Part shown: positions 1 through 64,000 of the stretch, piece after piece
Position numbering within the stretch: the first letter of the stretch is position 1
How the letters are laid out: each line of letters starts with the position of its first letter
Source of the DNA: Aquilaria yunnanensis
Lineage: Eukaryota; Streptophyta; Magnoliopsida; Malvales; Thymelaeaceae
DNA: 64,000 bases
Reading direction: 5' to 3'
Assembly: GCA_039654915.1 (NCBI GenBank)
Contig: CM077594.1
Location: forward strand, 90,410,893-90,474,892
Program-made: the position numbers and the translations under genes
The notes under the pieces: generated by a model
The model's input: only the letters and a program-made list of their open reading frames with translations
What the model was told of the DNA's origin: nothing
The model's database searches: none

Positions 1-2101
1 ATTGTGGTGGCAAGTTTTGAATTTGTACAAAGTTTCAAAGCAATAATACTAGTTGGATCTTTTATTACGTAGCTTCCATCACACATTTAATCACTGAAAC
101 GGTATTGGAACAAAGTGAGTTGTACTCTTTGAATGGGCTTTGGTTTTACACAAGCATTATGAAAATTACCATTGTTACACTCCAAAAATCACCTGTGGTT
201 GTGGATGCGGCGTGCGATGCCAACGTGATTCACTCTCTTCGTTTTCAGTAGCAGCCACTAGCCAGCCCCCCTCCCCCCCAAATCCAATTCGCTGGCTACA
301 CTGCTCGTGACGGTCTTTAGTCTCTTAGCTCTTCAGACTTCGACTAGTCTAATTTTCCAGGTAAGAGCTCGTCTCAACGTCTCCACTCTCCACTATTATT
401 GTTGATTTCGTTTAATTGACTTGGTTTCTTGAAGAGTGAAGAGAATACTTGATTATTGTTGGGTTAGAGCTTCTTTGTATCTATTATATATGGGAAATGA
501 AAAAGTATTGATTTGTTGTTGTTGATTGTTAGAGAAATGAAAAGTTTGCTGCCCCCCCCCCCCCACCCCCCACCCCCCAGTCCAGAATCCTAGCTACGAC
601 CCTGCTTCCTAGCAATGTTTATCAAAGATTTTCCTATAGTCATCTATAACATTCAAAAGTTTTTTCTAGTGAGGAAATTCACTAGTTGACATTTTTGCAA
701 CGACTAGCCGTGGAAAAGTTGTCTTTTTCTTCTTGAAACTTAGGAGAGTGATTTAATTATCTGGTACCAACTATAATATGAAACAATGGTCTTTCGTTCC
801 CACCTCAATCTATGGTAGACCTACTCATTTGTGACATGATCACCATTTTAGGCTAGCCTCCTCAAGGGGTCAGTTAGGACAATTCTATAGTTCAGGGGCT
901 ATTTATTTGAGAACCGAATTTAATTCAAGGGCTAAGAAACTCTAATTCATGATAATTAGCGCACAATTGGTGATTTTGTTTTCAAAGTTATTTTCTCCTT
1001 CCCATTTTAAGGATCTCACTAGAGTTAGCTAAGGGGAAAAAAAATGTGATGCGCATTATCAACACTTATTTGGAGCGTAAAACAGGGAGATTAATGTGTT
1101 TGTCACATTGCTAAATCTCTCTGAGTAAATGAGAAGTTCTTGCGTGAGATTAACTCACATATATACCTTTATTCTTTAACTAGTTTTATCTGTTTTTAGG
1201 TTTGTTCTTTTATTAGTTCTTATTTATTCTTTTGTTGGATAAGGATGCTTTATTTTTACCTTTCTCCTGAAAGTATAACCACATGCTTTAAGTCTATCTT
1301 TATCGAATTCGTCAATCATTTGTCCGCCCAAGAAAAAAGAATAATCAATCATTTGGAAGAAAGAAAAATTTCTTGCGGTCGTTTTTACTTGTTTCTCGCC
1401 CCATGTAGTATCCTCCCAAGTCCAATCCATGAATTTTCAAACTCAATAACCCTATTTAACATATAAACGCTTATTTTTCCAAACTGAGAAAACATGGGCA
1501 CGCAAGTTTCGTGCAGCAATAACATTGTAATTAAGCTCCCGCATGTAAAATATTCGACTCTTCGGTCAACCTCAAGAAAATTTTTGGTTAAATAACCCTT
1601 CACTATTTTCCTAGGCCCCGTAAGCCCATTCAACCACCATCGCACCCCAATAGGCTCTCGTCTGCTATAGCTATCACATAATTAAGATTCAATGAATAAT
1701 CTTAACAAATTAAGGGAAAAAAAATGTAACGAAAAATAATTCCCGGTGAGGAGGTTTAGAATTAGCGAAGCCCAGAAACAGTATTTTGAATTCATAATCG
1801 ACTAGAATCTGTTGATTATACGAAGGTATGCACAAAAACCAGCAACATGTGTCGCTTGAACCTTAAGAGAGCAAGCCTTGTCTTGTTCATGACGTGGTGT
1901 TCTTCGTGCTTGAAGGAATTGGAGGTCCCGTTCATGACCAAAGCCACCCAGCTCATGTCTAAGAAAGTTAAGAAAGGTTGGGTCACTCCCCCATCAACAA
2001 TGCCTAATAAAATATCGTTTCGTGCCCAGCTAATGCATGTAAGTAGATTGGGGACAATAGATTGGGATATCAGCCACAGAGAAGTAACATAAATTGCAAC
2101 T
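1..2101. other. Intergenic stretch, no gene recognised
   Basis: No ORF here resembles a known protein. Bases about 230-360 are pyrimidine-rich and end in a good splice-donor context (CCAG/GTAAGA at about 358-366). This could be the non-coding first exon of a plus-strand gene, but I find no coding exon downstream. A poly-C tract broken by single A's lies at about 553-579. The part nearest the ubiquitin gene (about 1800-2100) is probably its 3' flank. Confidence 0.4.
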
Positions 2102-2107
2102 TTTATT
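2102..2107 (-). terminator. Putative polyadenylation signal of the polyubiquitin gene
   Basis: The minus strand reads AATAAA about 65 nt past the stop codon, within an AT-rich stretch. This is a typical place for a plant near-upstream poly(A) element. Assignment rests on position only. Confidence 0.4.
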
Positions 2108-2171
2108 ATAGAATTTGGAGTAATAGTAACAGAACACCAATAGTAATGGCAGTAGCCAACACCCACAATTC

Positions 2172-2915
<744 letters not shown>

Positions 2916-2961
2916 CTAGAATTGAATTGAGACGATGAGGGCGGAGAGGGGAGCGGTCGCC

Positions 2962-2969
2962 TTATATAG
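2962..2969 (-). promoter_or_regulatory. TATA box of the polyubiquitin gene
   Basis: The minus strand reads CTATATAA in a GC-rich context, about 95 nt before the ubiquitin ATG. This predicts a start site near 2930 and a leader of roughly 65 nt without an intron. Confidence 0.7.
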
Positions 2970-3094
2970 GGAGGGGAGTGGCCGAATCAAGGAAGAAATC
3001 GGAATCCAGAAATAACGAACAAGGGAAGGAGAGGTCTTCGTCTTCGCGTTGAATTTGGTCACCGCCGCCCGCTTCGCTTGGTACTTCGCGATGA

Positions 3095-3118
3095 TTCCAG
3101 AATCTTTTCCATGACGTC
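3095..3118 (-). promoter_or_regulatory. Heat-shock-element-like and CRE-like motifs upstream of polyubiquitin
   Basis: Bases 3095-3109 (TTCCAGAATCTTTTC on the plus strand) fit alternating TTC/GAA blocks of a heat-shock element with one mismatch. Bases 3112-3118 are TGACGTC, a bZIP core. Both lie about 130-150 nt upstream of the TATA box. Stress-inducible polyubiquitin genes commonly carry such sites; function here is inferred. Confidence 0.35.
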
Positions 3119-3310
3119 GTCCATGACTCAACTAGGAGTAGATGGGTTGGGCCGTGCAGAGTTGTGGATGGCTATAGAGAATTGTTTCTCGGCTGAGGTA
3201 TAGAGAATTGTTGGGCATTTTGTTTCCAAGTGTTTTGGGCCAAAACCCCGCCTCGGCGTCCAAAGTCCAAACTTTCAAACTCAAAATTAATTAATAGGAG
3301 TATTATTATA

Positions 3311-3545
3311 CTTTCTTCGTTCCATATTCTTTGTACAATTTATTTTTTAATAATTAATTTATAATTTTTTATTTTAAAAATTTTAGTGTATAAATGAAAA
3401 AAATTTATATAAGAAAGATAAATCAAGACATATAGTTTCTAAATATATTTTTTTAAAATCTTTTTAAACAAACACTAATATAAATAAATTTATGCCCAAC
3501 TAATCGAAAAAGTTAAATGGTGTAAAAAATGTGGGATGGAGGGAG
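3311..3545. mobile_element. Stowaway-like MITE (Tc1/mariner type)
   Basis: A 235-bp AT-rich element with inverted ends: the left reads CTTTCTTCGTTCCATATTCT and the right, reversed, CTCCCTCCATCCCACATTTT. TA dinucleotides flank both sides (3309-3310 and 3546-3547). The CTCCCTCCRTYCCA end is the usual plant Stowaway terminus. No coding capacity. Confidence 0.75.
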
Positions 3546-6000
3546 TACTATAATCTAATAAAGAAGAAAGGACAATTAATAGGAGTATTATATATGCTAA
3601 AGACAAAAGCCTTGAAAGAGATGTTAGGAGCACTGGGTGCCTGCTAAGCTGCCACGGTACCTGTTTCTTGGGCTGGAGCCCATCTTCTCTTATCGGGCCA
3701 GAGCATATCCAGAATTGAAAAGAGGGTCAACTTACCTATACCTCCTTTATTTGACTCAGATGATATCTTTTGGACATTAAACTTTAAAATTAGACATTTT
3801 TGTCACTCAACAATCAACACAACAGCGCCCACTCCACTCCTGCCACTGTGTGTTTTTATTTTTTATTTTTCCTATTGAAGCAGGGCTTAAATTATGTAAT
3901 AAGTCATTTATTGTCTCAGATGATATTTTTTTTGCCCTCAAACTTTAAAATCAGGTTTTGTGTCATTCAATGCTATGGAGTGCTTCTTTTCTAACTGAAG
4001 CCTAACTTGTTGCTCTAGAGCCAAAGGATGTCCAATTGAGCATTAGATAGTCTCTTTGTCTATAATGATATCTTGACCTGCAAATTTTAAAATTAGGCAT
4101 TCTTGTCCTTCTCTTCGAGTCAACACAAAAGATATCATAAAATTTTTATTTTTATTTGTCAAGCCCCCAAACTTCTATGAGTTACAATTAAGACCTCAAA
4201 TTGTGCCCAAATCACAAACTAAATTGGTTACGCACAACCTTGAAATATTCTAATTTTCTCAAAACTTGAATGATCATGACTTAGATTTGAATTTATGACT
4301 TTTTAAATACTTATTTTTTTATATAAATATAATTGATACAAAAAATTTGTTTATTCATTAATCATCCTGCAGTGAAGTGGGGTCACTTACTAGTGCTAAA
4401 CTAATGACCACAGAAGTCTATTAAACTTCTTAGTTTGAGCCAACAACAGATCTTTTATTATTCAACTCAAGACTTGAGTGCAAATTAGCACACGTGGTCT
4501 TTTGTATACTCGAACACATTAAAAAAGATTAAGAAAACTTGAAATTTCAAAGCTTGGAAATCTATGCTAACTCAGTCTTTTCGTGAGGCTACGAACCAAT
4601 ATGTAATAGTTTATAAAGATTTAGCTAATATGCAATGAAACAACGGCTAAGGATATACTTGCAATGATAATTATGGATTTGGGACGAATCGTTCAATTTA
4701 CTAAAAAATTAAGCATCAATATGCCTTTTATTTGGTTTAATTATCTATTTTAATTTTGATTATTTGATCATTCTCTATTAGACTTTTTTTTTTTGTTATT
4801 TATGAGTTATTTATTCTAGGTTTATTTTGGTTTATATAAAAGTTTTAGTTCAATATGATTTTTTTTCTTTTATTTGGTATTGCATGGACCCATTTCTCTT
4901 TTCTTGAATAGGATTATGTCCATATTGTCTTTTAGAGTGATACTCCATTGGTTTGTAAGATATTATTTAGCACTAAGGCCCATCCCAAGGTCAAAATCCA
5001 ACCTTCTCTATGGTCATTAGCTATGACATTTCATGTGATATTAGAACAATTAATCACCTGCAAATATCTAGGATTATAAATGTCTTATTCGTATGGAGTT
5101 AAATACCACGGTATGCTGCTTATTGCGAGTAAGTAGTACGAGTTATAAATATTTTCTCATTTTATCATTTTATTGCATAGTATACTGTGGTATTTTACGA
5201 TATTTCACATACTGCTCATTTTGTGTGTAAATTTTCTCTGAAAAACTGCGGTATACAGCAAATATTGCAAGGTACAGACAGTAGTATTTTTTTTTTTTAA
5301 ATGCGTGTGAGATATTTTTTTTTTCATTTTACATCAAAATATCATAAATATATAAAAAATTAAAATAAAATTAATACACATATCATAAAATAAATATTTA
5401 CTTTTATTCTTTTGGTTACTTTCCTTAGTTAACATAAAAATTTAATAGTTACTTTGAGCCATCTAGGAACTTAGTGTAGTATTAGAAAATGTATTATTAT
5501 CATTAAATATTTTTTTTTCTCTTATATCAATAAATTAGTTTATTTCTTAGTATTATTTATTTTGCTCTCTCTATATATAACATTTTTTTAATATTTTTTG
5601 TATTAAAAAAATTTTCTATCATATATATTTTATTTATATTTGAAAAATTATGATGAGAAAAATTAAAATATATATAAAATGTGCAAAAAAAATATATTCA
5701 ATTTATAACATCTTAAACTAATATTTTAATATTTATTTTTTTACAAAAAAGATAACATATCTTAAAAATTTGGAGTACAGTATACCTAACGGTAACATTA
5801 TTTAACACTTTGCTGATATGTCTAATATTTCCATTTCAAAAACACGTTCTGAACAGGTTCATTCCTATTGCAATCCACAAATAGGAGTTTAGGGATAACA
5901 AGGCAACGATAAGCATGTTTGAGGGCTAGAATTGCATTTTCCATTATTAATTGCGTACGGGCTATGTGCTAAACTAAAACGCAGACGAAGGAAGAAGGAT
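3546..6000. other. Intergenic AT-rich stretch
   Basis: No convincing gene. Bases 5280-5770 are extremely AT-rich with several poly-T runs. Bases 5100-5290 contain scattered short repeats around GCGGTATAC / GTGGTATT, which I cannot assign to a known element. Confidence 0.4.
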
Positions 6001-6280
6001 TATGTAATCAATGCATCACATCACAGCTCTTTGCGTGGATTATCGTAGTAAAAAAGAAAAGCGAAGTACATAAGCTAAGCTTGGAATAATTGCAGCACTG
6101 GATCTGGATTGTGTTTGAAGCTAATTTTGCGGGGTTTAGGTGTGGAGAGAGGACTGTAATCGGTAGGGAAATCTGGCAACCGCTGAAGGCTTGAGGGCTC
6201 GCAGCACATCCTTGAAGATAGCAATCTCTCCGATCGACATCGACGACAAGGATTGCCGGCCTTGGCGCCGACGCCTTTCC

Positions 6281-9200
6281 ATGGCCTTCTCATGGCCTTC
6301 CGCTCTCAGAATCTTTCTCCTCCTCCTCCTCATCGCCGCTCTCATCTTCGCCTGCTACACTCTCCCTGTCGAACAGGTTTCCTGTTTCCATCTCGTGCAT
6401 TTGCCGCTTCTCAATGCTCATTTTCCTTGTCTCTTTTCCGGTGTCTCTCGCTTTCCTCGTAATTTGATTTCGGTTGGGGTTTTGTTTCTGGTTCTCTGTA
6501 ATTGGATTTGGGATTACGTTTTTTCATCACATGTGATTAGGAATTTAGATTTGTTTGTTGCTCTTCTGCTTCCTCCTCCAGCTTTAAAGACCCTACGTGC
6601 GGGCTGGCTGGTTTGTTTTGTGTGCTAGCTACAATCTTATTGAGATAGGTCTGTGGAGCTGTTTGCTGCATCCTGGAACTTGAATAATATACGTGATACA
6701 CATAATTCGAGCAATTGCAAGTCAAGCATTCTGTTCCGGTTTGCATTTGATTTTATGATCCTCATAGTGACTCTTGTCTTGTGGATGCTTCTTGCAGATC
6801 TTGAGGGATTTTCTAGTATGGGTTGACAAGGATCTTGGACCATGGGGCCCTCTAGTGCTGTAAGTCTATATCAGTTTTAGATGTTCTGCTCTTCTATTTT
6901 TTACATCTAGTCAGGATCATGGTAAAACTTTGGTACTTTTTGCTGCAATTTGCTCGGGGTCACATCAGTTTTTTACTTGACAAGTCCCGCTATTCTAATG
7001 ATCCTGAGCTTCTTGTTTTTTAGGTTTCTTGGAAACCGTTGGTTGGACTTGCTTTGATTAATTGTACATTTATACTTATATCCAACTTTGTATCTTGAGA
7101 ACTCTGTGGACATGATCCTTGTCATGATCTGTTGAGTTAGTTTGTTTGACATTGTTACCATTCATACATACGAAACTATAAACATAAATATTTTTAAAAT
7201 AGTAGCCCGATGCTTTACCATAGCAACAAAAGTTTTGCCCTTTGTTTGTGCATATTGGATAAACACAAGGCAAATGTTGTTGTTGTTGTTGTTTTTTTTT
7301 TCCTATCATTTAACGGGAATAACAGTGTTATAAACGTTGCCTTGGAGTAATCTTGAGTATTTATGTGTAATGATGATCTGTGGATGACAACCATGTATGT
7401 ATTTCTTGAGTATATTGTTTTAGTGGATCTCAACTGTGTTCTGGAAAATACTGAAGGTGGCACTTTTTATGACTAAATGTGCGACTGAACTGCCAAATGA
7501 ATTTGTAACCAGGTGATGGAACTTTTTCATTTCCTTTATCTTATGTCTTTAGATGATATACAGGGCAGTTGCATACATTCCTTTGACAGTCTTGGCAGTT
7601 CCAGCATCAGTACTTACTGTAAGCATGAATCCTCTTGGCCTAATCTTTTAAGTTAAGATGACTTTGTTTCAGTGCTTTGACATCTATGTTGAATTATTTT
7701 CTTTAAGTTTACTGTGAGGGTGGCATCACAGCGACCATTAGATCGTGTTGCGTGAGAATTTAATATGTCAATGTATATAATCAGTGATCTTCTCATGGGC
7801 TAAAATACTTTAACCTCACTGTAGAATGACCCTACTTTTCTATCTTTTCTGTGTGGAATTATAGTATGGTTGTAATCTGTGTTATCCATTGCTGCAATAC
7901 TTATTCTGCTAATGCAGCTGCCTAAGCATCAGTCCAGGATGACCACCTTGGTTCCAAAGCTATATTTTTGAGGAATGATGGCACATCCTGTCGTTGCATT
8001 TGCTTGTTGTTTGCGTTTAACCATCTAAAACAGAAAATCTTTTGGTAATAAGAAGTTTCAGGACTAGCCTGCTAGGAATAAGAATCCAGATGTAAGGTGG
8101 TTTCAATAAGAAAGAGGCAAATAGTGTTCTGGAGCCAATGAAGCTGATAATATGCTCAAAGACAATTTAATAGGTTTGCCTTCAGGTGTCCTGTTGATAA
8201 AGAAGTAACTTATCTGCTCTGATGGAAAGTGTAAACATTTCTAGAGCCTTGCAAGAAATTGGAATGTATTATTTGTTGGTGGAAGCTAGTGTTGGACGCT
8301 TTATGCCCTTTTCCCACTTTGTTAGAACCTCAAAAACAATGATCTTAAGGTATATGCTTGAAGAGGGAGTCTAATAAACTTCTCTTTTTTCACCCCAAAC
8401 TAGGCACTCCACTCTGGGAGAGTGAGGCCACTCCATGCAATACCATGAACAATCACCTACATCTATAAATATCAGAACATGCACAAAACTCCTAATTTAA
8501 TGCTTGATACTAAAAGTCACAAAAATGACTAAAGGTTATAGTCATGAACACTCTCATGGACCTAGACATTCATTAAGTTTATTTTTCCAACGTTATTAAG
8601 TTGTGTTCATTTTCATACACTTATTTTTACCTTTTTTTTGTCCGACAGAATTTACACACACGCATGCACACACCCACATATCATACAGGAATTTTAAGCA
8701 TGTTATTCATTGCCGTGTTGTTAGTTATTTTGATAATTATTTATTCCTTTATGCATAGTCCAGGACTTGAAATTTCTGAGCAAGAACTTAACTAGAAAGG
8801 ATTCTTTTGGATAAGCCTTATCTGTGCTTATTTATGTCTTTCAGCTTGGTGGTGGATACCTTTTTGGTTTACCTGTGGGTTTTATTGCTGACTCTATTGG
8901 TGCAGCAATTGGTGCTGGAGCTGCATTCCTTCTTGGACGAACGGTGATTTTTTACCCTCATTTTTATTTGTCAACCTCAATCTTGTTGTTTCTTGATTTT
9001 TCCGATCTGTTAAATTCACACAGCTGTGATGGTAACTTTTGTTTTCTCCTTTGCAATTTGCTTGATTGTGACAAAGCTTGTGTTGTTATTTTTTTTGCTT
9101 CTGATCACCTTTCAAGCTTTGTTTACATTTGTTTGCGATTAAATTTTGTCTCTTCACTTTTATTTGACACTTTATGTCATTTCAACTTATGCAGATTGGG

Positions 9201-10933
9201 AGGTCTTTTGTTGTTTCTAAGTTGAAAGATTATCCCCGATTCCAATCAGTTGCAGTAGCCATCCAAAGATCCGGCTTCAAGGTTCAAAGACTTTGCATTG
9301 AACTTCTGAGATTACATGGAATTGACAATTTTATGAACCATATTTGCATTCATCATTCCACTTTTAGTTGGGAACAAATAAAAATTGTGAAATATTCTAC
9401 TTGTTAATTATTTGTTAGAACTGTTGCAAGTCTGCATTCATATTCCATGTTTGATAGCTCATCTATTTCAGGATTATGTTTTTGTGATTTCTCATTTTTC
9501 ATGTTATTTTTCAGATTGTTCTTCTGCTTCGGCTGGTGCCTTTACTCCCTTTCAATATGTTGAACTACCTCTTGTCTGTGACACCAGTACCTCTAGGGGA
9601 GTACATGTTGGCTTCCTGGCTGGGAATGATGGTATCACCTGTTTGGCTCAAGTTTCTGTTTGACTAGCATTTCATGATGAGCTTCCAGTGAGCATCAACT
9701 CAACTGGCATGTGCTTTCCTGGGAAGCTAAGGTGCCAAGTCTTGGCCGAGGGGAAAAGGGCTTGCTTGCTTGGTGGTTGGCCAAGTGGGCTGGGATCCAA
9801 GAGGACCAAAAGAAAAGGGAAAGGAGGGCCATTCATGATGAGCTGCTTCTGTCCCTCATTATTTTATCCTCTCCATTCTCCTCATTGTGCAGTTATATCT
9901 GTTCTGGAAGACCAGATTAATAGAATGCAAACGCATCATTCATTCTGGTTCTTATGCTGTATTGCTTGACTGAATTGAATATGGTATCTGTTGCAGCCAA
10001 TTACGCTAGCTCTAGTATATGTTGGAACAACTCTCAAGGATCTCTCGGATGTGACACACGGATGGAGTGAGTTCTCAAAAACACGATGGGTGAGTCCTGT
10101 TTTTATGTCTCCTTACTTTGAATTGCTGGATTGAGATCAACATGTTTGTTTTGGTTGGAAATAGTTTTCAAATATGACAATGATGCTTGGAAAATAGAGA
10201 TGCTATTGTTATGGAGTTTTTACAAAATTTCAGCTTGATTATGCATTTTCATTTTTAAATTATCTCTACAATTAACAAAATATATGGCGAACTTACTTCA
10301 TTATGTGTTTTGGTCTTATATTCGTATCTAATTTACTTCATTTCAATGCAGGCATTTATTATATTGGGGCTTGTAGTTTCAGGTGAGTTCTAGTGCTTGA
10401 AATTAAAATTCTACTTTGAGTATTCTATGGCTGCAGCTTCACATAAGGACCTAAGGTCATTATTAACAATCATTATGCTTTTTGGTTTTGAAAAAAAAAA
10501 AAAAGAGCCCAGTTACATTAACTGTTAGCAATGATCTTATCATGTGGCTAATCTCATTTTTGGAAGTAATGCATAGAATAGGAAACATCAAAGATGATGT
10601 TCGGACTTCAAAGTCGAGATATGAAGCCTAAAGTTTTGTTACATTGGTTTCTTCTGACTCTGAACATTATTATTTCCGGTTCAAAACAACTCGATAGGAT
10701 TTCAAGTTGTGCCGTACTATAATCATAAACTTTTGTTGTTTGATGCAGTGGTTTTGATGGTCTGTGTCACAAGAGTTGCCAAATCTGCTTTGGAGAAAGC
10801 TTTGGCTGAAAATGAAACTATAGATGGAATGGGAGGAGCACCGAAGTTGCAAGTAGTGGGCGAATCTCCTCTTGATCTTAGTCAGCCTCTGATCATCAAG
10901 ATAGATGAAGCCCAAGACTCGCATGAGAAATGA
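6281..10933 (+). CDS. VTT-domain (SNARE-associated Golgi / TVP38-TMEM64-like) membrane protein, nine exons
   Basis: Nine exons join into a 274-aa protein: 6281-6376, 6798-6859, 7564-7618, 8845-8943, 9195-9281, 9515-9631, 9997-10089, 10352-10382, 10749-10933. All introns are GT-AG and reading phase is kept throughout. The N-terminus (MAFSWPSALRIFLLLLLIAA) is a hydrophobic anchor. Residues about 50-200 form the VTT domain, including GGGYLFGLPVGFIADSIGA, FLLGRT, and RLVPLLPFNMLNY, which matches the family signature around its re-entrant loop. The C-terminus is hydrophilic. Proteins of this family are multi-pass endomembrane proteins; related animal and yeast proteins act in membrane contact, autophagy and lipid scrambling. 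From memory, length and sequence closely match Arabidopsis At1g03260. The start is the first in-frame ATG. Splice sites were placed by eye from protein continuity. Confidence 0.93.
7272..7300 (+). repeat. (TTG)n microsatellite and poly-T inside intron 2 of the VTT gene
   Basis: A run of GTT/TTG triplets is followed by a poly-T tract. It lies in the intron between 6859 and 7564 and does not affect coding. Confidence 0.7.
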
Positions 10934-11081
10934 GTGAACATTTTTTGGTAGACTCTTCCTCAAAGCCGTGAGTTTCATGTTGCTTGAGCAGTTGGTAGTT
11001 ATTATGCACCAGGGCTTTAGCTTCATGGTATAAGCACCTGTCCTTCATGCTTTTATGTTCAGTTGAAGGAGTGATTCAACC

Positions 11082-11086
11082 ACCCC

Positions 11087-11110
<24 letters not shown>
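11082..11110 (+). repeat. Poly-C run downstream of the VTT gene
   Basis: A long uninterrupted C tract followed by C-rich sequence and a poly-A run, about 150 nt past the VTT stop codon and possibly within its 3' UTR. Length is prone to sequencing and assembly error. Confidence 0.7.
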
Positions 11111-11117
<7 letters not shown>

Positions 11118-11596
11118 CTTCTTCCCCCTCCCCCCAAAAAAAAAAAAATCATACCTGCTGATAAAGGAAAATGGTGCTGTTATGATCTGTTTGTACAGCT
11201 TTGAAAGGACCAATCTATATATCTATCTGTATTATACCTATATATTAAAAGCTGTGGGTTTTGCACTGTTTACAAGCAGTGTAAAAGATTATTCATGAAT
11301 AGTATATACGAGGTTTTATGACCTGTACTTTGTAGCAGGTATTATCTTTAATAAATTTAGCATTAAAATAAATTTTAATAATAAGTAATTAAAAATTTCT
11401 CACCCATAAATTCATGTTAAAACAATTAACATTTTGTTTCATCTTAACTTTGAGTTGTGCTTTCTTTATGTTATATTTTTGTTATTAAAATAATTAGTTG
11501 TGATCAAAATATGACAATATGAAACTATACATGTGTTTTAAAATGATGCATATTTGATTTGTTAATAAAAAAATTATTAAGAATTTTCATATATGA

Positions 11597-11952
11597 GGGT
11601 AAACTCTACTGGTTATTCCTAAATTATATCTAATATTGTTAGTTTGTCCCTAAAGTATTAAATGTTGCTTAATCATTTTCAAACTATATCTAATGTTGTT
11701 TAATTATCCTATAGTATATTACAATCATTATAGATTGATGGAAAAATAATTTAACTGTTAATGTGGCATGAAAAAATGATGTGGCTGCTGAAGTGGTATT
11801 AATTTTCCATCCATCTTTAATAATAAGATAGACAACAGTACGATTAAGTAACACTGAATATAGTTTATAGACGATTGAGCAACATTTGATAGTTTAAGGA
11901 CAAATTAGCAACATTAGATATAGTTTAGAAACGATCGGTATAATTTATCTCA
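11597..11952. mobile_element. Fold-back MITE with about 115-bp inverted arms
   Basis: Left arm about 11597-11710 and right arm about 11825-11952 are inverted copies sharing phrases such as AAACTATATCTAATGTTG and TTTGTCC(C/T)TAAA. Outer ends read GAGGGTAAACTCTACTGG and, reversed, GAGATAAATTATACCGAT. The loop (about 115 bp) contains AATGTGGCATG / TGATGTGGC and no ORF. I could not fix a target duplication, so the superfamily is open; Mutator-like is possible. Confidence 0.65.
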
Positions 11953-14596
11953 TATCTTATGAACTTAAACTTTGATTTTTAATATGGATGAAAAATTTAT
12001 CTAGAAAAATTTACTTTCAATTGAACAATTATGAATCAAATTATTTTATTACTTTGTAGATTTCAAAGTTAATCATCAATAATAAAAAAAATGATAGAAA
12101 CACAAAGTTATGTTTATTTTATATTAATCAATTAATGATTTAACTATTAACTTAATAAAGATAAAAAGAAAAAAAATTGATTAAAGTTGAATCAATTTGA
12201 ATCATAGTTAAAAGTAGATAAATTACAATGGTTAGAGTTTCATTTTAAAAAACAATAATAAAGAAATATGACAAAAAAATAGTTTGGATCAAGACAAAAA
12301 ATTGTAGAATTCTCAGTATTAAAGGTTTAACAATTAATTTAATAAAGGTAAAAAATGATTTAACTAAAAAATAAACAAATTATGGTGATCAAAGTCCTAC
12401 TTTAAAAGACTATAAAAAACAAAAAAAGTTTAAAGACCAAGAGAGCAAATGAAAAGAATCTAATAGTTATTAAATTTGGGATCAAAATAGAACACGAATG
12501 ATGAAACATTGGGACTATCTTGGGGAATGGTAGAAATTTAGGATTTGAAATCGCGTTTTAACGGGAAAAAAAAAATGTGAGACAAACTAAAATTGAAGAC
12601 TACAACACATGCTCTCAAAAAGCGAGTACCTTGTGGAAAAGGGATAGAACTTAAAAAAGAGTCAATTGCATCTAAGAAAAAAAAAAGACATTGTTAATCT
12701 ATGATGAAATTCACTGCAGATTAATGGTAAAAAAGATGCTTTCTTTTAGAAGTAAGCAAGGTAATATAAAGACCTACGTGTTGCACTGGGTACATTCTGT
12801 AGCAGTATTAACTATAATATAATCAATGTAAGTCATTGATGGAATAATGTAAAATGATAAGACCTACATTGACGTTAAACAAAATTTGAGTATAGATAAT
12901 TGTAAACACACATAATAGTCAACTAATGTGTTCATATAACAGGTGAAAAATTATCAACGTAATTTCATTAATTAATTCAAATGAAATCATCAAGAGAAAG
13001 AAAAGCTTCTGGTATTTATAATATAGGATAATATTGCATAATATACATGCATAAGTTTTTTTGGAAATTTTTACTTACAAATGAATCAGTAATAAAATGA
13101 AACTTTTTAAGAATTAAGCACCCATGCATAATGCAAGTTATGCATTGGTTTGACTGATCAAAAACCTGAATCAAACCCATGTAGAATAGCCATGCATTAT
13201 GCAAATTGTGCATCCATTTCAATTAATCAAAACTCTAAATCTAACCTATTCAATTAAAACTCTAAATAAAACATGTAAAAGAAAAAGATTTTGATATTTA
13301 ACATAGTTAATAAAGACATGTCTCTTATTTCCATTTAAGCTCAATATAGCAAAAGGCAAGTTGGTAAGGACATTGAATGTTTTCCAAACAAACCATCGAA
13401 ATTTTAAATTTCATTTCGAAACAAACCATTCAAAGTTTTCATTTTTCTCTAAAAGTTTGTTGTAGATTGAGAAAGTTGGGGATCACTATAATATAATTGT
13501 TATACTCAGGGACCAAAAGAGGGATTTGACCATTCCTCAAGAAAGTCAGAAAAAATTGAAATGGCGTTAGCGTAGTTGAACTTACTAGAAATTGGACAAA
13601 TATAATTTTAGTCCTCATATTACGTTGCCAGTTGTAATCAAGCTTAATTATCTGTCCATCCTACAACTGCCAACAAACAATCTACACCCTAGCTCACGAC
13701 CAAAGGTGAAAGTGGGGGATCATCACAACAAAAATGAAATATTCAGCAACCAAAAGAGAGATTTGACCATAAACCTAGAAAAGCAAAAAATAAAAAAAGG
13801 CTACGTCAGTGGAACAACTGTTCATGAACAGTACTTAAAGTCGCCAATTAGTATTAAGTTATAATATTATAAAGCACAAGAGGAGGATGCAGTGTTGACA
13901 CATATCCTTCAACCTATGGGCTAATGCCATTTTAAGTCCTCAGTATTTTCCGTTTCTCTTGTTTAGATGCTTATCTTTTTCAAAGTTGCATTTAGACATG
14001 CACTGTAAAGGAGGCATGTGTCCCTTAACATGTGAACTAAACCCAATGCATGGTTTTAGTATGTTTTTTTACTTTGATCGAACCCTCCAACATTTCAAAG
14101 TTATAGTTACATCCCTAAAAAAACTTAGGCATTTGGTGTTTTTTTTATTTTCCTTTTTGTCATTTAACTCTTTCTCAATTTGTTCATCAATACCATATAA
14201 AAAGAAGCCTAAGTTGGATGATTGTTGTGTCCAAGTTTCAAGATTTCACATGGTTTTTCGTGAAAGGGGGAAAACTTCAAGGCCAAAGAAGACAACAAAC
14301 TTGTCACTGCTCCTTTGTCACTATTAAAGGAATAGTAGTAAGACAACTACTATGTTCATCAATGGATGCTTTGTTACTATAATGGAGACCAATAGAGTGC
14401 TCAATTCCATGTTCCTATTGCCCAAAACCATTCATAGAACCCGCTGCCGTCATCGACGAAATCGTCATCGACGAAATGCTCGATCCATCCCCTAGGACTA
14501 GTATTGATGTTCTCATTCTTATCTATTTACTTCCCAAAGATCCTAAGACATTTGTTGAATCAGGGACGTTATTTGTATGATACTTCATTTAACCTC
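11953..14596. other. Intergenic AT-rich stretch with decayed repeats
   Basis: No gene recognised. Bases about 13121-13180 and 13190-13240 are a diverged direct duplication around CATGCATAATGCAA. Bases about 13510-13556 and 13748-13790 share ACCAAAAGAG-GATTTGACCAT. A small ORF at 13592-13864 spans one of these repeats and is not a credible gene. Confidence 0.4.
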
Positions 14597-15461
14597 TGAT
14601 ATGAGCCAAATATCCAACATGGCTTCCAAGATGGGCCTTATAGGTACTTATATAGCCTTGGGCACCCTCACCACAACAAGCTAGCTTTTGAGGATGATTT
14701 CTACCTAAGGGTTTATAAGTTGGCTCATATTAAATGGTATCAGAAGGGTTCAATATAAACCTCTAGTTGCAGCGGGTATAGGACCATTATGAGCTAAGTG
14801 AATGGGCTGAATCACACAAAAGTGTTGCAATAGGTATGGGACCAATGTTTCACGACCAGACTAGGTGGGTGCAATGGGTATGGGATCATTGTACACATCA
14901 TAATGCCATCAAACTCCCTATTGCAAATGTTCAAGCATGGATGGTGATGTCGAAATTACAATGTTCGCCCAAGGCTAGTCCAAAGCTAGCACAAAGCGGG
15001 TATAGGGCCATTATGAGCTAGGTGAATCAGTCAAATCACACACAAGTGTTGTAATGGGTATGGAACCAATGTTTCACGACCAGACTAGGTAGGTGCAATG
15101 GGTATTGGACCATTGTACAAATCATAATGCCATCAAGCTTCCTATTACAAACGTTCAAACATGGATGATGACGTCGAAATTACAATGTTCGCCCGAGGCT
15201 AGTCCAAATCTAGCACAAAGCCATATCATGTGGAGAGGGCTACCTATGGAAAAGGCAACCTATCAATAAAGTGAAGTCGCCTAAAGTGAAGCCACTGGAA
15301 CATCAGTAATGGAAGCATGGTGGAATGATACGAGCCAAATATCCCACATTGCCTCCAAAATGGACCTTGTAGGTGTTTATATAGCCTTGGGCACCATCAC
15401 TTCAACAAGCTAGCTTTTGGGGATGAGTTCTACCCAAAGGTGTATAAGTTGGCTCATATTA
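14597..15461 (+). mobile_element. TRIM: small non-coding LTR retrotransposon
   Basis: Two direct terminal repeats of 136 bp (14597-14732 and 15326-15461) both begin TGAT(A/A)(T/C)GAGCC and end GGCTCATATTA. Both contain TTATATAGCCTTGGGCACC and CAACAAGCTAGCTTTTG. Two bases after the left repeat is TGGTATCAGAAG (14735-14746), matching the primer binding site for initiator methionine tRNA apart from its end. A purine-rich stretch precedes the right repeat. The 593-bp interior is two tandem 224-bp units with no coding capacity. No target duplication is visible, so the ends may have diverged or recombined. Confidence 0.8.
14771..15218 (+). repeat. Two tandem 224-bp units inside the TRIM
   Basis: Unit 1 (14771-14994) and unit 2 (14995-15218) share blocks such as GTTTCACGACCAGACTAGGT and GAAATTACAATGTTCGCCC. 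They differ at scattered sites, so the duplication is not recent. Confidence 0.85.
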
Positions 15462-15470
15462 AATATTATT

Positions 15471-17741
15471 ATTAGGCTTCCCCAAAATGGTGTCATTTTA
15501 GTTTTAGTTAATTCCTTATATATCCTATATTTGCTCATGTTGGAGTTTTGGCTAATGAAAATATTATCTTGCACTTCTTTCTAGTTCGAACACTCTAGTT
15601 TGAACATTCTGGTTCAATCATTCTGCTCTCTCCTTATTCTTTTGTCTACCACGAATTCTAGCTTATAATTATATAGTCATCTCAGAATTGTTTATTTCTT
15701 TATAATTCCCTAACCTGGAGTTGGCTGCCTATTTTCTACCAATTTCTCGATGATTGTGTTCCCCATTTTAGTGTCTCATTTATAGTGAAATCCGATTCCA
15801 CCACTTGATTAATTTTTCTAGCCCATAATCTACTTAATTCTAGATTTGTCTTACAACAAATGGTATTATAACAGAGATCCTCAACTTTGTTTTAGCAACC
15901 AATCCTGCTGGATTCTAGATGCTTGTTTTGGGCTCACACCAACTGTTTGACAGAATGTCCTAAAGAAATCATTAACTTGGTTCAAAGGCTAGACAGAAGT
16001 GCTGCATAAAAAATTCAAGCTTTGAGGTTCAAGTAAGTGAATCTCTCTTCTGGTTTTAACATTAGTGACTCTAGATTTGTTATGGCAAGGTTGCTGGTAG
16101 CTTTTCGTTGTTTAATTACAACTAGAACAAGATTGCTGCAGCTGAACTAATTTTGTTTACTTAACATACTAAAAATCCTTGATTGATCTAGACATAACCA
16201 GGATGAGTTATGAAAGAAGGGAAGCAAAGCTTAAGAACATAAATGAGTGCCTCAACTCTATGATGGAGATACTTGATAGAATGATAGAAGCAGAAAAGTT
16301 GAAAGCAAAATATCTTACTGAAGGAAGCTTACGAGATTGCAATCATAAAGGTCCGACCAAGCTAGAATGCCAAGCAACTTTTTCCAACACTAAAAAGGGA
16401 TTTAAGGACTTTTACCATGGAGAAAAAACTTCAAACGAGGCTAGATCTGAACATAATCGAAATATGGCCTCAGGTGAAGTATGGGACATAAAAAAAGAAA
16501 GTCATCCTACTAAAACCCATGGGTCAATTATTTTAAAATGGTTATATTTGCCTCGTCAAAAAGATGCAAGTTGAAGCAATTCATTAATTGGAATATCACT
16601 AGATTCAAATGCGTGTAAATTGAGGAAAAATCTATGTGAGAAAATGTAGAAACCAATTACTGAATATAATGAGCATGAACATCTAGTTAAATTCAATCAA
16701 GCCACTGGAAGTCTTCTTATAGTAAATGCTCAATAAGGCTTTCTAAATTCGGTGCTCTTAGGTTTTGTTATAGTTAACAAGTGCACAAGATAGAAAGGAA
16801 TATTACAGTTTCTTGTTTTTAAATTGAATGAATGGGAAAAAGATGGCATTGATTTATCCCTAATTTCTAAATTGATAGAGCTTTGACCATTAGACATTGA
16901 TGATCAACAGCCATCAAATATGTTTTTCCCTCACCCCTGTTAGGAAATTGATTCTTAGAAACCTATCTTGGATTTTATTGGAGGTATGGTTCAAGTGAAA
17001 AAGGATGCCATCAATTTTTTTGCCTCAAAAGAATTGAAGGATTCTCAATATCCTTTGTTAAGCTACTCTACTATCCATCCTAGTGATTAAGGGTGAAATT
17101 AACATGGAAGGCCAATAAGTAGTAAACGTTTATAATATTTTTTTGTTCCGAGGTTACATTCAGTAGCTAAATAATGTGAAGACTGGTGCATGATGTATCA
17201 AGATAAACAAGTGCAACAGTGAAGGGCAAAAGTTCAAAGTGGTTTTAGAAGTTATAATCATTGTCTTTGGTTCTTGTATTTCAATTTGTGTTATGCATTG
17301 TTGCTTATTTGTAGTAACTCTTAAGGACAAAAGTCTTTTAATGGGGAAGGATTGTTACATGTTAAAACTAGGCTTCCCAAAAATGGTGTCATTTTAGTTT
17401 TAGTCAATTCATTATATATCTTGTATTTGCTCGTACTAAAGTTTAGCTAATGAAAAAATTATCTTGTTTCTCTTTCTCTAGTTCAAATGCCAGGTTCAAT
17501 CATTCTACTCTCTCCTCATTCTCTTTTTTACCATGCATTTTGGCTTGTAAGTCTACGGTCATCTTAGAATCGTTTCTTTCTTTCTCAATTCCCTGACCTG
17601 TAGCTAGCTCCCTATTTCATATTAATTTCCCAGTGATTATCTTCCCCATTTTAGCGTCTCATTTACGATGACATCTAATTCCACCCATTGATCAATTTTT
17701 CCAACCTATAATTTGCTTGATTCTGGATTTGTCTTACTACA
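15471..17741 (+). mobile_element. Degraded non-autonomous LTR element
   Basis: Two diverged direct repeats of about 389 bp, left about 15471-15858 (5' tip missing) and right 17353-17741, share AATGGTGTCATTTTAGTTTTAG and later blocks. The right copy begins TGTTACA right after a purine tract (ATGGGGAAGGA). The left copy ends in ACA and is followed by TGGTATTATAACAGAG (15861-), a damaged initiator-Met primer binding site. The 1.5-kb interior has no recognisable pol. A 131-aa ORF (16179-16574) is lysine-rich and helical-looking and may be a gag remnant. The left repeat abuts the TRIM, whose insertion probably removed or split its first bases. Confidence 0.6.
16179..16574 (+). CDS. Unrecognised 131-aa ORF inside a degraded LTR element
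   Basis: I do not recognise this product. The first 50 residues are charged and leucine-spaced, suggesting a coiled coil. No zinc knuckle, protease or polymerase motif is visible. Position between the two diverged LTRs suggests a decayed gag or a chance ORF. Low confidence that it is expressed. Confidence 0.2.
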   Translation: MIDLDITRMSYERREAKLKNINECLNSMMEILDRMIEAEKLKAKYLTEGSLRDCNHKGPTKLECQATFSNTKKGFKDFYHGEKTSNEARSEHNRNMASGEVWDIKKESHPTKTHGSIILKWLYLPRQKDAS

Positions 17742-20050
17742 ATCTCTCTTTTATCTTCATCTTAGTGAACTTTCATTTCATTCACCTCTACTGGGTTTTC
17801 TAGTTGTTCATTTTCTTGGAGAAAATCGTTGGTTGTTGTACCGCCGTATACAGAGCAATCAATGCCAAGGAATGATGGCTTTGATACCATTTGATACACG
17901 CCTAAATTTGGCACAACTTGCAAATCAAACTAGTAGAAGAAAATTAAAGGAAAGAAGAAATTAGAGAGGAAGTAGAGAAATTTAGGAAAGAGAAGATCCA
18001 TAAGATGAAGTTTAGAAGGAAGAACAGAAAATAACAAAGAAAATATTTTATTCCATATTTAACCTGGAAATTGATGCAATCCTAGCAATACATATAATCT
18101 ACTATTGTGTATTTCCCAAGTAACAAAACCTGCGAGCTAGGTAGAAGTTGATGAGGATCGCCAACATAACAAGGTCATTAGAGTCGTCAAGGGCTGTTAT
18201 AAAGTTCCTGCCTGATGTAGCATTCTCTATGCACCATTTCACATTTGTGTTTGTAACACCAGAACTCCTTCACCATTGTCGCATTCGCCACCCTCATCCA
18301 CTTTAGTTCCCATTGCGAATCAAACCTAGCACAATAATCTTTGGATGTAATTGATTTTTGTTGTTTTGGATTTAATTAATTGAATTCGACAAATAATTGA
18401 TGCAAGAGTTATTTTGATTTTTGTTGTTCTATGAAAGGCAAATAATTTTTGTTGTTCTGTGCCTCATGTTTCCTAAGACATATACTGAAATAGGTCTCTC
18501 TTCTCTCCATGCATCATCAAGAAAGGCAACGTTGGTAAATATGTTTAATTCTTTAGGAGGTAAAACCTGCTATTCCTTCAATTTTTTCTTAATTCATATA
18601 GAACAAATTTAGCCTCAATATATGTCCAATTCACAGGGAGTTTGTGTAGTGCTATAGTGAGACAAATATGTCTTTTTGGTTCCTGTAAAGGCATACAATC
18701 TTGCATGTTGAGTGTTCGATAAAATGTGGAAGTGAAAACAGTGTAGGTTGCAAGCAACCAAAGGGAAGAAAGGGAAAGAGATTTGGGTTAAAGTTGTTGA
18801 CATAGCCTGGATCAGATGAGGTAGAATAAACAATTGGCAACGTATTCATTAATATGTTTTCTTACTTAGGAAATTTGTCCCGTTCATTGTAGTATGAATT
18901 TGGCTTATTTCTTTGCTTTGGAGTTTTGCTATTTTTTTCCCTAAGTTGACTAACTTTATCTATTTCTTTTCACCTTACATATAAGATTGGTTCCTCATTG
19001 ACTGCTCAAGTAGCAAAAGTCAACACCGTTTCGTGGAGTGGCTCTCATGTGAACTTTTCAATCTCCTCTCTAGCTTTACCCAATTAAGAACAACATTGTA
19101 GAGATAGAGTCATAGGGACGAGGAACAAATAAAGCTAATATGAAATAGCCAACACTCTTACATGACTTATGTTAAAAAGTTAGACATTTTGAGAAACCCA
19201 CAATTTTTTATTACTGTGTTTCTCCAAAGTAGAATATGTATTTCCATTCCATGAATTAATGAGTAAAGGTAAGACGAAAAAAAATATTCTAGGCAGGAAA
19301 ATATATTTTTTACTCTCCAGACAGTACAATTTGTGTTGTAAAGCCTTTTAACTTCTTATCTAGTTTTGGTTGGTATGACTACAAGCTGCTTATGGTTGTA
19401 TTGGTGTATGTTCGATGGCATGTGGCTCTGCCTGATTGGATTGTCATTGCCTATTCAAAGTTGTAGCTTTTTAAAGTCTGAGGATGCATTTTCTAAGGAA
19501 ATCCTTTTTTTTTGTTCATCTTCTCAAGTTTTTATCTACACATTTATTTGACAAACTCTTCTGTGTATGATTTTGCTCTTATCATTGGCTTCGCAAAATT
19601 ATTTATTGTTAAAAACCATCAATTTAACTGCACATAATATTTTTTTTATTCAAATAGATATCTCATTTTGATGTCACTCTATCTGTCATTGCAGGTTTAC
19701 TCTAAATTATATTGAATTTTGCTTCAAAATATGGGCTATATATCTCACATTTCCTTGCACAAACAATGCATCCCTCTTAGTATTGATATTTCAAGCACCC
19801 AATATAAACATCCTCTCCCACAGTGTAGGATGGGTCACCTACCTAGTACCAAATACTTCACAATGTCAATGTAAAGGATACCTCGATGAAAAATTGAAGG
19901 AGCAATTGCTCTTTGTGTTTCTTTAAATCTGTACTGGTGTTTTTCTTGAACTTGTTTAATTTCCATATAAACACGAGCTAGGACAAGCATTTGAAATTGG
20001 AATTACTCACACATATTCCCTATTAAGACGTTGACAACTTCTGGAAGTGA
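17742..20050. other. Intergenic stretch with retroelement traces
   Basis: No host gene recognised. On the minus strand near 17875-17893 the sequence reads AATGGTATCAAAGCC, which looks like a methionine-tRNA primer binding site with a gag-start-like continuation. It may be the remnant of an opposite-strand LTR element. The rest is unassigned AT-rich DNA. Confidence 0.3.
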
Positions 20051-20058
20051 GTTTGTTC

Positions 20059-20544
20059 TACGGATGTCAATAGATATCCAATTTGGTGGGCATCCGGTTT
20101 CATCCAATTTGATGGGTCAAGTTTTTTTTTTTTTTGTAATTGATTGTGTTTGGGTCGGATGTAAGTATAAGATGCGGGTTTGGTGTTCACCCGCCGCACA
20201 TCCGACCAGTGTATGTGTGTGTGTGTGTGTGTAACATATTAATATTAGTTAGGTGATGAAAATAAAAGTATAATAGATAAATTATATGGAATTAATAACA
20301 AGTAAGAGTTGGTTTAATAAATAAGGCATAATGGATGTTTTTAACAGTAACAAACATATAACTAAGAGTGACATGGTTTAATAAAATTGTGCTTATGGAA
20401 GTGTGGTGAGTGGATAGATTTTATCAGATTCAACCCATTTAAAAGTTAGTAGAATATAAATGTGAAAATTATCTACCCAACGGGTGATAGGTAGGATGTG
20501 AAAAAACCCTTATTCGACCCAGATCTAACCTATTGACAACCCTA
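20059..20544. mobile_element. hAT-like non-autonomous element (MITE) with 8-bp target duplication
   Basis: The 486-bp element is flanked by GTTTGTTC on both sides (20051-20058 and 20545-20552), an 8-bp duplication as expected for hAT transposons. The left end reads TACGGATGTCAATAGAT; the right end reversed reads TAGGGTTGTCAATAGGT. Inside are a (TG)n run at about 20211-20232 and no transposase. Confidence 0.82.
20211..20232 (+). repeat. (TG)n microsatellite
   Basis: About eleven TG dinucleotides inside the hAT-like MITE; likely polymorphic. Confidence 0.85.
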
Positions 20545-20552
20545 GTTTGTTC

Positions 20553-21170
20553 TTGTAAGATACGAAAATGAGTTTGAATGAGGTGAAAGTCTGAAGTCTT
20601 GGTAATGTTTATTATTCAGAATGCGTATAACTTGCAAGACGTAATTGAAATGTGAATTTGCAATACATGAATGCTAACCTGCAACCCCAAACAAATGTTA
20701 GGGGCATTTTTAGCCAGTTGGATAAAGAGAATTGTATGTTCTCTAAAATCATCATTGTGTTGCTGATGGCCCAGCTGGGTTGACCACTTTCAGAGACAAG
20801 ACTTCCAATAGTGAAAAGCTACCATAACCATATGATGTGCTTTTAGATTTGAACAAGGGAAGGGAAGATCTAGAGAAGCAGATTAAGTTAGTGTCAAAAG
20901 ATAGAGCAGCATTATATTCATGTGCAACCATCATCATGATGTGGTGGCGTGGGGTGGGGTTAGCCACATTCCTTTGACAGTGATCCCTTTCCTCTTCCTC
21001 AATCAAACAAGAGAAAATCCAAATCTCCTCTTTTGATAACCCTGTTTTTTCCTCCCCCACTGTCCTTTCTGCTGAATTTGTGGGTGATTTTGTGACTCTA
21101 TTCCAATATTCAGGGAATCAAATCTGTGCCAGCCAGCTATATTCCAAGCTGCCCCTCTCAGCTCTCTCTA
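20553..21170. other. Intergenic, upstream region of the next gene
   Basis: No coding sequence recognised. AATATAATATATCC at about 21173-21187 is a plausible TATA region for the gene starting at 21321. A 102-aa minus-strand ORF (20752-21060) looks like chance. Confidence 0.35.
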
Positions 21171-21320
21171 TTGAATATAATATATCCACTTGAGTAGCAA
21201 GCTCAAGCATTCCTACCCTTTTCCCCCCAGTCTAAATACAGGCGGCACAGACACATTTTCTGAACAACTAATCTTCCCGCTATGCTCCTTTCAGGTTCTT
21301 CCTCAAATTATAAGTCCAAG

Positions 21321-21758
21321 ATGCCAAGATTCAGCATATTCGGAGGCTGCTTCGATGTGTGTTGCGACCACACACAAGCCTCAGGACTGGGCACGAGAAT
21401 CTGGAACTTGAGCGACAGACCGGTGGAGCTGCAGGTGAGAGTGGGTTCGATACTGAAGAAGGTGCATAGCCTGAAGCCAGGGAGCTCAAAGAGGCTACAG
21501 TGTAAGAAATTATACAAGGCATATATGCCGGGGAGAAGTAGCGGGGGCACCAGCATGAGGAGCTTGCTCTATTACTACGACGAGACATGCCACCCTTACA
21601 TATGGGTCCATGACGCGGGTGGTGATCCACTCAGGATGGTGAAGCAGCAGTACATCAGCCTTGAAGATCTCAGAAATTGCTCTGAGATTAGGGTTTTTAG
21701 GGACCATCAGAAATGTTGCATATTGGTCCGCAAGAATCCTAGGCCTGATTTTTGCTGA
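21321..21758 (+). CDS. Conserved plant protein of unknown function, single exon
   Basis: Encodes 145 aa from the ATG at 21321; an in-frame ATG at 21282 would add 13 residues. I prefer 21321 because MPRFSIFGGC looks like a natural N-terminus, but the choice is open. The sequence has a cysteine-rich start (residues about 10-16), a core beginning GTRIWNLSDRPVELQVRVGS, a KPGSSKRL segment, and a tyrosine-rich block (LLYYYDETCHPYIWVHD). It ends in VRKNPRPDFC. There is no signal peptide or membrane span. The composition and motif density look like a real, conserved gene, and I recall similar uncharacterised proteins in other plants, but I cannot name the family. No intron is needed. Cys at the N-terminus and the very last residue could be lipidated or metal-binding; this is speculation. 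Confidence 0.75.
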   Translation: MPRFSIFGGCFDVCCDHTQASGLGTRIWNLSDRPVELQVRVGSILKKVHSLKPGSSKRLQCKKLYKAYMPGRSSGGTSMRSLLYYYDETCHPYIWVHDAGGDPLRMVKQQYISLEDLRNCSEIRVFRDHQKCCILVRKNPRPDFC

Positions 21759-22640
21759 GCGTGGTAATCAACTTGTTAACTTGTTCCGCAAGTCTGATGT
21801 TAGGGGCTGTTTGTTGATCTTTCTTTGTTCTTTGTTCTTTGTTCTTATTTTTTTTGCCAATTGACTTTTCTCTCATTTCTGATGGCATGTATACTAAATT
21901 AGATCATGTTGAAGTTCTTGCTTAACTCAAGCAAGCCATACAAATTCCAAAATTGTAACATCTTGCTGTTTTTTTTTTTTCATTTCACTTTGATTGAGGT
22001 AATCGGTGAAGCTTTCTCCTTCTGGAATTCATTGTTTTTGTTTGATCGATCGTGTAGACATTTATCAGTCAACGCCATTGAACTTTCTGATCCTCTCTCT
22101 GCAGGTCTACCTATAGTTTTTGACCATTTTCTTCTAGTAGGAGGAGAAACAGATGGAAAGTTAATTTTTAAGGGGCTAATGTTAATTTCTTGCCCTTGGA
22201 AAGAAAATAAAATAAAATAAAATAAATTTATTTGATATGAGAATCACTTCAATTTTGTTCGTGTTTGATATTCATTTTCTCTACCTTGGGCCATCATGGA
22301 CTTAATCATAATTGTGCTAAGTGTATGTGAAAATGTTTGGATATTTTTTATGACTTTGATTGAATTATTAAAAGCCTGATTAAACTATAGGAATGATCCT
22401 AGACTCTTTAGAGAATGAAAAGGAGGATGGGATCGATGTTCTCTAACAACATGAAGACAGAATTAGGAATAGCTTACCATGTTATCTGGTGTATTAGCCA
22501 TTATATTACTCTAATGTGTCCAAGAAAATATACATTATAATTCTATTAACTTTTTAAGTACAAAAAACAAATGGAGTTAATTACAATTTTCCCCTGAGAT
22601 TTAAATGAAATTACATTTTGCCCATCTTGTTTCAAAAATA
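21759..22640. other. 3' flank and intergenic DNA
   Basis: No gene recognised. A repeated TTTGTTCTTTG motif follows the stop codon at about 21820-21845, and an (AAAAT)n run lies at about 22204-22228. Confidence 0.4.
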
Positions 22641-22957
22641 TGTACTCTACCCCCTGTATTTTTAATACAGTCCAACAACAACTTTTGAAATCTTAATTTA
22701 GATAGTGTCATTGTTATCTTCAAGTAATTTCAATATGCATAGTACTTTTTTACAATTAATTGACATTTACAAAATATTTTTTTAAAAACTGAAAGAAATA
22801 CAAAAAAAAATTTGATAATTTAAAATAATCATTAACTTTAAAAAAAATACTATACATATTGGAATTACTAGAAAATGACTACTGTAATATCAAAATTGAG
22901 ATTTCAGAAGTTGTTATAACACTGTATTAAAAAAGCAGAGGGCAAAGTTGTGGTAGA
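22641..22957. mobile_element. Fold-back element (MITE-like)
   Basis: Left arm about 22641-22755 and right arm about 22835-22957 are inverted copies. CTGTATTTTTAATACAGT pairs with the reverse of ACTGTATTAAAAAAGCAG, and TAATTTCAATATGCATAGTA with its counterpart TACTATACATATTGGAATTA. The loop is about 80 bp and AT-rich. Outer ends and target duplication are not resolved. Confidence 0.5.
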
Positions 22958-25900
22958 ACAGGGCCTTAGTGCCCTGATTTGCTAACACTGGTTGATTCCT
23001 TGAGAACTATGATACCACCTAGGTTACAATTGGCTAGTTACTACTTGTGAAGTATCTTAAATCATTACATGCAACTAGTTACTTAGTCTACCCTACATAG
23101 AAAACATGCATACATCGTCTTGGCTATGTAATAACAATTAAATAAAAATAACTATGAAATGGTGTTGCGGCAATTAATGAAAACACAAATCAAAACAAGC
23201 CAAAACTTAAAACTTTAGTTACTTTAACTTCAAATAACAACCATATGTATACATTTCAAACTTATATACACCCAAATATAACCTTAGTGTTATACACACC
23301 AATGAACACTAGTAGAGGCAATCTCTTTGTATGAAAATACCATACATATAGAAGAAGAAACATATATCTACTAAAATTCATCCTTAGCTCTTCACCCAAG
23401 CAAGCTAGCTTAAAGTGATGAGCCACACTTTTTCTATACTCATTTAGCTTTAAACTGTAAGGCAAACACTTTGGTCAGTATTAGCTTATACTATAAGTAG
23501 CTTAAAACCATAAGATTTCCGACTTAAAAAGTACCTTCAAACACATAAAACTTAACCTTAACAGCTGCCTCTTACCAACTATTAAGTTTAGATAGCCAAT
23601 TTAATACCTGTACAACACTTAAGAGGTGAGTACTCTAAGAAACTCAATAAGAGATTCAGCACCTGCAGGGGGAAACATATACAAGCACGCAAAGCACAAC
23701 AACATATATATCTCATACAGCACAACCAACTAACCAAACAATACAACAAACAATAAACACAAACAATTAATAAACAACAATAATAATACAATGTAATGTA
23801 TAGATGGATGAGTGAATACACATGTTTATGCACTTAGGACTTCCTTACACCTAAAGGTATTCTTAACTGTCATGAGCTCATACGGCTGGGGTACTTAGAT
23901 ATTGGCCCTCATATCCAATACTATCACTTAATTAAACCCTATGAAGTTCTCCTTATGGGCGCCTTAAGTAAGCCATCGCTTACTTGACCTTGCCTGCCTT
24001 TTACAGGCTATTTAGAGTAAATCATCACTTACTTATGTCTTATTTATAACTTCCCCTTACTTGTGTATGCCAGGTAATTGAATTTAGTGGCCAAACTTCG
24101 TCAAGTTCCCCAGAACTCGATTTGGGCAACTTAGTGGATTTTCTTATTGAGCCCATTGACTCGGTTGGGACCTCTTTGGCGCTACTTGATGCTCGAAGGC
24201 ACTTGGCCTTTACTCTTGGGTCACCAAGGGTTCCAGACCTTTCTTGGGTCCCTTTCCAATGGCGAAGGTTCACGACTTCACCCATTGGTCATTAGAGGAC
24301 TCATATAATACTAGGTCTCTCCTTAGTACTCTATTTGTGACTTAAGGTACCTCACTTATCCACTTTTCCATAGCCCTCTTAACCACCCATATATTACCCA
24401 CTTATTAATGCATAATTAAATCTTAGGAACACTTTTGAGCCATGTTAGGATGCCACCTAAGCCTTAAGAATTGATTTGAGACACCTAGAAATAAGGTTGG
24501 CACAATTCAAGCACAATGTTATAGCATTGCATATTGTGGTGTGACAATATCATGATTTTATGGAAGTTGCTGGAAATAATGCAATAGCACTAGCATAGTT
24601 TGTGTGACTGAATTGCACATTCAAACAGCTTGTTTTTCCTCTTGAGCTCGATGTGATCACATCAAATAATCAATTCGATCGCATTAACCTTTGGACCTGC
24701 ATTTCTTCACCCCTTTCTCGGCCAATCTTGCTCTAAATCTTACCCAAACCAGTTCCAATCACTTTTGGCTCATTTTAACTCACTCCCAAGTGTTCTAACA
24801 TTACTTATGCATCATTTAATCATATCATAACATAAATTTTTTACCTTAAATCCAAGTTAAGCAAGATCTAAAACAAGTCACACACATAAGCACCATGTTG
24901 TACAATGGAGTTCTTTTGAGTTCCAAGCTTGAATTCAACCAAATTGGACATTAAGGGTATGAAATTAAGACCATTTTCTAACCATTTAACAAGCTTATAA
25001 CTAACCCACAAGGATCAAAGATGTTTACCTTAAGGTTTGAACTAAAAACTTGCAAGAACAACTTCAAATGCACCAAATACATCAAAGATGAGCTAATGAC
25101 TTGTTGTGATGGCTTTGGGACATTCAATTTTCATAAAATTTTGGGTAGATTGAGAGGTTTGAGGAAGAGCTATGGAGAGTGGAGAGCTGAGAAAATGGAG
25201 TGAAGAAGATGGTGAATAGCGTTATTTATCTCTTCTTAAAATACCCTAACTACTCCACTTACCCCATTTCTCTCATACTTGTCACTTTGGCTCTCAAACA
25301 TAGCTTTTATTCACTTAGGCCACTTAAACCCTTCCTCCACAATCTCTTCTTTGTCCCATAGAAAGTTTTTTCTTACCCCCCACACTTTGCCCTTAGGCCA
25401 TTTAAGCCATTATAAGGTATAATAACTCAATTTCTCACTTAGTACATTTTTAACCCTTAACTCCTACTTTTGGTTCAAATGGCTAGAAAATTTTATAGTC
25501 TTAGCTTATTTATCTCAAAACACTTACATGAACCTAATTTCACGAAAATTACAGTCATGCCATTGACTTGGGCCAAAATTACCATTTTACCCTTTTTACC
25601 TTTTTCACCGTTTAGGTGCCAATTATACTTTGGAACTCAATTTAACCTTACTTAACTTGCTTTTCTTGCTTAATAAAAATTATTTGAGAAAAAATAACTT
25701 AGGATTTACTTACCTTGGCTTTGAACAATGGGATGTACTTGGAGAGCTTTTACAAAAGTGTAAATTTTTTAAACAAAAGTGAAAAATGTGTAATTTCACC
25801 GAAACATCAAGGGACAAATTTTAATTATCCCAAACAAATATTGCTAGTGGTTGATTTCAGAGAAGTGCTTGTTGATTTCAGAGAAGTGCTTGCAATTAGT

Positions 25901-26560
25901 ATTTGATGTTAGAACAAAGTAGATTTTTTATGATTATCTCAATAATTTACAAAATTCACATGGCTACTAATTGACATTTTTAAGATTTTGCATCTATCAT
26001 TCTATGAGTCTTTTCCTTTTTGCTTATGACATAGCATATCTTTTGAGAGTATTCACATATTTGAAACTTAATTTGAAACTTTTATATAACTTATTTTCAT
26101 TGTGAGATAAAAGTAGTTTAGTGGTTCACAAGGCCCGTAACTTTGAAGTCATTAGATACTATATATCAAGTTGGATGAATTCAATAAGAGATGTTTCATG
26201 GCAATCCGAATTTTCTTCTCCCTTGACTCTTAGGGTCCATAAAAAAAACGTTAGGTTGTGAGACATCCAGTCTCTTCTTTTACCAGCTATCACCATGCAT
26301 TTCTTTTGTAATGAGGTGAACGAGTTTAAGAACATTATTTGATCATCCTTTGATTTTCAATAAGAAAATTTTATGATGATGGACGATCGCCCTCACCATT
26401 ATGTCACGGACTGGCCAACTTGTGAGGATGAAGGTCCTTTAAAATGGGCAATAATTGTGGAGAAAAAAAAATGGAAATAAAAAAAAAGCAAGAAATAAGG
26501 AGAAAATGAAAAAAAAAAATTGGGTAGAACCGAAACTAGAGAGAGACAAGTCAACTCCGG
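22958..26560. other. Gene-poor stretch with a probable LTR fragment
   Basis: No gene recognised. Bases about 23560-25720 have the texture of a Ty3/gypsy LTR or its remnant, probably minus strand: long non-coding, moderate GC, with paired direct motifs such as TAAGTAAGCCATCGCTTACTT and TAAATCATCACTTACTT. I could not find a matching second copy or target duplication. An 18-bp direct repeat (GTTGATTTCAGAGAAGTGCTT) sits at about 25850-25891. Confidence 0.25.
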
Positions 26561-26739
26561 TGTGTTGATTGGTTAATTCTTTTTCCTGTCCTTTCTCTTC
26601 CTTCAACGACACACAACACAGACGAAGCTTCAACCACCTCCGTCCCCGCAAATTCACCTTCACGCGTCCCCGAATCAATAATTCCACTCCGCTTTTCCTC
26701 TGTTTCTGCCCCGACTTTCTCTCCCCCTTTCCAATCACA

Positions 26740-29738
26740 ATGGGCATCTCTTTCAGCAACAACCGTCGCCGGAATCAGACCTACCCCCCGCCGCCGCCTC
26801 CTCCTTACTATTACCCTCCCGAACCGCCTCTGCTTCCCCCTCCCCATCCCTCTCTCTATCCCTCCATCCCTCCCTACCCTGCGCAGCCTCACAGCCCGTA
26901 TCCCCCTCCGCCGGCTCCGATTCGCAACAATGGCTACGGTTCAGCTCCCTACAGTTCCGGCAGCCACTCCAATCCCATGATCGGTCGGTTCCATTACCAC
27001 TATAATCCGTACCATGCGAACCAAAACAGCTGGTGGCCTGGAATTCGTGGGCCGGTTGGACCGCCGCCGCAGCCTCCACCTTACGTCGACCATCAGAACG
27101 CGAAGAAGGTGAGGAACGATGTGAACGTTCATAAACATACCTTGAAGTTGGAGGTGGACGAGCATAACCCTGAACATCAGTTGGTCTCCTTCGTTTTTGA
27201 CGCCTTGTTTGACGGGAGGTAAGACTGCTCCTAACTCACCACCTTCGAATCTGATGAATTCCGAATTATGTCTCTGCATCGTTTATTCAGCTGTTTATCT
27301 TTTTTTGAATTTTTAATTCGATTTTAGGGTGTGAATATGATCCTTCTGGTTGCCATATTTTAGACTTCTGCTCTGGCCAGTCTGACGGAGAATCTGATTA
27401 CCTAATATTTATGCTATGTTTTACCAGTTTATATGGAATGGGGCTTTACCGCATTTAGTGTTGAAATTTGGGAGGATACCACTAATGTGGGAAGTCTTTG
27501 GTTGTTGAAAGCTGTTATTTCATGTGCGAATATATCGAGAAGTATGGGTGAATAGAGAGAAAACTGATAAGGCAATGTAGCTAGTGTAAACAAAACATTT
27601 GGATCCTTTCCTTGGTTCAATTCTATTGCTTGATTATGTTAGAAAGTTTGAATCTGATGTAAAGTAGAGTGAAAAAGAAACAACTGGGAGCAAGATCTCA
27701 GATTGCAGTTTGGAGTAGCAAGCATGACTCACTAAGAACACGGTCATTCGGCCGTCTTTGCTATCATATAATCCTGAAGATTTCGCAGCCATCAAAACTT
27801 GGCTTTATGAGTTCTTATAATGGACAGGAACATATGGACTCTGAATCACTTTCTGCTACTGCCTCCATCATGGAAATTGGAGAAATGAAAAGTGAGACAC
27901 ATTCAACTGCCTGGCAACTGGGGAAGGGTGTAGTCCTTAGACAGAACTAGGGGATATATTTAGATGACCCATTGTTTCTTCATTTCAAAGTTTTTGTAGT
28001 TCCTAAATGTTGGTAAAACTTTTGAATTTTCTGAAAACCCTTCCTTGTTAGTTAAGGTTTAGTTTCGTTTTGAGAGGAAAGTAGTGATCTAAGGATATGG
28101 AACATTGCTTTCTGATTATAGCTTTTCTGTGATAAACTAAACCATGTGTTTTGGTACATCTCAAATTTTGTTAGGGAGACACAAGACAAACAGGCCTAGG
28201 AAGAGTTATCTAAGCTCCTCTTTGATTTTTTGTTTATTAGTTATTTATTTTATTTATTACATGAAGGAAACGTGGCTTCAAACAAAATTTTTGGATAGCT
28301 GTGAATTTTTTACCTATGCTTTTCAACCATAGGTTTTGTAAGCTCAATCATTGATATTGGTCTCGTTTATGAATTTCTATCTATGTTAGACCTACTTTTC
28401 TAGTTCTAAGAATTATCAAATTTTTACCCATCTAACAGCATTTGATGTGTATGCATATGTTTTTCCCATGTAGAAAAAAAAAATTTCCAATTGGTGATTG
28501 CTATAAGTCCAATAAGAGTTCAATTTGTTTTTAATCTGCAGCATCACTATTTACTACTTCGCCAAGGAAGAACTTGGTTGTAAATTTGTTCCAGTATTCC
28601 CTGAAGCACACATGCCAATAAGGATCTCTTTCCAGAAGGGTCTTGGCCAGAAATTTCGACAGCCTTCAGGAACTGGCATCGATTTAGGGTTTTTTGAATT
28701 AGATGACCTCTCCAAACCATCACCTGAAGAGGATATCTTCCCTCTTGTAATAGTTGCTGAAACAAGTGTTCACCCTTCATCTACTGATGAACATGTCAGC
28801 GATCTTGCACCTAGTAAATCAGCTAATATGCAAATCACTCAGACTGTTCTCGAGAAAAATGATGGAAATGTGTTTGATGTGAAAGTTATCCGACAGATAT
28901 TATGGGTTGATGGTGTTCGTTATGAGCTCCGTGAGATATATGGATTGGGTAGCACCAGTGCAGCTGAAACCTTTGATGATGGAGATTCAGGGAAGGAGTG
29001 TGTCATCTGCATGACTGAAAACAAGGATACAGCTGTTTTACCTTGCCGCCACATGGTAATACTCTAGCCTTATTTCTTGAGGATCTATGACAGCTCTGCC
29101 ATATTGTTACTCATGATGAATTAGGATATAAAATAGTAAAAAGCTAATTTCGTTTTGTTCGAATGTTGATATTTGATGGGATTTTGGTGCCTGAGCATAA
29201 TGTATTGAAGTCATTTCTTAGGTGTCTGTCGACAGAACAACTTTAGGCATGCTATATCACTTCTGATCTGTTAAAAGGGAGCATACTGGTATGAAAATGA
29301 TTGTAGATTTTACAGTAGCTAATTTGCTCATAAGTCATTTACTTCTACCAGATTTAACTGTACTGTTCCTTTGCAAGCGTGCAGTCAGACACTTGAATCT
29401 TGTGGGGAAGGGGGGTTGTTTGGGGCACTTGCGTGTGTAAGATTGTCATTCATCTTAAACCAGGAATATTGTTCCACCTGCTTAGTATGAGGTTCTCTCA
29501 CGGAACAAACCTTGTGTGCCAGTAATCTAAGAAACGTATAAGCTAAGGCAGCCATCATTTGCTCTTTTTTAAATTTCTGAAACATTAGTCACATGGGTTT
29601 GAACGGACTTGTGTTGTGAATTTGCAGTGTATGTGCAGCGAGTGTGCTAAAGAATTGAGGCTCCAGACAAACAAATGCCCTATATGTCGGCAACCCATTG
29701 AGGAACTCATAGAGATAAAGATAAACGGCGGTCAATAA
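26740..29738 (+). CDS. LUL: RING-type E3 ubiquitin ligase of the LUL / LOG2 family
   Basis: Three exons, 26740-27218, 28542-29055 and 29628-29738, give a 367-aa protein. The N-terminus MGISFS fits an N-myristoylation site (Gly2, Ser6), so membrane attachment is likely. Residues about 12-75 are proline- and tyrosine-rich. Residues about 120-290 hold the conserved LUL (DAR2) region, with [32 protein letters not shown] and [17 protein letters not shown]. The RING is C3HC4: Cys313, Cys316, Cys328, His330, Cys334, Cys337, Cys348, Cys351, all present. LOG2/LUL ligases pass ubiquitin from an E2 to membrane-associated substrates; Arabidopsis LOG2 works with GDU1 in amino-acid export and stress responses. 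The start is the ATG in good family alignment; the frame is open upstream to 26569, but that part is UTR-like. The first intron is 1.3 kb and the second splits the RING just after His330-Met331. Confidence 0.93.
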
Positions 29739-32700
29739 AAGGTTTCCCTCTTCTTACCCAAGTTAATTTGTACTTAGATCGATCATATTCTTTGTTTTTT
29801 TTTCGGCCTGTAATCTGTGTTGCGTGTTCACAGCCATCATTCTGTTAAAGTGGAAGGCACAGATTGCATGTATAGTTTTAGTCATTCCCGGTAAGGATAT
29901 GTACCCATCTTCAACGACTGCCAAATCTTGGGTCAGGGAGTTGTGTGAGTCCTTACCCAAAGAATATACTTTAGACATGATAGTTAATTTTGAATTACAT
30001 CTCCTGCTGAGGCAGGCACCTTTATTCTCTCTCACCCTCTCCCTCTGCCTCTGCCTCTCTCTCTCTCTCTCTCTCTTTTCCTCCCTGTCAACTGTTGTTG
30101 GCTATATATCTGGCATTTTGCCGGTACCCTTTCAGTCAGATGAAGATATATGAACTTTCTTTTCCTTTGTCAGATTCAGATAGTCGTGTCAATCATGTAA
30201 AGTGCTGGTAATAGTTGCTTTATTCGTAGTTCTTTAAACCCTGACGAGTGACGACCCATGTCTCCCTGAGGATCCCTGGTTTGTTAAGTTAGGTGTCTTA
30301 GTCTCACCTTTCACCTGCAGATCCAGAGCAGGGATATTCAAAAAGCTTCTAAAGGGTGTTTGGCTTGGCTACTGTGCTGGACTTGGATGAACATTCTAGC
30401 ACATGTTAGCCGACAGCCAAAAAGAAACACTAGAGACCTAGAGAATATTTGCAACGCAAGTTAGCATAAGAAGGGTACAAACTGAGAAGCTTAGAATGAT
30501 TCAAGCCCCCGCCCGCCGGGGGAAGCTTGTCTATGGGGAATCTTAACGAGAGTGCCAATTATATTTCACAAGTTGCTTTTCCCACCATCCCATATTGCTA
30601 CCAGTTTATCTTTGTAGTCTTCTATCTCGTCGTGTGATCCTTCGGTCACAATTTGTTTCAACCACTTCCTTTTTGGAATATCCCAGGATGACAAACCAGA
30701 TGCCTACATTGCTATTGATTGTGCCTACATCGCTATTGATTTTGTTTACTGAATTTTCAAGTTAATGTATTATGGTAATGATTACATTTTTTGGGGTAAA
30801 GTATGGAGAGATGCTGAAAAATAGAAAGTTGTCAACAACTTTAAGAAAAAAAAAAAACAAAAGGGTCAAAGAATTTGGGAAGTAATAAAGTATAAACATT
30901 TGTTTGATTTTTAATGAAACAAGCATTAGATGGAAAGAATAGAATACCGAAGAAGTCTGAACAAAGAAGCTGCCATTGCCAGGCCTACAGCAGGGGGACG
31001 GATTTCACCATTGGAAAGGAAAACCATTGCCTACTGCCTCCATCTTCAATCTCCATCGGAAACCCTCAAAACCAAAAGACCGCTATAGTATAGATCCATA
31101 TGCAGACACAGATTGCTCGTTTGTTGATGTTCGTCACTGGCTCTCTTCTTACTATTCACCTAGGTCCACTACCACTAGTCTGTTTTTACATGTTGAAAAA
31201 CAACCGGCTAGAAAAAATCACCAACAAAGTTAGGATATAACATCGGTAAAATGTCATTTGCCTGAGCCAACAAGTGGATGCTTTGCTTTTTTTCTTCTTC
31301 ACAAGTGAAGCGCAGACTAAACTGAGATCACATTTTGACAGACCTTGTTGCAAACATCTACCTTTCACCATGTATATTTCTATACTCCCTAGAGCATGAT
31401 GCTCTAAAACTAAATTTTTTTTTTCCCCTTCTGAAAGAGCCTAAGTCCTAGAACAATAAAAATTTGTTTGGACCATGCGTTATCTCATCCCTAATAAATG
31501 GCGCCTCCATCATCCTCTGCAGATCCATGTGGGAGCTCATGTGACTTCATCCACGTAAACGGCAAATTTTGCCCAACTTACGCTCCCTCCCCAATACCCC
31601 TCCACCCCCAAATTGATCTTCTTACCCGAGTGAAAATCCTTAATCCTAGTGGCAAAATTGACAAGTCCACTCTTACCTAACCCTCTGTCTGCCCATAAAC
31701 CCTTTGCCTTGGTCATTTCATCTCGCAATGCCAGTACCACTTTGCCCACATTGAGAGGCTACCCTCCTTTCAAAAGCTAAAAGGCTTGAAGAAAATGTGA
31801 CTCGGTGTTATTAGTAGCGAAAAGAAAATAAACCCCCCATCCTTTTTCATATGGCACTTTTGTCACCATTCGAATGCTCTTTGGCAAATAATGTTAACAT
31901 CCTCCTAGGGGGAGGAAAACCAGGGGGACAAAGGGTTAATCACGTTTTTAGGCTTTTGAGAAGAACAGCATAATTTGCGTGCAGCTGAAGGGTCCAAACA
32001 AAGAGAGCAAACTGTGTGGGAAATTCGAAAAATTAAACAAAAAGAAAACCCTCTCGCACACTAACAGGCCCTACAAACGTGATAATTCTCGCACCAAGTA
32101 GCCTTGTTCTCGGGTACCTTTCTTTACCTAATTGATGTCGAAAGTAAGCCGCGATTAAACCCATATTGATCTTGGTGGTGCTTTATTTTTTGCAAAACCC
32201 TTGGTTCACATTTTCTTTTCAAACCAAGAACCGCTACTCGATACATCAGTCTAATACAACCAACTACTGCTCCAAGATTTTTCTTCTCCTCACGTTACAT
32301 GGCTCCAGCTGCTTGCAACACGACAAAATATGTTCAACCTACAGTAATTAGTGCAGAAGCTTGCTTCAAAATTTTCATCTCTTTTTCCCAAATAACATGA
32401 ATGATGAACCTCATTTATTGAGCCAAATTTTAGCTGTTAATGCCATTACAGTAAAACTTGCTACTAACTGATACTGCAACTTCAAAGGTATAAGCTTTGA
32501 CTTGGAGCCTTGTTTTGGTACTGCTGGGGAAAAAAAATGGTAAGAGCCCACATGAAAAAAAAAATGAAGAGAATTTGGAGGCCAGACGCTATTTCTCTGG
32601 CTCCTCACGCCTTTCCGGACCACCAATTCTTTATCTTCTTCTGATATAGGGTAGAGCTTCCTTATTTTTGAATCATGACACTGGTAGATTGGGATGCTAT

Positions 32701-33900
32701 ATAAACTGATACTGTTGTTGTAATGTGAGGAAAAAAGAAAGAGAAACTCGTGGATGGTCCAAAAATGGTGGTGGTTCAAAAACCTGGGTACTATTAAGTC
32801 ACAGACATTTCATTCTAAGATCACATGCATTTAGTTGACTAGAATAATGATCGACTGGTATTGCACCAAACATTTAATCTTCATAAAATTGATTAGTTGG
32901 GGGCCAATTTGCATTATCCACCTGCTCCGAATTCCCTTAAAAATGAAACTTTGAAACACCCATGTTGATCCTCTCTCTCCATTGATTGTTGGGAAATTGA
33001 TGAAAATGTCCCTAATGCATTTATTTACTGCAATTTATTCCAAATGCTCATGAAACTAAGCAAGAGAACGAAATCCATGGAGGTTCTGTTGTTAGTGTAT
33101 TAAAAAAAAAAACAATGGAACTGGTGGTGGGCCGTTTGAGCATTAAAGAACAAAATCCACTGAAATTCTCACTCGTCAAATAATAATGTGCATAGTGATG
33201 TGGGTCTCAGACTCTCAGATGCTCATAATTGAATGGAATTAATCAAGAGAATTCTGAGTGGGGGTGAATAATTAACCAAACCTTAAGTGGGTCAAACAAA
33301 TACAAAAGGGTCAAAATAAGAAAAGAAGCAGCAGCTGGGGGATCGCTTGTTTTTTCACAGCCACTGCCAGGCTGCCCCAATCTTCTCATTCTCAGCTGGG
33401 GAGGGCAATTCAGTAAATATGGTATTAGTATGCGAAAGTCGTAACGTATACAGAGTCAGATAGAGTAAAAATAATAATTTGGCAATGCCAAACCCATAGG
33501 CCCCAGTGGATGCTATTATTTATTGTACTATCCAAAACTGGGGAGAGAGGAAATTTCAAATCTGACGGAGTACATTCACACCTGCTCATGGTAAATGACA
33601 ATTATTACTACTATACTTATCAAAGCATCAATATAGGGGGTGGAACTTTCACCATGACCTATTTGGAATCCAAGATTCCAAAACAAGCCAAAGCCAAAGG
33701 CCAAGCTAAGTTCGAGGGCTTATTATAGCAATATAAAAAAGAGCAGGGACTCGGTTCCCCCAAAAATAAAAAAGGAAGTGACTTGTTTTGTAAGATGTTG
33801 CACACTTCCACTAGTTGTTTAACAATAAATAAAGGCCAAAAAGATAAGAGTGCAAGAACTTGCAGGTTGCTGCTCTCACTCACTCCCCCTTTCTTCTGCT
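29739..33900. other. 3' UTR of the RING gene and intergenic DNA
   Basis: Nothing I can name. A (CT)n-rich run is at about 30043-30080. ORFs at 30976-31233 (plus, 85 aa) and 31537-31749 (minus, 70 aa) have protein-like composition but match no family I know, and could be exon relics. Several poly-A tracts occur. Confidence 0.35.
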
Positions 33901-33902
33901 TA

Positions 33903-33925
33903 CCCCCCCCCCCCCCCCCCCCCCC
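33903..33925 (+). repeat. Poly-C run upstream of the HIPP gene
   Basis: An uninterrupted C tract of more than 20 bases about 380 nt before the HIPP start codon; length is assembly-sensitive. Confidence 0.7.
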
Positions 33926-34013
33926 TCTTGACTTCTCTCTCCTAACCTGAAATAGAGGAAACAAAGTTACCAGAGAAGATTAATGTGATTCCACCTTCCG
34001 CAAATCTGCTCCT

Positions 34014-34037
34014 CGCTCTCTCTCTCTCTCTCTCTCC
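34014..34037 (+). repeat. (CT)n microsatellite in the HIPP leader region
   Basis: About eleven CT units, 270 nt before the HIPP ATG. CT/GA repeats are common in plant 5' leaders and core promoters. Confidence 0.8.
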
Positions 34038-34306
34038 TTCTTAACGCTGAGCACGAGTGCTGTTGCTGTGCTTCAACCTCTCTGCTCAGAGAATACAGAG
34101 GCTTGTTCTCTTCTCCTACCATTTACTCTGCCAGAAAATACCCAGAATAGAGCAGGAAGAGATGCCATTCTGTGGGGATCCGTTGTAAATCCTTCAGCTT
34201 CTTCGCTTCAGACTATAGCTGCTTTCTGTTTATCAGATCTGCAAGCAACCCCATTAACTCTTTCAGCTCTTGTTCCCTTCTACTTGTTTCTTTCTGACCG
34301 GTAAAA

Positions 34307-36170
34307 ATGAGTAAGGAAGAGTTTATGAAGATCCAGGTACTTGAATCTCTACCCCTCCCTTGTTCTTTTCTTTTTTTGGCTTCTTCGAAGTTCCTTGCTT
34401 CATTTGAACTCAATGTTCAGGCAGCTGTTTTTCTTTTTGTCACCTTTTCATTGTGTCTGAGCTTTTAGATTTAGCTTCAACACTTTTAAAATGTTACTTC
34501 TGCTGCTTACCTTGGTCTTGTTCTTCCGTGTGCTTGTTGCCTGCAGACTTGTGTTCTAAAAGTGAACATACACTGTGATGGATGTAAGCAGAAGGTGAAG
34601 AAAATTTTGCAGAAGATTGATGGTATGGTACCCCGAATATATACTTTTCCCTCATATAAGTTATAACTAGCTTTAAATTTTTCTAGGAACTGTTCTCTAA
34701 CACAGCTTCTGGATTGAGTTCTGGGTTTGTTGGTTTCCTGGTGCAGGGGTCTTCACCACTACCATAGATGCAGAGCAAGGGAAGGTGACCGTGTCTGGAA
34801 ATGTAGACCCAGCCATCCTCATCAAGAAGCTTGCAAAATCTGGCAAGCATGCAGAGCTCTGGGGCTCACAAAAGCCAAATAACAACCAGAACCACCTGGC
34901 TAATCAGCTCAAGAACATGCAAATTGACCATGGCAAAGCACCAAACAACCAGAAACAAAATAAAGGGCAGAAAGGTAATAATAACGGCAATAACATGAAT
35001 CACCAGCACCCCAATAATCAGCCCAAAGGAGGCCAGCCGAACCCCCAGCAACTTCAGCAACTCCAGCAGCAGCTGGCCCAAATGAAGGGCTTCCAAGATC
35101 TGAATTTAATGCCCCAACAACTAAAGGACATGAAGTTGCCACAATTGATCCCCCAAAACGCCCACCCAAACCAGAAGGCCGTCAGGTTTGATGTGCCTGA
35201 TGATGACTTCACTGACGATGATGAGTTTGATGATGACCTGGATGATGAAGATTTCGATGACGAGGATTTTGAAGATGAAATGGATGGTCCTCGCCAGCCG
35301 CTTAATAAGATGAAGCCCGTGATGGGGAATGGGCAGAACATGATGAACGGCATGTTGAACCCTGATCTCCATGCCCAGATAGTGAACGCCCAGAAGGGCG
35401 GCAACCTCAACGGTGCTCCTCCCAACGCCGGAGGCAATGGTAAGAAGGCGGGCAACGGTGGCGGCGCTAATGCGGTTCCCGTTCAGCTTGTCGGTGGAGG
35501 AGGTCAGGGAGGAAACGGAGGTAAAAAGGGCGGCGGCGGGAATCCGAATCAAACCCCTGGTAAACAAGGTGGTAAAAACGGCGGTGGTGGCTTTCCACCG
35601 GATGGCAAGAATGGTAATTTCAGCGGCGGCATGGGAGCAAACAATAAAAACGGTGGTATTAATAATGTTGTTGCTAATGGGGGCAAGAAAGGAAATAATG
35701 GTGCCCCCAACGGTGGCGTTCCAAATGACATGTTTCAGAAGATTGGTGGTCCGAATGGCAATATGGGTCAGGGTGGAATGGGCATGCCCATGGGCCAGAT
35801 GGGTAATATCATGGGCCAGATGGGCAATACGCCGGCGGTTCAAGGTTTACCGGCGGCCGCCGCTACCTCAATGAACGGTGGCGGAGGTGGAGGGTACTTC
35901 CAAGGAGCGGGTCCGGATCTGATGCCGGGCAATCCGTACCACCAGCAGCAGCAGCAGCAGCATCAACAACAACAGTACATGGCAGCTATGATGAACCAAC
36001 AACGAGCCATGGGAAACGAAAGGTTCCAGCCGATGATGTACGCCAGGCCGCCGCCGGCGGTCAATTACATGCCGCCGTATCCGTACCCGTATCCTTACCC
36101 GCCTCCGGGCGCTGACCCGTATACTCACTTCTTCAGTGACGAAAACACCTCAAGTTGCAGTATCATGTGA
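34307..36170 (+). CDS. HIPP: Heavy-metal-associated isoprenylated plant protein (HIPP)
   Basis: Three exons, 34307-34336, 34547-34622 and 34747-36170, encode 509 aa. Residues about 10-75 form an HMA domain with the metal-binding pair Cys20-x2-Cys23 (HCDGC), followed by the usual KILQKIDG...VTVSGNVDP pattern. The rest is low complexity: Gln/Asn-rich (about 85-175), a strongly acidic stretch (about 184-215, many Asp), a long Gly/Asn-rich region (about 230-420), a poly-Gln run near 390-400, and Pro/Tyr repeats. It ends in Cys-Ser-Ile-Met, a CaaX box for farnesylation at Cys506. HIPPs bind metals such as Cu, Zn or Cd and take part in metal homeostasis and stress or pathogen responses at membranes or in the nucleus. 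It belongs with the long Gly-rich HIPPs. Exon 1 codes only ten residues, but its phase and splice sites fit. Confidence 0.93.
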
Positions 36171-37599
36171 AAGGTGGATCCGAATATGGTCGACCGGTTC
36201 ATGTTAGCGGCGGCTGATGCTTTAGGTTGAAGAAGAAGATAAAGTAGGTGTTGGATGGGATATTATACATGAATATGGCTTCTTTCTTTAATTTTTAGTT
36301 TAAACATTCTCCATTTTCTTGATGATCCTTTGGTTTTACTTTGTTACTTTTCTCTAGTTCTAAGATGAGTTGGGACCTGTTAAATTATGATAGAGGGTAA
36401 TTATAGTAAGGAATTATATATGAGATGAGAAGAAAGCATTAGGGGAAGAAGTAAGAAGATTATGGATTTGTAAGTGGGAGATGGTGAGCTTCTTCCCTTT
36501 TATGAGATGTTTATATGTGTTTATATGTTGCAAAACAAAATAAGATAAAAAAAGGAAGAGAAATGGGTGTCAAACCAAACAAATCTCTTTCCATTCCCTA
36601 TTTATTTGCTCTTGCTCCTTTTTCTTCATGTCCATGGTCTTTTACAATTTGTTTGAATTCATTTAAAAACTGTACTTAAAATCTGCTGAAATGACTTGAA
36701 TTTTATATGAGTTTCACTTGAAATTGGTTGTCATAGATTCTTTACTTCAATTGTTTAGAACAAAAAATTTTGTAGTACTCTCTTGATCTGGTACTGTAGT
36801 TACAAACTTGGCAGATGGGTCTTCCTTCTTAGCACCAATGAAATGATGAAAATTATGTGAACGGTGGGGCTCATGCAAAACTTTTTTTAGAAGCGGGTCC
36901 CACTTGTTTTTGTACGAGCGTTTCAATTATGATGAGGAAAAAAAACTATTTTTTTCGTTACATATTCTTTGCATCCCAAAATTTTTCACAACACCTCTCT
37001 TTTTGGTAAGTTCTATTAGGCATAATAATTAATTAGCTCTCTTTCTACTTTCACTTTGAAGAAAAAATAGTTTCCTAGTTTAACATTCCTGTGGATGATT
37101 AACGAAGAACAATTGTTTGGATCTCCGCATAGAACCCACGAACAGTCCGAGGCATTTTCACAGTCGAGTGAAAGTTTCATTGCCACGATAATGCCGTTGA
37201 TGTTCTCTGGCACGAGTTTGGTGTTCTCTCCGGATCTACTTCTTCCCTTGAACTCATCGCTCTCTCCTCCAATCGACCTTCAACTTCAGTGACCCGTAAA
37301 CATTAGACATAGAGCAATATCTCAACTTAAAATTTGTAAAAAAATATTAGAAATTGATTCTGGCCCATTAGACTCCACATGTGCAGGATCAAGTCGTCGT
37401 GGCTTTGAACCTCGCAGGGGAACTCCTCCATGCGGATATGGCAGAGCAAGTCGACCGAATCGACATCACTGGCAAAGCCATGCTGGTGTTTGAGATCATT
37501 GAACCTGTCCCTGCAAAATTGAGAGTGGGGGAAAGGAATGCTGAGCTCTGGCATTTCTAGAGCTCCGCGGCGACAGAGTCCCATCTTTTGGTGTCATGA
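36171..37599. other. 3' flank of HIPP and intergenic DNA
   Basis: No gene recognised. Bases 37020-37590 have a more gene-like composition. Minus-strand ORFs at 37327-37584 and 37016-37213 could be exon relics, but no family is recognisable. Confidence 0.3.
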
Positions 37600-37962
37600 T
37601 TAGGGTTGGGTCGGGTTGGATTTGGATCAGGTCATTCAAGTACAAGTTTATTTGAGTTAGCATATATTCGGATTCAGGTGGTGTTATTTGGGTTTAGGTT
37701 AATTTCCGCTTGAGTAGATTTTGAGTTCAGGTTGGGTCAAGTTAGGTTTGTTTAGATTCGGATCTTATCATGTAGGATTACCAGGTCTTAGACTATATTT
37801 AACTTAATTATCAAATTTACCCGGTTCATTAACGCATAAGCCGAAATGACTGAATCAATTTAATTTTTTGTCTAATTTTGATTAAAATTTAATTTATCTA
37901 GACATAAAAATAATATAAAATTTATGAAGATATATTACTATATATATTTTCTTTAATAAAAT

Positions 37963-38110
37963 ACTCTTTCTGTACTAAATTCTTTATAACATTCAGTATT
38001 CAACAATTTATCTATTATTTTTTATTTTTAACATTTTAGTATATAAATAGAAAGTGATTATATTAAATAATAAATAAAGGCCTAGTTTCTAAACATATAC
38101 TTTTAAAAAA
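37963..38110. mobile_element. Partial Stowaway-like MITE
   Basis: Begins CTCTTTCTGTACTAAATTCT and continues with sequence similar to the interior of the MITE at 3311-3545 (ATTTTAGTATATAAAT, CTAGTTTCTAAACATATA). The right end is missing, apparently abutting the next MITE. Confidence 0.5.
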
Positions 38111-38125
38111 AATTTCTAACAAATA

Positions 38126-38426
38126 ATCTCTCTCCGTTCCATTTTCTTTGCTTTATTTTGCTTTTCTGACTAGTTTGACTTAAATTTATTTATATTATTA
38201 TTGATTAAAAATTAAAAAATATATATTTAAAAATTATAGGTATTGATTTATCATTCATGTATAAAAAATTTTTATTTACATATTAAAATATCAAAAATGA
38301 AAAATTATACGTTAATTGTTAAAATATGAATTGAGAAAAAAATTTGAGACAGGGGAAGTAAAATGAATAAGTTCAATTCTTTGAAAAAGTCAAATATTTC
38401 AAAGAATATGGGATAGAATAAGTACT
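38126..38426. mobile_element. Stowaway-like MITE
   Basis: Inverted ends: left ATCTCTCTCCGTTCCATTTT, right reversed TACTTATTCTATCCCATATT, followed on both sides by TCTTTG. About 300 bp, AT-rich, non-coding. Confidence 0.6.
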
Positions 38427-38789
38427 ATAATTTCTAAAATCTAATTATTCATATATCTCTATCGTCGTTTCACTAATCGTTTCCCAAAGCTCTCACTCGC
38501 TTATTTGGCAACGCAAAACAAATCAACAAAATAAAAGGAACTCATTCACTTATATTAAATCATAATTTTTCTAAAATCTTTCCCGACCATATATTTTATG
38601 CTGATTTAAGTTAAAATTGAGTTTTGTCGGGTTTAGTCATTTCAGGTTCGCGTCAAGTTGAGCTCAAGTTCTGGTTTTCTCAGGTTTTACTTTAATTGGG
38701 TTGGGTACAATCGTATTTGGATTATTGACTTTTTTTGTCAAATCAAGTCAAGTCTTTAGGTTGCCTCAAAATTTACCATCCTAATCATA

Positions 38790-39790
38790 ATGGGTTTGGG
38801 CTAAGATAGGATAAGTGGACCAAAGATTCACATCGAGAACTTGGTCAAAAGGAGGCAAAGATGCACATTTTGAAGTTAAGAGATCGGAAGGAGAGGGGCA
38901 ATAGTGGGAAAAAAAAACCTAAACATCACCATTTCTTAAACTCTATGTCATATTGAAGTGGAGTAAAGATAATGGTTCAAAGAGGTACTATTCTTTATGG
39001 CTTCCTTAAAAAAACCACGATGATTTAAAAGTTGGTCAGATCAGCTACATAACTCAAAAAAATAAAAAAAAATTCCCATTTTTTAAATATAAGCCCATGT
39101 AGTTTGAAAAGATGTAAATAAGTTATCTATCTCCATATATTCTACCCATACCCAAAGTTAAATTATAAATTATAAATCACTACTAGTACATATTGGACAA
39201 ATTTTTACTGCAAAATCCTGGAAACCTTCTCTTTAGTTTCACAATTGATTAATCTGGTAATCATCAACAATTCCTTATTACCATCATTAGCAAGAATTGG
39301 CAGGATGATCAATTCTTGCCCCTTATATCATGATAACTTTAAATTCCTCAAAATCAATAAATTCATCTTTGTGTTTAATACTATATTGGGTCTAACTACT
39401 TAAAGGCCAATAAAAAACTTGGTTCACATAGAAAACTGATTTGACCAAACTTTCAATCAAAAAACAATTATAGTTAAGGGAGATGTTTAATACGAGAAAA
39501 TTCATATGAGGAAAAGAAATTCTCATTGATTACACTCCTATAGGGCAAGATTGATACCCATGTTTACAAAATAATATTCCCACAACAAATCCAAAGTACT
39601 ACAAATAACCTACTCTCATAGCTAGTTTGCCCATAATTCAGAGAACAAAGTCGAATATCAGACGGTTCTTGCTGTAATAGACACACTTTGGGGCTTTAAC
39701 GTTGTCTTTGATCACAGGTATATAGGTTCTAGTTCACTTAGGTTAACCAATTTAAGGTCTAGTCACCACCATCCTTGATAGTTTAGCTAT
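38790..39790. other. Non-coding stretch, possible LTR of the degraded element to the right
   Basis: No gene. Because a primer-binding-site-like sequence follows at 39795, the last few hundred bases may be a decayed LTR. No partner copy was found. Confidence 0.25.
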
Positions 39791-39794
39791 TAAC

Positions 39795-42190
39795 TTGGCA
39801 ATTGGCCATCTATGGGAACAATGGTAGACGTGTAGATATCATGATGCAACCAGGATCACTGTGATGTGCAAAATGCTGTTCATGGGGGTAGAATATCCCT
39901 AAGCAAGTCAAGAGGCCATATGAACAACTAGTGGAGAAAAACCCTATTGCAAGATATCAGGAAAGCAATTCATCAGAAGCCAAAAGGGGCAACATCGAAC
40001 CATCCTACACTAGAAAGGATCAACGCCCCACTGAGGAACCCACCATAAAGGTGTTTGATTTGCTCAAAGGTTTAGAAGTGAGAGATATAAGTATAGTCAC
40101 CAGAAGGTTGGACCAAATGAAGGATCAACTGAAGGTCGTCAATCCCTCCCTAAGAGATGTTCCTCATCAATCATTAAACATCAGTTACATGTGGGTGTAG
40201 CAATTTAAGGAGGAGATCAATAACACCCGACCCTTAAAGGATTTAGGATGCCGATGATAGATGTATATAACAAACTCACGGACCTCCGATTAACCACTTT
40301 CAGAGGTAAGTCATGTCCATGAGGTTAGGAAGGACCATAAATACACTAATGTGCAAGGCCTTCTATTCTACTCCAATGTGCAAGCTGATCCAGTGCAAAC
40401 AAGGGTTGCCAATTTTGATAGTTCCAGCATGTGTTTCAAATCTTTGTTTGGCACTTAAATAGAAATCAACCCAACCCTCAAGTGGGGCCCACCTTTTCAA
40501 GATAAGGTGAAGGAAGGGTGAATGCTTGAGGACTATATCCAGATGTTTAACGCAAAAAACCTAGTGAAGGACATTTTCCCAAATTTTCATCTACTAGCTA
40601 TAACCTTAAGATTTCTATGGGACTCAAGATTGAAATAGGATCTACATGAGAATTCCATTTAGATCATCAAATAATTCTTAAATGAAGCAACCTACTATAT
40701 GCATGAATAGAAGCTCAGCGAGATGGACTCCTAAAAGGCGGCCTTAAATGACCAACAGTGGAAACCAAAGGACAACGTACCTCATTAAGGAACTGAGGTT
40801 GGGGCAAAAGGCTTCATATGCCCCTTTACAAGATTCAAGGGTAAATATATTATATTGCCAAAGGAGAGCAAAATATAATGACCAGGTACCCCAACCTTTA
40901 CTCCCAAAAATAGCCCCTTACAAAAAAAAGTATTGTCAATATGATAAAGATAGAGGCAACTATAGCGAGGATTGCTGGAAGCTATGTAACCTCACCAAGG
41001 AACTTGTTAGGGAGGGCAAGTTGAGAGAGTGCATTACCCATCCAGCTTCCTCATATAAAGGACCAAAAAGCAAGCATAATAAGATGTACAATGATGACAT
41101 GGAGCATGATAGTGAACAAAGATAGGACGCCCAATAGGAGGGCTGAAATATAGGAAGCTAGGACCCACCGTAAATGTCATTAATATGATTATCAAAGGTC
41201 ATCATCATTAAATAAGAGGCATGCATGCAAATAGCCAATTGAAAACCATAAACTTGAGGAATGTCTTGACCGAATCAGATGGATCCAAAATGATATTTCT
41301 TTACATTGACCCGATCATAATAATGACCTATACCAACAATTTTGATGTGGTTAAGGTGTATCAGGACACAGGGGCCTACTCTTTAGGCCAACTTATGGGG
41401 TCGAAAAAGACGATGACCCTTTTTTAGGTACTGTCTAGTTGTTGTTAATGCTACAATGAATATCTCAATATAGAAGCACTATTTATGTCTCTCAAGCATA
41501 GAGTTCTTGCTCCTTCACATCCCATCCTCCTACAACACCTTGCTTGGGAGGCCTACTTTGGCACAATTTCATAAATGGATGAATGCAAGATAGGTGACAA
41601 TGATTTAATGACCCTATCAAGGACACCACTATCTTTATTGATTGGTCTCAGTTTGAAGAAGTTACATTGCTAGCCTGAATGGGCCCTTGAGCACCCACGA
41701 CTTACTGCCGCCAAGTGATCTAAAGAAAAGAAAGGAAGAAGCCCCAATGAGAAGTAAGGGCAACTTACCTATATCCAATGAGTCCTAGGAGGTGGAGTTG
41801 GGCCCCAGCCATAGGGTAAAACTACGCAAAGACCTTTCCCAAGAAGTAAAAAAAATTCATTCATTGAATTTTGACAAGTTAATATTGATTTTTTCACATT
41901 GTCTCCTAGTGACATGTTAGGAATAAACCCAAAGGTCATGACTCCTATGTTGCAAGTCAACCTCTCAACTCAACCATCACAGTAGTAAAACATGAACTTG
42001 GCCTCAGAAAATAAGGGATTTGATCAAGAAGAGGTCAAGAGGCTCATTCAAGCAAGCACAATTCATTAGGTCTGGTACCCCAAGTGGTTAGCCAATTTAG
42101 TTTTGGCTCAAAAAGGTTATTGGCGACTGGATGATGTGCGTGGACTACACAAATTAAACGACCCCTACCTTGACCCCTTTCCTCTTCCAT
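39795..42190 (+). mobile_element. Degraded Ty3/gypsy retrotransposon (gag to start of RT)
   Basis: TTGGCAATTGGCCATCTATG at 39795 resembles a damaged gypsy primer binding site plus leader. ORF pieces follow in order. 39931-40200 is gag-like. 40748-41125 contains a zinc-knuckle-like segment (KKYCQYDKDRGNYSEDCWKL) followed by LVREGKLREC, as in Tat/Athila-type gag. 41221-41427 has a decayed protease site with VYQDTGAYS. Bases 42071-42170 read as the start of reverse transcriptase (WLANLVLA, then MCVDYT). Many stops and frameshifts; no integrase remains. This older relic is unrelated in age to the young element to its right. Confidence 0.7.
40748..41125 (+). pseudogene. Gag zinc-knuckle region fragment
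   Basis: A 125-aa open piece within the degraded gypsy element. It carries the nucleocapsid-like Cys/His segment and the following LVREGKLREC motif typical of plant Ty3/gypsy gag C-termini. Upstream gag is broken by stops, so this is a fragment. Confidence 0.6.
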
Positions 42191-42349
42191 TTTTAGAGTG
42201 AGGAAAATAAAAGAAATAACCTTCTTAGCTATAACAGTGTTATATAAATGCCCAAATATGCTAAATAAGAATGTATCATAGAATTTCCTTCCGAATAACC
42301 ATGAATGGTTTATGACTATCATGAAGCAACTCGTTTAAGAGGTTAAAAA

Positions 42350-43914
42350 TAAATACCCGAAAGTTAGATGGTAGTTCTGCTCCATGAGAAATAGTCCTAC
42401 ATTGTTAGTTTTCACACCATCCATATTACAAATGTCGTTGAATTAAATTTGCAACCCCATATTTTTTAAGCCACCGCTCAAAGTAAATTTTTCAAGAGAA
42501 TCACAACTCTAAAATTTTTAAGTCATTGTCAATCATAAGTATATAACACATAGCTTCTAGGGTTTCAAATCAAATTGAAACGAGTTAAGTCCAAATTAGA
42601 CCTTTAAAGCTTTGGATTTTTTAAGTACGACCTCCAATCTCTGAAGCTCAACCTTAGCTAATGGACATCTTCATTTTAGGCCAAGGATGGATCCCAATTG
42701 ATAAGGTTTCTATAGTAGAAGCTTAACGTATTCCACTGAAGAACGGAAATTGGGTACGTCCGTTATAACTTACAAAATTTTAGTGCACAATTGCATTTGT
42801 CCAAATTTCATAACACTTTTTCTTGAGTTGAATTTGTCTCTCTTAAAAGTTTTATAAAGAGAAAAAAAAAACCTATAAGAAAAGCTCTTAGTAGTAACAA
42901 CTAACATAAGTTTTTTAAGAAAAAAAAAAGGTTAATAGGGCATTTTTTGTATAATAATTTATGTGTTTGAGTTATAAGAAATCATTTTTAGTATATATTT
43001 TAGTATAACTGAGAAGGAACAAGTACTTACTGAGGTGTTACACATTATGTCTCATTCATAATGGAGTTAAAACTCAATCACACCTTAGAGGCAATAGACA
43101 GATTTTGGGATCTTTGCTTCCATAACTGGAGTAGTTCATAACTAGCAACAATTAATTAGGAGATAACCTTATTGGCTGAAGTAGTGTGGCGTGAGTGGCC
43201 AAATATTCTAAATGAAAACATACTGTAGAATTCCCTCAATAAATACTCTCTTCATCCCTTAAAAAAATACTCCGTAAATGTTTTTTTTTTTTTGGGGGGG
43301 CTCCCCAAAAACAATATTTATATATATCTATTGGCAACTCTTTTATGCTCAATTTTCTATTTTGCCCCTTTGATCTCTCACACATCTCTTGTCTCCTCCA
43401 TTTCGATTCAACCAAATTAATAAAACTCATTCTTAATTCAGAGACAAAGGCTAAATTGTCGCAAATGAACCATTGATCCTAGCCATGAACCAAAACCGGC
43501 GTTAACCAGCAGCAGCGAATTATGGATAGTGCAAAACGGGGACAAATCATGGGGGAAAGTCATCCAAAACGGGAAGTAATATAGAGAGGAATAAAAGGCC
43601 AAATCATGGGAAGGGGAAGGCAGATATTCAAATGTAGCATCACATGACGTAGGTTGCCATCACTTGAATCACAAATGAACCACCTTGCAACATAAACCCA
43701 AAATTGGGATTGTTTTGTTTCTTACTTGTGGGGATAGTGACTAGTGGGCTCTATAGGAATTTCTGTTTCCTATTACTATTAAAATTAATATTTGTTCAGT
43801 TAGGTGATGAAGACTAGAATGATCTATGGTGAAAACTGGTCAAGGAGAATATGAAAAGGTCTCTTTGAGCAATACATTTTCATTTAGACCTTATCATTCC
43901 TATAGAGCAATAAG
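42350..43914. other. Left flank of the young retrotransposon
   Basis: Non-coding. Bases about 43050-43150 share loose similarity (CAATCACACCTTAGAGGCAATAGACA versus CGATCAAACCTTCGAAGGTAATAGACA at about 62522) with the right flank, so the target may itself have been repetitive DNA. Confidence 0.3.
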
Positions 43915-43919
43915 ATGTT
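43915..43919 (+). repeat. Target site duplication, left copy
   Basis: ATGTT directly abuts the left LTR; the same five bases directly follow the right LTR at 62287-62291. Confidence 0.9.
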
Positions 43920-44191
43920 TGTGGCAACGTGCGGGTTTTCGGGAGTCGCCACCAATCGGTTTTCTTAGGTCGATTGGTCACCTTAAAATTGGTCTGCGAG
44001 AGTTCGGGGATCGGGAGTACGGTTACGTTAAAACAACTTTGTTAAAACGCCCAAAAATTGGCACCTTAGTTGATTTTAATTTTGTTTTGCTTTGCTTTTA
44101 AATAATTCTCAGTTAATTTTCAAAATTAGAAATTTTAACTGGATTAGTCGAAATGTGGATTTTTAAATTAATTTGTATAAAATTTTATACT

Positions 44192-44400
44192 TCCGAACCA
44201 TGGACTCTGCCGAGTCATTTGGACACGGAAGATTTTGATTCCGAACCATGGACTCTGCCGAGTCATTTGGACACGGAATTTGACGAAATTTTAATCCATA
44301 TCGTAAAAATATGAATTTTTTATCTTTTTATTTAATTTATTTATTTTAAAAGTTTGATATTTTCCAAACCGTAGATCCTGCCGGATCATCCGGATATGGA
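44192..44400. repeat. 38-bp palindromic motifs in the LTR
   Basis: TCCGAACCATGGACTCTGCC...ACACGGA occurs at about 44192 and 44241, a diverged copy (CCGTAGATCCTGCCGGATCATCC) at about 44363, and another at about 45340. Each has a small palindrome (GACTC-TGCC-GAGTC or equivalent) inside TCC...GGA ends. The same set is in the other LTR 15,385 bp to the right. Could be protein-binding sites for LTR regulation. Confidence 0.6.
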
Positions 44401-44472
44401 AATTATTTTAATTTAATTAAATTTTTCTAAGCGTGACTTTTTGATTATGTCAAACTAATTTTTTTAGATTAA

Positions 44473-45225
44473 TTAAAAAGAAGTTTATCTAATCTAATCC
44501 TATAATTAAGCTTAACATTAATTTCTAAACTAATTCATAACTTTAATAATCCAAACAAAACTTAAAAAGTAAAACAATGGCTAATTTGTAAATCAGAACA
44601 ATATTAGAGTCTAAAATATACAAATCACATAAGACTAGGGGCAAATTATGTATTTAAAATATTTATCTAACCAAATCATACGATTATACTTAGTAATAAT
44701 TCTTTAAGTTTATTCATACCCTTAATTAAATGAACAAACAAAGACATAAAAGAGAATAAACATTAATGGCCAAATTGCAATTCAAAACAACCTTAAAGTC
44801 TCAGACGAACAAATCAAATAAATCCGAGGATCAATTATCTATTAAAATTACCTATCTAACCTAATCATATAATTAAGTTTAATGACAATTTCTAAGTTAG
44901 TTTATGCGTTTAATTATTTGAACAAACAAAACACAAAATAAAGAACATAAGTAAATCAGAGATCAAGTTGTAAATCAAAACAAACTTAAAGTTTCAAATG
45001 AACAAATCAGATAAATCTGAAGACAAATTATTTATTTAAATTATTTATATATAAGCTAATCATATAGTTAAACTTAATGTTAATTGCTAAGTGAATTTTA
45101 CACCTTTAATTAACTGAATAAACAAAAACATAAAAAAAAGAAAATAAACATCAGTGGCTAAATTGTAAGTCAAAACAAACTTAAAGTCTCAGATAAATCA
45201 AATAAATCTAGGGATTTAACTAGGA
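44473..45225. repeat. Tandem AT-rich repeats of about 180-190 bp in the LTR
   Basis: About four diverged units share phrases such as TATCTAACC(T/A)AATCATA, TTAATTA..TGAACAAACAAA, and CAAAACAA(A/C)CTTAAAGT. Copy differences within one LTR exceed differences between LTRs, so the repeats predate this insertion. The same block lies at 59858-60610 in the other LTR. Confidence 0.65.
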
Positions 45226-46907
45226 TTAAGCCAAAATTAGACTTTCGGCTCAGATTTGGATCAACAACAGATCGATTTGCGAGCTATGTTTCATTATTTA
45301 ATTTTAATTTTTGTTTACTTTAAACAATTTTAAATTGATATCCAAACCATGGATTCTAACCGAATCATCTGGACATGGATTTTGATAATCGATCTTAGGT
45401 CAGATTTTCCAATAATTTATATGTTACTTAACCAATAATTTGGTACACATTAGATGCACTAATAGAATTAAAATTAAACTATTCTAAAAATAAGGATAAA
45501 TAAATAAATAAATAAACATATCAAAATCACAATCCTATGTTGTTCTCCTATATCAATTTAATAATCAAATTTAATGTAAGGTCAAACCAATATTAATAAA
45601 GAAAACAAAGAAAAATATGAATAATGAAAATCTTGCTGTCGGGGGTTAATCTGCAACATAAAATATGTCAGTGACTTAAATGAATAAAATAAAGATAACT
45701 AAGGACTAAATAAGAATTTTACCCAAAAAAGCAACTTTGACTTAGTCAAAACGCAAAAACGCGTCTGCCAGCGTTTTTACTTCTTCCTCTTCTCGCGACG
45801 GTGGCGCTGCAGCGATGGGATGGCGATGCAGCTGGGAAGGGGGTGGCGATTGCGCGGCGGAGGGAGAGCAACAGCCGGAGGACTAGGCCGGAAACTGGAG
45901 GAGCTTGGCGGGCGCAGCGGCAGGAGCTGGATGCGGCGGCTAGCGCAAGGCGAGGTGGGGTGAAGCAGAGAAAGAGAAAAGGTTGGCGGCAGAGGGGGAG
46001 CAGCAAGGCATGTCGGCAGAGGCTGGAACGGCGTCGTGGCGAACAGGGGGAACGACGCCGTGGGGAGGAGAGACGTTATCTGTGCTGACGGAGGGAGGAC
46101 AGCGTGGTGGAGGGGAGCTAGAAACGGCGACCGCGGGCTCGGACAGGATGCACGGCGAACGCTTGGGGACGGCGGGTTTGGCTAGCGGCAGAAGGGGAGG
46201 TGGCGCGATGCGAGGTGAGGATGATGGTGGTCGCGTCGGTGGCGAACTGGGATGGGAGAAGAAGAAGAGTGTTTTCTGTTTTTTTCTTTTCTTTTCGGGA
46301 AGGAGAGGCGAGAGTAGTTCGTGACTGAGAGCGTGAGAGTTCTTTTTTTTTTTTTTTTTTTTGTTTTAGGGAGATCCGAGAGAGAGAACCTGAGAGGGAG
46401 AGAGAAGAGAGTTTTTTGAGAGAGAGAAGAGAGAGCTCAGTGTCTTTTTTTTGTCTATTGTCCGTGTGTTTGAGTCTGTGGGAGAGAGAAGAAAGAGAGA
46501 GAAGCGTAGCAGAGAGCTCGCCCCCAAGGAGAAGCTGAGCCAGCCCCCCGTTTAATAATCCCCCTCAGAAGGATCGAGAAGGGAGATATTTTTAATTTTT
46601 TATTATTATTTATTTATTTTATTATATATATATATTTTTTATTACATATATATTTTTGATTCGATTTGATTTGATTTTTAACTAATTAATTTTTTTAATT
46701 AATTAATAATAATTTTTTTTAAACACACACAAACAGATATATATATTATTATATTTTGACTAAACTTATAAAACAAAAATGCCCCCTCCTAAATTAATTT
46801 TTATCAATAAATATATAATATTATTTTTAATTTAATTAATTAATATTTTTTAATTAATTAATAATTTTTTTTTATGAAGGTCGGACGAAATTGGGTGTCA
46901 ACAGCTG

Positions 46908-46916
46908 CCCCCCTTT
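46908..46916 (-). promoter_or_regulatory. Polypurine tract of the retrotransposon
   Basis: The minus strand reads AAAGGGGGG followed by CAGC and then the 3' LTR start TGTTGAC. This is where second-strand synthesis is primed. Confidence 0.7.
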
Positions 46917-47009
46917 GCATGCTTCATGGGACATGATGTATGCAAAGTAGTTACCAAATTTCGTCCGGCTTAGCTAGGCATTGAGAACCTTCTCGCCGCC
47001 TAAACTATG

Positions 47010-50000
47010 TGGTTAAGGAAAATTTTTTAGAGCCTCTGCGATAAGAACTCTCCCATCGTTGAAGGGAAAATTTGATAATTTTGAGGTTAAGGGTCCTACC
47101 TTAGAACCTCGACGATAGGAACTCTCCTATCGTTTGAAGGAAAATTGTTTGAATGAGGTTAAGGGTCCTACCTTAGAACCTCGACGATAGGAACTCTCCT
47201 ATCGTTTGAAGGAAAATTGTTTGAATGAGGTTAAGGGTCCTACCTTAGAACCTCGACGATAGGAACTCTCCTATCGTTTGAAGTAAAATTGATTGTTTTG
47301 AGGTTAAGGGTCCTACCTTAGAACCTCGACGATAGGAACTCTCCTATCGTTTGAAGGAAAATTGATGATTTTGAGGTTAAGGGTCCTACCTTAGAACCTC
47401 GACGATAGGAACTCTCCTATCGTTTGAAGGAAAATTGATTGTTTTGAGGTTAAGGGTCCTACCTTAGAACCTCGACGATAGGAACTCTCCTATCGTTTGA
47501 AGGAAAATTGATGATTTTGAGGTTAAGGGTCCTACCTTAGAACCTCGACGATAGGAACTCTTCTATCGTTTGAAGTAAAATTGATTGTTTTGAGGTTAAG
47601 GGTCCTACCTTAGAACCTCGACGATAGGAACTCTCCTATCGTTTGAAGGAAAATTGATGATTTTGAGGTTAAGGGTCCTACCTTAGAACCTCGACGATAG
47701 GAACTCTCCTATCGTTTGACGGAAAATTGATGATTTTGAGGTTAAGGGCCCTACCTTAGAACCTCGACGATAGGAACTCTCCTATCGTTTGAAGGAAAAT
47801 TGATGATTTTGAGGTTAAGGGTCCTACCTTAGAACCTCGACGATAGGAACTCTCCTATCGTTTGAAGGAAAATTGATGATTTTGAGGTTAAGGGCCCTAC
47901 CTTAGAACCTCGACGATAGGAACTCTCCTATCGTTTGAAGGAAAATTGATGATTTTGAGGTTAAGGGTCCTACCTTAGAACCTCGACGATAGGAACTCTC
48001 CTATCGTTTGAAGTAAAATTGATTGTTTTGAGGTTAAGGGTCCTACCTTAGAACCTCGACGATAGGAACTCTCCTATCGTTTGAAGGAAAATTGATGATT
48101 TTGAGGTTAAGGGTCCTACCTTAGAACCTCGACGATAGGAACTCTCCTATCGTTTGAAGGAAAATTGATTGTTTTGAGGTTAAGGGTCCTACCTTAGAAC
48201 CTCGACGATAGGAACTCTCCTATCGTTTGAAGGAAAATTGATGATTTTGAGGTTAAGGGTCCTACCTTAGAACCTCGACGATAGGAACTCTTCTATCGTT
48301 TGAAGTAAAATTGATTGTTTTGAGGTTAAGGGTCCTACCTTAGAACCTCGACGATAGGAACTCTCCTATCGTTTGAAGGAAAATTGATGATTTTGAGGTT
48401 AAGGGTCCTACCTTAGAACCTCGACGATAGGAACTCTCCTATCGTTTGACGGAAAATTGATGATTTTGAGGTTAAGGGCCCTACCTTAGAACCTCGACGA
48501 TAGGAACTCTCCTATCGTTTGAAGGAAAATTGATGATTTTGAGGTTAAGGGTCCTACCTTAGAACCTCGACGATAGGAACTCTCCTATCGTTTGAAGGAA
48601 AATTGATGATTTTGAGGTTAAGGGCCCTACCTTAGAACCTCGACGATAGGAACTCTCCTATCGTTTGAAGGAAAATTGATGATTTTGAGGTTAAGGGTCC
48701 TACCTTAGAACCTCGACGATAGGAACTCTCCTATCGTTTGAAGTAAAATTGATTGTTTTGAGGTTAAGGGTCCTACCTTAGAACCTCGACGATAGGAACT
48801 CTCCTATCGTTTGAAGGAAAATTGATGATTTTGAGGTTAAGGGTCCTACCTTAGAACCTCGACGATAGGAACTCTCCTATCGTTTGAAGGAAAATTGATT
48901 GTTTTGAGGTTAAGGGTCCTACCTTAGAACCTCGACGATAGGAACTCTCCTATCGTTTGAAGGAAAATTGATGATTTTGAGGTTAAGGGTCCTACCTTAG
49001 AACCTCGACGATAGGAACTCTTCTATCGTTTGAAGTAAAATTGATTGTTTTGAGGTTAAGGGTCCTACCTTAGAACCTCGACGATAGGAACTCTCCTATC
49101 GTTTGAAGGAAAATTGATGATTTTGAGGTTAAGGGTCCTACCTTAGAACCTCGACGATAGGAACTCTCCTATCGTTTGAAGGAAAATTGATGATTTTGAG
49201 GTTAAGGGCCCTACCTTAGAACCTCGACGATAGGAACTCTTCTATCGTTTGAAGTAAAATTGATTGTTTTGAGGTTAAGGGTCCTACCTTAGAACCTCGA
49301 CGATAGGAACTCTCCTATCGTTTGAAGGAAAATTGATGATTTTGAGGTTAAGGGTCCTACCTTAGAACCTCGACGATAGGAACTCTCCTATCGTTTGAAG
49401 GAAAATTGATGATTTTGAGGTTAAGGGCCCTACCTTAGAACCTCGACGATAGGAACTCTCCTATCGTTTGAAGGAAAATTGATGATTTTGAGGTTAAGGG
49501 TCCTACCTTAGAACCTCGACGATAGGAACTCTCCTATCGTTTGAAGGAAAATTGATGATTTTGAGGTTAAGGGCCCTACCTTAGAACCTCGACGATAGGA
49601 ACTCTCCTATCGTTTGAAGGAAAATTGATGATTTTGAGGTTAAGGGTCCTACCTTAGAACCTCGACGATAGGAACTCTCCTATCGTTTGAAGTAAAACTG
49701 ATTGTTTTGAGGTTAAGGGTCCTACCTTAGAACCTCGACAATAGGAACTCTCCTATCGTTTGAAGGAAAATTGATGATTTTGAGGTTAAGGGCCCTACCT
49801 TAGAACCTCGACGATAGGAACTCTCCTATCGTTTGAAGGAAAATTGATGATTTTGAGGTTAAGGGTCCTACCTTAGAACCTCGACAATAGGAACTCTCCT
49901 ATCGTTTGAAGGAAAATTGATGATTTTGAGGTTAAGGGCCCTACCTTAGAACCTCGACGATAGGAACTCTCCTATCGTTTGAAGGAAAATTGATGGAATG
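47010..50000. repeat. 40-copy tandem array of a 73-bp unit
   Basis: One degenerate unit (47010-47082) is followed by 40 units from 47083 to about 49999, nearly all 73 bp (three are 72). Units differ at few positions (GTCC/GCCC, GATGATTTT/GATTGTTTT, CTCC/CTTC). Each unit holds two hairpins: GAGGTTAAGG pairing with CCTT-AG-AACCTC, and ACGATAGG pairing with CCTATCGT around AACTCT. Marker variants repeat every 730 bp (AAGTAAAATT at 47281, 48011, 48741), showing a ten-unit higher-order repeat. Tat/Ogre elements often carry tandem repeats at this place, and such arrays can seed satellite DNA. Confidence 0.95.
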
Positions 50001-50545
50001 AGGTTAAGGAAATCTCCTTGAACCTCGAGCGAAATTTATATGAAAGCAATTAGAATTGGAATAATTTTCTTCGAAAGTGTGAATTTGCATAATAGGCGAG
50101 TGCGAAATTTTAGACTTCGATAAAATGAGTGAATCTTGATGATGACAATATCGCTAACAAATTATGTAAAGGGAACGGATGTTTGGAATCAATATCCAAG
50201 GTTCATCTAATATTTTCTTTAGTAAATATAGATTCGCTTGAGAGATATGTCATCCAAATAAGGTTGAAGCTTAACTATCCTAAAATGTTATGCCTAATAG
50301 ACCTAATAGGATGCGTCTCAAGAGCAATAAAAATTACTCTTTACTCAGCCATTCCAACCTAAAGGCATTGTCCTATGGTTTTAATATCAGCATGGACGAG
50401 ACTATCTTATAAGATAAAAAAAGAAATTCCCTGAAAGAAAAACTAAAACACGAAAGAAAATGCTGATAATAAAACTAAAGGACAAGCAAAACGGATCGGA
50501 TCACTTCTTCTTCCACAATATTTCAACAGGGTTAGTAGAGGACTA

Positions 50546-51175
50546 TTATGGGGTCGAACTGTTCGGGAAAGACTGTCGCGTCCAGTCTATCTGAATCATT
50601 GCTGGATCTGGTTCAGGAACAAAAGCTTGTATTTTATCTAGCAATTCTTCAGCAGTTGTTGCGGATATTATGATTCGCCGTGCCACTCTTGATATAAAAT
50701 TCTTCTGCATAGCATAATCCATAAAAGCTATCAGACCTGTAAAGAAATTGTTAACATTTAAAAGCCCAATGGGTTTCTTATGCAAATTAAGTTGGGCCCT
50801 GGAAGCAATTTGAAAGACTTCTCCCAATGTGCCAAAACCACCTGGTAGAGCGATAAAAGCATCAGCATTTAAAAGCATTTGTAACACACGCTCTTGTAAA
50901 TTTTTAACCACTAATTCTTCTCCAATCGTACCCCCAGAAACAAATTTCAAAGGTCCAGGGATGATGCCCAAAACTTGACTTCCTCCTAAAGATGCTGCTG
51001 ATGCTACACCTCCCATTAATCCGACACTACCTCCTCCATAAACTAAATGTATTTTTCGCTCAGCTAATACTCTACCCAAATGGTTGGCTGCCTTTAAATA
51101 CTCTTCATCTTTTCCAGGAAAAGCCCCAGAAAATACACAAATACTTCGGGATTTACGAGTTGGGGTTTTCTCCAT
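50546..51175 (-). CDS. LOG: LOG-family cytokinin-activating phosphoribohydrolase, intronless retrotransposon cargo
   Basis: From the Met at 51175 the product is 209 aa; the frame is open to 51262, but that part overlaps the TATA region. LOG enzymes hydrolyse cytokinin riboside 5'-monophosphates to free, active cytokinin and ribose phosphate in the cytosol and nucleus. Visible hallmarks are ICVFSG (Rossmann start), YGGGSVGLMG, LGIIP, and ADAFIALPGGFGTLGE, which keeps the PGGxGTxxE motif with its catalytic Glu. The usual HxRK segment is changed (LQERVLQM): the Arg is kept, the Lys is not. KPIGLLNVNNFF and the C-terminal VPEPDP...QIDW resemble the LOGL10-type clade from memory. Length is near the family norm. 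Host LOG genes have several introns; this copy has none and no frameshift, so it looks like a captured retrocopy. Activity is plausible but unproven. Confidence 0.88.
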   Translation of the reverse strand: MEKTPTRKSRSICVFSGAFPGKDEEYLKAANHLGRVLAERKIHLVYGGGSVGLMGGVASAASLGGSQVLGIIPGPLKFVSGGTIGEELVVKNLQERVLQMLLNADAFIALPGGFGTLGEVFQIASRAQLNLHKKPIGLLNVNNFFTGLIAFMDYAMQKNFISRVARRIIISATTAEELLDKIQAFVPEPDPAMIQIDWTRQSFPNSSTP

Positions 51176-51208
51176 TCCTATCTTTATCCTTGTGAGAAAA
51201 GAGGATAT

Positions 51209-51215
51209 ATTTATA
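51209..51215 (-). promoter_or_regulatory. TATA box upstream of the LOG ORF
   Basis: The minus strand reads CTTCATCTCTATAAATATA. The same CATC(T/A/G)CTATAAAT phrase precedes two of the three sister cargo ORFs. Only about 35 nt separate it from the LOG ATG, so the leader would be very short. Confidence 0.5.
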
Positions 51216-51239
51216 GAGATGAAGAGATAAGGCAATAAT

Positions 51240-51712
51240 TTTATTTTCAAGAGTGGATACATTATCGCCAGCTATTCATAGTAGTCACGGGTATGACTCT
51301 GGTCAGGTATGGGTACACTATCGTTAAAAGAGGAGGAAAATTTTCAAAACAGCTGCTAGCATGTACAGTAGTCGCGACTGTAGCTTATGTCAGGAGTAGG
51401 TACATGATTGTCGGATGAGAAGGAAAATTTCAAAAGTGGCAGGTATATACAGTAGTCATAATTATAGCTCATGTCAGGAGTGGGTACATTATGGGAGGAA
51501 AATTTCAAAAGCGTCAGTTAGCATGTACAGTATCGTGACTATGGCTTATGTCAAGAGTGGATACATTATTGCTGAAAGAGGAGGAAAATTTCAAAAGCGA
51601 CAGCTAGCACGTACAGTAATCGTGACTTTGGTTCATGTCAGGAGTGGATACATTATTATCAAAAGGGGAGGAAAATTTCAAAAGCGACAGCTAGCACGTA
51701 CAGTAATCGTGA
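51240..51712. repeat. Five to six tandem repeats of about 75-90 bp upstream of LOG
   Basis: Units share GGAGGAAAATTTCAAAAGCG, GCTAGCACGTACAGTAATCG and GTCAGGAGTGGATACATTAT. Related single copies lie between the cysteine-cluster ORFs (about 52455-52530 and 53240-53335). The block is upstream of the LOG TATA box in the transcribed direction, so it may work as an enhancer array. Confidence 0.75.
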
Positions 51713-51763
51713 CCTTGTTCCGTCTTCTACTGGCTTTGCGTCCAGTAACGGCTTCAATGCTTT

Positions 51764-52312
51764 CTATGAATCAGTGATTTGCATCTCATCTAGCTTTTTT
51801 ACAAACTGGCAAACAGGGTCGTTTAGGGTCAGATTCCCAAGACTGTAACGTTCTCGTTCTTTTTGGAGAATTATCCATAATCCAACAACCTCAAATTGCA
51901 CTATTCCGCAAGAATGCGCTTCAAGAACCTCTCGGATATCTTCCAGAGATTCCTTACGCAAGCCATTCTTGATGAATTTTATTCTATCATTACGATTTCT
52001 GGTGATAACTCCTGGAGAACGACATTTATTGCCGCAAATCCACCATCCACAATTGTGACAGACGCCTAGCCTCTTTGCTCTTCTCTTTTTGGCATAAATG
52101 CTTTTACCAAAGCCGGGCATACGGGGAAAGAACGCATCTGGAACTTCACCAGCCGAACGAACTTTAGCTTCGATTAGCCATCGCACATTATCAGGAATGC
52201 CTTTGTGCATAAATAGTCGGAATCGTTCACATCTAGCTTGATAAACCTTTTTAAGAACATTTATTGGGAAAGAAGGGAAATATTTTCGTAGAGCGGAAAG
52301 AGAAGGCTCCAT
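51764..52312 (-). CDS. Cysteine-cluster basic ORF, copy 3 (viral nucleic-acid-binding-protein-like cargo)
   Basis: The frame opens at 52327, but the second Met (52312) aligns with the sister copies and gives the same 182 aa. It has the same layout as copies 1 and 2: a conserved N-terminus (SALRKYFPSFPINVLKKVYQ), a basic run of Lys/Arg, then four clustered cysteines spaced C-x2-C-x4-C-x3-C, a helical C-terminal half with a lone HSCG, and a conserved tail. It is the most diverged at the cluster (Trp-Trp in place of Arg-Trp). No stops or frameshifts. The resemblance to carlavirus/vitivirus-type nucleic-acid-binding proteins is in the basic-plus-cysteine layout only; cysteine spacing differs. Not a known plant host family to me. 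Confidence 0.6.
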   Translation of the reverse strand: MEPSLSALRKYFPSFPINVLKKVYQARCERFRLFMHKGIPDNVRWLIEAKVRSAGEVPDAFFPRMPGFGKSIYAKKRRAKRLGVCHNCGWWICGNKCRSPGVITRNRNDRIKFIKNGLRKESLEDIREVLEAHSCGIVQFEVVGLWIILQKERERYSLGNLTLNDPVCQFVKKLDEMQITDS

Positions 52313-52430
52313 TGATGAATGAGGCATTTAAGAGAAAAAGAAAGAAATTAGTGATTGGAGGAAATGGAAATAACTGAATTTGGGAGTTATGGAGTACCGT
52401 ATCCAGAAGGAAGAACACGCATTTATAGTG

Positions 52431-52437
52431 ATGAAAG
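52431..52437 (-). promoter_or_regulatory. TATA box upstream of cysteine-cluster copy 3
   Basis: The minus strand reads TTTCATCACTATAAATGCGT, about 110-120 nt before the ATG. It is nearly identical to the site before copy 2. Confidence 0.6.
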
Positions 52438-52576
52438 GATAATGCGTTTATTACACTTACGGAAGTAAGTACATTATTGCCAAAAGAAAAGACAAATGAC
52501 AGCTTATATGTACAGCAATCATGACTGTGGCTCTCATCTTCCACTAATTCATGTCCAGTAATGGCTTCAATGCCTT

Positions 52577-53125
52577 CTATAAGTCGGGGATTTGCTTCCC
52601 ATCTAGTTTTCTTACAAACTGACAAACGGGGTCGTTTAAAATCACATTCCCAAGACTGTAACGGTTTCGTTCTTTATGGTAAGTCCTCCATAAACCGATA
52701 ATTTCACCTTGCACTTTTCCACAAGAATGCGTTTCAAGAGTCTCTCGGATATCTTTCAGAGACTCCTTACGCAGGCCATTCTTAATGAATTTTCTTTTAT
52801 CTTCACGATTTATGGAGATGTATCCTAAAGAGCGACATTTAGTATTACAATTCCATCGCCCACATTTATAACACACGCCTAGTCTCTTTGCTATTCGCCT
52901 TTTGGCATAACGGCTTTTACCTAAACCTGGCATGCGGGGCATAAATGCATCTGGAACTTCACCCGCCAGACGGACCTTAGCTTCAATTATCCACTGCACA
53001 TTATCGGGAATGCCTTTGCGTGTAAAAACTCTGATTCTTTCACATCTAGCAAGGTAGATCTTTTTAAGGACTTTTATTGGAAAGGAAGGAAAGTATTTTC
53101 GCAGTGCAGAAAGAGTAGAATCCAT
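52577..53125 (-). CDS. Cysteine-cluster basic ORF, copy 2 (viral nucleic-acid-binding-protein-like cargo)
   Basis: 182 aa, full length relative to its sisters and by eye about two thirds identical to them. Residues about 70-82 are rich in Lys/Arg. Cys85, Cys88, Cys93 and Cys97 form a C-x2-C-x4-C-x3-C cluster that could bind one zinc ion. The basic stretch directly before a small zinc cluster is the layout of nucleic-acid-binding proteins from several plant RNA viruses of the Betaflexiviridae, some of which suppress RNA silencing. That is family knowledge; the link is inferred from layout and short-range similarity, without a search. It has its own TATA element and lies 246 bp from copy 1 and 264 bp from copy 3. 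Separate short mRNAs are therefore likely. Confidence 0.6.
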   Translation of the reverse strand: MDSTLSALRKYFPSFPIKVLKKIYLARCERIRVFTRKGIPDNVQWIIEAKVRLAGEVPDAFMPRMPGLGKSRYAKRRIAKRLGVCYKCGRWNCNTKCRSLGYISINREDKRKFIKNGLRKESLKDIRETLETHSCGKVQGEIIGLWRTYHKERNRYSLGNVILNDPVCQFVRKLDGKQIPDL

Positions 53126-53205
53126 TGATGAGAGAAGAATTTGAGAGAAGAGGGAAATGAATCAGTTATTGAAGGAAACTTAGATAACCGACTGGAAGAA
53201 CATGC

Positions 53206-53212
53206 ATTTATA
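53206..53212 (-). promoter_or_regulatory. TATA box upstream of cysteine-cluster copy 2
   Basis: The minus strand reads TTTCATCGCTATAAATGCAT, about 85 nt before the ATG, implying a leader of about 50 nt. Confidence 0.6.
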
Positions 53213-53371
53213 GCGATGAAATGGATAACGTGTCGATTACACTTACGGGAGCAAATACATTATTAAAAGAAAAATGGAAAATTTTAAATATGATAAATTG
53301 TATGTACAGTGATTGTGACTGTGGCTCACATCTTCCACTGGTTTTACGTCCAGTAACGGGATTAATGGCTT

Positions 53372-53920
53372 CTATGAGTCGAGGATTTGCTTCCCATCCA
53401 GTTTTCTTACAAGCTGACAAATAGGGTCGTTTAACGTCAGATTCCCGGGACTGTATCGTTCTCGTTCTTCATGAAAAATGCTCCATAAATCGAGAAGTTC
53501 ACGTTGCACGGATCCACAAGAATGCGTCTCAAGAGTCAATTGGATATCATCCAATGAGTCCTTACTCAGGCCATTCTTAATGAATCGTATTTTATCTTCT
53601 CGATTATCAGAGATCATCCCTAAAGAACGACATTTAGTATTACAGGTCCAGCGTCCGCATTTATGACAGACGCCTAGTCTCCTCGCTCTTCGTTTTTTGG
53701 CATAAGAGCTTTTGCCTACACCAGGCATGTGAGACACAAATGCCTCTGGGATTTCACCTGCCAGACGAACCTTAGCTTCAATTAACCACCGCACATCTTC
53801 AGGGATTCCTTTATGCATCAGAGCTCTTAGTCGTTCACAGCGAACTTGGTAGATCTTTTTGAGGATGTTCATTGGGAGAGAAGGAAAATATTTTCGCAAG
53901 GCAGAAAAAGTAGGATCCAT
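53372..53920 (-). CDS. Cysteine-cluster basic ORF, copy 1 (viral nucleic-acid-binding-protein-like cargo)
   Basis: 182 aa, first of the three tandem copies in the element's direction. The basic run spans about residues 70-81 and is followed by Cys85, Cys88, Cys93, Cys97 (C-x2-C-x4-C-x3-C). The C-terminal half looks helical and charged and ends in a KLDGK-type tail shared by all copies. Its upstream DNA shares GGAGTACCGTATCC with copy 3, but I see no TATA phrase at the matching place, so this copy may have lost its promoter or use the LTR transcript. No signal peptide or membrane span. The same functional caution applies as for the sister copies: nucleic acid binding is likely, silencing suppression only a hypothesis. 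Confidence 0.6.
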   Translation of the reverse strand: MDPTFSALRKYFPSLPMNILKKIYQVRCERLRALMHKGIPEDVRWLIEAKVRLAGEIPEAFVSHMPGVGKSSYAKKRRARRLGVCHKCGRWTCNTKCRSLGMISDNREDKIRFIKNGLSKDSLDDIQLTLETHSCGSVQRELLDLWSIFHEERERYSPGNLTLNDPICQLVRKLDGKQILDS

Positions 53921-54059
53921 TTTCTAGGAGAAAGTAAAAGAAAGGAGGGAGGAAATGATCAGTTATTATGGGCAACTGAGAGAACCGACTTGAGAGTCAC
54001 GGAGTACCGTATCCGCCGCTTAACCGGAAAAGTAGATCCTACTTCATTTTGACGTGAAT

Positions 54060-54460
54060 GATATTTCTTATCTTTGATATTCCATCCAGCTGACATTGAT
54101 CCAGTCCTTGATTATTGAATCCATTGTCCGCTTTTGACAAAGTTTCAACGACAATATTTCTTGATGTCTGCCTTATCTTTGACCACAGCTATCTCTTATC
54201 TTGGATGCTGCTAAGCTGGCATCAATCCTGTCCTTCCAGGTGTAGTCTCGATTATTGAATCAATTGCCAGGCTTTTGACAATATTGTCTACTTTATATTT
54301 TTTTGATATCTGCCTTATCCTTGGCTATAGCTATCTCTTATCTTGGATACTACTAGCTGGCGTCAATCCTATCCTTCTAGGTGTAGCCTCGATTATTGAA
54401 TCGGTAGCCAAGCTTTTGACAATATTGTCTACTTTATCCTTGAATTCCTGATGCGGGTTG
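54060..54460. repeat. Tandem repeats of about 130-140 bp in the spacer
   Basis: About three diverged copies share CTATCTCTTATCTTGGAT, GGTGTAG(T/C)CTCGATTATTGAAT and CTTTTGACAATATTGTCTAC. They lie upstream of cysteine-cluster copy 1 in the element's direction. Confidence 0.6.
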
Positions 54461-56940
54461 GTCCCGCATATTAGCTGTGTATCCAGTGATAGATTGGTAA
54501 AAGCTGATGATATTGAGATCTCAGCTTATATTGCTGTAACTGTGCTGTGAATGTAATTCCCGTTTGGTCCTTGTTATGTAAAGGCTATGTATGCATGATA
54601 TGAAATGCATGAATGCAGAGCATGTGTAACTAATGGCTTTTTTTTGTATGGATCTAGTTCTTTATGTCCTTGTTTTACTGGATCCTCTTTGTGATGGCCT
54701 TCTTGGACTATCATTGAATCTCTTTATGCTTTCCAGCTTTTGTTCGCTACCTCAAAAGCCCAACTTTTTTCAAAATCCCCTTTCTTTGACTTGTTCTTGA
54801 ATTTTGGCCTCAATTTCTTTAAAGTTGGCCCGCCTCATAATTTATATCTCTTTCGGGTACTCATTCATTGTCATGGATTTGATACCATCAAAGGCTTTAC
54901 TTTCAATGTCTGCTTTGCCGCTTTTCTTGTGACCGTGGCGACACTTACTTATCCTCATGTTATAATCTGAATGATTGCTCTTCCTTGAGCTCAAGTTTTG
55001 ATCCATAAGACTTGCCCCCTTGTCTATTGAACTTCTTTCTTGGCAGTACTCTTTTTATGCTTAGTAGAGACTACTTTGCCCCCTTGAATATGGTGTTTAT
55101 GTGGATAAAAGGTATCATCTCATCTTTGATTTAACAGAAGGTTGAGCATTTCTAGACCTTTGTGATGGCACTTGATCGTAAATTTCTCTTACAAGAACCA
55201 CATCTTATTAAAGAAAGACTCAAGCTATCTCCTTACTTTTAAGTCTACATACATTAATGAATAATGGTTTGGCCTTAAAGAAAAACTTTCATCAATTTTC
55301 AAAGCTTGACAAAGTAATTTACGGTCTTTGTTTTTAATTAAAATATCCTGCCATTCTTCCCTTTCCAACTCGAAGACATAAACTGTGCAAGGCAATAAGG
55401 TAGAAACATGATTCACAATAATAGCATTTTAACTAAATGAGGATGATATCGAGAGGTAAATGTTAGGTGTGAGGAAAGTTAAGTTTGAATGTTTTTTTTT
55501 TGTGGCAGTCTTTTAGCTGAATGAGAATGATATTAAGAGGTAAATATTAGGTCTGAGTAAAGTTAAGTTTCAGTGGTGTGAAAGAAGGGTCTTTTAATAC
55601 TACTCGTGAGCAGTATTAAATAAGGTAGAAACATGGTTCGCAATGATAGTCCTTTTAACTGAATGAGGATGTTCGGTTTGAGAAAAGTTAAATTTAAGTG
55701 GTGTGGAAGAAGGGTCTTTTAATACTACTCGTGAGCAAATTTGATTATGGTGAAAAACTTAATAGTGATGACCTCAACTTGCCACTCTTTCCAGAAAGTT
55801 AGACCTCATCTGTTGCCCCCCAACTATTGTGATCTTTATGCACGCTTGTCTTGAGGATTGTTTTTGTCTTCTAAACCGCCTTTGTAGGTTTTCAGTCTAG
55901 AATCCATAACTCACTTTTTTTCTTTTTTTTTTTCTTTTGCTCTAGTTTGAGCCCTTTTTCCTCTTTTTTTTTTGTTTTTTTTTTGTTTCCCCCTTTTTTT
56001 TTGTGAGCTATGGTGATGACATACTTGATAACTCTCTTGAAGCGAGATGACTCAAGTGGCCTTGCTTGCTCGTGTTTGTTCTTAGTTCTTTTTTGGTTTT
56101 GAATTTTTCCTTGTTGGCTTTTTGATGGAAGGGATGAACTTCTCTTTCTTTTTGGAGTTTGTGTTGCAGAGAACCGAGATTATAGCCCTCTTGAAGTGAG
56201 ATGACACAAGTGGCTTTTCTTGCTTGTGCTTGCTCTCAGTCTTTTTTGGTTTTGAATTTTTCCTTTAATGGCTTTTGATGGAAGGGAAAAACTTCTCTTT
56301 CTTTTTGGAGTTTGTGTTGCGGAAAACTGAGAATTTTTTTTTTATTGAGCGTTTGTGAGAATTGGGAGGCCACTGAAGTCATTTAATATGAGAGCTACCT
56401 TGTTTGGAAGCTAACCCCAGACTTCTTGCAAGGATGTTGGTAACCACTATGAATTCTTTTTTTTTTAGAGTTGGGGTGCAACATATGAAATCCTTCTTAC
56501 TAGATTTGACAGCACTTTCAAGATCGCCACTATTAAATCTTCCTTAACTTTTTATTTTCACCCACGAGTAGTATCGTTTTCAAAGTGAAGTGTGATAGCA
56601 ATAATGGATAGTATAATGGAAAGGAGTGAGAGATAGATGTAAAAATGGAATTTTTGGTAGAAAATGGTAGAATATGTGGATGTAAGAATGGAAATTTTAG
56701 GTAAAAAGTGGTAGAATGCACACATTACATCTTTTTGTTGTTCCAAGAAAAAGAATACCAGGTGTCCATTTAACAAAGACTACACCCTAGATTCTGGACT
56801 AAATCTAGGAGATTTTTACTATTAGATTACTTTGTCAAGCTTTCAAAGATGCAAGCTTAGTAAAAGGATTCCCTGTTATTCAAAAGTGTGTGCGAACTGT
56901 TAGATCGGATCTGACTTAGAGTCCTTCCAAAATCAATGTA
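54461..56940. other. Spacer of the retrotransposon where pol would be expected
   Basis: No protease, RT, RNase H or integrase motif is readable in any frame. It holds local duplications: about 55420-55740 (TTTTAATACTACTCGTGAGC twice) and about 56029-56335, two copies of roughly 155 bp containing TGGTTTTGAATTTTTCCTT and CTTCTCTTTCTTTTTGGAGT. Poly-T tracts are frequent. Short minus-strand ORFs here are unrecognised. Confidence 0.5.
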
Positions 56941-56949
56941 ATTCCAGCT

Positions 56950-58227
56950 CGAAATCTTCACTTTCAATTACCAATCACATCATGGCCTAGGAATTTAAAC
57001 TCGACCAACTATTGGACCTTGATTTTCAGTGCCACACAATTTTCAATTAAATGCCCGATTAAACATTTTGTATTTGGCGTTTGGGTCATTCCAACTTGGA
57101 AGAGGAGGCTACTTGATCTTTGCTACCGTTGGTATGGGTGGTAGCAGGTTTGTAACTTGTGAAAATTGAATCGACTTGAGTAGCATTTCTTCCCATTGGT
57201 GGTAGTATGTGGTACTGATGAGGAAGCCTTGGAGATTACAATCTCAATAGGATATCCTTTCACTTGTAACGTGAGTGGTATTGGACCATAGGACTTGGAG
57301 ATGATGTTTTGGACAGCTCCGCTTCTTTTATTGAAACATCCTCCAATTGAAGAATCGACCAGCTTTCCTGTTTTAATTCCAAATTCGATCTTTTCTCCAG
57401 ATAAAACCATATTTGAAAAGCTACTTGAAGTGTTCCCAACTAGTTTTTCATAAAATGGTTTATTTAGTGTTTGGGTAAACAGGGTGATCAATTCTCTTTC
57501 TATCATAGATGGTTGAACTTGTGCGGCTAAGTGTCTCCACCTTTATGCGTATTCCTTAAAAGTCTCTTGTTCCTTCTTCTCTATATTCTGGAGAATTTGG
57601 TGATCTAGGGGTAAGTCTATAACATGCTCACAGTTACTGATTGAGAGCTTAAACGAGGTCATTCCAGGCTTTGATGTTTCTCAGACCTTGACTTAGATAC
57701 CATTGTAGCACTGACTTTGTAAGATTTTCTTGAAAAAGTGATATCAACACTTTCTCGTCTCTTGTGAGTGGTTGTATTTTCCTTAGAAACAGCGTAATAT
57801 AATTGATGGGATAACTTGTTCCATCATATTTCACAAAGTCAGGTATCTTAAAGTATGAGGGAATCACAACATCTGGTATCAAGCAAAGATTGTTCATCAA
57901 AAGAGATAAAGTGCCTCTTTCAATGGTCCGCAGTCTCTTTTCTATGATCTTGAGTTTTTTTAGTATTCTCTTCTTCTTTAAGCAGGAGCTTCTTTTCTTC
58001 AAAAATTGGACTGTGCCTTAGATGAATGATATCAGATAGACCTGAGTCATGAAAGAGCTTCTCTTGAACTGAGACCTGTTCTGAGTGAATTGGGGAGGAT
58101 AGGTTAGATCTTGTGGGTCATTGACGGGGACTTGGGTCGCTAACTCCATTAACTGTTTCATTTGCTCAGCCATACTTTCTATATTGGACTTCATATCTAT
58201 GAGACGTCCTTTGGTTTGTTCTGCCAT
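56950..58227 (-). pseudogene. Decayed gag of the retrotransposon
   Basis: Three adjacent minus-strand pieces (58227-58018, 58002-57649, 57506-57123) together read as a Ty3/gypsy gag. The N-terminal piece is coiled-coil-like (MAEQMKQLMEL). The middle has LIPDVVIPSYFKIPDFVKYDG and VLQWYL, the retrotransposon capsid signature. The third has MIERELITLFTQTLNKPFY and VGNTSSSFSNMV. A further stretch down to about 56950 reads GHLIENCVALKIKVQ, like the end of a Tat-type gag, but with stops. Frame breaks separate the pieces, so no full-length capsid protein can be made. Confidence 0.8.
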
Positions 58228-58289
58228 TAATCTTATTTGGAGCCGAGCTGGATATCGGTGTTGATGGCCAATTTTACCGTTTCTAAAGT

Positions 58290-58553
58290 GAGATTCATTT
58301 TATTAAACTTTATATGCAATTGATTGATGTGATGGATGTATGTAATACAAAATGAGATTATGTTTTTATCAGACTTTGTATGCATGTATTTAATGTAATG
58401 GATGCGTGCAATACAAAATGAGATTATGTTTTATCAAACTTTGTATGCACGTGATTGATGTAATGGATGCATGCAATACAAAATGAGATTATGTTTTTAT
58501 CAGACTTTGTATGCACATGATTGATGTAATGGATGCATGCAATAAGTGAGTTT
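58290..58553. repeat. Tandem repeats of about 65 bp in the element leader
   Basis: Three to four copies share TGATGTAATGGATGCATGCA, ATACAAAATGAGATTATG and ATCA(G/A)ACTTTGTATGCA. They lie between the primer binding site and gag. Confidence 0.8.
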
Positions 58554-59282
58554 GATTATCAACTATCGTAGAACTTCGAGATTTTTAGTTGTCATTTAGA
58601 AAGATCAAAAGTTATTACAGTTTGGTGCGTGGTTTTGATGCATGACAAAAAATTGTACAAAACAGAAGTATAACAAAAGAATAACAAGGTTAACAACGAG
58701 TTAGATATCAATTAATAACACATGAACTATTACGAAAAGAAGTCTGAGCCATAAATATAAAACACAAAGAAACCCAAGGATAAGGTAACAAAAATGGCAT
58801 AACAATAACATGCTTATAGTGTTGGTAAATGGTAGAAATTCTATGGTCAGTTCTATGGTTAAGTGGGGAATTCTATATGCATAAGGTGGCTTATCAAAAA
58901 GGCCAAGGATAGTTCCCGAATCCCGTCACTAAATTATAGTGACAGCCCGATTCCTTACCCTCTAGGGTTAATGTAAGGAATGGATTAATTCGAGTCGTAG
59001 CTTTTCGTGGGCCCATGCAGAGACTAACCGTCTCAGAAGGCAATACACTACTTTGCTACTTTGAAACCGGTGAAGGCTTGGAGACCGTGGCCTCACAAGG
59101 ACAGCAACACCAATTCCGCTTAGAAAGAATCGTGTTTGATTTAAGGAAGCTCGGGTATAGAGCTTCATTTTGTGAATGCATTATGCATGTTTAGAATAAG
59201 TAAATATAACATATAAATTCACATAAAAATAAACAAAACAGAACAAAATAAATCAACTTTTAGGCTTGACTCACTAACCAGG

Positions 59283-59301
59283 GTCCCCAGTGGAGTCGCC
59301 A
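59283..59301 (-). other. Primer binding site of the retrotransposon
   Basis: The minus strand reads TGGCGACTCCACTGGGGAC three bases after the 5' LTR. It begins with the TGG expected opposite a tRNA CCA end and resembles the tRNA-Arg-type site I recall for Ogre/Tat elements. The exact tRNA should be checked. Confidence 0.75.
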
Positions 59302-59304
59302 AGC

Positions 59305-62286
59305 TGTGGCAACGTGCGGGTTTTCGGGAGTCGCCACCAATCGGTTTTCTTAGGTCGATTGGTCACCTTAAAATTGGTCTGCGAGAGTTCGGGGATCGGG
59401 AGTACGGTTACGTTAAAACAACTTTGTTAAAACGCCCAAAAATTGGCACCTTAGTTGATTTTAATTTTGTTTTGCTTTGCTTTTAAATAATTCTCAGTTA
59501 ATTTTCAAAATTAGAAATTTTAACTGGATTAGTCGAAATGTGGATTTTTAAATTAATTTGTATAAAATTTTATACTTCCGAACCATGGACTCTGCCGAGT
59601 CATTTGGACACGGAAGATTTTGATTCCGAACCATGGACTCTGCCGAGTCATTTGGACACGGAATTTGACGAAATTTTAATCCATATCGTAAAAATATGAA
59701 TTTTTTATCTTTTTATTTAATTTATTTATTTTAAAAGTTTGATATTTTCCAAACCGTAGATCCTGCCGGATCATCCGGATATGGAAATTATTTTAATTTA
59801 ATTAAATTTTTCTAAGCGTGACTTTTTGATTATGTCAAACTAATTTTTTTAGATTAATTAAAAAGAAGTTTATCTAATCTAATCCTATAATTAAGCTTAA
59901 CATTAATTTCTAAACTAATTCATAACTTTAATAATCCAAACAAAACTTAAAAAGTAAAACAATGGCTAATTTGTAAATCAGAACAATATTAGAGTCTAAA
60001 ATATACAAATCACATAAGACTAGGGGCAAATTATGTATTTAAAATATTTATCTAACCAAATCATACGATTATACTTAGTAATAATTCTTTAAGTTTATTC
60101 ATACCCTTAATTAAATGAACAAACAAAGACATAAAAGAGAATAAACATTAATGGCCAAATTGCAATTCAAAACAACCTTAAAGTCTCAGACGAACAAATC
60201 AAATAAATCCGAGGATCAATTATCTATTAAAATTACCTATCTAACCTAATCATATAATTAAGTTTAATGACAATTTCTAAGTTAGTTTATGCGTTTAATT
60301 ATTTGAACAAACAAAACACAAAATAAAGAACATAAGTAAATCAGAGATCAAGTTGTAAATCAAAACAAACTTAAAGTTTCAAATGAACAAATCAGATAAA
60401 TCTGAAGACAAATTATTTATTTAAATTATTTATATATAAGCTAATCATATAGTTAAACTTAATGTTAATTGCTAAGTGAATTTTACACCTTTAATTAACT
60501 GAATAAACAAAAACATAAAAAAAAGAAAATAAACATCAGTGGCTAAATTGTAAGTCAAAACAAACTTAAAGTCTCAGATAAATCAAATAAATCTAGGGAT
60601 TTAACTAGGATTAAGCCAAAATTAGACTTTCGGCTCAGATTTGGATCAACAACAGATCGATTTGCGAGCTATGTTTCATTATTTAATTTTAATTTTTGTT
60701 TACTTTAAACAATTTTAAATTGATATCCAAACCATGGATTCTAACCGAATCATCTGGACATGGATTTTGATAATCGATCTTAGGTCAGATTTTCCAATAA
60801 TTTATATGTTACTTAACCAATAATTTGGTACACATTAGATGCACTAATAGAATTAAAATTAAACTATTCTAAAAATAAGGATAAATAAATAAATAAATAA
60901 ACATATCAAAATCACAATCCTATGTTGTTCTCCTATATCAATTTAATAATCAAATTTAATGTAAGGTCAAACCAATATTAATAAAGAAAACAAAGAAAAA
61001 TATGAATAATGAAAATCTTGCTGTCGGGGGTTAATCTGCAACATAAAATATGTCAGTGACTTAAATGAATAAAATAAAGATAACTAAGGACTAAATAAGA
61101 ATTTTACCCAAAAAAGCAACTTTGACTTAGTCAAAACGCAAAAACGCGTCTGCCAGCGTTTTTACTTCTTCCTCTTCTCGCGACGGTGGCGCTGCAGCGA
61201 TGGGATGGCGATGCAGCTGGGAAGGGGGTGGCGATTGCGCGGCGGAGGGAGAGCAACAGCCGGAGGACTAGGCCGGAAACTGGAGGAGCTTGGCGGGCGC
61301 AGCGGCAGGAGCTGGATGCGGCGGCTAGCGCAAGGCGAGGTGGGGTGAAGCAGAGAAAGAGAAAAGGTTGGCGGCAGAGGGGGAGCAGCAAGGCATGTCG
61401 GCAGAGGCTGGAACGGCGTCGTGGCGAACAGGGGGAACGACGCCGTGGGGAGGAGAGACGTTATCTGTGCTGACGGAGGGAGGACAGCGTGGTGGAGGGG
61501 AGCTAGAAACGGCGACCGCGGGCTCGGACAGGATGCACGGCGAACGCTTGGGGACGGCGGGTTTGGCTAGCGGCAGAAGGGGAGGTGGCGCGATGCGAGG
61601 TGAGGATGATGGTGGTCGCGTCGGTGGCGAACTGGGATGGGAGAAGAAGAAGAGTGTTTTCTGTTTTTTTCTTTTCTTTTCGGGAAGGAGAGGCGAGAGT
61701 AGTTCGTGACTGAGAGCGTGAGAGTTCTTTTTTTTTTTTTTTTTTGTTTTAGGGAGATCCGAGAGAGAGAACCTGAGAGGGAGAGAGAAGAGAGTTTTTT
61801 GAGAGAGAGAAGAGAGAGCTCAGTGTCTTTTTTTTGTCTATTGTCCGTGTGTTTGAGTCTGTGGGAGAGAGAAGAAAGAGAGAGAAGCGTAGCAGAGAGC
61901 TCGCCCCCAAGGAGAAGCTGAGCCAGCCCCCCGTTTAATAATCCCCCTCAGAAGGATCGAGAAGGGAGATATTTTTAATTTTTTATTATTATTTATTTAT
62001 TTTATTATATATATATATTTTTTATTACATATATATTTTTGATTCGATTTGATTTGATTTTTAACTAATTAATTTTTTTAATTAATTAATAATAATTTTT
62101 TTTAAACACACACAAACAGATATATATATTATTATATTTTGACTAAACTTATAAAACAAAAATGCCCCCTCCTAAATTAATTTTTATCAATAAATATATA
62201 ATATTATTTTTAATTTAATTAATTAATATTTTTTAATTAATTAATAATTTTTTTTTATGAAGGTCGGACGAAATTGGGTGTCAACA
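59305..62286 (-). repeat. 5' LTR (2,982 bp)
   Basis: Direct copy of 43920-46903, apparently identical apart from two fewer T's in the poly-T run. In the transcribed (minus) direction it starts TGTTGACACCCAATTTCGTC and ends GTTGCCACA. It supplies the promoter for the element RNA. I could not place its TATA box or transcription start with confidence. Confidence 0.95.
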
Positions 62287-62291
62287 ATGTT
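62287..62291 (+). repeat. Target site duplication, right copy
   Basis: ATGTT directly after the right LTR, identical to 43915-43919. Confidence 0.9.
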
Positions 62292-64000
62292 CTACAAAAG
62301 TACAGTTCTTATGATAATAGCTAACAAGAATTTTGAATAAAAAAAAAGAAAAAGAAGTATGTCTAGGGTACATTTACATACATAAGACTCTTTTGTGATT
62401 CAGTTAAAAAAAATCATTATTAGGATCCAACTTAGTGTAATTGAGAACTAACCAAAGTCTTTCCTAAGCTGTTAATTATTATAATTATCCTTTACAACTC
62501 AATTATAATGTAGCTAGACTGCGATCAAACCTTCGAAGGTAATAGACAAATAGTTTGGTCTTTAATTCCCGTATTTGGAGTAGGTACTAATGAGGAACAA
62601 GTATATAAATGGCAATAGAACTATGTTTATTAATTTTCAGACTGTTATGATATAATTTTTCACAGGCATATTAACTTGGAACAAACATTAGCCTGTAAAT
62701 GCCAAGTATGTATATAAGGACGTAACCTTGCGATTAAGAATATTCATTCAGTTGGATTGGTTTAGAACCAATCTAAATAGAATAGTCCGATTAATTTTTT
62801 ATTTTTATAAATTTAATTCTAACTATCTGAATTATATATTAAAATGAACCCAAACATCTAAATTATAATTTGGGTTTTTTTTATCCAAATCATCCAAATT
62901 ATAATTTGGTTTATCAAATTTTTATATTTGGATTCTTTTTTATTAGAACTAAACACCTGATAATTGAAAAAAGTAAGATAAAACTAAAAAAAATTGATAA
63001 ATTTTGGTAATATTACATTTATACCTAAACTTAATGTTTGATTCATAACATATAGTCCAAAATTAAACAAAAATGATCTTATATATGTAGAGTTGATGAG
63101 TATAATTATAAAATACATATTACTTTTCGGTTTATTCGGTTTAGATCCAATCAGAACCAAATAACCAAATAACCAGCACAAGTGTAGGTTCGACCTAACC
63201 TCAGGAGAGTCCTAGTAATTTTTCCTTCTGTTTATTCTCTAAATTATTTACTGTTTTATTTTTTTATCTTAAATCTATAAAAAAAATATCAAATTTTGGT
63301 CTTAAAAATAATAAAAATATTTATTTTTGGTCTATTATTGAATAAAATTTACTAACTCATAATAGCTATCTCATAGTAATTTTTTAGATCATAATTTGAG
63401 CCATTTAGTAACTGGTTTCCAGTATATTTAATATGTACAATAATCTTTTATAGTTAATAGATAATTTAAATCATAATTTTTTCTTTTTAAATTAGATTTA
63501 TTTTATTCATAAAGAAAAAAATAGAAAATTTAAATTTATTGAAATACATTTGCTGCATGTTTTATTAGATTTTCAAAAAAATTGTTTAAAACAGTTAGTC
63601 TGAATAACGGATCTCATTTGATAAGGGACGAAATGTATAAGTTTAATAAGTCTAGGACCAAAATACAACAAACACAAAATTGGAAGCGAAAACAGGATAA
63701 GAATTAAAAGTTATCGACCATTTTCTGACAGTTACTCATTTTTTCATGCCTGTGGTACGATTACGATTCCGGAATCGTAAATTGCATTTATGTATGTAAT
63801 CTTGCTAGATTTGGCTTCTCTTCTTTTCCCTTCTTCTTTCCGCAGCTTTCTTCGCGTCTCGTTATCTTTATCTTTGCAGATATTTTGACTGATTGTTTGG
63901 TACAAAAGAAAAAGAGCTCCAGAGAGGGTTGACTTTTCTTGACTTTTTGACTTTGACCTTGAACCATTCTGTGTATTTGCCTTTTCTTTTTCTGCTTTTG
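62292..64000. other. Right flank, no gene recognised
   Basis: AT-rich, non-coding. Bases about 62745-63185 carry GGTTTAGAACCAATC and CGGTTTATTCGGTTTAGATCC stretches of the sort found in non-autonomous hAT elements, but no end or duplication could be fixed. From about 63780 the sequence becomes pyrimidine-rich and may be the promoter or leader of a gene beyond the window. Confidence 0.3.

Follow-up and report, generated by a model that had tools for sequence, protein, structure and literature searches.

A young LTR retrotransposon of Aquilaria yunnanensis with a LOG-like gene and three NABP genes under purifying selection among copies

An LTR retrotransposon of 18.4 kb lies at positions 43920-62286 of the window, the 64,000-nt stretch of the Aquilaria yunnanensis genome (842 Mb) that was analysed. 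Its 5' LTR (59305-62286) and 3' LTR (43920-46903), both on the minus strand, were identified by LTR pair search and alignment, and copies of a TSD, ATGTT, flank them on the left (43915-43919) and on the right (62287-62291). A putative PBS, TGGCGACTCCACTGGGGACC (59282-59301, minus strand), is located immediately internal to the right LTR, and a polypurine tract (PPT), CAAAGGGGGGCAGC in the sense orientation (46904-46917, minus strand), adjoins the left, 3' LTR, which together indicate that the sense strand of the element is the minus strand. Paired LTRs, TSD, PBS-like site and PPT identify the element as an LTR retrotransposon. The two LTRs align with no substitutions, the sole difference being one 2-base gap within a T run, and the window copy is very young. 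Its sense strand carries four open ORFs, one LOG-like and three encoding paralogous NABPs. No RNA family reached the gathering score anywhere in the window, and no exact match to the PBS or the LTR ends was found among viral contigs.

The stretch at 57123-58017 (minus strand) is a decayed gag: in-frame stops and frame changes divide it into pieces that are bounded by stops and do not all share one frame. Comparison of these pieces with Pfam gave no gag family and only sub-cut-off matches to other families, and one piece compared with the PDB gave nothing; they were recognised as gag because the Pfam-confirmed gag of a related gag-pol copy matches them at 61-63% identity, with stops. The RT and integrase of the same relative gave no tblastn match at 1e-10 in the window element, and by this absence the copy is non-autonomous. 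A preliminary description of the locus had listed matching LTRs with an ATGTT duplication, a broken gag, no readable pol and four uninterrupted sense-strand ORFs between gag and the 3' LTR, and had judged the copy very young and non-autonomous; this observation is confirmed.

The relative is a 21-kb family copy with PMD, gag, RT, RNase H, aRH and integrase in the Ogre arrangement, plus the same cassette of LOG and NABP genes, so that the cassette is not peculiar to one non-autonomous element, as had been supposed. In this copy (L114) the Pfam domain order is RT_RNaseH, RVT_3 and integrase, and it contains the aRH of the Ogre lineage, which is common to Retand too. The stretch L115:1212-2927 matches DUF7745 (5.4e-56) and PMD (35.2 bits, cut-off 34.9); a PMD-type ORF is present in 57% of Ogre elements according to the accessible sections of PMC6317226. 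A 192-base gap separates the gag-side ORF of L114 from its RT ORF, and the same sections give a mean of 274 bases for the often spliced gap between the gag/protease ORF and the RT-RH-INT ORF of Ogre (PMC6317226). No protease domain was found among the Pfam matches of the gag-pol copy. Since a copy with gag and pol in Ogre order carries the same cassette, the window copy appears to derive from an Ogre-like family and to have lost pol; from these sequence features we assign the family, with moderate confidence, to an abundant Ogre type (Tat group, Ty3/gypsy) of which the window copy would be a young pol-less member.

The LOG-like gene occupies 50546-51175 (minus strand, 209 aa from the likely start) within a full open frame of 238 aa (50546-51262) that matches PF03641 with an E-value of 4.1e-30; the start is probably at codon 30 (51175), because a TATA element falls inside the longer frame. 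The best PDB chain was At2g37210 (E 2.1e-51). The PF03641 domain and the PGGxGTxxE motif, kept with its final Glu and alongside the Arg of the RK pair (the invariant arginine), are those of a LOG phosphoribohydrolase. Four LOG proteins, plant and bacterial, served as the only references; of the 51 residues that do not vary among them, 40 are kept and 11 changed, and the changes cluster, with 9/20 invariant residues altered in 93-130 versus 2/31 elsewhere (Fisher p 0.0018). Given the alterations in 93-130, cytokinin activation by the product is uncertain: where the preliminary description proposed a LOG-type cytokinin activator, the LOG type stands, and the activating role is only putative.

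The same pattern bears on a second reading, which we consider a serious possibility though not the more probable one, namely that the protein has ceased to be a cytokinin enzyme and now serves the element as a repurposed nucleotide hydrolase or binder with a LOG fold; it might, for instance, act on free or modified nucleotides, or be a regulatory subunit. The clustered changes would fit, as would a long branch away from the plant LOGs, but the retained PGGxGTxxE with its final Glu, the retained Arg and the strong constraint on the gene (0.084 in the main clade, see below) speak against it. In the tree, three element LOGs cluster with At LOG3/LOG8 at a support of 0.915, on this long branch, so that long-branch error is possible. 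A bacterial origin was rejected, the element LOGs grouping with At LOG3/LOG8 in comparison with 80 bacterial loci and two bacterial PDB chains, and tblastn found no LOG relatives in viral contigs. The genome holds 3,660 candidate LOG places. A 95-residue Arabidopsis LOG query gave at least 150 scored matches in the host genome (47-53% identity), which by their frame length look like element copies; none of the host's own LOG genes was recognised among the matches listed for this query.

The three NABP genes, each of 182 aa and on the minus strand, are NABP-A (51764-52312, open frame to 52327; PF05515 26.3 bits, PF01623 21.5 bits), NABP-B (52577-53125; 28.1 and 20.8 bits) and NABP-C (53372-53920; 29.1 and 29.1 bits). 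The Pfam cut-offs are 23 bits for PF05515 (Viral_NABP), reached by 3/3, and 20.9 bits for PF01623, reached by 2/3, with NABP-B falling just short (20.8). PF05515 groups cysteine-rich proteins of carlaviruses and related viruses. In the NABPs a basic stretch, AKKRRAKRLG, precedes a cluster of four cysteines, and the triplicated, virus-like basic cysteine protein proposed earlier is borne out by three ORFs above the PF05515 cut-off. Proteins of PF05515 and PF01623 presumably occur also in vitiviruses, besides carlaviruses, allexiviruses and mandariviruses.

A protein of plant or transposon origin might also have come to resemble the flexivirus CRPs convergently, in a short basic zinc-finger segment. 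This is unlikely: the viral families are matched modestly, over just ~30-90 residues per profile, tblastn found no NABP relatives in viral contigs, and the predicted fold (pLDDT 43) was unusable and left out of the fold search, but two separate Pfam virus families are matched above or near cut-off, both by 16/16 chosen diverse NABPs at E 0.01 with no other family, and 0/9 shuffled controls match either. No NABP relatives were found in prokaryote contigs, and the PDB gave only matches at E 0.6 and 0.78, and none with a 16-member profile. The NABP genes lie inside an LTR element rather than in the 3'-terminal position of a flexivirus RNA genome, and Pfam showed no family of replicases, movement proteins or coat proteins among the 16 window pieces scanned; they are therefore homologues and not viral genes in place.

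Pairwise dN/dS of the window NABP paralogs is 0.27, 0.20 and 0.39 (dS 0.46-0.97), compared with 0.74-1.51 in shifted-frame controls, and values as low were reached in 0, 0 and 21 of 2,000 neutral simulations for the three pairs. Chance ORFs were rejected on the Pfam matches, the shuffles and dN/dS.

Fourteen further LTR-paired loci, all young copies, were taken from one search list by LTR similarity to the window. LOG is present in 15/15 further element bodies, at all 14 loci, accompanied by 2-4 NABPs each, mostly open, and at 14/14 loci the cassette follows gag or pol and precedes the 3' LTR. RT or integrase was not found in 13 of the 14; the remaining one, the 21-kb gag-pol copy, has RT, INT and PMD matches. 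In three other loci gag matches go down to about 38 aa, and the cassette is retained in all. Internal stops occur in 2/16 LOGs and 4/45 full-length NABPs, and the cassette genes are the best-kept coding part of the sampled pol-less copies. The comparison with other copies that the preliminary description had proposed thus found the ORFs present and mostly open, with dN/dS below 1.

The ratio among copies is 0.084 for LOG in the main clade and 0.22 over all 15, and 0.25-0.40 for the NABPs. Minimum synonymous:nonsynonymous changes are 40:11 for 12 copies of LOG and 59.5:41.5 for all 15, and 29:25 for NABP-A (12 copies), 34.5:48.5 for NABP-B (13) and 56:53 for NABP-C (14). Over transition weights of 1-8, the synonymous excess has p-values of 1.7e-16 to 3.8e-12 for the 12 LOGs, 5e-7 to 2e-4 for NABP-A, 1.1e-4 to 0.023 for NABP-B, the weakest case, and 3.9e-11 to 5.5e-6 for NABP-C, all of which are approximate because the copies are related and the NABPs exchange segments. 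Purifying selection acts on the cassette ORFs among copies, including copies without pol. That the ORFs are passengers, brought in by a chance nested insertion or a fresh capture and open merely through the youth of the element, is very improbable; the window copy is indeed very young, but the same cassette at 14/14 other loci already contradicts this reading, as do the divergence between the two LOG clades (dS 0.25, dN 0.07) and that of the NABP paralogs (dS 0.46-0.97, dN/dS 0.20-0.39). Nested insertion was rejected both on the recurrence of the cassette at these 14 loci and because no terminal repeats bound the ORFs among the repeats listed (20/32 direct families, 8 inverted pairs).

TATA elements on the minus strand are found upstream of LOG (CATCTCTATAAAT, 51209-51221), NABP-A (CATCACTATAAAT, 52421-52433) and NABP-B (CATCGCTATAAAT, 53206-53218), in 15/15, 14/15 and 12/12 copies, respectively, window included, and upstream of other NABPs in 6/7. 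The shorter CTATAAAT has a background of 125 in 6,200 random 200-base stretches from the same loci. No TATA element was found within 200 bases upstream of NABP-C, the first NABP gene, in any of 15 copies, window included, so that a promoter model does not fit every gene. Tandem repeats are also present: a 73-base array of 40.9 copies between LOG and the 3' LTR (47027-50009), 87-base repeats (4.9 copies) between NABP-A and LOG (51302-51713) and 141-base repeats (2.4 copies) upstream of NABP-C (54106-54437). The arrays adjoining LOG vary among copies, the 73-base repeat of the window matching others only partly, and no fixed NABP target is therefore seen.

The best explanation combines a cassette with its own promoters, NABPs that serve the element, a LOG-driven metabolic shift, a benefit in cis and gag-pol in trans, and as a whole we give it an even chance of being right. 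The cassette would be transcribed from internal promoters, separately from the LTR transcript. The NABPs could act on the DNA or RNA of the element as transcriptional activators or anti-silencing factors, on the model of VANC in VANDAL transposons and the CRPs of carlavirus, and by analogy with their viral relatives they may interfere with small-RNA silencing. The LOG product may tilt cytokinin or nucleotide metabolism in favour of dividing, permissive cells. Any benefit would be largely in cis, because pol-less copies, often without most of gag, keep the cassette, and full-length relatives would supply gag-pol in trans. The earlier reading of the locus as a whole is partly supported.

The retention of a basic Cys-cluster NABP in 13/13 loci without RT matches, three of them with almost no gag, could alternatively mean that NABPs are packaging or nucleocapsid-like helpers that bind element RNA and aid broken-gag derivatives into particles made in trans, and PF05515 and PF01623 are nucleic-acid binding by name. 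We think this improbable, as NABP is also retained, four times, in the copy with its own gag and pol domains, the TATA elements suggest separate expression, and LOG is left unexplained. More far-reaching, and tentatively held as a rather doubtful extension, is that an RNA-virus-type pathogenicity gene was taken up, tandem-amplified and joined to a hormone-enzyme gene, giving a cis-acting host-manipulation cassette that maintains even copies without gag and pol; the NABP and hormone-enzyme genes would share a common core promoter, and the family may be a source or a sink of flexivirus CRPs.

Accessory ORFs are common in plant retrotransposons. With abundant copies, several of the sampled ones very young, and a cassette that is the best-kept coding part of the sampled pol-less copies, this family makes the role of accessory genes directly testable. 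If the NABPs work like viral CRPs, a silencing or transcription factor would have been exchanged between RNA viruses and LTR retrotransposons, and the family would be a counterpart among retrotransposons to anti-silencing by VANC. Should LOG prove active, the 3,660 candidate places would amount to very many copies of a hormone gene under element control, which would bear on growth and regeneration in this plant.

Steinbauerova et al. 2011 reportedly described two Athila-like elements with LOGL4 similarity. The accessible parts of PMC9289625, which cite that study, report LOG (YgdH-domain) ORFs in Citrus Gypsy elements and, with the frequency filter off, in Populus. These are likewise LOG-family ORFs inside plant Gypsy elements, but no NABP genes, common promoters or selection test are described in those parts (PMC9289625). 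The combination had been thought undescribed; this may hold for the NABP cargo, since a literature search mostly outside subscription papers found no LTR element described as carrying virus-type NABP genes, and fails for LOG in Gypsy, which is in print (PMC9289625, in part). The same parts describe a large Phalaenopsis Gypsy family with a fixed AlkB RNA demethylase ORF, a domain also present in Alphaflexiviridae and Betaflexiviridae (PMC9289625); it differs in its cargo and in having a single ORF. The Ogre lineage shares with the gag-pol copy a PMD ORF before gag, then gag, RT, RNase H and an aRH-type domain before integrase, traits described in sections of PMC6317226. However, the present family adds a sense 3' cassette of LOG and tandem NABP genes, and 13/14 sampled loci are without an RT match.

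VANDAL elements are DNA transposons. They encode an accessory anti-silencing protein, VANC, and their tandem repeats vary among related elements (PMC5735166, in part). The present family, also mobile, resembles them in encoding an accessory protein of its own and in having tandem repeats that differ from one relative to the next, but the kind of element differs, the protein is unrelated, and anti-silencing is shown there and proposed here. Among viral CRPs, passages of PMC12172455 describe silencing suppressors, one transcription factor that causes hyperplasia, and mandarivirus CRPs (223 aa) with an NLS and zinc-finger motifs. The element NABPs likewise have a basic stretch and a four-cysteine cluster and fall in the same Pfam families, whereas they match the viral profiles in part and are chromosomal, retrotransposon-encoded and arranged in tandem with TATA elements.

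The element (43920–62286, minus strand) is an LTR retrotransposon with LTRs of 2,984 and 2,982 bases, flanked on each side by the target duplication ATGTT. The LTR alignment shows no substitutions, the sole difference being a gap of 2 bases within a run of T. At a plant substitution rate of ~1.3e-8 per site per year, this puts the insertion no further back than some tens of thousands of years. Inward from the 5' LTR lie a PBS-like site, a 5' untranslated stretch, a decayed gag (57123–58017), a stretch in which a Pfam scan of selected pieces found no family above cut-off, three ORFs for virus-type nucleic-acid-binding proteins (NABP-C, 53372–53920; NABP-B, 52577–53125; NABP-A, 51764–52312), 87-base repeats, a LOG-like ORF (50546–51175), a 73-base array of 41 units and a purine tract. 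Elsewhere in the window, a three-unit polyubiquitin gene (2172–2864, minus strand) marks this as gene-bearing DNA, and a run of 28 C occupies 11083–11110. An open frame at 40748–41125 (plus strand), without a Pfam match, resembles what we take to be a Gypsy gag end, and is probably a remnant of another element.

All three window NABPs reached the Pfam cut-off for PF05515 (Viral_NABP), and two that for PF01623 (Carla_C4), the third falling 0.1 bit below; NABP-A shares 72% identity with NABP-B and 69% with NABP-C. Every member of a set of 16 NABPs picked for diversity, including the window's three, matched both families at E 0.01, with no further family listed, while none of nine composition-matched shuffles matched either. 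The LOG-like ORF matches PF03641 (4.1e-30), and its nearest PDB entry is Arabidopsis At2g37210 (89 of 196 aligned residues identical). In a tree whose bacterial members were 80 loci and two PDB chains, three element LOGs grouped with the two Arabidopsis LOGs on a long branch (support 0.915). The ORF is intronless, which is what passage in sense through an RNA stage would predict. Its product retains PGGxGTxxE, including the final Glu, and one invariant Arg, but of the 51 residues that LOG3, LOG8, P. aeruginosa LOG and YvdD all share, 11 are changed, so that cytokinin activation, judged from sequence, is possible but not assured. The changes concentrate in residues 93–130 (9/20 vs 2/31 elsewhere; Fisher p 0.0018, for a region picked after the data were seen).

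To identify other copies, the host genome (842 Mb, 345 contigs; the window is G000:C2:90410893-90474892) was probed with the LTR, giving 40 scored matches listed of 3,967 candidates. The sample comprised every paired-LTR locus among the listed matches except the window (14 loci, 15 bodies; nine unpaired matches omitted). Paired LTR ends were found at 13 loci (543–576 bases compared); they were identical at six and 98.1–99.8% identical at the other seven. One locus, G000:C7:34107280-34133700 (fetched as L116–L118), has three LTR matches and two consecutive bodies, an arrangement of the kind that results when the LTRs of tandem copies recombine. The preliminary description had treated the uninterrupted ORFs as cargo of the element, and they proved to be present and open in most copies: LOG was found in 15/15 bodies, with 2–4 NABPs in each. 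Two of 16 LOG rows had one internal stop each (window counted; two rows truncated by the stretch end). Among 45 full-length, gap-free NABPs, the window's three included, four had an internal stop and one lacked its ATG, and one more runs beyond the usual end; the 45 exclude four genes truncated where a stretch ends and one that has a one-codon gap. Genome-wide first-look searches gave 8,571 candidates for NABP-C and 3,660 for LOG, the best 150 of each being open and 99–100% identical; being ranked by score, these do not show what proportion of copies is open. A 95-residue query from Arabidopsis LOG3, chosen so that the window copy has no advantage, gave 150 scored rows, likewise ranked by score, at 47–53% identity, 148 of them stop-free over the matched stretch. 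Near-identical NABP-C matches are densely clustered at 82.2–82.8 Mb of contig C4 and may form a local family array.

An open frame is by itself weak evidence of selection, since a single such frame stays open in 11–37% of neutral simulations at the divergences tried. Among the window NABP paralogs, dN/dS was 0.27, 0.20 and 0.39 (shifted frames 0.74–1.51), values as low being reached in 0, 0 and 21 of 2,000 neutral simulations, respectively. For LOG, the minimum changes were 40 synonymous to 11 nonsynonymous in 12 main-clade copies (ratio 0.084) and 59.5 to 41.5 in all 15 (0.215). The among-copy ratios for NABP-A, -B and -C were 0.245 (n = 12), 0.401 (n = 13) and 0.268 (n = 14), omitting six full-length NABPs <88% identical to any window paralog. 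The synonymous excess persists over transition weights of 1 to 8 and is weakest for NABP-B (p 1.1e-4 to 0.023); these p-values are approximate, because the copies are related and the tandem NABPs exchange segments. Mosaic genes, with halves resembling different paralogs, occur in four fetched stretches (L099:7126-7671, L107:7620-8165, L112:494-1039 and L116:6848-7393), which suggests that tandem copies have undergone unequal crossing-over or conversion with each other.

With both strands counted, the window has three occurrences of the motif CATCNCTATAAAT, upstream of LOG, NABP-A and NABP-B. With slightly looser spacing, and in copies with at least 150 upstream bases read, this TATA element lies within 200 bases upstream of LOG in 15/15, NABP-A in 14/15, NABP-B in 12/12, other NABPs in 6/7 and NABP-C in 0/15; the shorter CTATAAAT was present in 125 of 6,200 random 200-base stretches from the same loci. 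These counts indicate that LOG and most NABPs have a putative core promoter in common, probably by descent, which the first NABP lacks. The spacer upstream of LOG holds the same kind of repeats, in variable number, in 14/14 copies read. The 9-mer AATTTTCCT is common to the 73-base array (47027–50009) and the 87-base repeats before LOG (51302–51713), and its recurrence may reflect a shared target or chance.

A fuller relative is found at C4:82320170-82342270, whose LTRs lie 21 kb apart and enclose a DUF7745/PMD ORF and then Pfam gag, G-patch, RT, RNase H, another RNase H-like domain and integrase. Four NABPs and LOG come after these, and pol is not a single open frame. RT, INT and PMD matches were confined to this locus among the 14, and gag in the others varies between long open frames carrying a Pfam gag domain, at two loci, and a 38-residue match, at three. 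The window gag matches that of the relative at 61–63% identity, interrupted by stops, and so is indeed broken, as noted earlier. The domain order and PMD ORF of this copy fit the Ogre lineage as outlined in PMC6317226.

A literature search, with most subscription journals outside its scope, found no report of NABP or related viral cysteine-rich protein (CRP) genes in an LTR retrotransposon. Related cases are described in two papers: LOG (YgdH) ORFs in Gypsy elements of Citrus, and of Populus with that paper's filter off, alongside PMD, G-patch, AIR1 and AlkB-type cargo (PMC9289625), and betaflexivirus-like replicase sequence in a cucumber chromosome (PMC3136472). No pol was found at 13 of the 14 sampled loci and little gag at several, but the cassette was dropped at none. 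Such retention is hard to explain by products shared freely in trans, which favours a mainly cis-acting role for the NABPs. We hypothesize that the NABPs would act mainly on the DNA or RNA of the element itself, and that LOG might tune the cell. According to PMC12172455, viral NABP relatives are RNA silencing suppressors, and that of chrysanthemum virus B is a transcription factor causing hyperplasia and leaf malformation. VANC proteins bring about a loss of methylation across the element's DNA, and the sites they target are often arranged as tandem repeats, which differ from one related element to another (PMC5735166).
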